Source: Capsaspora owczarzaki ATCC 30864 (taxonomy: Eukaryota > Opisthokonta > Filasterea). From it: DNA of 64,000 nucleotides. Each line of letters begins with the position of its first letter. Positions within the stretch are counted from its first letter, which is position 1. The notes beneath the pieces are model-generated. The model was not told the DNA's origin, made no database searches, and was given only the letters and a program-made list of their open reading frames with translations. Made by a program: the position numbers and the translations under genes. The stretch lies in NCBI RefSeq assembly GCF_000151315.2, contig NW_011887294.1:2359885-2423884 (forward strand), written 5' to 3'. Shown here piece after piece: positions 1 to 64,000 of the stretch.

Positions 1-2016
1 GCATTTGCTGCAGCGTGGCCAATCGATGGCGGCTTATCTGCGAGGACAGCAGCGTGGCAAAGGATTGGCAGAATCGCTCCATATTTCCAACGAGTCGAGC
101 GCGAACGGATGCCGTAGCCACCTGACGAGGCATCGCCTTGTGGGTCGTGCCGGCCCGGCCAGAAAGTGAAGCAGATCCTTCGCCGTCGTCACTGCTCACC
201 CCGTCCGACCCGACCGGCGCCAGCAAGGCCATTTCCAGTTGCCGAATGAGTGAAGAGACAAAATGAGGCGGCCAGCCCCGTGTGATTGCGGACAGGGACG
301 CACTGGCATCTGTCGGGGACAGAGAAGCAATCACAAAACCGAGGAGATGTGTGACTTGTTGCTCACGGGGAGCAGGCTGATCGGCCTTCAAGCGGTCCTG
401 AAGCTGGCGCTGCTGAAGCTGCAGCTGCTGTCTGTGCTGCCGACGCTCTCGGCCACCCAATCGCCGTGCTGTAGCCGTCGCGCCAGAAAGCGAAGGCGCG
501 ACATCAAGTTCAGCTCCACCCGGAGCGCTTGCAGAATCTGGACACGAAACTCGCGGGGAGCACGACGGGGAGGCGAATCGCAACGGGGAGCTCACGCCGT
601 CCACCTGGGGCGGATTAGAGGCAGGTGTCGATGGAATGGAACGTGCACGGTGATGGCACAGGAATAACGAGACGTCATCGAGGGCAGCTTGCATGGACTC
701 GATGGAAGGCGAGTCTGTGTGCGCGGAAGTGCAAGACGAATCTGGCGAGGAGACACTCGAAGAAGCCAACGAAGTAGACGACGACGAAGAACTCGCGGCG
801 CCAGTTCCAGCAGGATGCAACGCCTTTTTGTGGTAAAAGTACCACCATGCCCCCAGTGTAGCAGCGAGCTGTACGATTCGCGTGACTGGCCAACCGGTCA
901 GCAGCTCCTGCACGACGAGCTCGAGAAAATGAGCATGACTGGCGAATGAGAATTCCAGCATCCACAGCAAGCCGGCAACGAGTCGGTCTGGCGCATCCAC
1001 TGTGAGCGCAGCAGCTTTGGACATGTTGCGGACAATGTACAGCAAACTTTGGTCTGAGCGAATCCAAGTTGCAAAGCTACAGAAGGTTCGGGAAACACAC
1101 ACACATCCATTGAGCATACCCTTGCGCATGAACGTTCAACCAACAAAGCAATGCAGCTCAATAGAAAAAAAACACTGAGCCCTGTGTCATGACCATACCT
1201 GCGCGAGTACAAGCGATCCATCATTCGCATCCCGCTGTCGAGTGAATTCAGCAACGCGTCGCACGCCGAGCGTCGTGCAGCTGCGCCATCGTCGAGAACA
1301 GCCGACACGAGGTCGTCGTTGTCGTTTCTGCCATGCTCGCTCGTGACATCCAGTGGCAGCTGATCCGCTTCATTCGCGTCATTGTTCCCGGTTTGGGATT
1401 GCAGATTCGCATAATCGGACGACGAAGAGGAAGAAGACGGCGATCCCGCGTTTCCCGGGAGTTGAGACAACGCGCCGACAATATCAAAGAAGGCTCCGAG
1501 TCGCTCGAACGATTCGAGTGAAGCCGTGGACGCCGGTGCGAGCGAATGCGGTTGGCTGTGGGTGCTGGCAGCAGCGGTAGTAGTCGTGTCGGCGTTTCCT
1601 CCTCGTCCTCCTCCTCCTCTCGCCTCCCTCGCGTGGAACAGTCCGCCCTGAGACCGCCCAGACCGGGTGCGCCACGATGCGCTCCGTGAATGGAACACGG
1701 CATCCTCGTCCACTCCGACGCCGCCAGCCACGCCATCCAGCGGGTGGAATGGAGACGCGCGCAGCAGCTGATGACGTTGTTGGTTGGGTCCTCCGCCTGC
1801 CCCTCCGCCTGTGCCTGCCCCTCGTCCACTGGCAATGCTGGGCTCGGCTGAAAGCGTCGTGCGGCGACTTGCCCATGCAACGATCGCTTCGGACGGGGAC
1901 ATGGGCGACATGGCTCCGTCCGCGTCCAGCTGGCTCCAGTCAAACCGCACAGGCGTCATTCGGGACAGCCGCGCACACGCACTCGCATCCAGCGCAAATG
2001 GCGAGCGGTCGCGCAT
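1..2016 (-). CDS. Unrecognised protein, two exons, runs off the left edge
   Basis: Exons on the minus strand are 2016-1199 and 1076 to beyond position 1. The donor (AG|GTATGG) and acceptor (TCTGTAG|C) join in phase, and the second exon then stays open for more than 1 kb to the edge of the window. The protein starts MRDRSPFALD and has low-complexity Gly-, Ser- and Thr-rich stretches in the first 270 residues. After the splice comes a more ordered helical part with a hydrophobic stretch near LAATLGAWWYF, then Ser-rich, Gln/Arg-rich (coiled-coil-like) and again ordered segments. The 3' end lies outside the window. I do not recognise the family and assign no function. The reading frame over more than 1.8 kb and the clean splice make a real gene very likely. 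Confidence 0.7.
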
Positions 2017-2018
2017 GG

Positions 2019-2056
2019 CTGACTGACTGACTGACTGACTGACTGACTGACTGACT
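2019..2056. repeat. Tetranucleotide repeat (CTGA)n
   Basis: About nine CTGA/GACT units end three bases upstream of the start codon at 2016 of the minus-strand gene, so on that strand they form part of its 5' leader. The repeat is uninterrupted and likely length-polymorphic. Confidence 0.9.
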
Positions 2057-2335
2057 CACAAGGAACAAAAGAACAAAGGAAGATTGAAAGCGGGAAAGTA
2101 ACCCAAAAGGTGCAAAGTGGAGTGAAAGGAAAGGAAGATTGATCGAGTAAGCTGCTCAGAATGAAAGACTGACTGGCCGAAAGTGAAGACTCGACCAAAA
2201 GTGTGTGGATGGGGATGCAGATGGGCTCCAAAGGGGGCGGGGGGAAAGGACTTTTATGCAAAAGCGTACTGTATTACAGAAGAACGAAACAGCAGTTCAT
2301 GCAAACAAGAACCATCAATGGCATTGAGCCACATG

Positions 2336-3669
2336 CTATCGACTTGGCGCGGTCACCAAAATCAAGTCATCGTCTGTACGAGAAATGTCAAACTGAGAAG
2401 CCAGCACAGTACACCGGGCTGTGCCAAAACAGTACAACAACAACAAAAAAAGCGAAACCAATCCAACAAGTCAGAAATCCGCATGTATGCCAGAAATGCA
2501 ACGAACAAAACATCGCATAGACGCCGCCCACCCCGCTCTAATCCAACCGACACAACTGCAGTGGTCGGAAAAAGCCAATATGAAGCAACGAACAAAAATT
2601 TGAACACTCACGATGGTCTCGCCCGGGATCGTTCACATAGAACAACATGGGCCCCGTTGCGGGTCGCGAATAGCCTCGTAAAACGACATAGTGTCCAGCG
2701 TAGCCAACATCACGCTCGAGGTCGAGCGGCGCGGAAGCTAGTTCGCAAAACTCTCGCTCGTAACTGGTGTTGGCTTTGTCGGCTCCAAGTTGTGCGGCAT
2801 TGAGGACGTTATGATCGCTACTACTAGCACACGCAAGCACGCCACTGGACAGGGATCGAGGGCGAGACGTGTCTGAGCTGGTACTCTCGCTGGCTCCCGT
2901 CATGCTACCATGCCGACTCCGCGAGAGAAAATTCAAGCTAATGTTGTTGCATGCCGCGCCGCTGTGGCACTCGACGCAATGCAAGCCACGAGCATCCACC
3001 AAAACAATGGCTATGCCACCGGCATCCAGCAATCCAACCAAGTCGTCAAGCAGAAGCGTGCGCTTGGCAACGTTTTCCGACTGTTGGCAGCTCGCAAAGG
3101 ACGCTGCGATACGGTCATGGTCGGACGTGAGCGCCACCTCATAAAATGGCTCCTTGCCGTGCGCCGGATCGATTCCGAGCGTGCGAGTTGTAAAACTGAC
3201 ACAGCTGGCCAAATCCGGCAGCGATGCCGTGTTGGAGGAACGAAGAATATGGTTGAGCAACCTGAACAGGTCGATTGTCCACACCGAGGTTCCGATACCA
3301 AGAAATTCGAGTGCGTCGTGCAGCCGTAGTAATACTTGAGTCGGTCCAGGCACAGTGCATGGACTCGAGAGCGGCGCGTCCACAGCGCCGGCTCGCGATG
3401 CGAGGGACGCGTGATGCCATGTGTCGTAGAGCCATCTGAACGTTCCCTCCAAGGTGTCCATTGAATGCAGATTTCACGAGTGGGGGTGTAGATGACAGAG
3501 TGAGATGCACAGTGCAGCCAGTTGCACTGCGCAGCGCATGAGCATTGCGCAGTGTGACTGGACGTCTTCCCCATTACCGAAGCACCATGGCTGCGCAGGC
3601 AATGCCGCAGTCCCAGTGAGACCGCTGTCGAACATGGTAGACGTTACTGTGGTCGACGTGTCCAGCCAT
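2336..3669 (-). CDS. GUCD1: GUCD1-like protein (guanylyl cyclase domain containing 1 family)
   Basis: Exons 3669-3578, 3435-2612 and 2418-2336 join in phase to 332 residues. The short first exon carries the family hallmark HWDCGIACAAMVLR; the second has SVWTIDL, TLGID, IAIVLVD and GHYVVLRGY; the last has CTVLASQFDISRTDDDLI, matching the conserved C-terminus. The family (Pfam Guanylate_cyc_2) is named for a cyclase, but the Cys after HWD and the later GHYVVL resemble a C39/papain-like peptidase fold, so a hydrolase-type function is a reasonable inference. Compared with the human protein (about 240 residues) there are inserts after MVLR and a Ser-rich one before GHYVVL. The start at 3669 follows an in-frame stop directly. 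It is divergent from the WW-protein gene to its right. Confidence 0.88.
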
Positions 3670-4298
3670 TCAGCGAGGCAGTTGTCGGTTTTGTGGGTGG
3701 GGCGGGAAATTGGGTTGGGTGGCCTCTTTGTTACTTTTGTTGAGAGGCGAATCCAGGAGGAACGAGAGTGACCCAAGTGCTCGATACGTACACGTAACAA
3801 AGTCATATAGAAAACACAAACGCACGCGGTTGGAATTGGGGAGCATTTAGGGGGCATTTGGTGGGAATTGAGCGGACTGAGAAACTTTGTCAAAAAAGCT
3901 CAGTGACATTGAAGAAGGACAGCAAAGAAGTGTTCAGAGTGGCTCAGGACGGGCGATGTAGACAAGTTCCGACTGATCATCTGATTGTCAAATCGCTGCA
4001 GCACGAGGCAGTGCGACGTTGGTGAGCTTGTTCATGGATGGTCGGATTGAACAAACGTTTGTGTCGGCTTTTTTGCTTTCTGGCATTATTGTTGTTGTTG
4101 TTGTTGTTGTTGATGATGATGCTGTTCCCATCACCACTGCTGCTAACTCCCACGTTTTGTTGTATCACTCTGAGCGGGAAGTTTTTATGATTTCGCATCT
4201 CGAGCGTGACGTCAAAGCCATCAGACGAATAAAATGGCCAAACAACAAGTTCGCCCCAAATCTCAGTCTTCCATTCTGCACACATACACACATACACA
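3670..4298. other. Intergenic region between divergent genes
   Basis: About 630 bp between GUCD1 (-) and the WW-protein gene (+), so it should hold both promoters. The only clear structure is a GTT/GAT triplet run near 4085-4121. Short open frames on both strands lack any coding character I can defend. Confidence 0.6.
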
Positions 4299-5518
4299 AT
4301 GCGCCACCACCACCACCACCATCACCACCACGGGTTTGCACACCACCGTCGATGCGCGTGCATTGGCCTGTGCACCTGCAACAGCGTCGGTGCCGGGTTG
4401 CTGATTGGCGGCGCTGCGGTCGTTGCCGGCGCTGCACTCGTCAATGCCGCAACGCAGCCACAGCGCAACGTCGTGGTCGTGCAGCAGACCCCGTCGCCCG
4501 CCCCAGTCACAACAACCTACCGCACAACCACCACCACGACCACCGTCTCGCCCAGCCCTTCGACCCAAGTCGTCACCCAGGTCGGATACCAGGTAAAAAT
4601 TATGAAAAAACAAATAAAAATCCGGTTTTGAGTTTTGAAAAGGACCAAAAAAAAACAAAAAAGCAAGTCCTCTTCGCTCGCTCGCACTTGTGAGGAAGCC
4701 GGGGGGGGGCTTGAAAGCAAGCCGAGCAGAGGAGCGACGAGGAGCCGGGGCATGGGTGGGGCATGGGGGGGCAGAGGGGCAGAGGACAATGGACGAGGTC
4801 ATTGAGATTCAGAGAGGAGAATTCTGTTCAAAGTTCGAGTGTGACGTCAAACCACAATGCATCACCACTGCATCTCCACCACTCACTCACCCACTCACTC
4901 AATCACTCACTCTGTGTGCGCAAACGCGCGCTTGTTTGGCCAGGCACAGCAACCGTATCCAGCAGCGTACGGCGGTTACCCTCCTGCACCGGCTGCAGCT
5001 GGATACCCGATGCCACAGCCACCCGCTGGATATGCTCCATCGCCCGTCGGATACCCACCGCAGCAAGGCGGATACCCACCGCAGCAAGGCGGATACCCAC
5101 CGCAGCAAGGCGGATACCCACCTCAGAGTGGATACCCGCCTCAAATGCAAAACGCTGCTGCGCCCCCGTCGTACTCGCCCGTTGACTCGCGCCCTCTGCC
5201 TCGTAAGTCGGATTGGCAAACACCCCCCGTTGTGCGTTGTGATTTGCCAACGCTGTCTCAATTGTGTTGCGGGGTTTTTTTTTTCTTCTTCGTTTGTACT
5301 CGGTTTTGCAGCGGGTTGGGAGGCCAAGGTGGATCCCTCTGGTCGCACCTTCTACTTGGATCACAACACAAAGACGACCTCTTGGAACGATCCTCGCAAT
5401 GTATGTGTCGGACGCCGTCTTCTCTCTTTCTTGTTGGTACAGCGAAGAGAGGCAATATGCGGGATGATCACTCATCGACGTTGTGTTTGATTTCATGTAG
5501 GCGCCATACAAGATTTGA
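4299..5518 (+). CDS. GYPPQ-repeat protein with C-terminal WW domain
   Basis: Exons 4299-4592, 4944-5202, 5312-5400 and 5501-5518 join in phase to 219 residues. The N-terminus is a poly-His run, then CIGLCTC and a glycine/alanine-rich hydrophobic segment (about 30-52) that could insert in or contact a membrane, then a Thr/Pro/Val-rich stretch. Exon 2 encodes a Pro/Gly/Tyr/Gln-rich region with three perfect GYPPQQG repeats. Exon 3 encodes a WW domain: [18 protein letters not shown] followed by TTSW and NDP. The last exon adds only APYKI. WW domains bind proline-rich ligands, and the GYPP repeats resemble those of adaptor and scaffold proteins. The partner is unknown. Confidence 0.82.
5046..5130 (+). 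repeat. 21-bp coding tandem repeat (GYPPQQG)
   Basis: Three near-identical 21-bp units, followed by diverged units, encode GYPPQQG in exon 2 of the WW-domain gene. The near-identity at third codon positions points to recent expansion. Confidence 0.85.
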
Positions 5519-6356
5519 GCAGCTTTCTTGAACTGACAGCCTTTCCTTTACCGAGAGGAGTGTTTGTAAAGTGCGCGTGCATCTTTTGGTGTCCCTCTTG
5601 TTAGCTTGTGCAGATTGAGTATCATCCCAATAAACTTGTGCGTTGACAATTGCTGGACATACATTACGCTTGTTCGGAATTAAAAGCATTTCGCTAGTGG
5701 ACGCGCCCATACTCATCTGAGCGGCCCCTGGCCCTACTGGGCATGTGACATCAACTGTATCATTATTGGCACCAGAAATGGCGTAGGGCTGCTGTGTTGT
5801 CTCCCACAGTCACCGTCAGCACCGACACTCGTCGGACAGTTCTGTCGCACGCCTACTTTCCTACATCGAGACTGGTTTTACTATCATTACAAACAAGGGA
5901 GTGGATCGGAGTCGACTAGTGACCAAAAACACTCTTGTTCGGAATTAAAATCAGGGGCGTAAAGGTGGCCCACTCAAAAAATCGTGTTTGGAATACGGGA
6001 CGCCTCTCTAACAGTGCAAGTCGGGCTCGATATGCGCCCAATGTTTTTTATTATTATTTTTATTATTTTGATTATTTTTGGGAAAACTGTGTCCTTTTCT
6101 GAGACTGGGAGAGCCCGACGGCTCATTCTCGTTGTTTTGGTTCTTTTTTGTTTTTGGGTTTGTTTTTTTTTTCCTTTTTCCTTTTTTTGTTTTCTGGAAG
6201 CTGGTCGACAGCCTGCTTCTTGGTTCGCTTGCTCTTCCCCCAACCCCTCACCCCCACCCCCAAACCACAAAGCTCGTCCTGCTTGCTGGCCGCGCTCGTC
6301 TGACTCGATTCGGGTGACGCAAAACCCAACACCCCTGTGCTTTACGAGTCGGTTCC
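5519..6356. other. Intergenic region with a 17-bp direct repeat
   Basis: About 840 bp between two plus-strand genes. A perfect 17-bp direct repeat (CTTGTTCGGAATTAAAA) lies at 5669-5685 and 5934-5950. A T-rich stretch runs from about 6047 to 6195. A minus-strand open frame over 5468-5716 has no recognisable family. The 3' end of the WW gene and the promoter of the next gene must also lie here. Confidence 0.55.
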
Positions 6357-8198
6357 ATGAATTACAGGCTCATTGGCGCCGTGCTGGTGGTCTCGGCCCT
6401 GATGATCGAGGCAGGCTACCTGATGTACTCGTCCCACGGAGAGACATCCACCTTAGCCCAGGACTCGAAGGAACAATCAGACAAGTCAGAGTCAGCCCAC
6501 GACGTTCCTTGCAGTCGGCTGACGTTCGTTCCTCAGGGAGCAAGCCCCAAGGACCGCTGCTTGGAGATCGAAACACACATTCGTGGCCTGGAAAACAAGC
6601 TTGCGGCATGTCAAACCCCCGCTGAGGGACCTGAGGCTCCGGCTGAGGGAGGGCCTGCGCGCGTCGCCGCACTGGAAGACGCTTTGCGCGACGCTGATCG
6701 CCTCAAGCTGGAGCTGCAACAGAAGACCGCCGAATCCGAGCAGAGTGCAGCGCGTGTGAAACAGCTCGAGCAAGCTCTCGCCGAAAGCAGCGCTCGAGAC
6801 GCCGAACGCATCCGAGAACTCGAGAGCAAATTGCAGACCCTCGAAACGCCAAAGCTCTGTCCGACCTGTCCGACTTGCCCCACCGGCCCTGACGCCGTCT
6901 CCCCCGAGACGCGAGACCCTTTCCCCGACGTGCTCTACGCTGCACTAGACTCGTTGGACGATGACGAGGTGAATCACTTGGGAACGATCATGGACCGACC
7001 GCGCGATGCTCGTTGCGCCACCACACTCTTCGAACGATCAGACGTGGCAATCGAGTCGGAGATGCTGTGCGTCAACGCCATCTTTTATCCACACGGCCGT
7101 GGTCGCAGCGGCATTCGGACAGACTCACGGCCAAGTCCTCATGTTGAGCCGGCCGTCCCATCTCGTTGGGATTATGCCGAAAGCAAAGACAAGCTGCTCC
7201 AGCGCTTTGTGGCCCGCGCTCGCGAAATGTCCATCCCTAATCCGCAGGCGCCCTTGAGAACCATGTCACAGATGATGTGCGATCCGTTTGTCGCGCGCCC
7301 ACCTCGCGTTGCATTCATAGTGTCGGGAGCCTTCCGCGCTCTTTTTCACCCACTCGTCCACCAGTCTCTGCGTCAGTATGTGATGGACGCCTTTGGCGGT
7401 ATTAGCACTGCATTCTTTGTGCTGAAGGAGTTTGATGACAGTCCCTACTCGTCGGAAGTCGTGCCGCCCACCGAGGAGAATCTGCACGCTGTGCTCAAGC
7501 AGTTTGCCAACAGCGGCATCACCATTGGCTCTGTGCGCATCCAGCTCCAGTCGGAATCTGCCATAGAGGCAATGCTGGCGGCACACCAGGCCCGCAATGC
7601 ACGAAACGAGTTTCCGAAGTATCGCCTCGTCGTTGAGCTGATGCGGCCGCTGATTTGGAGCACAAAGTGCCACTTTGCGCCGTCTTCCTGGCTTGCCGAT
7701 CCAAATCATCTGCCGCGTTTTGTGGGACAGTTCACAGACATTCACGATTGCTACCACACGGCGCTAGATTACGAACGGGAGACGGACCAAAAGTTTGACT
7801 GGTTTGTGCGGGTGCGCGCTGATACTCCGTTCTTCATGCCAATCGAGCCGTTCTGTCGCTACACACGACACAGCATTCATATCCCGTGGCAGGTAGATCA
7901 GTTTGTACTTGCGCCACGAGAGTTTGCCAGCAGCTTTTTCGACATCATCGACCACCGATATTGGAATTGTACCTTCCCGGAAGGTGTCATTCACGAATTT
8001 GACTCGGAAGCACTGACAATGAGCTCGTTTAGAGCTCACCAACTCCAAGTGCACATGCATTACTCTTTCGTCTTCGGCATAATGCGAAGCACCGGTGTGG
8101 CCACCATGAAAAGTTTTTACTCCGAGGACCTGTACCACAACAGTGCACCACCTGTTCATGCCAGTGCCGTTGTTGCTGCTTTGGGTGCCTATGTGTAG
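6357..8198 (+). CDS. Type II membrane protein, probable Golgi glycosyltransferase
   Basis: A single exon encodes 613 residues. A hydrophobic segment right after the start (about residues 5-26, LIGAVLVVSALMI) is a signal anchor. It is followed by a stalk with heptad-like coiled coil (about 75-170) and a Cys/Pro patch (CPTCPTCP). The C-terminal 300 residues look like a folded luminal domain, with RVAFIVSGAFRALF near the start, then FDWFVRVRADTPFF, which fits the donor-binding Asp motif of many GT-A-like enzymes, and a later VDQFVLAPREFA stretch. Signal anchor, stalk and catalytic domain is the standard Golgi glycosyltransferase plan. Donor and acceptor sugars cannot be told from the sequence. 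It is one of the few intronless genes here. Confidence 0.7.
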   Translation: MNYRLIGAVLVVSALMIEAGYLMYSSHGETSTLAQDSKEQSDKSESAHDVPCSRLTFVPQGASPKDRCLEIETHIRGLENKLAACQTPAEGPEAPAEGGPARVAALEDALRDADRLKLELQQKTAESEQSAARVKQLEQALAESSARDAERIRELESKLQTLETPKLCPTCPTCPTGPDAVSPETRDPFPDVLYAALDSLDDDEVNHLGTIMDRPRDARCATTLFERSDVAIESEMLCVNAIFYPHGRGRSGIRTDSRPSPHVEPAVPSRWDYAESKDKLLQRFVARAREMSIPNPQAPLRTMSQMMCDPFVARPPRVAFIVSGAFRALFHPLVHQSLRQYVMDAFGGISTAFFVLKEFDDSPYSSEVVPPTEENLHAVLKQFANSGITIGSVRIQLQSESAIEAMLAAHQARNARNEFPKYRLVVELMRPLIWSTKCHFAPSSWLADPNHLPRFVGQFTDIHDCYHTALDYERETDQKFDWFVRVRADTPFFMPIEPFCRYTRHSIHIPWQVDQFVLAPREFASSFFDIIDHRYWNCTFPEGVIHEFDSEALTMSSFRAHQLQVHMHYSFVFGIMRSTGVATMKSFYSEDLYHNSAPPVHASAVVAALGAYV

Positions 8199-8904
8199 CG
8201 TCGCCGCCCAGTTTCTCGTCGTAGCGTGTTGGCAATGGTAGATTCGTTGTACTTTTGCATAAAGTGGGTTTTTTTTTTCAAGTGTGGCAGTCTGTGATTA
8301 TTTATCAACGATGAGTGTTTGTTGTTGGCAACTCAACGATTCGGTCAGTTGGGTCAGTTGGCAAAGTTCAATTGTCCTTGATATCATTCGCTTTCATCCC
8401 TTGTAATAAGAAAAACAAGGCAAAAAGGAGTCGACATCATAGCACCTTAATTCAAGCATGCACATGGTTTCATGATGGAAAGGTTGACACTCCACGAAGT
8501 CCTCATGCAGCGCCTTCAAGAGCAGCCGAGGGTACCGCCTTCTTTACCATTTGGGGAAATGACTGAGTAGGTTTGTTTTTGTTTGGTTGTGATTTTCTTT
8601 TGTTGTTTTGTGTCTATCATCGCAACATCAAAACGATCTTGTCGAGGGAATGTTGACGCTGCGTAGCGACTCAAGTATCGAGCTTGCTGATTGCTCGACA
8701 AATCCCTTGAGAGCTGCATCTATTCCTGAAATATGTGCGGAATCATGGAGCGTGTCGGGCAACCCAACCATAACTGAGAATTACAGGGAGGGAGGGGGGT
8801 AAAAATGGTGTAATGTACCACGACCAAACAGAACACGGAGGAGTGAACTCGACCATCAAAATTTGACACCGACTGCGCAACCAACAAGACATGAAGCAAG
8901 CAAA
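8199..8904. other. Intergenic region between convergent genes
   Basis: About 700 bp shared by the 3' ends of the glycosyltransferase gene (+) and the myotubularin gene (-). I see T-rich tracts but no gene, repeat or RNA that I can support. Confidence 0.5.
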
Positions 8905-10000
8905 CTAGACCGCCGTCGTTCGCTCGGCCAGCAAGCGCTGAAGGCGTTGTCGCTGTCGCTCGAGTTGAGCGACCTCGTGGACAAGCTCGCGTGTGTGATA
9001 CAAGGCCGAGGTGAAGGCCACGTCGACAAACGCAGGACGGACGTGAGGAACCCATCGCAGATAGTTGACGTCCCAAAAGTTGAGCAAGAGTCCTTCGCCT
9101 TGCGGAGTGAGAGCCAAAGGAGCACCCACAGACGCATCCGTGTGCGAGGTGATGGGGCAGCGCTGCACGTACGGCATTGGGGGAGGAGTAATGAACGATT
9201 CTTCCACTCTGGCGTGCTTTCCGGATGGAGCAGTGCTGCTGACAGACGAAGCAGCAGCAGCTGCAGTAGCAGGCGGTGTAACCTCGATATGCAGATCTGG
9301 CATCAATTCAAACATGCCGTTCATGGCATTGATCATGGTTGAGGCGGGCTGTGAGTGCGAGGATGCGGGCAGCGACTGCGGTCCAACAAACGCCGGATTG
9401 AGAAACTCCATGTCGACGCCATCTTGCTCGAGCACAATATGCATATGCGCCCACACGGGCACGGTGCGACTCTCCATGCTCGAATCCACGCGATCCTTGT
9501 CGCTGTTTGAAACAAACGTGCCAAACAGGCATGCCCACATTGCGTCGCAGAGCGTAATCAGGTACTTTTCCGTCATCTCGAACGAGAGTGGGTATTGCGT
9601 CATGATCTGATGGACACAGTCGAGGAAGAGCAAAAAGTATGGAGCGTGATCGGCATCGGAAGGCGCAGAGTTGGGCGTCAACGGAAGCCAGCTAGGCTTC
9701 TTGGCCCAACTTTCCGTGCCAGGGGCGGGCGAGCTTGCACCTTCCGACTCGTCAGCAGCTTGGCGTGTAATGTGTCCGCATCGGGTCGAGAACGGGTGGC
9801 CATAAGCGACCCACTCGTGCTCAATCAAAAGCTCGAATCCTGCAATTTTCGGTAGAAGGGATCCACAAGGATTTTTTCAAGCGATGCAATGAGGCAACCA
9901 GAGTCGCGAGGATGTTCGCCTGGCGGAAAGCAGAAGAAAGACAACGAAGAGAAAACGTCAACAACAACAACAAAAAAAACACAAAGACCACACAAAACCG

Positions 10001-10031
<31 letters not shown>

Positions 10032-12736
10032 CACCGGAATAAAGTGCACAATTCCTACTCTCCTCCCCAACCCTCTCCACGCCAGCATTGCAAATCACAA
10101 ACGGCTATACCTTGCACGGTAACCGATGTGTGCTTAACATGAAGCAAGTCGGCAACGTTGGAGGCAGTTGTCAGCGTCTGCTCCACATGAGAAATCCATT
10201 TCGCGCCCTCCAGACTGGAGAGCCAGCTACGGTCAGAAGTCAAAAAGGTCTTTGGAGTCACTGAAACACAAAAAAGCAATGTCAACAACAACGGGGGGGA
10301 GGAGAGAAAGGAAAACCAGAACATCAGAATCGATCAAGCACCTACAATCCATGCCATCCAGCAATCCATCATGAAATAACACTTACCTCCCATGCAGAGC
10401 TCTTGCAAGTGCAAAAAGCTGTCGCGTAGGGCAGCGTGGGTCGGCACAGAACTGGAGACGTTGACAATGGTGTGCGGGCCAGAGGAGGCGATCGCCATGG
10501 CAGACATGTAGACAACCAGATCGTCGTTGGCGGACAGGGCAGACAGGGACTGAGATGAGATGGGTGCTGTGCCACTGGCAGCAGTGTTCGAAGCTGCGCC
10601 GGGAGGCGGGAGCGGAAGGGCCGACCGTGTCAGTGTGGCCATGGTGAGCGGCGACGACCAGCACCAAGTGGGGATCCTTCCATCTTGAAACCGTAAAGCA
10701 GCTGCAGCGAGTTGCGCGTCTGTGATGGCGGCCGGCACGCACAAAAACGGGGGGAGCGTGTCACAAACGGAAAAGTCAACGTTCGCGCGTGAAATGCGCC
10801 ACAGCAAGTCGCGGTCGGCATGGCAGCGATGCACCTCCCAAGCCAGCTCGAATAGGCGGCGTTGGTAGTAAGGCACGAGTGCGGGATTGAGGTCGCCCGT
10901 TTCGCTGCGTTCGGAGAGCTTGCGCTGGTGAGTGGCCTCTCCCACTGAGAGAGATGGAGAGGATGAGCCGATGCCCGACAGCTTGACCCGTTGTGTGAGC
11001 TTGACAGCTTCTGGGGAAGGCGGCTCGGGCTCTTGTAGAGTGCTGGAGCTGCGGCTTCTGCCAGGGAACCGACTGGCAAGCGACGAACGCTTGGCTGCCT
11101 TTTTCCGTTTTGTACCAAAGGTGCCGCCGCCGCTCGCGGTGCCCAGCGTGTCCAGCGCCAGACTGCTCCCGGGTGCAGACTCTGTGTCGCTAGAGTGACC
11201 GCTGCTCTCGTCTTCCGGGATGGCAGTGCTGAGTACAAAGGAGGCTCCAGAGCTGTGCGAGCGACGCACTGTAGCTTGGTGCGTCGACGACGGAGCGGGT
11301 GTGTTTCCAGAGCTGGCACCCTCTAGCTCCGAGGGTGGTGTGACGGCAGAATCTGGCACCAACGCGCGAATGCATGCATCTGTGACGCGTCGTAGGTCCT
11401 GAGGGGAGATCGACTGGTCGCCGGCAACGGTATTCGTCGACGATCGCACAAGTGAGTGTCGGACCTTGACCACTTCCTCGTAAACGTCCACTGGCGGTCG
11501 GTAATCGAAGGCAAACAAGCGACTGGCAGATGTTGGGAAGGCGTAGTGAAAGAGCGCGTTGACGAGCCGGATGGCCTGGAACCGTGGTGTATTAGCAAAC
11601 ACGAATTTAAACTGTCGCCAATCCTAGAGGGGGCGTTGGGGAGGGGGGGGGTGTCGAGACAATGAAAGAGATGCGAAATGCTTGTTTGGTGAGCATGGGA
11701 CTTGTTGACAACACAAGCGAGAAAAAAAAAACCCCCCTGCCTCAAACAAACAAAAAAAAAAAACGTACTTTGCAACGGACTTCGATGGCGTTCAATGCAG
11801 CAGAGGATTCCGGCAACATTGCATCCAAGCGGGTGCGTTTGCCATTGATAATCTTGTAGATGCGTACGATGCAGGTCAGCGGGACGTCGTTCTCGTCAAA
11901 CGTCTAAGATTTTCGAGTCCAAGGTCAGAATGGTTCAAGGCTTCGGGTTTGGTTCCGCGCCCCCCCCCCCCACACACACACACACACACACGCTCGAGCC
12001 CGCTCGATCATGACTTGATTAACCTTGCAAAAAGCTGCGTTGAGAGCTTCAAAACAAAAAATGGATCGACCTGCAACGGGAAGGCGAGAGATTGATGGCG
12101 CGACAGACTCACCGAGCTGGCGCCAGTGCCATGGGTGTACGAGGATCCCTCTGTTGCGACGAATGCCATGCGGTAGTTGGTGACGAACAGCGAGCCCGAG
12201 ACGCCGGATTCCAGTGAGCACGTATTGAAGCCCTCCACAAACTCGGCCGAGCTGATCGTCACCTCGCCAGCCAGCAGCGTCGGGGTCGACGCGCGATCAA
12301 ACACTTGCTGTCAAATTCGCAGATGCACGGGGTTTTGGTTGGGGGGTTTTTGTTTGGGCAGCGTTAGAAATAAAAATTCAATGCAAAATCAATGAAGAAG
12401 AGGAAAAATCAAAGGAGAAAAAAAAAAAAAAAAGACGACCGCCGACTGCAATTCCAAAGTCAGTCAAACGCAACAGCGCACCTTCATTCTGGCCGACAGA
12501 GCCTTCTCGGTCTGCTGCTGGAGCTCGACGTCAATCTCCTCCTCGGGCTCGAGGGCAATCTGCTGTCGCTTGGGAGCAGGCGGGTTGGGCACCGCTGCTT
12601 GTTGCCGCTCAAATGCCTCGGAATCGTCGCTGCCATCGCCCGCCTGAGCCGCTGCTGCGGGGTCGCTCTCCTCGTGCAGGTCGGCAGAGAACATGTCCAG
12701 CGCGATGAACATCCCAGCCGGGTGCAGGCCAGCCAT
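8905..12736 (-). CDS. Myotubularin-related pseudophosphatase (MTMR10/11/12-like)
   Basis: Exons 12736-12482, 12307-12113, 11903-11769, 11623-10387, 10260-10111 and 9919-8905 give about 995 residues. Exons 2-3 form the PH-GRAM domain (SGSLFVTNYRMAF, VPLTCIVRIYKI). Exon 4 has the myotubularin motifs LLWRISRANVDFSVCDTLPP and GRIPTWCW, after a long Ser-rich insert. The last exon has FLLFLDCVHQIMTQYP and CLFGTFVSNSDKDR. Active myotubularins carry HCSDGWDRT. Here the splice gives SVTVQGEHPRDSGCLIASL at that place, so the catalytic Cys and Arg are gone. Such members act as partners of active 3-phosphoinositide phosphatases. The frame breaks once near 9840: DPFYRKLQ and GFELLIEHEW are in different frames and align to the family only if one G is missing from the run CAGG. 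Confidence 0.9.
10001..10028. repeat. Poly(A) run in a myotubularin intron
   Basis: Twenty-eight A on the plus strand, so a T run on the sense strand of the intron before the last myotubularin exon. It may serve as the polypyrimidine tract. Confidence 0.9.
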
Positions 12737-13071
12737 CGGATGTGGAAGGAAACTGGGCGATTGGGGAAATAGACTGAGCTGAAGCAAACAGAAATGTGAA
12801 TTCCCCAATCCAGCCAATGCAGGCGGAAGGAGGCGGGGGGGGGGGGGCGCGCGCATGCATCAAGTACAGTCGATTGAACACGGTACGCTTGGTCTATGGT
12901 GCAGTACAACTCGAAGGGTTGGTTGGGGGATGGAAGCAACGGGTCAGTTGAAAGCGATGGACCTCGTCTTCTTCTGTTGTTTTTTCCCACCTCATCCTTT
13001 CATTCAATCGTCCACTCATCTTTTTTTATCACTATTATTATTACTACTATTCTTTTTTGCTTTCACATCCA

Positions 13072-16000
13072 ATGTTTTCGGCTGTGCGCACAGCTGCGGC
13101 GCGGTCGACTGTGGTTGTAACATTGCCTCGTTCTTGTTCGTCTTTGTCTTTGTCTTCGTCTTCCATTGCCGCCGCTGCTGCCGCGTCGATTGCCCTGCCT
13201 CGGTCACCCCTTGTCGTCGATGCAGCGTCGACTCCCGCACGCCGCGCCGTCTCATCGCTTGCTGCCTCGGCTCCATCCACAGCAGCATCAGCAGCAGCAT
13301 CAGCACGCGGCAGGACGGCGATGACGGGCGCTACCTCCACCACTGCGACTGCTCTGCCGACTGCCAGTCCACCTGTGCTTGTGCATGGCCATCTAGTGTT
13401 TGTTCCGCTTGGCCGTGCAGCAACGGCGTCCCTACAGCAGCAGCAGCAGCAGCAGCCGCGGAGGGGCTTCTCGTCGCTCGCCTCGCGCTTCATGGCGCCG
13501 CGCAAGCCGCCGCCACCGCCCGGCTCTGGCAAGGGCTCCAAGACGGATCTTCCTGGATTCCTCGTGCTAGGGCCCACACCGGATCCCAAGGTACAGCCGT
13601 CCTGTCCCCCCCCCCCCAAACTTTGACCCCCTGTTTTTGCTTCCTCACTCTGAACGCCAGAGCATGAAAACGCGGACGTTTTTTGTTTTTTTTTTTCCAC
13701 TATTTCTTGACTTTTTTTTTTTTTTTTTCGAGATCTTTTTTCTTTCTTTTTTTTTTCCGTCGTTGTTGTTTTTCAACATTGCTTTTGTCTCGATTGTTTC
13801 GATCAACAACCGAGCGAGTTATCATCTCTGCACTAGTTTTGCGTTGACGTTGAAATGGAAGCATCGCCTGCATGTGGGCTCAGTGATTGAAAACGAAACC
13901 TTTTGTTTGTTTCTTTCTTTCTTTCTTTCTGAGAAAATTACATCAAGCATCAAACTCTGAGTGCTTTTGCTTGTCGCGTCGAGCGAGCTACATTGGCTTT
14001 TTGCACTCGCAGCCTTCTTGCCCGTTTCTCCTTTTGCTTTTTGTTGCTTTGACGAAAACGCAAACTGACTCATTTCCCCCGGTTCTCGTTGTTGGCTCAG
14101 AAACACAAACTACCCACGCCAATGAGCACCTCGGAAGCTCGAGACCTAGTCGCAGCCAGTCCAAAAGTACTCCTGATGGCGCGTCGGGCGCCGTTCTGCG
14201 GGCTTGGCGTGCGATGGCATCTTCCATCATCCCATGCGTTCGTGGCTGCAGTGCGCAAAAACGCCGTGAACGGTGTTGCCCTCATGGGTGTGTTTGCGCT
14301 CAAGGACTCTGACGCCGTGCCTTTTGTCGCCGACGAAACCGAGTGGCTCTATCAAGTCAAAGACGCCGACAAGATTCACAAAGTTGGCGCGCTGTTGCGT
14401 GTCGCGATCGTCCACGATGAATCCGACGATTCTCCTGTCATTCTGCATGCCAATTTTACCTGGTCTCGGTACGTCGCTCTTGATGTCGTGCGATTCATGC
14501 GTTTGTGCTTTTGAACGAGAGAGGTTTGTCGGTGATGCTGACATCCCCATTTTGTTGTGGATGTGGTGTCTGGTTGTTGCTATTGTGTCAACTTTGGGCC
14601 TGCAGCGTGTCGCTCCAAAATGTCGTCAGCGTCAGGCCTTGGCAGGGCACCGTGTCGCTTCATCCCGACTTTCCCGTGGATGCCCAAGACCCATCCATCC
14701 AAGCAAATACTACGATGCTGTTCGAGTATTTCCAACGTTATTTGGAATCTGGACAATCTATTCTCCGCGAATTGCTGATGGGCGAACACTCTCGCATGCC
14801 TAGCAACACGGCACCAAGCATTATCGGCTATATGGCGCTCTCTGTCATCAATCCCCCTCTGAAGGTGTTCCAAACGGTCTTCCAAGAGCCTGATTTTGCC
14901 TTCCGAACCGTTTCGATTGCGTACCTCGTGCGTGATGCCATTGCTCAGATGGAGACGGCGCGCAATCTCCAACAAAAAATGCAGGAAAAGCAATCGACCA
15001 TGATGCGGCGCCAGGCCATGCTCGAGAGCATGCGCATGCTCAAGCAAGAACTTGGTGAAAATGTACGACATTAGTGGAGGCTCGTGTGTTTTTGTTCCTT
15101 TTTCTGTCTGTTTTGCGCATGGGGGGCGGTCGTTTGGCTTGAGTTTGTTTGGCTTGAGTGCGTTCCATTGAATTTCTGATTCTCACTTTGAGGTTTTCTT
15201 TTTCCCCTCTCGATCAATCTCACCCTTTTTACGTTCTCGACGTGCAGAAAGACGCCGGACTTGTCGAAAAGTATCGAAAACGCCTGGCTGGCAAGCGAGT
15301 GCCCGTGGAGGCGTTGACGATCATTCACGAGCAAATCAGCAAGCTACTGAGCGAGGACGATCACCCCTCGGAATTGAGCACTGCTCGTGCTTACCTCGAT
15401 TGGCTGACCTGCCTTCCTTGGGGAATCGCCACACCGTACGATTTTGTGTCTTGTTGTTGCGGTTTTTTTTTTCCTCCTTTTTCGTTCCCTGTTGTTGACT
15501 CGTGACTTGATCTTTCTCATTCTCCTCCCCCCCCACACCGACCTCCACTCCTCCACCTCCTTTACCACGCACACAGCGAACGAATCGATATTGCGGAAGC
15601 CGCGCGCATCCTCGATGCGGAACACTATGGCATGAAGGAAGTCAAGGACAGGATTCTCGAGTTTGTCTCGGTGAGCTCTTTGCGCGATCGCAACGTGTCC
15701 GGCAAGATTTTGTGCCTTGTCGGCCCGCCTGGTGTTGGCAAAACAAGCATTGCCAAGTCCATTGCGAACGCCCTCAACCGCAAATACCACCGCATCTCTT
15801 TGGGTGGTGTGCACGATGTCAGCGAGATCAAGGGTCACCGAAGAACCTACGTGGCGGCGCTCCCCGGTCGTATTGTTGCTGCTCTGAAGGCTGTTCAAGT
15901 GGAGAATCCGTTGATTGTTCTGGACGAAATCGACAAGCTCGGCCAACGTGGCATGCACGGCGATCCAGGCTCCGCCCTGCTTGAGCTGCTCGACCCCGAA

Positions 16001-17667
16001 CAAAACCGCAACTTCCTCGATCACTACCTCGATGTGCCGCTGGACATGTCAAAGACCATGTTTGTCTGCACGGCCAACTCGCTCAGCACCATCAGCGCTC
16101 CCCTGCTCAACCGCATGGAGGTTGTCGAGCTGAGCGGCTATGTCTTTGAAGAGAAGCTGGCAATCGCCAAGCAGTACATTCTACCCAAAGCACGCCGTGA
16201 AGCCGGTCTGCTCGACGCTGGCGTCACCATCACCGACGAAGCACTCGCGGAGCTCGTCAACTGCTACTCGCGCGAAAATGGTGTGCGTGAGCTCCAGCGC
16301 AACATTGAAAAGGTCTACAACAAGGCCGCTTTCAACATCAAGTCACTTTTGGATGCCGGTGGCGCATCGGGCAGCCAATCGAGCACGTCTGCGACCAGCG
16401 TCGGCGGCTCGGCATCAGCGTTGTCCGCAGCTGCTGGTGAATCGTACCCACCGCCGCGTCGTTCGGTTGCTGCGGTAGCTTCCACTTCCTGGATGGCCCA
16501 ATCGGCTGCACTCGACTCTGTGTCTCGCTCTGATCTACCCTCAGAAGGCACTGCCATGCTCTCCCGGCGAGGTGGTGCAGGCAAAACCCCGACTGTCGAC
16601 ATTAGCGAAATTCCCGAGTTCAGCCCCGAGGAAAGCGTGAAACGTCAACAACAGTACGAAGTCGAACAGCAGCTTCGCGCAAAGGACCACGCCGAGTTCC
16701 TGCGCCAACGCATGTCCAAGCTTCCTGCCATTGTCATCACACCTGAGAACCTAGCAGACTTTATTGGCCCTGCTCGTTTCGACCGCCTCGAGACGTTGTT
16801 CGAGGTCAACCCTGTTGGTGTTGTGACTGGTCTTGCTTATACTGAGATGGGTAGGTTTCCATTTGTGCTTTTGGCATTTTCTTGCTTTTCTTTCTTGCTT
16901 TTCTTTCTTGCTTTTTTTTTTCTTTCTTTTCTTGTTGAACCTCAAGATTCACTGACTGATTTTGGCTTTTCTGCTCCTTTGATGTCCGCTTGCATTTGCA
17001 ACGCTGTCGTGATTTTTGCTCAGGCGGCGCGGCGTTGCCCATGGAAGCAGTCGTCACTCGGATTCACGAAGAATCCGGCAAGAGCTCGCTCGTGGTGACG
17101 GGTCAACTTGGCGACGTCATGTCTGAAAGCACAAAGGTTGCGCACTCGTTCGCCAAATCGTTCATGGTTCGCCACTTCCCCTCGAACACGGCTTTGCAAC
17201 GATCAGACATTCACCTGCACGCGCCTTCTGGCGCCATCAAGAAGGACGGCCCCTCGGCCGGCATTGTGCTTGCCTCCATGCTCCTGTCCATTGCCCTCGA
17301 CACTCCAGTACCGAGCAAGTTTGCCCTTTCGGGAGAGTTGATTGTAACGGGCAAGGTTATGGCCGTTGGCGGACTCAAAGAAAAGCTCGTCGGCGCTTCA
17401 CGCACGCAGGCCACGCATATCGTCTTCCCTCACGCTTGCTACGCGCAGTTCATGATGGTGCCCGAGTTTTTGCGCAACCGATTCACTGTTTCCTTTGTCA
17501 AGTCGTACGATGACGTGTTTTTGTTGCTCTTCCCCGAGCACGCGTCCAAGGTCTTCCCCGACCGCGATGCGAGCACTATTCTGACCATCCCCGCCAAGCC
17601 TGTCGCGGTTGCTTCAGCTGCACCCGCACATACCGTCCCAGAGGCAGCGGCACCGTCCGTGGTGTAA
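13072..17667 (+). CDS. LONP1: Mitochondrial Lon protease
   Basis: Exons 13072-13590, 14101-14468, 14606-15062, 15248-15435, 15577-16850 and 17024-17667 join in phase to 1149 residues. The first ATG gives [12 protein letters not shown], an Arg/Ser/Ala-rich mitochondrial presequence. Exons 2-3 are the N-terminal substrate-binding region, exon 4 the helical linker ending [11 protein letters not shown]. Exon 5 is the AAA+ module with Walker [10 protein letters not shown] (about 559), Walker [10 protein letters not shown] and sensor region. Exon 6 is the peptidase with the Ser of KDGPSAG (about 1011) and the Lys of LKEKLVGAS. Lon degrades oxidised and unassembled matrix proteins and binds mtDNA. 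A Ser-rich insert of about 100 residues separates the AAA lid from the protease domain. It is divergent from the myotubularin gene, with about 335 bp between. Confidence 0.95.
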
Positions 17668-17961
17668 ACCGATTGTGCTTTCATTCAACGCTTCTGTATT
17701 GCTTCAACAATGAAATGTATTTTGCCATCTGCGAGCAGGGTATGAGCAGAAGAAGGTTGCAACGAACGATGCCAACACCAACACGAGCTCCCAAAGCCCC
17801 ATTCCAACACAAATACTCGCTCCATTGCACCTGAGTACAGTACCTCAGCCATGCACATGCACGAATCACCTTTTCCCCTCAGAGTAGTAACTGTGTTTGG
17901 TAAAAGTCAACGGATTACTCTTTTTTTCCTTGTTTTTTTTTTTTTTTTTTTTTTTTTCAAT
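17668..17961. other. Intergenic region, ends in a poly(T) run
   Basis: About 290 bp between Lon and ABI. A T run sits just before the ABI start codon (17933-17957). No promoter motif stands out. Confidence 0.5.
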
Positions 17962-18548
17962 ATGCCTCCGATCATTGCCGACGCCGGCGCGGCGACGAGC
18001 GAGGCCGTGCAGCAGGTGGCAATCCAGGTGGCGCCGACCGTGCAAGCGCTGCAGACGAGTGCCAAGTCGCTGGGCGACCTTGCCGTGTACTGCGCCCAGA
18101 CTGCAGCAACCAAGCCAGCGCAAGCGTCGACGGAATCGCGCAAGTTCGCGGTCGACGCGCTCTCTGCCGTCGCGTACCAGGTCAACGCCGCAGCCCAGGC
18201 AATCGTCAACCTGCTCAACGTCCAGACCGACGCCATGGAGCTCCTCACCCTCCGCACCAGCTCACTCCAAGCGGTAAGGCGAATGGAACAGGCCCGCAAC
18301 TCACACACAAAAAAAAAAAAAAAAAAAAAAAAAAAACAGAACAAAAAATACGAATCTGTCGCTTCTCGTTGGTCTGCCGAGCCGAGTGCCCCAAAGTCAG
18401 ACCGTGCCACTGCTGCTCTCGTGTTGGCCGCTATGAACGAGTTGGGTCGATTGGGAGGAGAAGGGACGAGTCTGACGTCAGCACGGGCGCAACAACGCGA
18501 TTGAAACGGGCTCAAAGTCAATAACAATCCAGCCAAAAAGCCAAAAAG

Positions 18549-18597
<49 letters not shown>

Positions 18598-19981
18598 TCA
18601 CTTTTTGTTTTCTGTTTATGTTGGCCAACTTTTGCATGGTTTTGTTTTTTTGGATGATAGAAATTGCAAATGGCACATGCGAGTGCTGGCATGGACGTGT
18701 ACACCAACTTGCTGGTCGAGCGCTGCTTTGATCGCGTGCCAAAGGCGCAAAAGCTGATTGGTAAGGCGGAGCTGAATGCAAGCATCTCCCTCTGGTTTTC
18801 ATGCAGTCACCCTGACGTAGTGTTGGTTGGTGTGATTGGTTGTTTTTGTTTGATCATTGTTTGCTTGCACAGCCTCTCAGGTTCCGCAGCTGGAAGTCAA
18901 AACCCCGCTGACGAACGGGCGATGCCGCGTCAACTTTGGTCTGCTGGACGGCGTCGGTGTCGGAGGCGCGCGCACCAGCACTTCGTTTGGTGACGATGAC
19001 AGCGGCGTGCCGGACGACAGGATGCGCCACGGCACTATTTCTGGTCGCTCTGCTCGCCAGGCGGCTGCTCGCAAGACAGTAGTTGGCCCGCCTGCACAAT
19101 CGGTCGTCGCTCCCAGCGCACCTGCCTCGTTTGTGGCGCCGACCGCTCCTTCTGGCTTTAAAGCCCCGACCGCTCCAGTTGCTCCAGCCGCTCCAGTTGC
19201 ACCGGCCGCACCGATTGCGCCTGCTGCACCGGCCGCACCGATTGCGCCTGCTGCTCCGTTCATTGCACCCAGCACTCCAGCCTTTGCTCCAGCTCCCTCT
19301 GTGGCTGCTGCTCCAGTCGCGAAACAAGCTCCTCCCACCTTGTCAAAGCCTCAAGGTGTCCCACCAGTCAAGCCGAAGCCGCTCTCTCAGACAACCATCC
19401 CGCCGCCGCCTGTTGAAGAGTTTGTTCCTCCGCCGCCCGTCGCAGAATTTGTGCCGCCTCCGCCACCTGTCGAAGAGTTTGTTCCCCCGCCGCCTGCCGT
19501 GGAGGAGTTTGTGCCGCCACCACCGCCTGTCGAGATGGACTTGCCTCCGCCGCCACCGCCGGACATGGATGAAATGCCGCCGCCGCCTCCGCCAGCCGAC
19601 GACGACATTCCCCCACCGCCAATGCCCGAAGAGGCTCCTCCACCGCCAGCCCCTGCCCCCGCCCCTGTGCCTGCAGCGCCTGCACTTCCACGTGGACGCA
19701 TGATGTACGATTGGGCCGCACAGAAGGCCGACGAAATCTCCGTGTCCGAGGGCGACATTATTGAGATTATCCTCAAGAACGAAGACGGGTACGGTGCATT
19801 GTTAAGAGGGAGGATTGCTTCTGGTGCAAGGGGCGTGGCTTCTTTTGGTTTGCGACTCATCGAGGTGCTTTGTTTCTTTTGTTGCATTTGTTTCTTTGTT
19901 TGGTTCCACAGTTGGTGGCAAGCTCGTATTCCCGGTGGTCCCGAAGGCCTGCTTCCTTACAATTACATTGCCGAGATTTGA
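17962..19981 (+). CDS. ABI: Abl interactor (ABI), SCAR/WAVE complex subunit
   Basis: Exons 17962-18273, 18661-18760, 18873-19788 and 19912-19981 join in phase to 465 residues. The N-terminal helical part has AVAYQVNAAAQAIVNLLNVQ, matching the ABI homology region that packs against SCAR/WAVE. A Pro/Ala-rich centre follows, with PTAP/PVAP-type repeats and many PPPPP blocks with acidic spacers. The C-terminus is an SH3 domain: MYDWAAQKADEISVSEGD, then KNEDGWWQARIPGG and GLLPYNYIAEI. The in-phase donor before GTACGG restores the conserved DGWW. ABI links SCAR/WAVE and the Arp2/3 complex to signalling at the cell cortex. Intron 1 holds two very long A runs. Confidence 0.92.
18309..18336 (+). repeat. 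Poly(A) run in ABI intron 1
   Basis: Twenty-eight consecutive A on the sense strand, just downstream of the donor at 18274. Confidence 0.9.
18553..18593 (+). repeat. Second poly(A) run in ABI intron 1
   Basis: About 41 consecutive A on the sense strand, the longest homopolymer in the window. Its length in the given sequence may be inexact. Confidence 0.9.
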
Positions 19982-20177
19982 ACAGTTGTTTTGTTTGTGT
20001 CCCTTTTTGAACAGTCCTATGGCGCGTGTGTGTGTGTGAATGTGTGTGAATGTGTGCCTTGTACTGTTCACATTGTCTTTCGCCCTCCTCCCACTCAATT
20101 ACACATTGACATGAATGCGCTCTTTTTTAATCATTTCATCCGATATCTCTTCACTCTTCACTCTACACATCCTCTCA

Positions 20178-23100
20178 ATGTCGGACGTTCTGTCATTCGA
20201 TGCGTTGCGGCTCGATCCGCGGCTGCAGCGCGCCATTGCCAAGCTCGGCTGGTCGCGCCCAACGCTCATCCAGGTAACCCCCCCACCGTCCCCTCATACT
20301 CCAATCACCACGCCAGGCTCTCTCTCTCTCTCCCTTCCATTGCATGCCGTGGCCTGGCTGAGGCGCTGAGCTCCCGCAGCGGAGGGGTGACTGCACCACA
20401 TGGACCGCGTCCGTCTTGCTTTGCGCACACATGGCTGCACGCACAGCGACCATGCTCAGTCCGCCCGCCCGCCCCCTGAACCCTCGCACGATACTGGCAC
20501 ATTCGCACAACAGCGTTGAGCGCAATCAACCGGGATGGAGTGGTGGTTGGTGGTTTTGCGCGCGCACTTGTCTCGTGTGTCTCACTCCTGTTCTCATCGC
20601 TGCGTCGCTCTGGGGTCACAGGCCAAAGCAATCCCGCTCGCTCTGCAGGGCAAGGACATCCTGGCGCGCGCTCGCACGGGCTCTGGCAAGACGGCGGCGT
20701 ATGCCATCCCAGTCATCCAGCGCATTCTGGCAGACACGGCCGCCGCGGCGATCGCGGTCGAGCAGGTCCAAGACGGCGCTTCGGCGGCCTCGGCGACTTC
20801 GAATGCTGCGCGTAGCGGCAGCAGCAACAAGCAGCAAGGCAAGAACGCTGGCACGGGCGGCAAGAAGAATGTCTCCAATGCAGCGTCGGCGGCCGTTGCT
20901 TCCTCAAGCCATGCATCTCCAGCTGGAGCAAGCGTCAAGGCGATCGTGCTCGTCCCCACGCGCGAACTCAGTCTCCAGGCCAAGCAGAATTTCAAGGACT
21001 TGACGCAGTACTGCTCTCGAGAGGTGACTGCGGTCGAGCTGGCCGGAGATACATCGGCAACGGCGATTGAGGCGCAACGGCATGAGCTGCTCGCCAACCC
21101 CGACATTGTGATTGGCACGCCGAGTCGTATTGTCGCGCACATTGAGGCCGGACACTTGGATGTGCGCACCTCGCTTCAGATGATTGTCGTCGACGAGGCC
21201 GATCTCGTTTTCGGCTTTGGCTACGAAAATGACATTAAAACGCTGCTGCGCCACCTCCCCCGCATTGTCCAGGCCTTCCTGATGTCAGCCACCTTGAGCC
21301 CCGATGTTGACTCACTCAAGAGACTGATGTTGCACTCGCCTGTCATTCTCAAGCTGCAAGAATCCCAACTTCCCGATGCCGATCGGCTGATGCAATACGT
21401 GATCAAGTAACGTTGTTGAGAGGTTTTGTTGTGGTTTTTGCTGTGGTTGGGGGGGGGGTTGGGAAGGGGGAAAGGGGCGGGCGGGGAAGTGTGTGTATGG
21501 GGATGCATTGAAGGATTCTTGCAGCTGGATTTGGTTTCTCACGCGGGGATCATTTCGTTTCCATGCAGATGCGACATGAACGACAAATTCCTTCTCGTCT
21601 TCACCTTCTTGAAGCTGCGCCTGCTTCGCGGGAAAACAATCATTTTTGTGAATGACGTCGATCGTTGCTACCGTGTCAAGTTGTTCTTGGAGCAGTTTGG
21701 CATTCGCGCCTGCGTCTTGAATTCCGAGCTTCCGCAAAACTCTCGGTATGCAACATGTAGCGGTCTCTCACCCGCATCGATCGCATGTGTGCTTCATCTC
21801 CATGTGATTGGATTTTGTGTTTTTGTTTTTTGCATCTCACCATGTCGCATCTGCTTCTGGTACAGTTATCATATTGTCCAGGAATTCAATCGAGGCGTGT
21901 ACGATTATATTATTGCCACGGACGAGCACGACAGCAACTCGCAAGTTGACGACTCGGATTCGGACTCGGACAATGACGAAGAAGAGTCCAACGAGACTGC
22001 CGAAACGGACACTGTTGAGGCGGTGTTTGAGAATGACGACGACGCCGAGCAGGCCACAACCACTGCGACTGCGAGTGCTGAACCCGTTGCCACTGCCGCC
22101 GCCAGCAAGGGCAAAGCGCAGCAACGCCCGAAGCGAAAGGCTGGGCGCAAGGCCGGCGCTGATTCAGAGTACGGTGTCGCGCGTGGCATCGACTTCCAGA
22201 ACGTCAGCAACGTTATTAACTTTGACTTTCCCGAAACTGCACGATCGTACGTGCATCGCGTCGGCCGAACCGCTCGTGGTGACAAGAGCGGCCAGTCTCT
22301 GTCTCTCATTGCACCCGAGGATGAAGGCCGGCTCGCCATCGTTCAGCGCAAGCTTTCGAGTACGTCCCAGCGACTTGCTTTCATTGGTGGTGGAGGCCAG
22401 TCGGTACGATTTTTTTTCTTTTTTGCATTTGTACTGTAGCTAATGGTGCTTGAATCTGCTTTGGCTTTGATTGATGGCATAGAGCACAATTCTGGACACA
22501 AGTTCCAGCAATTCCAGTTTGCCATGCATGAGATTGCCGCCTTTCGTTATCGTGCGGCCGATGCTCTCCGCGCCGTCACAGCGGCTTCAGTCAAGGAGGC
22601 CCGATTGAAGGAAATCAAGAATGAAATTTTTAATTCCCAAAAGCTCAAGGTAATAACAAGTGTTTGGGAGAGGAGGGTGCTTTTTGACAATTTTTTGGTT
22701 CAATGCGTTGAAACAAAAAAAAACCTCATGCTTTGGTTTTGTTCCGCTTCGGCTTTTGTTTTCTCTGCGGCCAGGCGTACTTTGAAGACAATCCCAAAGA
22801 CTTGGAAGCTCTCCGCCACGACAAGCCTTCGCATCCTGCGCGAATCCAAGCACATCTCAAGCACATCCCCTCTTACCTCATGCCCGAGTCGCTTATGAAG
22901 AAGAAGCTGGCACCTGCGGCAACTTCGGAGGCGGCTGCTATGGCTGTCGATGGTGAGGCGGCCGAAGAGGCACCCGAAGCAGAGGAAGACCTTGCAGCAA
23001 GCGAGCCGAAGCCGAACACCAAACACCGTGGAAAGCAACCCCATCGCGGCATGAAGGTAAAGCCGAATAAGAACGCGCGCTTTTTTTTTTCTTCTTCTTC

Positions 23101-23245
23101 TTCTGCTTCTTCTTCTTTACTTTGGTGGCAATGCGCAAGTGCTAACTAGCAGTGTGTTTGTGTTTTCGTCCAACAGCGTCCTGCAAAGGCCGATCCCCTC
23201 AAATCATTCGCTGCCAACCCCTCCAAACGTTTTGCGCAGGGGTGA
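20178..23245 (+). CDS. DDX56: DEAD-box RNA helicase DDX56/Dbp9
   Basis: Exons 20178-20273, 20622-21406, 21569-21745, 21866-22403, 22440-22649, 22775-23056 and 23177-23245 join in phase to 718 residues. The Q-motif [10 protein letters not shown] ends exon 1. Motif I is ARTGSGKT, Ia VPTRELS, Ib [48 protein letters not shown] and [11 protein letters not shown]. The C-terminal [22 protein letters not shown]-like and [17 protein letters not shown] stretches are specific to DDX56/Dbp9, which acts in nucleolar 60S subunit assembly. Two low-complexity inserts are unusual: an Ala/Lys-rich one between motifs I and Ia and an acidic Asp/Ser/Glu one after IATDEHD. The tail is Lys-rich. Confidence 0.93.
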
Positions 23246-23581
23246 CAGCCAGACTCGATGTCAACGATGCACAAATACAGATGGGATGTGTTGTTTTTTG
23301 GAAGTTTTGTTTTGTTTGTTGTTGTTTTTTTTTTTTGCTCACAAAAGTTATTCATTTTGGTTTTATTGGTGACGGTGCACAACACATGGAAGTGGGGTTC
23401 AGACCAACCCAAAAAAAAAAAAAAACAATTGACAAAATACTGAACGACAAAAAGCCAGAGGATAGTCTCCGACACCACATAAGAACATGAACAGACACAT
23501 CATTCACAATGAATAGGTGCAAACTTTGAAAAACAGAATACTCAAGAGGCGAAAACACAGCAAAAACGGCGTCGGGTTGTT
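23246..23581. other. Intergenic region between convergent DDX56 and IQGAP
   Basis: About 335 bp holding both 3' ends. It has T-rich and A-rich runs (one A run near 23410) and no open frame of note. Confidence 0.5.
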
Positions 23582-26500
23582 TTACTTGTGCTTGTTGTAG
23601 AACTTCTTGTTCAGCAAGAACAGCAGCAAGTTGACGTTGACCTTTGCATTGAAAAGCTTCATGACAGCAACGCCGTCATACTGCAGCTGCAGCAAGTCCT
23701 CGAGGTGGAGCTCCATGTCGTCTTGCTTGACGCCCATGAACGATGCAGACACTTCGAAAACACCCACCTCGTTGGAGGAAATGGTGAGCTTGACAGTGCC
23801 CCAGCTATTTGGAAAAAACAAAACACAAACGGGCAAGGCACAAAAAAAAAAAGTGAGCACTAATCCATACACGGGAATGCGCAGCGCAGCAATAAAGTTT
23901 GCAAAAAAAAACCACAAACCTGCTCTCTGGGACGCCCTCGAGCTCCAAAATAATGCCCTTCTCCTTCAAACGCTTAGCAGTGTACGAATGGGTGCCGAAC
24001 TGGTGACCAGCAAGATCGACCTTCTTGGAGAACAGAGCACGGAAACCACGGCGCCTGCAAACAATAACAATAACAACAAGAGGACCCAGTCAGCAAAAAC
24101 AAAACAAGATAAGAAACGACAAATCAAAAGACAACACTTTGCACACAACAGAGAGACAACAAAAACATACCGTGGCTTGACACCCTTGGCCATGTTCTCC
24201 ATGCATCGCTTAATGTACTCGTGGAACGAGTCGGATTGCTGCTCAAAGTACTTGCCCTTCTCCTCAAGACTGGCGGCAGTCTTGCGGAACTTGGAAAGCT
24301 CTTCCTTGCGCAACTTGCGGTAAGCGTGCTGGTTGCGAATGTCCTGTGATGGGCCAAAAAAAAAAGTAGAGAAAAGGAGGTTAGTCGAAGAAAGAAAAAA
24401 AAAAGACAAACACCAAAGGGAAAAACCACATTCGACACCAACCCAACAGTCAACAAACCTTGGCAATCGCGTTGAGCAAGTCTTGGTAATCGTTCTTGGA
24501 CGAAACAAGCCCAGCCTTCTCGAGAGCAGCCACGTTGGACAAAACCTTCTTCTTCATCTCGCTGAGAGTGAGGCCAGCGTCCATGTCCTTCAGGACAGTG
24601 GAGCGACGCTTGCGCTCTTCCTCGGTCTCTGTCTTTTCGAGACGCTCGCGCTGGGCGCGCTGCTGGATGGTGTACTGCATGTGGTGCTCCTCCTGCTCTT
24701 CGGAGGCGGGAGTGTTGAGAATGGCAGCCAGCGTCTTGCCTTGTTGCCAGCGGACAATGTTGACGACAAGGTGCTTGGTGCGCACAAAGAGGGCACGGAC
24801 ATCAGAGTCGTCGCCTTCGGGCAGCGCAAAGCGGTTGGTAAGGGTGAGCGAGATGTCGCCAAAGGCCTCCGCATTGCTCTCCTCGCCTTCGCCAAACTCG
24901 GGAGCGGGGCCAAGCTCCTTCATGATGACGCGCAGCGGGTCCTCGGCTGTGGGGGCAAGCTCGGCAAGGCTGTCCTCGATGAGCTTGTGCGTCGAGTAGA
25001 TTTCCTTGACGGAAATGTAAATGACTGGCTTGGCACGCATGGTGAGGTCGGAATACTCGTCAATAATAAAGTGTTCGGCAGCCTCGGGCACGGTGGAGGC
25101 TTGCTCAAAGTACTTTTTGAAAATCTCATAGCCCTCCAGCATGAAGGGGTTGAGGGTGGCCAAGTAGTCGTACGCGTCACGGAAGGTGGTGCGGCTGGCC
25201 ATGAACTGGAGCATCTTGGCAACCTCACCAAGGTTGCGACGCTGGTTGGTCGAAAGCAACTCTTGCACGGCAACGTCAACAACGTCAAAGGCATCCGGAG
25301 CGACGATGGCCGGGTTCATGTAACGGTAGTACACGAGGTTGCCAATAATCTTGGTGATCTCCTCGCTCGGCAGGTCGGGGAACTTGGAGTGCAAGACCTT
25401 GCGCAGTTGCATGGCAATGTAGCGGATACCGTACGGCAGGCGGGGCAGCGCACCAACGATCGCGTTTTGGAACTTGGACGTGATGGCCTTGAGGTGGTCG
25501 AGGTGCTGCTTGAACGTCTCCTGGACGTACTGGTGCTCGAGGGCTTGCTCGTTGGTCACGTCGTACGGGAGCTCGGAGGCCTTGCCGGTTTCAATTTCCG
25601 TCTTGTTAATCCACGCCTTGTAGATGGCAATGGGCGACGTGTTCAGGTTGAGGTCGGGGTTGTCAAGAATCTCCTTGATGAGCGGCTGGAGCAGCTCGCG
25701 CAAGTAGAGGCGCTCGCGAGCGCCACGGTTGTACTGGACGACCATCTTGATGACGGTGGGGTTGCCACGAATAAAGTCGCTCAGCTCGGTGACACGCTCC
25801 ATTTCCTCCACAATGGCCTGTTGGAAGAGCTGAAGCATCAAAAACTCTTCGCGGGCGTTCTGGGCAAAGTTGTACAGGGTGAAGATGACATTCTCCATAA
25901 ACTTGGACGTCTTGGTTTGGGGCATGACGTAGATGAGCTTGGCGAGGTAGTGCGGCTTGGTCTGGAGAAGGTAGAAGAGGTGCTGGTACGATTCGAGGCG
26001 CGTGCGGTTGTCCTTGGACAGGGCCTTGAGACCGGCAGAGTTGTTGGCGTCAACCTCCTGGCGCTTCTTGAGCTTCTTGGACTGCTTGACAACGTCATCG
26101 AGGTTGATGGCGTTCTTGACGAGCAGACCAATCTTGATGTCCATGACGTTGAGTTCCTTCTCGAGCGTCTGGTTGTCACGGATGAGCAGGACAACCTTTG
26201 CACGCAGACGCTGGAGCTCGAGCTCCTCGGAAAAGTCCAAGTCGGACTGATCGAGCAGGTGCAGGAACTTTTTCAGCGTCGTGGCGGGCACGTTCGCGTT
26301 CTTGAGCAAGTCGCGGAAGACGCGGCGGGCAAGGATTCCACGCCACCAGGCCTGGATCTTGACGGCAGCCTTGCTGTTGTCGCGGAAGTACTCGAGGCGG
26401 CGGTTGAACTTGCGGCGCTGCAGGAAGCCGCGGACAAGTGCCTGGATCCGGATGGCAGCGTCAACCTGCGAGTTGAGGAAGGCAAGGCGGTCGAGGTAGG

Positions 26501-29500
26501 CCTTGCGCTGCTTGCGCGCGCGGTACCAAGCCTGGATGCGGATGATGGCAGCCAGGTTGTTGTTCCAGTGCGTCTTCTGGTCGTTGAACTTTTTGCGCTC
26601 GAGGAAGCCGCGAATGCCAGCCTGGCCAGTGATGATGTGCTTCTCGTTGGCCTTGAGATAGTCTTCACGCTCGCGAATCTTGTTCGTTTCAACAATGACG
26701 TGCTGAATCTCTTCTTGGGTGAGCTCGCCAGACGACTTGCTCGCCTTGGCGGCGGCAGCAGCGTGGGCAGCCTTGGAGGCGTGCTCGTTCTTGGCGGCCG
26801 ACGCAGCCTCCGAAGCGAGCGTGGCGTTGGTGCCAGCAGCGAACGCGGCAGCACTGGCAGCGGATGCCTTTGCGGCAGCAGCTTCGGCAGCAGCAGCAGC
26901 TTCGGCAGCAGCAGCAGCTTCGGCAGCGGCGGCGGCAGCGGTGGCAACAGCGTTCTCGCGCTCCTCGCCTTCGGTGGCCTCGGCGGTGGCAAGAGCGGCA
27001 GCAGTGGCGGCGGCGGCAGTCTGAGCGGCAGAGCTTTCGGCAGCGGCCTCGTTGGCAGCAGCGTGTGCGGCGGCGCTGGTGGCAGCGGCAGCGGCAGCGA
27101 CTTGCTCGGCAGCCTGGACGTGGTCGTCCGACAGCTGGTCGACCGACTTGGCAGGTGCAATCGAGGCACCGCCATGGGCAGCCTTCTCAGCCTTGGCGGC
27201 AACGAGCGCGGGCAGGTACGAGCTGGCATACTCGGCCTTGATCGAGACCAGCTTGGCGTGGGGATTGACCAGCGCGGCAGACAGGCCCTGCTCATCGCGG
27301 GCGTCAATGGCAGCGTTGATGGCAGCGATCGCCTGCTGGTGGTGAACATCGAGGATGACTTCTTGGATTTGGCTCTTGGTGAGCAGCTTGTCGTACACGT
27401 CCTGCGAGGCAGTGTCGGCACCCTCGGCGCCCTGCTTCTGGTCGTACGCATCCGCCTTGGCCTTCTTGGAGGCAAACAGCGCATCCTGGTACTCTTGTTG
27501 CCAGCGCTCCTCGGTGCCCTCAATGTTGGCGGCGCCGTTTTGAAGGGCGTGGAATGTGTCTGGGGCGACCTGCTTGTCGACAGCCTCGTTGATGGCAATG
27601 ATGGCAGCGTGCATGGCAGCGTCGTCTTCGGTCATTTCCTTGGCGAGGATGCCGCCAATCTTGCCAAAGCTGGGCATTTCAATGCCATACTCGGACAGCG
27701 CCTTGTTCATGGCGCTAATCTCCTCCTCGGTGAACTGGGCCTTGCCGACAAGATCAAGAATCTTTGGCGCAATGCCCTTGCGGTACAAGAAGTGGCTCAG
27801 CGCGTGGATGCAGTAAATGACCTTGGGCAGGTTCTTCTTGTCGTACAAATCGGGAGTGGTTGGGTAGAACAGCTTGGGCAAGCCCACTGCTGCCATTCCG
27901 TTAAACCAGTGGTTGATGTTGTCTGTATGGCGGAACTTGAGGCCTTGGTTCTGCACACCCAAAAAAAAAACCAGCCGCAAAACAAAACAAAAAAAAGACA
28001 AGAGGACAACGCAAATGAGTTTGTTTCAAAATGGGCAGATTCTCGCCTCCCCCCCCCTTTTTTTTTGTTTGTTTGTTTGTTCGTTTGTGCTCCATACCTT
28101 GTACACCTCTTGGTCTGCATCGTAAATCTTCTTTGGCTTGGAGCCTTCGGGCGCAAAGAACTGAGCGAGTTTGCAGAGAATGACGCCGTTGCGCAGGTTC
28201 TCTTCGAGCTCGATGGTTGCAGGCAGCTCCTCGCGGATGCATGCTTCCATCCACCTGCGGATTGCGGCAAAGTGAGCGCGCAATAGAGCAAACCGAGAAC
28301 AAAAGGAGAAGAACAAGGGAGAAGAAAAGGAGAAAAAAAAAAAAAGATTGTCCTTGTTTGAAAGAAATCTGCTTACTGTTTGGCTTCTTGGAGATGGCAA
28401 AGGTACTCGTAGGCGACGAGCGACGTGCGCTGCTCGTCCATCCACTGGCCCGAGCCGGCGTTGGAGGCCTCCTCGTCCTTCTTGATGAGCTTGCGAGACT
28501 CTGCAGCCAAAAGCAACGCAAAAAAGCAAAAAAGCAATGCAAAGCAAAAAAAAAAAAAAAAAAAATCAGTTGGAATGACTCAAAAAAAAAAAAGCAAAAG
28601 GGTTTGCGTTTTGCATTGTGAGTGTGAGTGTGTGAGTGTGTGTGTGTGGCTGACTGACAGACTGGCGCACATGCACAGTTGCCGCCGATATCAAGCAAAG
28701 CGACGCCCGTTGAATGACGAAGAGCAACCAGGACAAAGATTGAACAAAAAAAAAAAAAAAAAAAAAAAGGAAGAAAATTTCAAAAAAAAAAAAAGGCTTT
28801 CCATTTTTAAAAAAAAAATCAAAAAAAAAAAGCAAAGGAAAAAAAAAACGCAGTTGAAAAACTGACAATGTCGCAAGCGACGCTTTTCTGTTCACGTTTG
28901 ACGCTCGTCGCACGTCGCATTGGAAGCGAAGCGCGTCAGTGCAAGTAAACAATGTCAGCGCACGCAACAGCCGAGCGACGAGACGCGCGGAAGAGCAAAA
29001 CGCAAACGCCCTCTCAAAACGAGAAAAAAAAAAACGAAATGGAATGGAGAAACGTTTTGATTTTAAAATTTGAAAAAAAAAAAGCGAAAAAGAAAAAGAG
29101 GAAAAAAGACGAGTTGCTACGATCGACTAACGGAGCCAAAGTACCAAAACCCGAGTTGGAATGATGGATGAAAGCAAAAAAAAAAAAAAAAAAAAAAAAC
29201 CGCAGTCGCAAGAGCTAGACCGCAGTCGTGTGCGTGTCTGTGGGCGGAATTTGGTGCATCCGCGCTTTCCAAGCCACGCGATCGCGTCCGTTCACGCCTC
29301 ACACCAACGGGGGCTCAGCCGACGGGAGCGGCGTGACCGACAAGCAACAGAGCCAAGAGAACGCGAATGCGAAGGAAATGGGAAAAAGGGAAAACGAAGA
29401 AAAATCGAAAAATCGAAAAATGCATTGTTCGATCAAGACGTTTTGCCAGGCTCGCTCACTTTGCTCTTGCCGTGGGCTCAGTTGCTCCACTGTCCCAGCT

Positions 29501-29862
29501 GCTGGTCTGGGAGGCACCTGTGTGTGCAATCAGGAGCAGAGGCGGAGGACGAGCGACGCAAGGATGGCAGACATGCACATCGCCGACAACGCAAAAAGCA
29601 AGGAAAAAAAAAAAAAAAAAAAAAAGAGCCCAGGAATGGAATTAATAAAAATGCCTTTTTTTTTTCTTTTTTTTTTTTTTTTTTTTGTTGTCCTCTCGTC
29701 CAGTTTGATCACAACGCGATGCTGGAGACGCAGGCAAAGACGCAGAGGAACAAGGCAGAAGAGAGAGAACGGAAGAGGCGGGAGGAGGGGAAGCAGCAGC
29801 GGGGGAAGGGGGGAGAGCAACGCACCGCCGTGAACAGTCACGCTGGTGTCTGTGGTCGCCAT
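23582..29862 (-). CDS. IQGAP: IQGAP scaffold protein
   Basis: Exons 29862-29826 (inferred), 28500-28377, 28254-28098, 27950-24459, 24343-24171, 24054-23920 and 23804-23582 join in phase to 1446 residues. The CH domain (about 40-165) has SLVAYEYLCHLQEAK, LRNGVILCKL and FRHTDNINHW. An Ala-rich, coiled-coil-like region (about 360-520) follows. Then come at least three IQ motifs (about 545-665, such as AIRIQALVRGFLQRR and AVKIQAWWRGIL), the RasGAP-related domain (about 845-985, VYYRYMNPAIVAPDAF) and the RasGAP C-terminal domain ending VNLLLFLLNKKFY. I see no WW domain between the Ala-rich and IQ parts. IQGAPs bind actin, calmodulin and Rac/Cdc42 and shape the cell cortex. The first exon rests on phase and a good start context and is less certain. 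Confidence 0.93.
28501..29825 (-). other. Long first intron of IQGAP (inferred)
   Basis: About 1.3 kb, ten times the usual intron here, with many A/T homopolymers and a CA/TG-rich stretch near 28617-28650. No coding segment with family similarity is visible in it. If the first exon is placed wrongly, this region is instead 5' leader and upstream DNA. Confidence 0.6.
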
Positions 29863-31170
29863 TGATGATGAACTAGGGAACAAAAAAAGACTGAAAATCA
29901 AAGACAAAGCCAAAGAAAGCCAAACAAAGCAAGTCAAAGAAAGTTAAAGTAAGTCAAAGAGCGTCGACAGCAGGCTTGTGGCAGTGATTGCTGCAAAATA
30001 CGAACAGAAAACAGGGCGACAGCAGAGGAACGAGCGGTCGGAGCGCACATCGGGGAGCAAAAACACGCCCACCGCAACTTGCTGTCGGGGGGGGGGGCGC
30101 ACGAGAGTGACACATGCTCGTAAAGGTGATCATTGAATCCGCTGCCACGCGCTGCTGCTGCAAAGACAAAAAAGGATGGGGAACGGCTGGAGCATCGAGG
30201 AAACCAGCGGTGCAAATTCTACCGCACCACGCCTACTGCAGCTGCACAAGCGTGGTGCATGCTCATACAGGGGTGATGTCTGGCATGCAAGTCAATAGGA
30301 ATAACAGCAGAGCATGGAACATACGTTTTGCGCATTCGTAACACGGCCCCTGAATCGACTACTCAATTTACAGCGTCCACCGGGTTTTGTCAAAGTGCAA
30401 GCCACACCTCGCTGAGTGGTCAGTACACGGCTTCATCGAGGCAGAAGGTTCCTGTACGCTCACTTTCCCGAGGTTGTGGCGTGTTTGTCGACAAGGGCTG
30501 GAAGCCTTTTACCACAGCTGGTGAAGGTTTTCAAGTCTGCTCAAAGTGGTAAAAAAAAAATTCCCCGCCGGAGCCCTCAGTGCTCTGCACTTGCCACGCA
30601 CCTCGTGGCGCAACGAAAAAATGATTTTGTGATTCTTGCTTTTCAAGCGCGCCGCCGCACTGTGCAGATACTGTCCAAAAGGGCCAGTGCCAAGTTGCGC
30701 AGGTTGTAAATCGACCGGATACCCTAGATCCCGCGCATTTCTTCAACTAGACCAAGTGAACAATAATGCTTCTGGCTCGCTGTACGTATCTATCGCAACA
30801 AATTGCGAAATAACGCTGGTTTGAGTTGAGCTCCGAGCAAAATGGAGGGTCCCTCTGCGTCAACTGAAAAAAACAGAAAAGCGCTCAGCAATCTGCAAAT
30901 TTGCAAGTCGCAAACGAGACCATTTCGCCACATCTGCGAGACAGAATACACTACATACACATCTGGCACATCTGAATCCACAACAAGACCATGCATCGGT
31001 GGTTGCATCCGTTCAGTAGAACCGACAAACGAGGTCTGCAGTCCTCGTTTCCCCCTTTCTGGTCTTGGTTTCGCTGTCCTTGCGACTCCCCTTCGCCTTT
31101 GACATTGCATCAAAGCATCAAACAAACCAACGCAGTACTCCTATTCAAACAGGCAAAGCAAAGCAAACCC
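29863..31170. other. Long intergenic region between divergent IQGAP and SLC25A46
   Basis: About 1.3 kb, the longest gap without a confident gene. It is fairly unique sequence with only short, unconvincing open frames on both strands (for example 30790-31125 on the minus strand). It should hold the promoters of both flanking genes. I see no RNA gene or mobile element. Confidence 0.45.
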
Positions 31171-33250
31171 ATGACGCTTGTGCCACCGACAGCGCTGCGG
31201 TCACAGTCAGCAGCCAGCAGCAGCAGCAGCAGCAGCTCGAGTTCAAGCTCGCACTCCACGAGCCCAGCGGAGCCAGGCAGCAGCACTCCTGCAGCCCACA
31301 CTGTGACCACCCTGCCCTCCACGCGATTGTCGACGCTGCGCGCGCTCGAGGCCGAGAACGCCCTGCCGCTGACCGACTCGGCCGGCTCGGCTGCGTTCGC
31401 TGCTCGTGCTGCCGCCAGCCGCAACCGTGCGCGCGATCTCGTCATTGCCCAGAACACGATTGTCAGTGCTGCGTCGCGTCCGACGGCAGGCAACACGACG
31501 TCAGGTAAACCAGAAACCTGACCCCCCATTCCCGCCGCTTTCATGCTTGCTCCATTGGTCGTGCTCCATTGCACTCAAAAGCGCTACGATCGACTCATCT
31601 CGTTGCCTGATTCTTGATGAATTTGTTGTTTTGGTGGAATATCTCGATTCGTTATTCGAATCACGACAGAGCGAATCACTCATGTCCTGTGTCTTGGCAT
31701 CAGCGTCTCTGCGTAAGTACAATGTTGTCAAGCGAGCACACACACAGACGTTTCGTCGTCGTCATCATCATCGTCGTCGTCATTCTTATCATCATGCAGC
31801 AGCGACGAGCTTACGTGAAGTGATGTGCAGCTATTGGTTGAGAAATTGCCCAATTCACCTTGATTTTTGCACCTGGTTTCTCAGATTTTCGTTGGACACC
31901 TTTTTGACGCATCCGTTGGTCGTGCTGCGCCATCAAGCCCAGGTAAAACGTCTCTTCAATCGAATGTCCGCGAATCGGCTTGTCTTCTCACCGGCAAACT
32001 CACCCATGCAACTTGGGTCTTTTTTTTTTTTTTTTTTTTTTTTGTGATTTTTTCCATTGTTCATCTTTCGTTTTTCAATTTGCCCCTTTGCTCTGGGTAC
32101 CCGACTCAGGTCAACCAATTCCATGCAGGCCACTGGTCGCCTTTCTCGTACCTGTCGGTCGCATACAACATTGGCCAACGTACAGGTGCTGGCTCGTTGC
32201 TGAAGGGATTCTGCACGCCTCAGCTGGCGGACGCCATGTTCATTGCCGCGCGGACAGTTCTGGAGCGTGCCTACCGAACTCTCTGGATCAAGCCACGACT
32301 GATCAAGGCCTACTTGGCGTCGCCCAGCAATGCAACAGACCGTGGCATCCTGGTTCAAGCTGCTGAAGCAGAGTCCCTTCGCATGCCGCTACCTTGGTAC
32401 AACCGTTTCGCTCTCAACACGTAAGGGTTTTTTTCGCAGCAGTCTTGATTTGATGGGTTTTGAACGGAGAGATGCTCAACAATTCCGAACGTGTTTTCCG
32501 TTGTACGTTTCCAGCTTGGCAACTCTTCCCACCATGCCCTTCTACTTTACGAGCGTCATGACGACGCTGTCTGCCGAGCTGGGTGGTGATTCTGACAATC
32601 TCATGTTCTGGCTGGGACGCTTCTTTGCCGATCGAGCAATTGTTGGCCGCGGCCTTGGCGGGCTATTGGGACTGACAGCCGCTCATGGAGAGTCGTTCTT
32701 TTCGGGTCCCATTCCCTTTACCACGCTTGTGCTCCCCACCGTTGGCTACTTTGCAGCCGCTCGATGGATTCAGCGCCAAGTCAGCCAAGCGGTGATTGAA
32801 ACGCTGCACGATGCCCTGCGAGTGCGCCATCCCAAAGGCGAGTCCGAGGACCCTTCTTACTCTCGCCGGGAGCAGGCCACCGGAGATTTCGTCCGAACCA
32901 TGTTTGGCGTCACTGCCGGCACGCTTGTCGCCGATGTGCTCTTGCTGCCTGTTGAAACATGCCTCGTTCGACTGTATTCCCAAGGCTCGCGTGTGCTGAT
33001 TGACAACCCAGATACTGGGCTTGACGTCATTGCCGCATCTTCGTCGTTTGCGAGCTTTTTCGACGCTGCACAGGCTGTAGTTCAATCTCGTAGCTACTTC
33101 CGTGGCTTTGGCGCCCTTCTCCTCCAATGTGCCATCACGGCTGGCATTTTGTTGGCCGAGCGTGCCTTGCTCGAGCGCGTTGAGCCGCTCAGCAAGCGTC
33201 TCGCCCAGCGATTTGAGCGCAAAACCAATGCTTCTTCTGACTCGCAATAA
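31171..33250 (+). CDS. SLC25A46: SLC25A46-like mitochondrial outer-membrane carrier protein
   Basis: Exons 31171-31504, 31670-31712, 31885-31942, 32110-32420 and 32515-33250 join in phase to 493 residues. The 43-bp exon 2 supplies LCLGISVSA, which leads into FLTHPLVVLRHQAQVNQFHAGHW, the degenerate carrier signature of SLC25A46. The last exon has LLPVETCLVRLYSQGSRVLIDNPDTG, the family's best conserved stretch. The first 110 residues are Ser/Ala-rich and likely cytosolic. In animals this protein sits in the outer membrane and acts in mitochondrial fission/fusion and lipid transfer. The stop codon TAA lies inside an AATAAA at 33246-33251. Confidence 0.87.
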
Positions 33251-33251
33251 A
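33246..33251 (+). promoter_or_regulatory. AATAAA overlapping the stop codon
   Basis: The stop TAA (33248-33250) of the SLC25A46-like gene is embedded in a canonical AATAAA. If used for polyadenylation, the 3' UTR would be only about 10-30 bases. Confidence 0.45.
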
Positions 33252-33561
33252 TATGCAAAAGGAGAGAGAGGGTTGTTGTTGTTGGGACTGGTGATTTTTC
33301 CCCAGCCCCCGCCTCCATCTCCTTGTTGTTGTACTATAAAACGCCGCGCACAATTGCTGTTGATCGCCATCTCCACGTGGAAGTACAGTATCAGACATGG
33401 CGCTTTATGAAGGACACCTTTTTCTCTCATCCTTTCCGAACCTGGATGTGATGAGGAGACGGATACATAGAGTTTTCGTTTCGATGCTTGCAATTTCCTG
33501 AGCAGTCGTGTTTTTTGTTTTTCATCATCATCCGCTTGTTTGTGTGACACCCGACTCTCAG
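33251..33561. other. Intergenic region between SLC25A46 and CCDC134
   Basis: About 310 bp between two plus-strand genes. A GTT run lies at 33273-33284. Nothing else stands out. Confidence 0.45.
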
Positions 33562-33820
33562 ATGCTCAGAAGTCGACTCGTTTTAGCAATGGCGGTGATT
33601 GCAGCCGCGCTGATTGCCAGCACCGCCGGCGATGCGCCCCCGCCTTCAGCGCAGCGACCAGCGAGCACCACCGACCGCGCTGGCGACGCTGCACATCTTG
33701 ATGTGCCTCCTGAAGCAATGCGAGCCAAGCAGCTCAACAAGCACCGCGCAATTCAACCCGCGCATCGGGCTCGGCTCGCAGCTCCCACTGCTGCAGCCGA
33801 CATTGAGGATACTGCTGCTG

Positions 33821-33852
<32 letters not shown>

Positions 33853-34965
33853 CCAGACATTCCGGACGAGGCGCAGCTGATGTGTGAGGCGTTGCATTGA
33901 CATTCCCTTCGAAGACTAGGCGTCAAAATCTGAGCGAATGAGAGTCGTCATTCTACGCTTGATCCAGTTCCAAAGTGGATTGTTGCTCACCCCGACTCCT
34001 GTTCGCGGTCCACCTTGTGGAAATGACAGATGCGAGGCTGTTTCGGACAAAACGCGTCGAGCACTTGGACGCCGTTGAGCGGATGCTGCAAATGCAACCA
34101 AAGCATCAGAGCAAACTGCTGCCGACGCTCATCTCCACCGTCTTTGAGGTATGCCTGTGGCAAGAGCGAATTATTTAGTGGAAGATTGGGGAACGTAGGA
34201 CTCACATCCTTCCACTGATTGCCGGTTTGTCCAAAGGTCTTGGAGAAGTCGAGAGCCACTCTCGATGGCGTGCAGCCTGGAGACGCGATTCCGGCCGCCG
34301 ATTTGGTCAAACACGATGCTCTCTCGTCCGTTCTGGAGAATCTCGTCTTCTTTGCGGACATGATGTTGCGATTTCCAGCGATTGTTCACCCTTTAGTGGA
34401 TTCCAACCAAGTCCGGCTCGATCTTCTCATGTGGGCTTTGTTTCTGGGCGAGCAATCTCCCGTGTACTCTGAAAATGATCTCCACGTGTTGGACCTTGTA
34501 CGTATTTGGGAAGGGGAGGTGAGGTGAGCATTTGGGGAGGCGTTGACTCACAAGTCTTGCATGGACGGACGAACAGCTCAAACAAGAAGCAAACATCATC
34601 CCCAAGGATGAGAATTTCGTCAATCCGTTTGGCAAGCGAGCAAAAATGAAGGTAAACTGCCCCAACAATCCAGCTTTCTGTCTTGTACTTCAAAATGGAG
34701 GGGGGGGGGCTTCTGGTTGCTCATGTTCGTTTGTGCACCCCAGGCGGCAGAAGACGCTGCTTATCAGAAGCGTCTTGAAGCAGAGGCGGCCAATGCCGAG
34801 GCGCGAAAACGCCAGCCAAAGCGACAGACCGACAGCGGGTCGCGACGAAAGGTTCTTCTCAACCGCATTCCTCGCCGAGGGCATTTGGATGAGAACGCCG
34901 ACTCCTCCTCGTCCCAGGGAGGGATACACGGGAAGACTGCCATGCATGACGAAGAAGACTTGTAG
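33562..34965 (+). CDS. CCDC134: CCDC134 secretory/ER protein
   Basis: Exons 33562-33883, 34030-34148, 34237-34497, 34577-34651 and 34744-34965 join in phase to 332 residues. The start gives a signal peptide (LVLAMAVIAAALIASTAG). An Ala-rich spacer encoded by GCT repeats precedes the conserved part. The splice of exons 1 and 2 restores LMYARLFRTKRVEHLD, which aligns with the family's N-terminal helix. ALSSVLENLVFFADMMLRFP and ENFVNPFGKRAKMK follow, matching animal CCDC134. The tail is basic, then ends EEDL, plausibly an ER-retention signal like QSEL in the human protein. In animals CCDC134 is an ER/secreted factor linked to ERK signalling and GRP94 control. Confidence 0.9.
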
Positions 34966-35238
34966 TCATTGACCAAACCGTTGTGCATTTTGTTTTTGTG
35001 GGGTGGACAAAACAGACCAAAAACAACATCAGGGGAACAACACAAGCACCTCTCGTAACAAACGTTGACTCGACACTCCAAACAGCATTGTACTAGACAA
35101 ATGCAAGGTAGTCTAAAAATGAAAACAACACACATACACACAAACGAGGGAGGGCGTTAGAGACAATCAAAGAGAAACCCAAAAAGCATACCGAGCAGCT
35201 GCTCGGAGAAGCGTGTTGCTTACAAGCTAGGTGTTGCT

Positions 35239-35674
35239 TTAGTGCTTGCCGTTTTGCTTGCCATTGGGTGTGGCATTATGTGACTTGTTCTTCTTGTGCT
35301 TCTTTTGGTGAGTGCGGCGACGCTTCTTGACTGGAGTCGAGCCGTCTTCAGAGGTGCCTGCAGCGGCCGTTGCATCCTCGTCCTCGTCGTCCTCGTCTTC
35401 GTCATCGTGCTCTTCAGCATCTCCATTGGACGCGCCGTTCACATCAGTCGCGGCTTGCTTGCCCTTCCCGGCATCTACGCAAACATATCACAGTTCTTTC
35501 GTGAGCAGCAGCTTTTCAATCACAATCGCCAGCTCTTTTTCATTGTTTTTTTTTGCTGTTGTTTGTCAGACTAAGCTAAACGTTTTCGATGACATGGTTT
35601 CACTTGCTTGACGGGATGATTTTCCTTTTGGTTTCTCGCTTGTTTCAAACGAGAAGAAGAAGCGCTGTCTTGGC

Positions 35675-35713
<39 letters not shown>

Positions 35714-36451
35714 ACTGGGGCCACCATTGTGTTCCCTCTCCTGCTACACAGCGCCCATCTCCACACACCCGCCTGTCCCAGCGCCCCCAGGGGTTGTCGA
35801 AACACAACAAAGCCACACGCTTGCGATGTGTGGGTTTGTTTGGTCAGTCCAGCGTGTCTGCACTGCCTCCACTTGCCAGCGCGAATCGAACAACTCCATG
35901 CGCTCGCTCAGCCTAAATGCTATGCTATGGGGGCTCGGATTGGACTCTGCTCCCACGCAGCTGAAGCGACACAACGCACAGGGGACTGCGCGAGACAAGC
36001 GCCACCAACACGAAGCAAGTGCACAGGGCGGGCCAGAGGCAAGAGCCAAAGCCAAGAAGCAGAGAAGCCAAAGCCAAAGCTGAATGAATCACACTCAACT
36101 ACAGCTTAGCCACTCCGGAACCCTCTCCACCCCGCAACACGGTGGTCGCATGTGCGACTGTGCGGCTCGGGCAAACTCACGCAATGATGAGGCATCGGCT
36201 GCGCTTGCAACCGCGGCGGATGTGCTGCTGCTGTGCGACTTGGCCGAGTCGGACGTTGGCTTTGTCTGGTTGCGATTGAGGAAGCGGTACGCTGCAAAGG
36301 CAGCAACACCGACGGCAGCCACAGCCACAGTCGCTGCAATCGTCTGTTGGGAAGACCAGCCGGCGCTCATGCTGGGAGCCGCCTTGGCACCGGCAGCAGC
36401 AGTAGCAGTAGCAGCAGTGGCGTTCGTTCCTGCAGGTTGGAATTTTGACAT
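35239..36451 (-). CDS. Small single-pass membrane protein with acidic and basic tail
   Basis: Exons 36451-36181 and 35474-35239 join in phase (C|AT) to 168 residues. The start gives MSKFQPAGTN, then an Ala/Thr-rich stretch and one membrane helix (about 36-58, IAATVAVAAVGVAAFAAY) followed by RFLNRNQTK. The second exon encodes an acidic Asp/Glu run, then a very basic Lys/Arg/His run (KKRRRTHQKKHKKNK) and an Asn/Lys-rich end. The 706-bp intron holds a 37-base T run. No family is recognised. Low complexity in both exons keeps the confidence moderate. Confidence 0.6.
35676..35712. repeat. Poly(T) run
   Basis: Thirty-seven T on the plus strand, in the intron of the small membrane protein gene, so an A run on its sense strand. 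Confidence 0.9.
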
Positions 36452-36489
36452 GTCTGAGACAAACTGTAACAGAAAACGAGACTGAGCCC

Positions 36490-36514
36490 AAAAAAAAAAA
36501 AAAAAAAAAAAAAA
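36490..36514. repeat. Poly(A) run upstream of the small membrane protein gene
   Basis: About 25 A on the plus strand, so a T run about 40 bases upstream of the start codon at 36451 on the gene's own strand. Confidence 0.9.
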
Positions 36515-36732
36515 CCCCATCTTCATGACATTATTGGGATGACGATCTTGCAGTGGGAACTACTGGTTTGGATGCACTGATATGTACACGTATAAATAAA
36601 AGTTAGTCATCCAACATGCAAGCCAGACAATCCTTGTGTCACTGAAAACGTTCCGCGCTTCACATTCGCAATCGGTTGGTTCTGCGACTACTGGCAAGGG
36701 GCAGCACTCCGCCGCTGCGATCGACTTGGGCG

Positions 36733-39084
36733 TCAAATCTCGTCATTGAGAGACGCAGCAAAATCCAGAGCATCATTGTCTTCATCACCAAAGGCAGGCG
36801 CAGAATCAATCAAGTTGGCCCGACTCAAGCCCCAGAATCGGCGAGGCTGCAGATGCGGCTGCGTTGCAGTGTAGTGCCAGCCAATGTGCGTGTAGCAGCC
36901 CGAGCAGATGGCAATCTGCCACGCGTAGCCCGGAAACCACGTGTCCTGCAGCGAGGGCTGACCGACCAAGTTCAGTGCCTGTGCGGTAAAGCAGGTGATG
37001 GTGTCGTGGACGACGCCAAACGAGTTGACAAACGCGTTGGCAAATCCAGCAGACGACATGCCAACCACGGCACGCAACGACGAGATTTCACGGAGGCAGC
37101 GGGAGCAGCACAGCGGTGCCAGGTTTGCTATGACATCAATCTCCTTGCGCAGCCGTTCAACCACAGTGTCAATCTTCTGGAGCGTTTGCTGCGTTTCTGG
37201 GCTGACTGGCAAGTTGCTGGCGAGCCAATACGAGAAGGCGATGGGATTTTCTGGAATTGACATGTTGGCGAGCCGGCTGTGATGGCGCTGCTGGTTAGTA
37301 GCACTACCAGCGCTCGTGTCTGATTCCCGCCCAAGAAAATTCTGCGAGTTTGCCTCGCCTCTAGTTTGTCGATTCCCTGATGAGGTTGCGGTCGACGTGA
37401 GTGCTTCCGGCTCGAAATCCGCCACAAGAAGGGCGAGGGCACGATCACGCAGCACATAGGGATCGTAGTACCGCGTGACCCAGGCTGGCCAGTACGAAAT
37501 GCTGGCGACAGGGGCCGATGGTTTCCGCCACGACTGCATCACTTGGGCCAGAACGGGGTCATCCCGACCATCCGTCGTGGTGCAAGACGACGGCACGATT
37601 GCGGTGCCATCACCAGTAATGCGACCTTGAGACACGCTCGGCTCGGTTTGCATCACATCGCCATCGTTCGATGCAAGCAGAGAGGCCGCTTGGGCGGCTG
37701 GTAGACGGGACGAAGGCGAGGCAACCATGGCGTGGAACGGGATGAGATTGGGCGTGGTTCGTGGTAAGCCACCACCAATGGAGTAGCGCAGGGCAGCAGG
37801 TCGGAACGAGAGCTGCGACACCGGGTAGCACGCAGGCTCGCCCTCGTCAAGAATGACCACGTTCGCGTCTGTTCCATCCGTTGGATCCTGCCCTTGGTGG
37901 AACTGGGCAGCAGAGGGATAATGCGAGACAATGCGGAAACGATAGCGGCCTTGGGCGACAATCGTGACGCGTCCAGCGTCGCGGTTGCGGATGGAGATGA
38001 TTTCAGCCGCAACGCCTTGGGCGATGCCGCGATTGGCGTTGTTGTTGTTGCGGTGCGCGAGATCTGATGTGTGGCAAAGCCCGATTATCCGCGAGCCCTG
38101 CATGGCCCGGTTGATCGCAGCGAGTTGGTGTTGCATGAAAAAGTGCAGCGGCGTCGTGCGTCCGGGAAAGAACGAAATGTTCGACAGGTACAAGATGGGG
38201 AGTTGGGTGGTCTGCCCGGGCTCCAGGATGGCGCGGTGGTGGACGTCCTCCACATCGCCCAGATACTCGTGCAGTACTGGTCGTGTTGTATCAAACGTGA
38301 TTGACCGATGCATTCTGCGCCGTCTGGGGCGCTCGCGCACCCGAGCCAGCGATCGAGAGACTCTGTCCACTTGTGGTTGACTGCCAGTGTCGGTACCATC
38401 TTGACCATCATGCAATGCCGGTTCACCATCATCATTATCATGGTCATGGTCATGGTCATCGTCATCATCGCCTGAGCTTGAGCTGTCTGAGGGGCGTCGG
38501 CCCGTCTCTGTGTTTCGCTGGGCCCGTGCGATGCGCGTTGCAAACGTTCCGACAATGCCTTGCATGATTTGCAGTATGTTACGCTGCTGGACGAGCCTCG
38601 CCTGCTCCTGCTCGCTGCCAGCCAGCTGAGCCAGCAGCGTGTCCAGTTGCGCGTTCCAGCGCTGTTGCTGCTGCAGCTCGTCTGCGGCTTCCCCACCGCC
38701 ATCACCGCCATCAGCAGCAGCACGGGCAGCATCAGCACGGGCCTCGACCTCGGCCACGGCGGCCACCAGCCTCACGTACGGGTTGTGGGGCTGTCGCTCG
38801 GCCTCGTCTTGGCCGCCAACTTGCTCGTCGCCTTCGCTCACCGTCAAGAACTGATCATCATCGTCGTCATCATCATCATCGTCGTCGTCATTGCTATCAT
38901 TATGGTCATCATGATCGTCGTCGTCGGTCCACTCGTCGTCGTCGTCGTCGTCGTCGTCGCCCTGCTGAGGACTTTGCTCTGGCGTTGTCCTCGTCCTCGC
39001 GCTCGTCGTCTCGGTCTCCAAGACCTCGCTGTCGGGCACATGCAAGTCCTGATCGCCGTCAAACCCAGTGCGATGCGACTCCAT
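36733..39084 (-). CDS. CRBN: Cereblon (CRL4 E3 ligase substrate receptor)
   Basis: A single exon encodes 783 residues from the ATG at 39084, which has a good context (GCCAGATGG). The first 270 residues are acidic and low-complexity with long Asp runs, then an Arg-rich patch. The LON-like domain begins near 290 (LPILYLSNISFFPGRTTPLHFF). It leads through PAWVTRYYD and NPIAFSYWLASNLPV to the CULT domain (about 650-765): CCSRC, HDTITCF, LNLVGQPS, WFPGYAWQIAICSGC, HIGWHYTAT, FWGLSRANL. The four Zn cysteines and the three pocket tryptophans are present. Human cereblon (442 residues) recruits substrates, including cyclic-imide degrons, to CUL4-DDB1. The extra length is nearly all the disordered N-terminus. 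It is divergent from the gene at 39338. Confidence 0.95.
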   Translation of the reverse strand: MESHRTGFDGDQDLHVPDSEVLETETTSARTRTTPEQSPQQGDDDDDDDDEWTDDDDHDDHNDSNDDDDDDDDDDDDQFLTVSEGDEQVGGQDEAERQPHNPYVRLVAAVAEVEARADAARAAADGGDGGGEAADELQQQQRWNAQLDTLLAQLAGSEQEQARLVQQRNILQIMQGIVGTFATRIARAQRNTETGRRPSDSSSSGDDDDDHDHDHDNDDGEPALHDGQDGTDTGSQPQVDRVSRSLARVRERPRRRRMHRSITFDTTRPVLHEYLGDVEDVHHRAILEPGQTTQLPILYLSNISFFPGRTTPLHFFMQHQLAAINRAMQGSRIIGLCHTSDLAHRNNNNANRGIAQGVAAEIISIRNRDAGRVTIVAQGRYRFRIVSHYPSAAQFHQGQDPTDGTDANVVILDEGEPACYPVSQLSFRPAALRYSIGGGLPRTTPNLIPFHAMVASPSSRLPAAQAASLLASNDGDVMQTEPSVSQGRITGDGTAIVPSSCTTTDGRDDPVLAQVMQSWRKPSAPVASISYWPAWVTRYYDPYVLRDRALALLVADFEPEALTSTATSSGNRQTRGEANSQNFLGRESDTSAGSATNQQRHHSRLANMSIPENPIAFSYWLASNLPVSPETQQTLQKIDTVVERLRKEIDVIANLAPLCCSRCLREISSLRAVVGMSSAGFANAFVNSFGVVHDTITCFTAQALNLVGQPSLQDTWFPGYAWQIAICSGCYTHIGWHYTATQPHLQPRRFWGLSRANLIDSAPAFGDEDNDALDFAASLNDEI

Positions 39085-39337
39085 CTGCCAGGCTCTTCTA
39101 TGTGTGTGTTTGATAGGAAGAGCTGTCAAAACGAAACAAAAAAGAAGACTGAGACCAAAAACAAACAAAAAAACCAGAATCTCAGAAACAAAACAAAAAC
39201 AAAATCAAGTCAAATAGCCTTGTATCGTTGCTTGACTCTTATTGCATCTTCGAGTCTGCCATCACATCTAGCTATGCTATATGGATATAGATAGATACAG
39301 ATAGAAGTTCAGTCTATGTACGCCTGTTACAACACAG

Positions 39338-39570
39338 ATGGACGCCCCGTTCTTCGCAGCAGCAGTGATCCAGTCTGCGCTCCAGTCGCCCGTGATTGCG
39401 ATCGAGCTGGCAATCCTCGCCACTCTGTGCTGGCTCATTGCAGTCGCATGGCGCAGACACGCACAGACCATTGCGACCATCTACCACTCGTACTCGACCT
39501 CCATGAATGCTGCTGCTGCGAATGCTAATCCAAGTGCTGCTGCTGCAGCTGGTAAATCAAAAAAACCACC

Positions 39571-39608
<38 letters not shown>

Positions 39609-40022
39609 GTCATTATTATTGTTGTGCTTCATAGGCACTTCAATGCGTTGAGAACGCCTTGTATTGTGGTGAAGCTCACCCTCTTTCTGAGATTTTCGGA
39701 ACAAACATCAATGGATTGGTTGTTTTTTTTGACAGGGAACAACACTGCGCTTGGTCAATCGGACTCTGCAGAGACGGCTGCCTTGTTGCGCGAGGATTCA
39801 TTGCCATCACGGCCAGCCGCCAAGTCCTCGTCAATCGTATCGTCAAATTCTGCTCCCGCTAACGCGCCGCCAAGAACGCCGGTTGCAACCAAGACAGGCA
39901 GCCAACATCATCATCATGCTGGTGCACATCCATATCCCGGGTCGATTGACCCCAGTGATGCATTCTTTATTCTGACGCCTCACACAAAACGGATTGAGGA
40001 CATGGTAAAGAAGGAGCGCTAA
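39338..40022 (+). CDS. Small N-terminally anchored membrane protein
   Basis: Exons 39338-39551 and 39736-40022 join in phase (G|GG) to 166 residues. One membrane helix (about 18-39, VIAIELAILATLCWLIAVAW) is followed by RRH, which suggests a cytosolic C-terminal side. The rest is Ala/Asn/Ser-rich with a His/Pro patch, ending in an ordered-looking stretch (DAFFILTPHTKRIEDMVKKER). The intron holds a (TCA)n repeat. Family unknown. Confidence 0.6.
39571..39608. repeat. (TCA)n trinucleotide repeat
   Basis: About twelve TCA units in the intron of the gene at 39338, followed by CAT/TAT-type triplets. Confidence 0.9.
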
Positions 40023-40454
40023 GCAGCTGCTTGTCTTGGGCCGCAAAAAAGTCGCGCGAAGCAGGCTCGTTATCCAGTTCAATAGAGGGAGAGCCAAGGG
40101 GAGCCAAGGAGAGGAGGCTGCCTCGACGCAAGTGCCAGATCAAAAAGTTTCAAGCACACTCGTTCGCTTTTTGCGACCGAGCTTTCCGACCACCACCGCG
40201 TGCTGTATCGATGATTGCCAAGCAAGTTAGCTGAAACACGTTCTGTCGTTCAGCGCCGAGTCTGCACCAACCGCCCCCCCAAATCGACCCTCTGGATGTT
40301 GCAAACTCTCGCTCCATCCATCTCCCAACCCTGCTTCCCTCGCCACTCGCCGCGCCAATGTCAAAGTGCTTTCTACTACAGTATTGATTGATTTTCGTGC
40401 GACATTTTGTTTACGCTCAATCCACCTCTATCCACTCCAATTTCAATACAAAAA

Positions 40455-43400
40455 ATGGCTGCCGTCGAGCAGTCTGAGCAACGCCGACAACGACGCCGAC
40501 GAGGACCTTGTTCGCTCGCTTCAGCGTCCGACTCTGAGCTCATGCCATCGATGCTGAGATTGAGGCTGAGACTGATGGGTACCACGGCATTGCTGCTCAT
40601 GCTGCTGCTCATGCTGCTGCTGGTGCTGGCAGACCAGGCACGGGCCGACGCCCCGCCGGCGCACCGACGCCTGCCGCGCATCCAGTGGGCGCAGAATGAA
40701 GCGCGCTTGTTTGTGACGCTGCAGATGGAAGGCGAGATGGTCGGCGACCCGCAGATCAGGCTCAACGAGACACACTTTGCAGTCGAGGCGACGACGCTCA
40801 AGAGCAAGGCATCCTCACCACCCACAAGTGGCGCAGGTGCAGCCGCAGTCAAGTCCATGCCAGAACTCGCAGAGGCTGATCAGAGCGATCAGGCCGTGGA
40901 ATCGTCCCGGCGGAACACCAAGGAACAGCAGCAGGTTCGTCCGCGTCCACAAGCACCGGCACAGGATTGCACAAACGGGCCCTCGAGGACCAATGGAACC
41001 ATTACGTGCTGGAAGTCGAGCTGCGCGAAGATATCGTGCCGTCCAAGAGCAAGTGGGCGCGAGCTGCAGACGGAGGCATTCGTCTGACGCTGGTCAAATT
41101 GTACCCGCACGAATTCGATCGCCTGCTCAAGGACGAAGCCCCGTTGCGCAAGCTGATCTCGATCGACTGGCGGCGCTGGAACTTTGTGGCGGATCTCAGC
41201 AGCGAGTTTGATGCATTCGAGGCCAGTGCGTTTGCAAGGCGACGGCTTGTTACAGACACCTCTCGCGACGACGACGACGACGACAACGGAAGTGACGACG
41301 GAAGTGACGACGGCGGCGGCAACGCAGCGCTCACACGCAAGCAGCGTCTTGCTCTCGAATCATACAAGAACGACTTTCAACGCAGCACGGATGACGATGA
41401 TGACGATGACGATGACAATGATTCTGACTACGGCCACAGGTCCAAGACCCGCGAGCAGCTCATTGTAGCGTCGCGGGATGCCAGCCAAGATGCAGTGGAC
41501 TATCACGCTTTGGTTTACACATCGTTCCCGCATGTGATGCAGCTCGGTGCGGGCAACTTTTCAGATACGCTCGATTCCGCCAACGTGGTGGTTGTTCACG
41601 TCTCGTATCCATGGTGCAAGTCCTGTCGCTACTTTGAGCACGAGTTTTTGCATGCTGCCGAGCGCGTCTACAGACGAGTGGAGCCGCAGCAGCGGCAGCA
41701 CACACATGCTCCTCTCGATTCCTCAGATCAGGACGCTACCGACGCCCAGGATTCCCGACCATCTTTATTTGCTTTTGGTCGCATTGATGCACGCGAGGAG
41801 CGAGAGTTGGGACTGCGCTATGGCGCTCAGTGCAGTGTGATTTGCGAGTTTCACCTCTTCCGCGCCGGCAGCTTGGCAGCCGTCTACCATGGCATCAGTG
41901 CAGAGGACCAGATGACAAAGTTTATTCAGCGTCACATGGGCCCTTCTGTTGTCCAGATCAGCGCAGCTCAAGACCTCGATGCTCTCATGCTTGCTCACGC
42001 GACGAGCACGACTCCCGCTTCTGCCCATGCCCACGTTCTTGCCGCACCTGCTGCTTCTGCCATGGTGTTGTTTCTCCGCGGTTCTACTCAGGAGCCGGCG
42101 TCCTCGGGAGGAGACATTTCCGAGCTGCTACCAACGCTGCCCATTCTCCAACGACAAGCTCTGTCCGAGTTTGTCGCGTTCGCAGACGCCCACCGTGACG
42201 ACTTCACTTTCGGTTTTGTGAGATTGCCTCAGGTAGGTCGTGAGCTACTTGGAGGGCAACGCATCCGACCGTCAAACACCACCGCATCCTTCAACGACGC
42301 TGAGGACTGGGACGCGCCCGGCTTGCTGGAAGCGTTTGAAGCAGACATTCCATTGCTCGTGGCCTTCCATCATGCATTCGACTGTCGTGAACGCTCCTTG
42401 TGCTTTAGCACGCACTCCACCAACAGTGCGAATCGCACTCCAGGAAGCAAGCAACCGTGTGTTTACGCAGAGACGCTCTCGGAGGCTGCGCAACAGCTAT
42501 TCGTCCTCGACCGCTACCCTCTGCTTGTTCAACGCGATGTTGGTATCGACCGCTACCACCGTCGAAACAACTTTACCGTCGCGTCACTCTTTGTTTGCAG
42601 CTTGAGCGACTTGTCATCCGTGTTGATTCCGCGAGACGGGCGTGACGCGCATGTCACAATTCCGCTCGGTCTCGCTGTGCGTCAAGTTGCGGATCAACTC
42701 CGGCACAAAGGGCTCATGTTTGTCGTGGAGCACGGGCCGGTTGTTCGCGAACTGCTCGTCGTCCATGGTTTGGTGTACAGCGACGCGCCAGTTGTGGCCG
42801 ACGTGCCTCTGGCCGGACTGACTTTGCCAGCCTTCTCTTGCGCCCTTGTCAACGACACATTCCGGGACATTGAGTCGCAGAAGTCCGCTCCTCTGTTGGC
42901 CGAGGATGCCTTTCCTCGATTCGGCCTCGTGCCTGATTCTGAACTCGCATCGCAGCTCTCACAAGAAAGCATGTTGCAACACAGTCTGGCGGTTGTGGAA
43001 GGACGAGCGATGCGCACGTACAAGTCCGAATCCCCAAACACTGTCACAGAAAACGCGCACATGCTGCACCGCGTCACTGCAGCCTCGTTTGATCGCATTT
43101 GCCGCAACCCAACGAATGACGTGCTTTTGGAGATTTACCATCCTTTGGCCCAAAATCATGCCATCATCCAGCGTGGTCTCGAGGCCCTGTCGCGCGTTGC
43201 GCACCGTCACTTGCCAAGCCTGGTTGTTGCTCAGATGGATGCCTCCAAGAACTTTGTTCCGCCAGCGTTTCGACCGCTTCCAACCGCTCATCAGTCAGAG
43301 GAGCTGTCCGTGGAAGACGGCAACGCCACGCAACACGCATACCCCATCCTCGTCTTGTTCCCCGCTCATGCCTCTGGCGTGGACGTGCACTACCAGTACC

Positions 43401-44047
43401 TCGGCCCGCTGTCCGCACACAATTTGCTGAATTTCGTTCATCGCCATGCCGGCCATGACTTTGAGCTGCCCGTTGCAAGTCGGGCCCTCCAGCGTGAATA
43501 CCTGGCCAAAGTGAAAAAGGAGATTCCTGTGGGAGATCTGGAGACGTACCAGCGGTCGGCGAATGCGACGCAATCTGACGAGCGCATCCGCAAGCTCAAG
43601 AAAGATTTGGAGGCCGCCGAGAAGCTGCTCGGTGGGCCTACCGGACTCCCGAATCCCAAGTCCAAGCGCAAATCCAAGCTTCGCAAAACGCGTCGTGCGC
43701 CAAAGGACGAGACAGTGACCTCGCCACTGCCCGACACTACTCGCGTCGTTGAAGTCGCTTTTGATACAAATCCGCCACCGCCGCCGCGTCGGCGCGACGG
43801 TCAAGAGGCTGCGATAGCTGCCGCTCGAGGTTTTGGCTTTATGCCTGATGACTTCCAGGCGGGACATCCGGACATTCCTGCAAATGTGCTCGATCGATTG
43901 CAGCAGTGGAATGCGCACAGCCACACCGATGAAGATGGCGAAGTGCGCCACTCGTTCACCCATGCCTACACGGCTGAACGCCAACCAAAGTCGTCAGACG
44001 AAGGCGATTCTAGCGCGTCCGACAATGCACAACCTCAAGCGTTATAA
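40455..44047 (+). CDS. Membrane-anchored CS-domain and thioredoxin-fold fusion protein
   Basis: The start at 40455 (AAAATGGCT) gives a basic N-terminus, then a long hydrophobic Leu/Met segment (about 36-58) that acts as signal or anchor. A p23/CS domain follows: PRIQWAQNEARLFVTLQM before the join and WNHYVLEVELREDI, GIRLTLVKL and LISIDWRRWNF after it. After an acidic Asp-rich linker comes a thioredoxin-like region with YPWCKSC, then a long segment with further thioredoxin-like folds lacking CXXC, a Lys-rich coiled coil and a disordered tail. About 1154-1164 residues. The two frames join by a weak intron from 40837 to 40934 or 40964 (donor GTGCAG), or there is an indel. Known CS domains are HSP90 co-chaperone modules; a luminal chaperone/redox role is inference. 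Confidence 0.75.
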
Positions 44048-44277
44048 TTTTTTCTGAGTTTTTTGATTTTTTTTTTTGAATTGTGAATTTTTTGAATTTG
44101 TTGTTCTGTACTAATACCTGTTGATTTTTTGGTCTTGCCTTTTTCCTTCCAGTTTTATTGTGTTCTTTGGTTTTGGTTTTGATTGATTTTGGTTTTGATT
44201 GATGCTGGGAAGCACAACGCGTCGGTTTGTTGTATTTCACAAATGAAATGAATTGCTGCTTTGTTAAATATTGGTTG

Positions 44278-45379
44278 CTACTGACGCGGTCGCTTGGCTG
44301 CTCGGGAATCTGAAGGGTCATTGCTAAACGATCGTTTGGGTCGTAGCCAAGGCGGCGGTGGAAGGTGATGTGTGGTTGGTGGTGGAATGAACGGCGGTCT
44401 TGGCGGCAGGCCTGGTGGCATGATGAAAGGCGGGGCGAACGGAGATAGCAACCATGGTGGAGGAAGTGGTATCGCTGGCATCACTGGCACAGCTTCAGAT
44501 TGGTAAGCTGGAGGAGGAACTGTATTCAACTCGGGGCCCGCGTCTTCAGTCGTCGAGAGGGAAGAGCTGGTTGGCGCTGTCGAGATCGTGGGTGGAACGA
44601 GTACAGGCGTAGCTTCATTCACTTGAGGCGATGGCGGCGGGTGAAATCGCAGCCTCTCGCGGTGGCGAAACACTGCCATCGATTGTTTGACTTCGGGAGG
44701 AAAGACGACGCCCGCAGGCTCTAGTAGTGCCATTAGAGGAACAAACTGAGCCTCATTCGTCAGGTTGAGAAATGTATATGCGAGTCCCGCGCTTTGAGAA
44801 CGCCAAAGACCGGAATTGGGCCGGGGGAGCGTGGTCTGCACGCGCCGCGTCGCCCGACCAATGTGGTGAATGTACGCATCAATGGAACGAGGGAAGTCAA
44901 GATTGATCACACTGCCGACACTGCCAAGTGTCAACCCACGGCCGGCAATACCGCCTGTAGCCACGAGAATGGGAAACTCGCCTGCGACAAATCGTGCCAT
45001 GACGGCGTTTCGCTCGTCCTGCGTGCGCTCTGACGAGACATAGTCGCACTCTGTGGCGCAGCGCTTGATGATGACCGGAGGCAAGGCCTTTGCGGTGGCC
45101 AGCGAGTTGACCAGCACGAGCACGGGAGGTCGATAGTGCTGCTCGGCATTCAGGAGCCGGCAGAGCGTGTTTGGCTTGGATTTCTCTTCAACCCACATCA
45201 ACACTTGCTTGATTTCATCCGCTGCAATTGCTGGTGTTCCAACAGCCAGATGCCAAAGTGTTGGGACTGGCCTTTGACGAGAGCCGTAGATTTGCTGAAG
45301 GATTTTGAGGCACAAGCTCGTGGCGAGGTTGGTCAGTGTGGCCGATGTGGCGAGAAGCTGAAAATGCCAGCTGGCTTCT

Positions 45380-45442
<63 letters not shown>

Positions 45443-46644
45443 GATAGACTGGGGGTGACTGCATGCTGCTGCTGCGCCTGAAAAGAGCTGCCAGCGTGAA
45501 AGACCAGGTCTTGCACGACGCGAAGCACCTGCGTCCGAAAATCGCCCAGTGCAAGTGCATCGACTTCGTCCAAGATGAGCACACGCAGCTGATCGAACGC
45601 TAGACTCACACCACCGCCTCGGGGATGCGCCAGAATTTCCATCAGTCGACCTGGCGTTGCAACAACTATCGCAACAGCTTGCGACAGACGGTGGAGTTGA
45701 GGCGGGAGAGGAAAGCCACCGGCCAGCAAGGCAGTCCGCAGATTGGGAATGCCTTCAGCAAGCCGTTTGATGTTGTCTTGTATTTGCACGCACAGTTCGC
45801 GTGTGGGGCTGAGCACAAGAACCGATGGATGTGATCCAGGCTGGGAGGCTGACGGCGAGTGCGACGCCAATGCCACAGCGTGGGCGATTGCAACCAACGC
45901 CAGGCTCAGTGTCTTTCCAGACCCCGTGCTTGCTGTGACCACCATGGAGTGCGGCGCCCCGTTCAAGGTGTTGTGCTGAATGGTCAAAGCGCGCTCACAG
46001 GGCGAGATCGCTGTGAGTGCCAGCGGAAGCAATTGCTTTTGCACCAACGAGGGCAGATTGCACCCCGAGCGATACAAGTTATCCAGCAGTTTGTCTGGCA
46101 GCACCGAGTCCAGGTCTGCAAACGCATCGACTGGCGGGACGTCAGGCAGCGGCGGCAGTGTGGTTGATTCCCCAGCGCCGATCGCTGTGATGGTCACCCC
46201 GAGGCGCGCCCGGAGCTGTTCAATGCTAGCATGCGCCTGGTGACTATGCGCCTGGGCTTCAGTGTTGGCGGCAGTCGCCTGACTCGCACTGGCACTGGGA
46301 TGGCACGGCCTTGTCGACTCTGGCTCCTTGTTCCACCGCGCACCCGCAACGGCAGTGGCCTTGCACTCCATGCTGCACACGTCTTGGTCTGTCTGGTCGC
46401 AAATGTACTCGCCGTAGCGTCCGCAGACGGCACAGACGGGCTCTCCAGGCCGAGCTGCTCGCTGGTCGACGCTCCTCTCGACCACGTCCTGCTCGTCCTG
46501 CTCGTCCTCGTTCTCGTCCTCCTCTGCGTCCTGCGCTTGGTGCGGTTCTGCCTCGCAATAGTGCTCGCGTGGTCCGCTCGTGGTGCCGCGGTCGGGCGCT
46601 CCGTCTCGACCTCGTCTGGTCACCGCTTGGCTCGGCTCGTCCAT
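44278..46644 (-). CDS. DDX59: DEAD-box RNA helicase DDX59 with zf-HIT
   Basis: A single exon encodes 788 residues from MDEPSQAVTR. An HIT-type zinc finger (CAVCGRYGEYICDQTDQD then VCSMEC) is diagnostic for DDX59. The helicase core follows: Q-motif LPSLVQKQLLPLAL, motif I ASTGSGKT, Ia SPTRELCVQ, Ib TPGRLME, III TSATLTN, V RGLTLGSVGSVINLDFP, VI HHIGRATRR. Motif II reads LDEVDALAL, so DEVD replaces DEAD. An Asn/Ser-rich insert from a GTT/GCT repeat sits between motifs II and III. The C-terminus is Pro-rich with an Arg-rich end. It shares a short divergent promoter region (about 170 bp) with the next gene. Confidence 0.93.
45382..45435. repeat. Coding GTT/GCT triplet repeat (poly-Asn/Ser)
   Basis: Thirteen GTT units followed by GCT units on the plus strand encode poly-Asn and poly-Ser on the minus strand, inside DDX59. 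Such pure runs are prone to length change. Confidence 0.9.
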
Positions 46645-46811
46645 TGCTGCAGTCGCATCTCGCACAACGATGAGAACTCAGACTGAGCTCTTGTTAACAA
46701 CATGTGACGAGAATGAGAATGAGAATCAGAACAAAAGGCACAAACACAAACAGGAAAAAAAAGGCGCCAAAAACTCAGTCTCCAAATCGCTGAGAATTAC
46801 CAAGTTTGGAC

Positions 46812-48252
46812 ATGATTGACTCGCGCAGCAGCAGCAGCAGCCAGGCTGTTCTCGATCCGCGGATTACGATTGGCAAGCTGCAGTCAAGCACCGCGCGCAG
46901 TGCCGTGGCGACCGTGCCTGGCGACTTTGGCGCAGAGGGCGGCGCGGAAGTGTCCAACAAGGCGACCTTGCTGAGCGACGTGGATGGCGCGCTTGGACGC
47001 AGCAAGCCGCCCGCGCTCGAGTACATTCTGGTAGATACACACCAAAGCGACACGCACACACGCACACACACAGACCAAATGGCCTGTGACGTTGTATTTG
47101 GTTTCTTGCGTTGCTGATGATCACTCTGAGTGCTTCGTTGTTCATCGTCCCAGGTCATGCCATTCTCGGCAGTGCGGCTCGGATTCGGCTACGGACTGAG
47201 CTACAATTCGTTTGGACACGCGGCAGTCCGGTACACGCTGCCCGATGGGAAGCAGGTGGTCATGAACATTAACGGTAAAGGCGGCATTGGCGTCCCAATG
47301 GTTCAGTTCTGCACGCCAGAAGAGTACTTTCTGAGCACCCATTATTCTCCTGCCAGCGAACAGCGAGGTATTGTCACGATGTCATGTCGTTGGAAACAAA
47401 AAAAAAAAAAAAGGAGAGACGGAGGCGGTCTGAAAGGCACTGGATTATTGGCTCAGTCGAACGAATTCTGAAACCTAGGCTTGTACAATCGGACCATGAT
47501 CAGCGTCCGCGTCGAACACGTTCCAGAGGAGCGCATCTTGGCCATGCACAAGTACTTTCAGCGGTTGGAAGAGGAATCGCGAGCACAGCGTGCAAAGTTT
47601 GAAATTGTTCTTTCGCCAATCCTCAACTTTGTGCGATGGGTGCTTCCGTTCGATCTGGCTGAACGAGGCAACTGTGCCTTCTGGACGAGCAAAGGGTTGA
47701 AGGAGGCCGGCGTTGTTCAACACGTCTCCATGTGGCCCAAATCGATCTGGATTGACATGTTTGAAAACAGCACACGAAGCGCGGGCATTGGAGGGCGCGA
47801 CAACATGAACGTGGTGGCGTATCGACGAATCAAGCACGCGCAATTAAGCTACGGCGTTGATGCCGATCCAATCGAAGCTGTTGCGCCGCTCCAGAGCGCG
47901 GTAAGTTTCGGTAGTTTCGATTTCGTGCACTCATCGTAGGATTTTTGTGTTGAGCCTCACTCTGCGCCCACTGTAGAGAGCCTTTTTGTATTGGAATCTA
48001 GAGCGATTTGCGAATGTGGTAGTTGAGGTGCCACAGGGTTCGACGCGCGCGACTGTTGCCGTTCGAGAAAATCCGGTGCAGCCCAGTCCGTGGCGGAATC
48101 TCGTCAACAACAAGCTCATCATTTTCTCTTCTGTAGCACTCACTGGGGTTGTCATTTTCCGGCTCAACCGGCAATTCACAAGTCGTGTCGGTGCTGCTTT
48201 GTGGAAGTTTCCTCGATCCAATCCTGGCCGTCAGAGACAGCAGAGCCACTGA
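46812..48252 (+). CDS. Conserved protein of unknown function, C-terminal membrane anchor
   Basis: Exons 46812-47030, 47154-47367, 47479-47900 and 47977-48252 join in phase to 376 residues. After a Ser-rich lead comes a well-ordered domain: VMPFSAVRLGFGYGLSYN, SFGHAAVRYTLPDGKQVVMN, FCTPEEYFLS, YNRTMISVRVEHVPEE, ERGNCAFWTSKGLKEAGVV. The pairing of a His (FGHAAVRY) with a later NCAFWTS Cys resembles papain-like deubiquitinase or DUF4105-type folds, but I cannot name the family with certainty. A hydrophobic helix near the C-terminus (KLIIFSSVALTGVVIF) plus a basic tail suggests tail anchoring. It converges on the oxidoreductase gene with about 130 bp between. Confidence 0.75.
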
Positions 48253-48381
48253 TACGTGTTTGTGTTTATTTTAAAAAAAACTTTGTTTGATTGCTATTGA
48301 ATTGAACTGGACATCAAACCACTCTGGCAGTGTGCAACAGTCGCGTGAGACAACACCATGAAGCAATAGCCATTGCCTGCG

Positions 48382-49924
48382 TTACAAAGCATTCAGAGTG
48401 GAGATGGACGATGCCGGGGTCAGACCAGTCTTGAGCTGCCAAGCAAGAATCACCTTGCCAATGTTCTCGTTGGCCTGGACAACTGCGTGCGCTTCCTCGG
48501 CCTGATCCATGGTAAACACCTTATAGACGGTGGCTTGAAGCCTGTCCGAGTCGAACAGCGGCGCGGCATACTCGAAAAATTCCTTGGTGAGCTTGGCCTT
48601 GTACGCCAGGTCTCGGTTGCGCAGTGTGGAGCCCACCACAGTGAGGCGCTTGCGCAACAGCAGACCAAGGTTGAATCCAAGGCCGGTGTCGAGCTCGGGG
48701 CCGCCGAGCATGCCCAGCAAGACAATCTTGCCATCGAGCGCAGCGCAGTCCACATTCTGCTGAAAGTACGGACCGCCGACAAAGTCAATCACCGCATCGA
48801 CGCCCCTGTGGTTGCTGATGCCATAAACGACGTCGGCAAACGGGCCCGACTTGTAGTTTACGCCATGCGTCGCACCGAGAGCCTGGCAGACGGCAATTTT
48901 CTCCTCCGTTCCCGCAGTCACAATAATCTGGCGGTCCTCAGGCTTGTCGATGCTGGCGATTTGGACTGCAGCCAGGCCGACACCGCTGGCTCCAGCGTGA
49001 ATGAGAATAGACTTTGACTTTTCGGTGACGCCGGCGCTCCAGAACAATGCGCTGTAGGCCGTGAGGAATGCCTCGGCTGTTTGTGTGGATGCGAGCGAAC
49101 CAGGGAAAGGAAGTTGAGGACACGGAAAATAGCTCCCGAACAAACCGACCGAACAAACAAAACGAAACAGAATCAAACAAACATCGAAGGACAACGTACG
49201 AATTGCAGCAGCTTCATGGAAGGTCAATGTGTCGGGGATGGGCATTGCAAGCTCTGCGGGAATGATGGCATATTCGCTGTAGCCGCCACCATTGCACAAG
49301 CCGCAAACGCGATCGCCGAGCGACAGGCCCGAGATTTTCTGGGCTTCAGGGCTGATCTGAGCAACGGTACCGGACACTGGCACAAAAATTGACACGCCAC
49401 CAACCCGTCGTACATGTCAAGTGAGCAAGCAGCATTTCTGATAAACGTGGGGTGGGTGGGGCAACACCAAGCTGAACAAACCTTCAACGCCCAGGATGGT
49501 CGAGTCGCCTTCAGGCACAGGGTAGCGGCCCTGAGCACACACAGCACATCGAAGCAAGAGACAGGTTGGTCAAAATATCATCCGAGTCCATCATGAACGA
49601 ATGTCGCACAAGCAAATCGCAAGGGATGGTCGCTTGTGTGCATGTATGTGTGTGTATCTGAGATTTTTAGCAGCAAAAGCTCAATGTTGTTGCCATACTC
49701 ACTTTGCGCTGGAGGAGGTCGAGGCGGTTGACGCCAGCAGCCTTGACGCGGACGAGGACGTCGTTGGCGCCTGGAATGGGTGTGTCGACCTCTGCAATGT
49801 GGAGGGACGCCGAGTCCTGTGCGTTGACGAGGACGGCGCGCATGCGAGGCGGGACGGGGCCTGGCGCTGGGCGGTGCGGCCTGTCGTCGGGCGAGGACTG
49901 CGATGTGGGCGAGAGGGAGGACAT
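48382..49924 (-). CDS. NADPH quinone oxidoreductase, TP53I3/PIG3-like
   Basis: Exons 49924-49703, 49530-49482, 49376-49200 and 49076-48382 join in phase to 380 residues. It is a medium-chain dehydrogenase/reductase of the zinc-free quinone oxidoreductase group: MRAVLVNAQD, VLVRVKAAGVNRLDLLQRKG, RYPVPEGDSTILGVEVSGTV, EAAAIPEAFLTAY, the dinucleotide-binding HAGASGVGLAAVQIA, and DAVIDFVGG. The zinc-binding residues of alcohol dehydrogenases are absent. It should reduce quinones using NADPH. The family body starts at MRAV (residue 28); the ATG at 49924 is the most upstream one in frame. An open frame with a hydrophobic stretch continues further upstream to a likely splice acceptor at 50126, so the true N-terminus may be longer. 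Confidence 0.9.
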
Positions 49925-50137
49925 GGTCGTCGTAGTAGTGGGAGTAGTAATGGGAGTGGTGGTCTGGTGCAGTTGGAGTGGGTGGATCAGAACGAGCGCG
50001 GCAGCAAGCGAGAACAGGCCGAGAACAAGCAGCAGCCGCGGCGATGAAGACGAGCGGTGATGGTGATGGGAGACGGACGGCGACGACGACGTTGTTGCTG
50101 AATAGGAAGGAGGAACTTCTGGCTCCTGAGTATAAGC

Positions 50138-50140
<3 letters not shown>

Positions 50141-50170
<30 letters not shown>
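50141..50170. repeat. (GA)n repeat forming a pyrimidine tract on the minus strand
   Basis: About 14 GA units on the plus strand. On the minus strand this is a CT tract running into CTTATACTCAG, a strong-looking splice acceptor upstream of the oxidoreductase gene. Confidence 0.85.
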
Positions 50171-50172
<2 letters not shown>

Positions 50173-50340
50173 TGAGAGAGATACTGTACTGTAGACAGCG
50201 AGAAATAGACTGACTTGCTGACTAGCTCAGAACTGGCTGAGCATACTACAATGCAAATCCCACTCTCAGTCAAAGTCTCAACATCTGAATCAAATTCACT
50301 CACTCTTCAGTCCATATCTGCTTGTATCTGCTTGTATCGG

Positions 50341-51511
50341 ATGGCGTCCGTTGCAGACAAGATTGCCGCTGCCAACGCATTGCGACTGGCTGGAAACGAA
50401 CTCTTCCAGCAGAACGACCTGCATCGCGCCGCACGCAAGTACCACGAGGTAGGTCGTAGCAGAGTTTGTATGCTGGCTGCGCTGTTTGAAGCAAAGCCAA
50501 AGCCAAAAGCAAATGCAGGGCTGAGCTGAGCTGAGCTGAGCTGTGCTGTGCCTCAAAGACCTCACGTTGCGTTTTCTGATGTCGTTCCTTGCTTGTTCTT
50601 GTGTGTGTGGCTTAGGCCATTCTCACAGTGAAGGGACTCGACGCAAAGGGCGGCTTTGCAAGCTTGCTCGGCGTGCCGGGCGTCCCGGCGTTGTCAGCCG
50701 ATTACACCAGCGCCATCAACGAGATGCTCATCAACTGCTACTCCAATCTCACAGGTACATCGTTAGTGTGTGCATGCGTGTGTATTCATGTGCGGGATTT
50801 TGTTTTTTGTTTTGGGGCTCCCAGGCACGACACGAACAGCCAAAAAGGCTGCAACCTTTGCATGGTCGTCGTTGCTGAGGTCTCTGTGGATGGTTGTGCT
50901 TGTTTGACTTGGTCTCACACCTTCTTGTTTGGTATTCTGCAGTGTGTGCATCAAAGTCCATGCGGTGGGAAAAGTGCATCCAATACTGCGACAAGGTACA
51001 AGTTGTTTTGTTGTGTTTTGCTTGACGCAGTGGAGTTGCTGTGCTCTCACGCTCAAGACGCTGTGTATTGTGCATCTACGCGGCGGAGGGCAGATTATCG
51101 CATTGGACAAGTCACACACTAAGGCACACTTTCGACGCGGCCAGGCACACTTGCGACTCGGGTTTCTCGACCGAGCCGAGCGCGACTTGAAAGTTGCAGC
51201 AGCAAATGAACCGAATGGTAAGGGAGTGCATGCTGTCAAGCGGGGGTAGCTTTTTGTCTGGTGCTTGCTTGTTGCGCTTCAACAGTAGAAATGCGCCTGC
51301 TTGTTCGCGCGTTTCTGACTGGATTGCATTCGTGATTTTTCCATTGTTGCCAGATTCCGCCATCCAACGAGAGCTGCAGCTGCTCCACGAGCGTCAAAAA
51401 GAAGCGGATCGTGAGCAGAAGGCCTTCTATTCCGACATGTTCCAACGCATGAAGCTGTCCAACGACAGTCAGCAGCAGCCAATGCAGACCGACAACTCGG
51501 AATCTCAATAA
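50341..51511 (+). CDS. TPR protein, TTC9-like
   Basis: Exons 50341-50448, 50616-50754, 50943-50995, 51094-51217 and 51354-51511 join in phase to 193 residues. TPR motifs are ANALRLAGNELFQQNDLHRA, then INEMLINCYSNLTVCASK, KCIQYCDKIIALDKSHTKAH and FRRGQAHLRLGFLDRAERDL. The long loop AILTVKGLDAKGGF between TPR 1 and 2 and the C-terminal KEADREQKAFYSDMF match TTC9 proteins, which are thought to bind HSP90-type partners. Close relatives include FKBP and TOM34-like TPR proteins. The stop TAA lies inside an AATAAA (51507-51512). Confidence 0.85.
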
Positions 51512-51512
51512 A
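51507..51512 (+). promoter_or_regulatory. AATAAA overlapping the stop codon
   Basis: The TAA stop (51509-51511) of the TTC9-like gene is embedded in AATAAA, as in the SLC25A46-like gene at 33246. Confidence 0.45.
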
Positions 51513-51780
51513 CGCGCGGACCTCCTCCGCAGTGACATTTCTATTCGTTCATGCAGTCATTCCGAACAAAATCTCGAAACAGGAGCAACGCCTCAGCACT
51601 TTTTGTGTGCCCTTCAATGATTCAATGTTGAAACCCCCATTCTTTTTATTTTTTTTTTGATTTTTTTTCTTTTTTATTCCTCTTCCTTTGGATTGTGCAT
51701 TAGCGGAACAACGAAAACCGACTGCGCCGCTCCACACCAACTCCCGCCCCCGCCCCCACACCCAAACAAAGAAGGCGAAA

Positions 51781-54700
51781 ATGGCTCGCATGTGTCTGCC
51801 ACGCGCGGCGGCGGTGCTTGTGCAGGTCGTCGCCGTCGCTTTGGCCTTGAGCACAATGCTCGCTGCTCCTTCTGTTTCTGCAGCGACGACGAGCGGCTGC
51901 GGCGCTGCGACCTCCGCGACCGTCTTCCGCGCGGTGACTGTGAACACTGTCAGCAATGAGTTCCAGAGCACGCCGTCCGTCTCCGGCAGCGAGCACGGTA
52001 CGTCTCTTCCATCCCACCCGCATAACTCAATCAACCATACCGCTGCTCCCACTCTTCCTTCCATTCCAGCGTCCATTCCACACCTCGCCTCGCATCCCGC
52101 TTCTATATGCCTATGTGTGTATGTGTGTATGTGTGTGGCTGTGTGTGGATGTGTGTGGCTGTGCGTTGGTCGTTCGGTCCGTCAATCAAAAACTGTCAAT
52201 GAAGAAGCAACTCTTTCGGATTTTTTTTTCTCTTTTTCTTTTTTTCTTTTGGTATTATTTTGGATTTTTGGATTTTTTAATTTTTTTAATTTTGGTTTTT
52301 GATTTGTTTCTGAGATGATTGTTATTTGTTCGGTTGTTTCATTCTTTCTGGATTTTCTGGATTTTTTCTTTCGTTTGGGGTCAGAAAACCCCCCCCCCAA
52401 TGCAATTTCACTGCTTTGATAAAACGGGTGTTCGAAAGCACAACAAAACAAACAAACTCAGACAATCACTAAAACAATCACAATGAAACCAAAAGACTAC
52501 AAAAAACAAAACAAAACGAAAGGCAGCTCTGCGCAGAGTTGCATCGAAATTGCGATAACAATACTGACTGACTGACTGTCTGTTTTGAATTTCTGACACA
52601 AACTTGAACTCCCGACCAAGTGCGCGGAAGCTTGAGCCAGATCACGCCGAGAACCCCGATTGTGGACTTTGGAAACGCATCGAGCGTGCGCTTCTCGCTT
52701 TTGCCAGCGAATGGTAGCCGGTTTATGGCCGAGCGCACGCTCAACATGGATTCGTTCCAGTTCATCATTGACGAAACGTACGTCGCCTACCGCAACAACT
52801 GCTTGCCCAACCCGTGCTTGAACGGCGGCCAGTGTGTCGAAGGCGTCAATCAATTCCGGTGCATCTGCCCGGCCACTGCCACCGGCACGACCTGCCAGCT
52901 GGTGTACTCGGCCGTGGTCAACGCGACCACCTGTCCGACGGCGCAGCAGTTCTTTACCAACACCAAGACCAAAGCCATCATTGTGGGCAATTTTTTCAAC
53001 TACACCATGACCCCTGGCGTCGCCCCAACCGCTGCCGTCGTGCTGACGTTTGCCAGCTCGAACACCTCCGTTGCCACCGTGCAGCCAAGCACCTACACCA
53101 TTCCCGTGGGATCGATCGTGCCAGTCAACATTTCCGTCTACGGCGTCGTGCCGGGCAGCATTAACATTTCAGTCACCATCTCGTCGCTCGATCCGTTGTG
53201 GAATAGCACGGCCGTGCCGAGAACCCAGCTGTCCGTCTTTGCCGTCAACACGACCATCCCAAACAACCTGGTGAACGGCACCAACACCACTTCGCCGACC
53301 GTGTACGTGTGCTGTGATCCACAGCTCAACCCTTGCCTCAATGGCGGCTCTTGCGTTGCCCGCGCCGACCGTCGCACCTACCAGTGCACCTGCCCACCGA
53401 GCTTCACGGGTCTGCACTGCGGAACGCCCGTTTGGCTCGTCCCAACCTACTACCCAAAGTACCAAGGCGCGGACAATGTTTCTGCGGACGTGTGTGTTTC
53501 CTTTGACGGCCTTGTCGGTCCGCCCCCCGAGTACAGGACAAACAACGTTGGCTTTTCACTGAACGGAATTTACATTCGCATGGCCATGTCGCTGAACTTT
53601 GTCAAGCGCGACACGTCCGAGCGCAAGGGTATTTCGTTCACCGCCATGCACATCACGCTCACTCCCCGCATCCCGCTGATGCGCAACATTACAAAGGCTG
53701 TTGTCACCACTGTGACGAATACGACCACCAACGAAACAACGACCATCACCACGAACGTGAATGTCCCTCTGCCACCCACCTACTATGAGCGCTGGATTGG
53801 AACGTCGTACTTTGATGGCAGCACCCCCAACCTGCGCGCCGACCAAATGACCCCGTTCCTCTACTTTTTACCCGACTCCATCACCTGGCAGTCGCAAGTG
53901 ACGCGTGATAGCCCAAAGCCGGTCGCCTTGGGCCAGGCTTTTCCCGACCGACTGACCCAGTCTCTCACGCCGACAGGTCCCGGTCAAGAGGCGTACGTTT
54001 CTTCCATCTCACTGGAGCGCGGCCTCATTCAGCTGCCACGCTGGCGCGGTATTGACACGCCTCAGCTGTTCAACTATGCGCAAGCTGTGGCGCAGTGCGC
54101 TGCGTTGCCCTCCGCGTCGGAGGCCTATCCGTACCATGTCTGCTCTCAAGCCGAGCTGGCTGCCACGTCCGCGCGTCTCAACTTTTCGTCCTGTGATGCT
54201 GGTTGGCTCTCTGACACGACCACCGTGATGGTGTCGAACGGCGCTGGTGGCTTTGATGCCGTCGCGCGACGACTCGCCGGGTTTATCATGACGTACGTCG
54301 ACCCAGCTTGCGGAAACGCCACCGGGTTCTTTGGCATGGACGCCACGACCAATCCTGCCGGCACTGGGTACTTTGAGGAGTCGACCACATACCGCTCCGT
54401 GTTTTGCTGTGCCGTCTCTCCCGTGGTCGATCTTGGCTACTACATTTCGACCTCGTATCGTCTGGTTGCGCCCCAAAACCACATGTTTGGTCTCACGTTC
54501 TATCCGCAGTACACGTCACTCTCGTTGGGGTTCACCACACGCTCGCGCAACACCACGCGATTGCGACGTCGTGACCCTTCGCTGGACGTGTGCATTGCCT
54601 TTGAAGACTTTTCGTCCACCCTTCTTCCGCGAGTCACTGCCGCGTCCGGTACGCTGGATTTGGACGCCAATGTGCTGCAAATTGACGCAGATTTGACCTT

Positions 54701-56548
54701 GGTCACATCCGTCAATTTCACGTCCATGAGTGTCACCGTTTCGGGCCGTTCGCCAGTGAATTACCCGCTCTTGTCATTCAGCCTGGATGCCGGCTCGTTG
54801 GTGTTCAAGTCGACTGGCGCACTGGCGCCGGCGCACCTCTGAGTGTCTTCCCCAAGCAGCAGCTCTGTCAGCGGTCGTGCAACTCGAGCTTTGCCGCTCC
54901 TTTGGTCGTTTCTTCCTTTTCCGGCACTTTTGACGATGGTTCCGCTGGTATCGAGTACTCGAACAATCTCGCCTGTGCCTGGCGTATCGCTCCGGTTGCT
55001 GCCGAGCGTCTCACGCTTCGATTCAACTATTTGTGGACCGAGTCCAACCTGGACGTCATTGAAGTGTACGACGCTAGCACCGACGGCTCGGACGTGGGGC
55101 GGCTGCGTGGCACGTTCAGTGGCCACCAGGATGTGTCGGCGTTGGCACCGATCGTTTCGGACGGACCGGAGCTGATTCTGCGATTTACGTCCAACCCGTC
55201 GCAAACCTACCCCGGTTTCTCTGTTGCGTTCGACGGCTGCAACAGCATCAGGCGCTGCACTGGTCATGGTACTTGCAATTCTGACGGAGGTTGCACCTGC
55301 GATTACGAGTACGCCGGCCCGGAGTGCCGCTCGTGCTACCTCGGCTACAAGCCCAGTGTTCCGGACCAATGCACCGATGGCTTGCTGCGTGCCGAGTGTC
55401 AGTGCATTCTGCCTCCCAAGGACAACGGCGTTCGCGTCAAGCTTCGCATTCGCCTCGACTACAGCGAGGTCTACTCGTTTGAGCCCGCCTTCATTGCGGA
55501 TGTGGCCAACTCGCTGGATCTCGTCCCGTCGCGCATCTCGCGTGTTGTCGTCCTCTCCGTCGACAGCACTGGCTTTGCTCAGATCGAATTCTTCATTCTT
55601 CCTGGTCGTGGTCTGCGCCCGGCAGAGCGATCGACCGCGCTCACTGTGCAGTTGAACACTGAGTTTTCTGCACTCCGCACCTCGACCTGGGGCTCCAGAA
55701 TCGACCCCACCTTTGCAGCTGTGTTGGCCACTCTGGAAATGACTCAGTGCAAGGACGGAGTGTACCGCGAGAAGTGCCCTGCGCCGCTCGTGCCCAAGCC
55801 CACAGAGGAAGACACGCTTTATTTGTATGCCCTTGCTGGCTTGATTACGGGTCTGATTGTTGGCGTTCTCGGCGTTGCATATGCCATCTGGCGGCTGCGC
55901 ACTGCACAGTCGCGCCACATGCAGCGCGACGCAAAGCAGAGTTTGCAGCGCGAGCAAGATGCCCGCGAAGCCAGCGAGCAGCGCGAGCGGGAGCGTCAAG
56001 AAGCACTGGCCGAAGCAGAGCGCGCTTTTGCCGAATCGCAGAACGCCATGTCGGGCGCAGGTGTCGAGGATGTTTCGGTCAACCTCGGACCGAGTGCTCG
56101 CCCCAGCGCAGTCAGCACCACTGGCACCACGAGTGCCCAGTCGGCGTCATCGCGCGACAAGGGCGCAAGCTCGGGTCTAGGGCGTCTCTTTGGTGGCAAA
56201 AAGGCATCTGCCACTTCGTCGTCTGCGGCTCCAGCGTCGTCATCGTCGTCATCGTCCGCGGCTGCATCGACTTCCCGTCAGCCTGTCATTCCAACGGCGC
56301 TGTCCAATTCGCCCGGTGCAGACCGCCAATCGGCCGCAGCCTCAGCCAAGTACATCGAGGCCTATGAGCTCACGCCCATGTCGCCGCGCGAGAGTCTGCC
56401 CGAGTATGAACCGCGCGGCACGAGCGCTGATCCCATCATTAATCCGTTCCGAGTATCGACCGATTCCGGCGCGCCTGCAGCTCAAATGCAGCGCGGTGCT
56501 TACAAGAGCAAGGTCGTGTTTGATGCCGATTCCTCGTTGCTCATGTAA
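51781..56548 (+). CDS. EGF- and CUB-domain single-pass receptor-like protein
   Basis: Exons 51781-51997 and 52621-56548 give about 1381 residues. The start gives a signal peptide (VLVQVVAVALALSTMLAAP). EGF-like repeats lie at about 132-167 (NPCLNGGQCVEG) and 303-343 (NPCLNGGSCVAR), with Thr/Asn-rich Ig- or cadherin-like sequence between and after. A CUB domain follows (about 832-945, FSGTFDDGSAGIEYSNNLACAW to SVAFDGC), then a third EGF (RRCTGHGTCNSDGGCTCDY), a membrane-proximal domain, a membrane helix (about 1139-1163, ALAGLITGLIVGVLGVAYAIW) and a Ser-rich cytosolic tail. The frame shifts once between about 54815 and 54840; both sides are clearly coding and only one base seems missing, in a GC-rich run. 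No catalytic domain is visible. Confidence 0.85.
51998..52620 (+). other. Long intron of the EGF/CUB gene
   Basis: About 620 bp, with a TG-rich stretch (about 52111-52165) and T-rich runs. The acceptor is CGACCAAG, with little pyrimidine next to it, so the exact join is less certain than others. Confidence 0.6.
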
Positions 56549-56957
56549 ATCACCCCCCCCCATTTTGTGTGTTAAGAATGTCGTCTACCCTTGTGTGATT
56601 GCTTGTTATTTGCCTTTTCTGGTTGCTCTGAGTTTTGTTCGTTTGTTGCTTTTTGGGTTTTTTTTTGCTGCTCTGGGGCTTCTTTGACCCCTGCTTGTTG
56701 TTATATCTGTTAATTCCACCCTGTATTCTGAGTCGCTGTCTCTCTCTTTCTTCCCCTCTCGTCTTGTGTCTGAGAATTATCCAGTGCTTGTAATCTGCGC
56801 TGGTTGCCCCCCCCCCTCCCCCTCACTTTGTCACTTTCGTCTCTGAGTGCTCTTGTTCTGAGCATTGTTGTCGCTTACCAACACCACAACCTTTTGTTCC
56901 CACGGCACATCTCTATCATTCTCTATATCTATCATATCATCGTCGGTCAGTCCTTGA

Positions 56958-58244
56958 ATGCCCTCGTCTCCGACACGCACTGCTTCAGCATCATCGCCGC
57001 GGACGCACGCGGTCTTTCTCGCGCTGGTCGCCGCTGTCGTTGCTCTGCTACTCCACAGCGCAACATTGACAGCAGCAGCAGCAGCGACGCGCGGTGGCTC
57101 GCATCCCGGCGTCGAGTCTGTCGGTCAGCTGCTGCAGCAATCTCCGACAGTGGCCGACGTCGAGGTCCAGCCGTGGAGCGCGGCCATCAACGCGTCTGCC
57201 AGTGGTCTTGTGGTCAGCCAGGTGTCCTTTGTCATCAAGTCCACCCAGCGCTCGTTCCAGGGCTTCCTCGGCACGGTCGTCAATCCGGCCTTCTTCAAGT
57301 ACGCGCTGCCCAGTGTGGGTTGCGGCCATCGCGTCAACACGTCCGTCACCGCCAAGCAGAACAACTGTCTATTTGCGACAAACGGTAATGCGATGCGACT
57401 CGATTCGAGGTGTTGTGGATGATGAGCACTGTTCCGTGAAGATTTCGGATCTGCAGCTCACTTCGCATGCTTCAACATGGTTTTTTGATTCTTTCATTGC
57501 CGGTTTCACGGTCACAATGACTTTTTTGACTCATCTGATTCGATCCATGTGTGATGAAATGGGGTAGCCGGCTTCTTTGACGTCAATACGGGAGCTTGCA
57601 TCGGAAACATTGTCATTGACGGCAAGACAGTCGAGGCGGCTGTGACCGCCCGTGTCAACTTTGGCCTGCAAGGCCAGCGCTCGTTCATTACTGGGTAAGC
57701 AGTGGACTGTGCATTGTGTTGCGTTGTTCAAGGGACTGCGATGGTGACGACCTCGAGGCCAAACTCTCATCGTGAAAACAACTGGTTTCAATCTGTTTGA
57801 CAATCTCTGCACCTCGCTGGAACACCTAGCTACCTCGATCAATCTGACGTTCAGTCGGGCAAGTACAATCTGACCCAGCTGCTGACGGGTGCTGGATGGC
57901 TCGTGCGTGACGGCAAATCGTACCTCGACACCAGCCGCTACACTGAGTCGCTCGACAGCAATTTCGTGACCGAAAAGGCTCCTCGTACCAGCATTGGCAC
58001 CTTTGCCAATGGCACCATGGCCATCTTTGTTGTCGACGGCGAGGAGGACATTGGCACGGGCGTGGACTTGTACGAGTTCACCGAAATTCTTCTCGACCTG
58101 GGTTTGACCAATGCCATCAACCTGGACGGCGGTGGCTCGAGCGCCGTCTTTTACAACAACACAATCATCGATCGCCCGACCTGCAACGACACGCCTGTGA
58201 TTTGCGAGCGTGCCGTGACGAGCATCACCTGTGTCTTGCCTTGA
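56958..58244 (+). CDS. NAGPA: N-acetylglucosamine-1-phosphodiester alpha-N-acetylglucosaminidase (uncovering enzyme)
   Basis: Exons 56958-57384, 57568-57694 and 57830-58244 join in phase to 322 residues. A signal peptide or anchor (FLALVAAVVALLLHSATL) follows a 20-residue lead. The phosphodiester glycosidase (NAGPA) domain has GFFDVNTGACIGNIV across the first splice, LLTGAGWLVRDGKSYLD, RTSIGTFANGTMAIFVVDG and the signature NAINLDGGGSSAVFYN, ending ERAVTSITCV. In animals this Golgi enzyme removes GlcNAc to expose mannose-6-phosphate on lysosomal hydrolases. The human protein's EGF, C-terminal membrane and tail parts are missing here, so this form may be secreted or held by its N-terminus. Confidence 0.92.
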
Positions 58245-58536
58245 AGTTGTCTGTCGAGTGTTTTTTTTTTTTTCGGTTGTTCCATCCAAGCCAATGTACT
58301 GTATAGTTGGATTTCAAAGTGCGACGCTTTGCAACGCGCGCGTTCTTGTTGTTGCACTCAGACATTCAGCAACCCTTGTCTACAAGCTGTTTCCGTTCAA
58401 AGATCCGATTGCCGCATAATGCTGTGTTGGCTTTGCATAATCTCTTGTTACACACGGAGTTTTCTCAATGCTCAATGCTCAATGCTCCATTGTAATGTAT
58501 GATCAGTCTTCATACCAGTCCAGTTCAGATCTCACC

Positions 58537-59352
58537 ATGGCAGACGAGCACGACGAGAACGAGGCCGGCGCTGCCGAGAACGCGCAGCCCGCACAGGCCG
58601 CGCACCACGACGCCGGCAAGGCTGACATGGACAAAGTGACTGACTTTGCCGAGGAGAAGGAGATGGCGCAGAGCACCGATCTCAACCAGACCATGAAGCT
58701 GCTGACTGAGCAGCACAAGCGGGACGTTGAAGAGCGCGCCGTCCGGTAACCAACCACAAACGCAGCGCAGCGCGCACTTGACCCCGCCAGACATCACAAG
58801 ACGCACCAGCAAGACAAGGGTTGAAGTCGGACCATGGGTGCGGATGGGTGGTGGTGGTGGTCGGATGGTGGGAGTTGGGGAACGGGATGATTGAAATCCA
58901 TGTGCCTGCGCAATGCATTGCCCACTCACTTCATGCATCACACATTGAGTCGCATTCTGCATGAGACTGCGTTGAGTGAATGAATGCATAAGCAAGCAAA
59001 CAAACAAAACAACCCCCAAAACCAAAGGGTTGAGGTGGAACCCAACAAATTTCTCATTCTCAGTCAGTCTCAGTCGATCGGATTACTCATACTGGTTGGT
59101 GATGTGCGGTTGGTGCGTTTGGCAGGGATCGCGCGTTGGCTGCCGTGAGCGTCAAGGCAGAGGACGTCCAGCTCATTGTAAGTCTCGGAAAATCCAATCT
59201 GAGCGCAACAACTCGGAATTGTGCGTTTTGACTTTGGTTTGTGTTGTTTGGTGCAGGTTACTGAGCTCGAGGTCTCCACCCAAAAGGCCGAGCAAACGCT
59301 TCGAGAACAGAACGGCGATCTTGCAGCAGCGTTGGCCGTGCTGGCAAACTGA
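58537..59352 (+). CDS. HYPK: HYPK, NatA regulator with UBA-like domain
   Basis: Exons 58537-58745, 59126-59177 and 59257-59352 join in phase to 118 residues. The N-terminus is acidic and disordered (MADEHDENEAG), followed by a helix (about 30-70). The C-terminal UBA-like domain reads RALAAVSVKAEDVQLIVTEL, then EVSTQKAEQTLREQNGDLAAAL, which is characteristic of HYPK. HYPK binds the NatA N-terminal acetyltransferase and ribosome-associated nascent chains. Confidence 0.93.
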
Positions 59353-59533
59353 GTGTGACATTTAAAAAAACTCAGTTGGAGTTTGTTGTGTTCCAGCAAA
59401 ATTTTTCTTTTATTTTCGTTCCAAGTATTGCGAACCGACGCAAAAAAACCTCCGAAGCGATGATGGCAATGCGATGCTTCAGTTAGACACTTGAGTTGGT
59501 TGGACGATGAACCAGGGTGACCACAAACCAGCC

Positions 59534-62500
59534 TTATTCGAGACCAAGGAGGTTGGTGCCCGTGCCGCCAGAGGCGCCCCATGCTTCAATGGCAAGCTCG
59601 TCTTTGTTGCCAGACATGATCCTGACAACGCTGTTGAAAAAAAGAAAAGGCGAGGGCATCAGAGATGGGCCACGTTAAGAGGCATTAGAGAGGACAAACG
59701 TTTCCAAACCCCAAACGCTCTCTTTCTCTCTCTCTGTCCAGAAATCCAGAAGTCCCGCAACACGTAAAAAAACGTACACGTGGCCCTTGTAGTTGACAGA
59801 CACTTTCTTGCCGGGACGGAGCTTGAACAAGAACATGCCCCACTTCTTGTCGCGTCGCTGACCCAGAAGCTCAATGTCCTGCGAGCTGTGCGAAACGAGC
59901 GTAAACCAGCCCATGCTGGCCCAAGCGGACGGCGGGAGGATGAGGAAGTGCCTGTATCAATTGTTGTTTCATGAAAATCACAAGTCATGAATTTGAGCGG
60001 CGCCGAGAAAAAAAAACCCCCAACCAGAAATCATTCACTCACGCCTCAGGAGAAAACGAGTTCGTATTATCCTGCTGGTTGAGCTGCGCGCCAGAGATAA
60101 TGCCTCCAACGCCGTCGGAGGCAGCGGAGCCGCTGAGGCTTCGACCGATGGTGCTCATTGATGCGCCAAGCGCGCCAAGGCCATAGGTGCGCTCACCAGT
60201 GCACTTTCCAGTCTGACCGTGGATGAGAATCTTGTGAGCGGTGCCTTCCACCTCAAAGTCACCTAGAGAGCGCGGGAATGAATGATGGTGTTGAGTGATC
60301 GTAGGCGAGCCAACGAAGAAGAAAAAGAAAAAGAACCCTTTGAAAGAAAACCAATCTGCGTCAAAAATAACAGAAAAGAAACGCTACCTTGGTACACTGG
60401 GAGGTAGACGAGGCGGTAATGAGGCTCGTGGACAAGCGCGGTAATGGCAATCTTGGTTTCGGCAGCACCTTGCGACGATTGAACCTCACGGCGGCACTGT
60501 TCGCTCGCCGACTCAATCATGTGGGTGCACGTGTCCGTCCAGAGTTGCTCGAAGGCCACGGGGCACTCGAGAGGAGTGCCGTCTGGTCCGGGCACCGTTT
60601 GGCCGGGGCCCACAATGATGCCGAGAGTGGCGGGATCGATGCTGAACGAGCCGAGGTTGCCCAACAGCTTGCGAATGCGCGGAGACTGTTCAATGGGACC
60701 GGGTAGGGGGGGGGGACAGGGTCAGGAAAAAGTGTCGGAAATGAAATAGCAGCAAATGAAACAATGGAAACTCGAAAACCAACCAATCACCATCAAAAAA
60801 ACGACCCAACCAACAAAGCAACAACAAGAGACCGCCCGTGACTTACCGCGGCAGCGGGGACAGCCTCGTCGACAAACGACGTGAAGGTCGAGCCGGGTCC
60901 GACGAGACGCCAGACGGAGCGGTAGGTCTGCGAAACAGTCACTTTGTCATGGGACTGCGAGTAGCGGCCATGATGCGTGTGGGTCGTGGAGAAAGAGTCG
61001 CGATGCGTGACAGTCGTATCGGGCATCATTTCGATGCGGACTTGACCACTGCGAGCAGAGAGCAAGGACCAAAGAGTCGCGGGTTGTGAGAGAACAGTTC
61101 ATTCCGTCGTTGGCATCAACAAAACAAGCCGTACGTGTATCGCGTCTCGATGCGAGCGGAAATCAGGTAGTAGGGAACGTAGCTCACTGTTGAGAGATGG
61201 GTTTCCAAGAGCAGCAGGAGTGGAAGGGGGAGGGTGGCGTGAATCACCACGAAAAATACACGAAAATACAGTAAAATACAGATACACGAAAAAATCGCCC
61301 AGCAATCACATCTCTGACAAAGCAGCCTACCCTGGAAAAGCGGGACATGCTTGCTCGAGTGGTAGGCCGAGGAGGTAAACCAGAGTCCGTCCTTCCACTT
61401 GCGGAAAATGGCACCTTGCTGCTCGGGACTGATGTTGAAAGGCACCGAGTACGTGTACGGCGCCAGTGCTACATGTGATTGGTGATGCAGTAGGGTTTCA
61501 AAGGCGAAAGCTTGGAATGAGCCCAGCGAAACAAAACACGTCTAGATCACAGCATTTCTCTGGAGCCAACAAAAGAAAACAAAAGAAAGAAAATCGACGT
61601 ACCACTGGGTGCAGAAGTGAGGGCTTGCTGAGACGGCATCGCATACGATGGAGCGGCAGGGGTGGGCACCTCCAGAGGGCCGACGGCGTCCGCGTAGCTG
61701 GGAGGTGCGTCCGACAGAGCCGCGGCGGAGTTGGAGGACCGGGACGACGACGAGGAGAGCTGCTGCTGGATGGCACGCTTCTCGCCATCGAGAGCCAGCA
61801 CGGGCTCCTGAACGGGCGCGTACTTTGCAGGAATGTCACCAAGAATGGTGATACTGTCGGTGCGCAAGACCTGCACGACTTCCTTCGGGCGAGCATACAG
61901 GGTGGAGAAGATCAGCACAGGCGGGGCAAATCCGGCGCACGAAGTGGCGGCAATGTTCCACAGGCACATGTTGGCTCTGTAAAACAACAAAAGCAAAGGT
62001 GGTGGTGGTGCTTTGAGTGTCGTGGATGGATGAGCAACATTGCCGGAAAATTGTGACTCACTTTGCGCCTGTGCAACGGTCGCACCAGAGGAAGCTGCCG
62101 TCACTCTCAAAGAGAATATCACCATCCGTCACACACGACTTGTGCACGCATCGGAAGGAGATGTTTGCGGGCGGAGCCTTTCGGTCGGTGGTGACGACCA
62201 GTCCGAGCGCCTGAGCGAGCAACAGCAAAACAGCAGCAACAACAACAGGATGAGTGAGAATTTCGATGCGCATCATGGCTTCTTTTTATGTTTCTTCTTG
62301 CTGTGTTTCGGCGAGTTCAAGTCAGACCTACCACATAATCTGGCGGAGGAATGGGTCGCCAAACATTCAGCGAGCCAAACTTGGCGCCTGTGCCCTTGTC
62401 GTTCCACAGCTAGTCCGGTTGGAATTGGGCAGAATCCACAAAGCAAGCATGCACGTCAACACAGCGGCACAGCGGCAAGGTGAGTGATTTTGAACAATGA

Positions 62501-63072
62501 TCGATTCCCGATTCCTGACTCTGAGCAGCTTTGAGGAATGATTGGATTGTTTGACGTCATCGTCGCAGAACAGAAAGCCAAAAGGACTGCTTCTTTCCGC
62601 CGCTGGCCACTGCACGCAAGCAAGCAACAAGACATCAAGACATCACGACATCAAGAAGGCCATCGCGGGGGTTACCTCGACGAACTGGATGGCTGGGGCG
62701 AGGAGCGGGACGGCGTCGCCTTCAGACGCGTCTTCAGAGGCATTCAGCGTAAACACGCTCTTTCCCTGCAGAGACAACACAGAACAGAACAGGCCAAACG
62801 AAGTGAAGGACACCACCACAGCAGCAAGGTCAGTCAGTATATGTGCGTCGAGGCACTGGAGGCGGGAGCTGTTCTTTATTTGGTGAGTGAGGTGAACGTT
62901 TCAAGAAAGCTGAGCGTAATTTTACATTGCGGACGCCGACGACGCCGAGCGAGAAGGTGCCGGGTGCGCAGACGGGCTCAAACAGCTGCAGGTCGTGCGG
63001 CGACGCGCCCGTGCCCGCGTCCGACCAGACTTGCTTGAAATCGGGCGCAGGAGTGAGAATGAGTTTGCGCAT
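59534..63072 (-). CDS. Vps62-domain protein, 12 exons
   Basis: Exons 63072-62926, 62765-62676, 62409-62332, 62210-62062, 61976-61603, 61468-61331, 61186-61135, 61048-60847, 60685-60388, 60262-60043, 59951-59778 and 59630-59534 all join in phase to 672 residues. The N-terminus carries a Vps62-type repeat pair: FKQVWSDAGTGASPHDLQLF with FSLGVV, then LWNDKGTGAKFGSLNVWRPIPP with DYVALGLVV. A Cys pattern (FRCVHKSC, then WCDRC) and NMCLWN follow. The middle is Ser/Pro-rich (PPSYADAVG, a PPxY motif), then beta-rich stretches with VSYVPYYLISARIETRYT and the final MGWFTLVSHSSQDIELLG. No membrane helix or enzyme motif is seen. The Vps62 family is poorly characterised; a role in trafficking is only suggested by the name and the PPxY motif. 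Confidence 0.82.
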
Positions 63073-63394
63073 TTTGTTTTTTTTTTGATGGAGAAGAAGA
63101 CTGGATTCTGAGAAATCCATCAAAGAAAGAGAGGGGGGATGTTTGAGTTTGCAGAGCGAGTGCTTTTGACTATCTGAGGTTGATTCACACCGCAGTGCCA
63201 TCGGATTCTGGTCGAACAAGTGAAGTGAGCGACAATGAATGAATGAAATTGAGATTTTTTCCAGTCGTTTTTGTTTTTGATTTTTAATTTTTTTTTTTTT
63301 GTTGGCTAGTTACTCATCGGTAACGAGTTGCTCCTAGTGTTTCCTTGTGTTGCTTGCTGAATTTGCGGTATCGAATTGCTCCTTTTGAAAGAGT

Positions 63395-63430
<36 letters not shown>

Positions 63431-64000
63431 GGCTGCCACCGCTTTTTTTTTTGTTTCTTTTTCTTTTCTTCTGCCTCGACTTACGGCGTCTCTCCGAGTG
63501 AAACCCCGCCACACACTCATTCACGTACGCTCAGATGTGTACGCACAACAGCTCAGCGTCGCAGGCCCAAAAGCCCGAAGCGTCGAGTTTTTGGGGAGAA
63601 GGGTTATGGGGAACTGGCTTTTTCTGGTCGTTTTTTGTGGCTGGGGTCCTGCCGTTTGTCCCCCCCCCTCCCTAACACTCGGCCTGAGCGTTCACAGCCA
63701 GGGTGACATGTTAGAGACGAAGCGACACCAGAGGCAGAAGGCGGGGCAGAGAACGGGACTGGGGAAAAACGACGCAAGACCAGAGTTGTGGAAAAGAACC
63801 CCACACGACGACCAACACAAATCACAAGAGAAGAAGAAAAAAAAAAGAAAAAAAAAAAAAAAGAAATTGACTCACAACGAACGGGACGTCAGACTTTGTA
63901 TTTCAGAGCAGGAGCGAACAAAGTGCTGCAGGAGCGATTGAGGGGGCAGGGGAAGCGGGGGAAAGCAAGCGCAGAAACAGTGCAGTGAAACACTGCATGC
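63073..64000. other. Right-edge region, no gene recognised
   Basis: About 930 bp upstream of the Vps62-domain gene. It holds a T run at 63396-63429, A-rich stretches near 63836-63865 and open frames made mostly of these runs. The left part should contain the promoter of the minus-strand gene. A gene continuing beyond 64000 cannot be excluded. Confidence 0.4.
63396..63429. repeat. Poly(T) run
   Basis: Thirty-four T on the plus strand in the region upstream of the Vps62-domain gene. Confidence 0.9.

Follow-up and report, generated by a model that had tools for sequence, protein, structure and literature searches.

A candidate ER-luminal protein of Capsaspora owczarzaki that combines a p23-type CS domain with PDI-like domains

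The window analysed here is a stretch of 64,000 nucleotides from Capsaspora owczarzaki ATCC 30864 (contig NW_011887294.1); all features described below lie on its plus strand. Two open frames overlap at the locus: the first spans 40392-41087 and its first ATG, at 40455, has an A at -3 and a G at +4; the second, 40880-44047, is open over 1055 codons. Removal of 40837..40934 as a GT/AG intron (98 nt, phase 1, CAG/GTGCAG...AGCAG/G, the exact sites being predicted) joins them into a single putative protein of 1164 residues, close to the approximately 1150 residues expected in the initial annotation. Exon 1 (40455..40836) would encode residues 1-127 and the first base of codon 128, comprising the start codon, a hydrophobic segment and the beginning of a CS domain. 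Exon 2 (40935..44047), contained in the 1055-codon frame, would supply the remainder of the CS domain, a PDI-like part, a tail and the stop codon. Alternative donors or acceptors nearby yield an almost identical protein, in which chiefly a low-complexity loop is changed. A frameshift or a pseudogene is disfavoured by the 1055 open codons and by the standard GT/AG intron.

Along residues 1-1164, the predicted order is thus: hydrophobic segment (42-58), CS domain (74-209), acidic linker, thioredoxin 'a' domain with a WCKSC motif, 'b'-like domain, a middle region (565-815), an a' domain without CXXC and a tail. That a CS domain and thioredoxin folds occur in one protein after a hydrophobic segment had been proposed from the letters of the DNA, and it is borne out by the Pfam, p23, PDIA4 and PDIA3 matches detailed below. 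The host genome was searched over 27.46 Mb in 29 contigs. The names given here to its proteins were read from their sequences and Pfam matches: p23 (L003), NUDC (L001), NUDCD1 (L002), GRP94 (L028), the PDI-like proteins L004, L005 and L007, and likewise cereblon, DDX59 and ERp44.

The CS domain (residues 74-209, 40674..41179) is split by the intron and further broken up by a Ser/Thr/Gly-rich low-complexity loop of 27 residues (117-143), the length of which is set by the inferred splice. With the spliced protein, the Pfam CS profile (PF04969, curated cut-off 21.3 bits) aligned over its entire length (1-78 of 78) to residues 74-182, at only 12.8 bits (E 0.25). The excised native domain scored 19.0 bits, still under the cut-off, and the domain minus the 27-residue loop scored 23.6 bits (E 1.1e-4), over the cut-off. 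None of four controls, three shuffles and one reversed sequence, matched CS. The reversed control matched an unrelated family, DUF3828, below its cut-off.

When aligned to the p23 of the same genome, the native domain scored 80, with 35 identities over 105 aligned positions, and the loop-removed domain scored 90; none of 2000 shuffles scored as high in either case, the best shuffles reaching 55 and 56, respectively (z = 10.4 and 13.1, from 1000 shuffles). The scores of two control segments of the window protein were reached by 37 and 705 of 1000 shuffles. A NUDC-type CS domain was rejected, its score being reached by 280 of 1000 shuffles with the native domain and by 208 with the loop removed, and so was the NUDCD1 type, hardly alike (89 and 37 of 1000, respectively). 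Weak phmmer matches of the loop-removed domain were to SGT1 (E 0.11) and Sba1 (E 0.22). On this sequence basis, and by comparison with one p23, that of the same genome, we assign the domain specifically to the p23 type; the p23-like CS domain of the initial annotation stands and is narrowed, its native Pfam score remaining below the cut-off.

Each half of the domain was recognizable by itself: residues 66-128, from exon 1, scored 61 against the own-genome p23 and residues 129-215, from exon 2, scored 54, neither score being reached in 2000 shuffles. Because both halves match p23, and in order, the two frames are taken to be one predicted gene with inferred splice sites, and it is unlikely that the frames before 40836 and after 40935 belong to separate transcripts, an outcome that had been envisaged at the outset. 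The genome search with p23 returned p23 only (one candidate scored) and the search for the CS family found L001, L002 and L003; the window locus was absent from both, as would be expected if an intron splits the domain.

p23 itself is small and cytosolic, and a number of CS proteins do not act as Hsp90 co-chaperones. In common with p23/Sba1, the window protein has a CS domain of the p23 type, with an LPxxQWAQ start that the p23 of the same genome also has, a C-terminal D-aromatic-x-x-W strand and an acidic stretch after the domain; unlike p23/Sba1, its CS domain lies behind a hydrophobic segment, contains the 27-residue loop, is fused to a PDI-like part and reads DWRRW for DFxxW. The DFxxW motif is described as conserved across Sba1/p23 in the accessible sections of PMC11053944, where it is also stated that, in yeast Sba1, mutation of F121 or W124 lowers Hsp90 binding and mutation of I117 abolishes it. 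In the alignment to Sba1 and to the own-genome p23, DWRRW (residues 205-209, 41165..41179) occupies the DFxxW position, and I117, F121 and W124 of Sba1 align with I202, W206 and W209 of the window protein (LISIDWRRW): the isoleucine and the tryptophan of this Hsp90-contact trio are identical, and the phenylalanine is replaced by tryptophan, an aromatic swap. The Hsp90-contact strand is preserved although the Pfam CS match stops short of it, at residue 182. Judging from the contact residues, Hsp90 binding may have stayed possible.

The hydrophobic segment that precedes the CS domain (residues 42-58, 40578..40628) could be a signal anchor or a signal peptide; the 19-residue Kyte-Doolittle mean peaks at 2.72, starting at residue 40. 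The near flanks of the segment (15 residues each) hardly differ in charge, with 3 basic and 1 acidic residues before it and 3 basic and 2 acidic residues after it, so the topology call depends on the far N-terminus. Residues 1-41 contain 9 K/R and 4 D/E, and by the positive-inside rule this basic N-terminus makes it more likely that the part after the segment is luminal. After residue 64, we counted 10 N-x-S/T sequons where 4.0 were expected, a 2.5-fold excess (10 was reached by 25 of 5000 shuffles), which fits a luminal glycoprotein; because of this enrichment the CS domain is probably luminal. A caveat on topology comes from residues 674-692, with a Kyte-Doolittle mean of 1.79: if these spanned the membrane, the last part of the protein would be cytosolic. 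An Ala-Arg-Ala ending at residue 64, before Asp65, was noticed by eye as a possible signal peptidase site. The membrane anchor first proposed is therefore upheld as a hydrophobic segment, which could be a cleaved signal peptide instead of an anchor. The window protein ends in PQAL and has no KDEL-like C-terminal end; such a signal is not expected of membrane-anchored PDI members, and an uncleaved anchor would account for its absence.

An acidic low-complexity linker (residues 216-316, 41198..41500), with a net charge of -18 over 101 residues and two Asp runs, separates the CS domain from a thioredoxin/PDI 'a' domain (residues 322-463, 41516..41941), which was recognized by PF00085, by PDIA4 chain 3idv and by hhalign. 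PF00085 matched residues 329-375 at 23.7 bits (cut-off 23.5), and the predicted active site CKSC (WCKSC; Cys355 and Cys358, 41615..41626) lies within this match, in keeping with the single CXXC reported earlier. The E value with 3idv was 6.9e-7 for two stretches combined and 0.006 for the better single stretch. Against the PDI-like proteins of the genome, the scores of residues 320-475 were reached by none of 300 shuffles with L004, none with L007 and 5 of 300 with L005. An hhalign comparison with these three proteins gave prob 94.7 (P 5.7e-8) from the 'a' domain through approximately residue 564, and an unrelated window protein, used as a control, gave prob 0.4. The part of the match that runs on from the 'a' domain delimits a PDI 'b'-like domain (residues 464-564, 41942..42244); residues 402-568 alone had no match in Pfam.

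The middle 251 residues (565-815, 42245..42997) could accommodate two thioredoxin-like domains or a single large one. Pfam and PDB searches with them returned no match, and hhalign with the own-genome PDI-like proteins gave prob 2.4. Single-sequence AlphaFold2 yielded unusable models, with a mean pLDDT of 32.0 for residues 316-1010 and 31.8 for residues 565-825.

Beyond the middle region, matches to PDIA3 and L005 delimit a b'-a' junction followed by an a' domain without CXXC (residues 816-975, 42998..43477). PDIA3 334-430, b'-a' linker included, aligned to this stretch. The a' region matched the PDIA3 a' domain 2dmm with an E of 4.5e-5, 10 of the 14 chains among the matches listed being PDI-named, and HPLAQNH occupies the place of the CXXC. 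For residues 828-990, the score was reached by none of 300 shuffles with L005 and by 3 of 300 with L004; with L007 there was no match (78 of 300). L005 aligned over residues 802-973 (z = 7.0), and hhalign on the a' region was weak (prob 23.9, P 8.4e-4). In the tail, a heptad count run with no control points to a short possible coiled coil (residues 1008-1028, 43574..43636), the best 28-mer having hydrophobic residues at 75% of its a/d positions. Chance-level Pfam matches below cut-off were discarded: TFIIF_alpha, CDC45, PPP4R2, Thioredoxin_2, DUF4131 (exon 1) and YqaJ (residues 801-990).

Within the PDI order a-b-b'-a', the 'a' and 'b' domains, the b'-a' linker and the a' domain are detected. 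The further thioredoxin-like repeats without CXXC that had been suggested consist, as far as they are found, of one 'b'-type and one a' domain; residues 565-815 might contain more. The window protein resembles PDI and PDIA3 (ERp57) in having an 'a' domain with CXXC, a b-like domain, a b'-a' linker and an a' domain in the same order; it differs from them by its a' domain without CXXC, its 251 middle residues matching nothing, the lack of a KDEL-like end and the additional N-terminal CS domain and hydrophobic segment.

The explanation that we favour, and consider somewhat probable, is that the product of the locus is targeted to a membrane and enters the secretory pathway, as an ER-luminal oxidoreductase of the PDI family whose N-terminal p23-type CS domain may act on GRP94 or on clients. 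Concerning the luminal chaperone-oxidoreductase that was suspected initially, the luminal part is supported indirectly by the basic N-terminus, the sequons and the PDI domains; luminal topology and oxidoreductase activity are most likely, and from the domains we also infer a chaperone activity. The hydrophobic segment would direct the protein to the ER and, unless cleaved off, would anchor it there with the N-terminus in the cytosol. The p23 module would bind closed GRP94, the ER Hsp90, or else non-native clients; its binding to GRP94 is conjectural. The sole CXXC domain would then form, break or shuffle disulfides of the held client, and the PDI-like domains without CXXC would assist in holding it. 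In the same genome, the HSP90-family protein read as GRP94 ends in HRDEL, and three PDI-like proteins end in KGEL, DHEL and RDEL.

According to the accessible sections of PMC5100913, two GRP94 co-chaperones were known as of 2016, CNPY3 and MZB1, neither of which resembles Hsp90 co-chaperones, so that a p23-type module acting there would be new. The boldest form of the proposal appears doubtful to us: a membrane-anchored p23-PDI fusion that would be the ER lumen's first co-chaperone of the p23 type and would tie the ATPase cycle of GRP94 to disulfide chemistry on a shared client. With a p23-type module and an oxidoreductase united in one secretory-pathway protein, one could test directly whether a p23-like factor can serve GRP94 and whether the holding of clients is coupled to disulfide exchange within a single chain. 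If GRP94 were uninvolved, the p23 fold would still be used in an unusual way, outside the cytosol.

This explanation and its rivals overlap, and their likelihoods are therefore not expected to add up to certainty. One rival, to which we give clearly less than an even chance, is a divergent PDI in which the CS domain holds substrates or plays a structural part, unconnected with Hsp90. p23 has a chaperone activity of its own and the CS domain of the window protein contains a low-complexity loop, both of which agree with such a role; against it stands the Hsp90-contact strand, which is retained even though the Pfam CS match ends before it. The dissimilarity of CNPY3 and MZB1 from Hsp90 co-chaperones, as presented in the accessible sections of PMC5100913, also goes in its favour.

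The main rival, possible but rather unlikely, is that the window protein is an orthologue or functional counterpart of TXNDC11 (EFP1), a type II ER protein serving as an EDEM reductase or covalent partner in the ERAD of glycoproteins, and that its CS domain is an added docking module. According to the accessible sections of PMC7039678 and PMC4906395, a lone transmembrane segment at the N-terminus of TXNDC11 is followed by five thioredoxin-like domains, with only one CXXC among them, and by a coiled coil at the C-terminus; translation can start at either of two methionines, and the shorter product is partly soluble. A CS domain goes unmentioned in these sections. The general layout is equal in the window protein, which has an N-terminal hydrophobic segment, an extended thioredoxin-like part that contains only one CXXC and could fit five domains (322-975), a later coiled-coil-like stretch, sequons and extra in-frame methionines at residues 30, 33 and 41; moreover, GH47 mannosidases are present in the genome (10 matches at four places). 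However, the position of the CXXC is reversed, since it is found in the first domain of the window protein and, according to the accessible sections of PMC7039678, in Trx5 of TXNDC11, where Trx1 has CxxS. In addition, the b'-a' linker of the window protein resembles that of PDIA3, its coiled coil is much shorter (only about 21 residues), and a CS domain is present. The PDB matches listed for the window protein include no chain named TXNDC11. By analogy, and comparing descriptions, not sequences, TXNDC11 is nevertheless the closest functional analogue of the window protein.

Very improbable, lastly, is the view that a small signal-bearing protein (frame 40392-41087) and a separate PDI-like gene (frame 40880-44047) lie side by side: the frame does change and that of exon 1 remains open until 41087, but the view is rejected because the two CS halves, one per frame, align to p23 consecutively and each outscore all 2000 shuffles, and the first methionine of the downstream frame is residue 329, inside the thioredoxin domain.

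Returning to the favoured p23-PDI fusion, a search of its own genome with exon 2 scored three candidates and gave the locus itself and a 71-residue match with two stops (E 0.018); this search missed the PDI-like genes of the genome and is thus too insensitive to exclude distant paralogues. Relatives of exon 2 were confirmed neither for the single pattern match in viral contigs nor for the 12 pattern matches in genome contigs. Among the matches listed for largely open-access literature on CS/p23 or Capsaspora with thioredoxin/PDI, no fusion of CS/p23 with thioredoxin/PDI was found, and no CS-thioredoxin fusion was seen in the accessible sections of PMC7016017. The parts are known and their combination appears new in the literature searched; the fusion may have gone unnoticed in other genomes. 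A p23-like CS domain is also found in HACD3 (PTPLAD1/B-ind1), an ER membrane protein. The two would have in common the ER membrane and the p23-like CS domain, but that of HACD3 is cytosolic, precedes the membrane spans and is fused to a 3-hydroxyacyl-CoA dehydratase. PTPLA has one match in the Capsaspora genome, on a different contig from the window.

Apart from the gene encoding the fusion of a p23-type CS domain with a PDI-like part, an open frame on the reverse strand (window 36733-39204, -) matched two Pfam families, PF02190 for the LON substrate-binding domain (E 3e-22) and PF03226 for the Yippee/Mis18-type zinc domain (E 3.2e-8), and from its sequence reads like cereblon. The convergent neighbour of the gene, at a stop-to-stop distance of 231 bases, encodes a helicase of the DEAD-box family that bears a HIT zinc finger at its N-terminus (44278-46677, -; PF00270, PF00271 and PF04438) and reads like DDX59.

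Pfam matches to AAA and Lon lid domains were found in the frame at 15632-17098 (+), where the match to the Lon proteolytic domain fell below the cut-off; judged by sequence, this frame is a portion of a Lon-type protease gene. EGF-like domains were detected in an open frame at 52620-54842 (+; PF00008, E 9.8e-14). Two very long open frames overlap on opposite strands, one of 1317 aa (24333-28286, +) and one of 1183 aa (24450-28001, -); a Pfam search of the former at E 0.01 gave no match.

In the same genome, the PDI-like protein L007, one of our three comparison sequences for the thioredoxin part, appears similar to ERp44. It carries the active site CRFS and poly-Gln stretches, and ends in RDEL.
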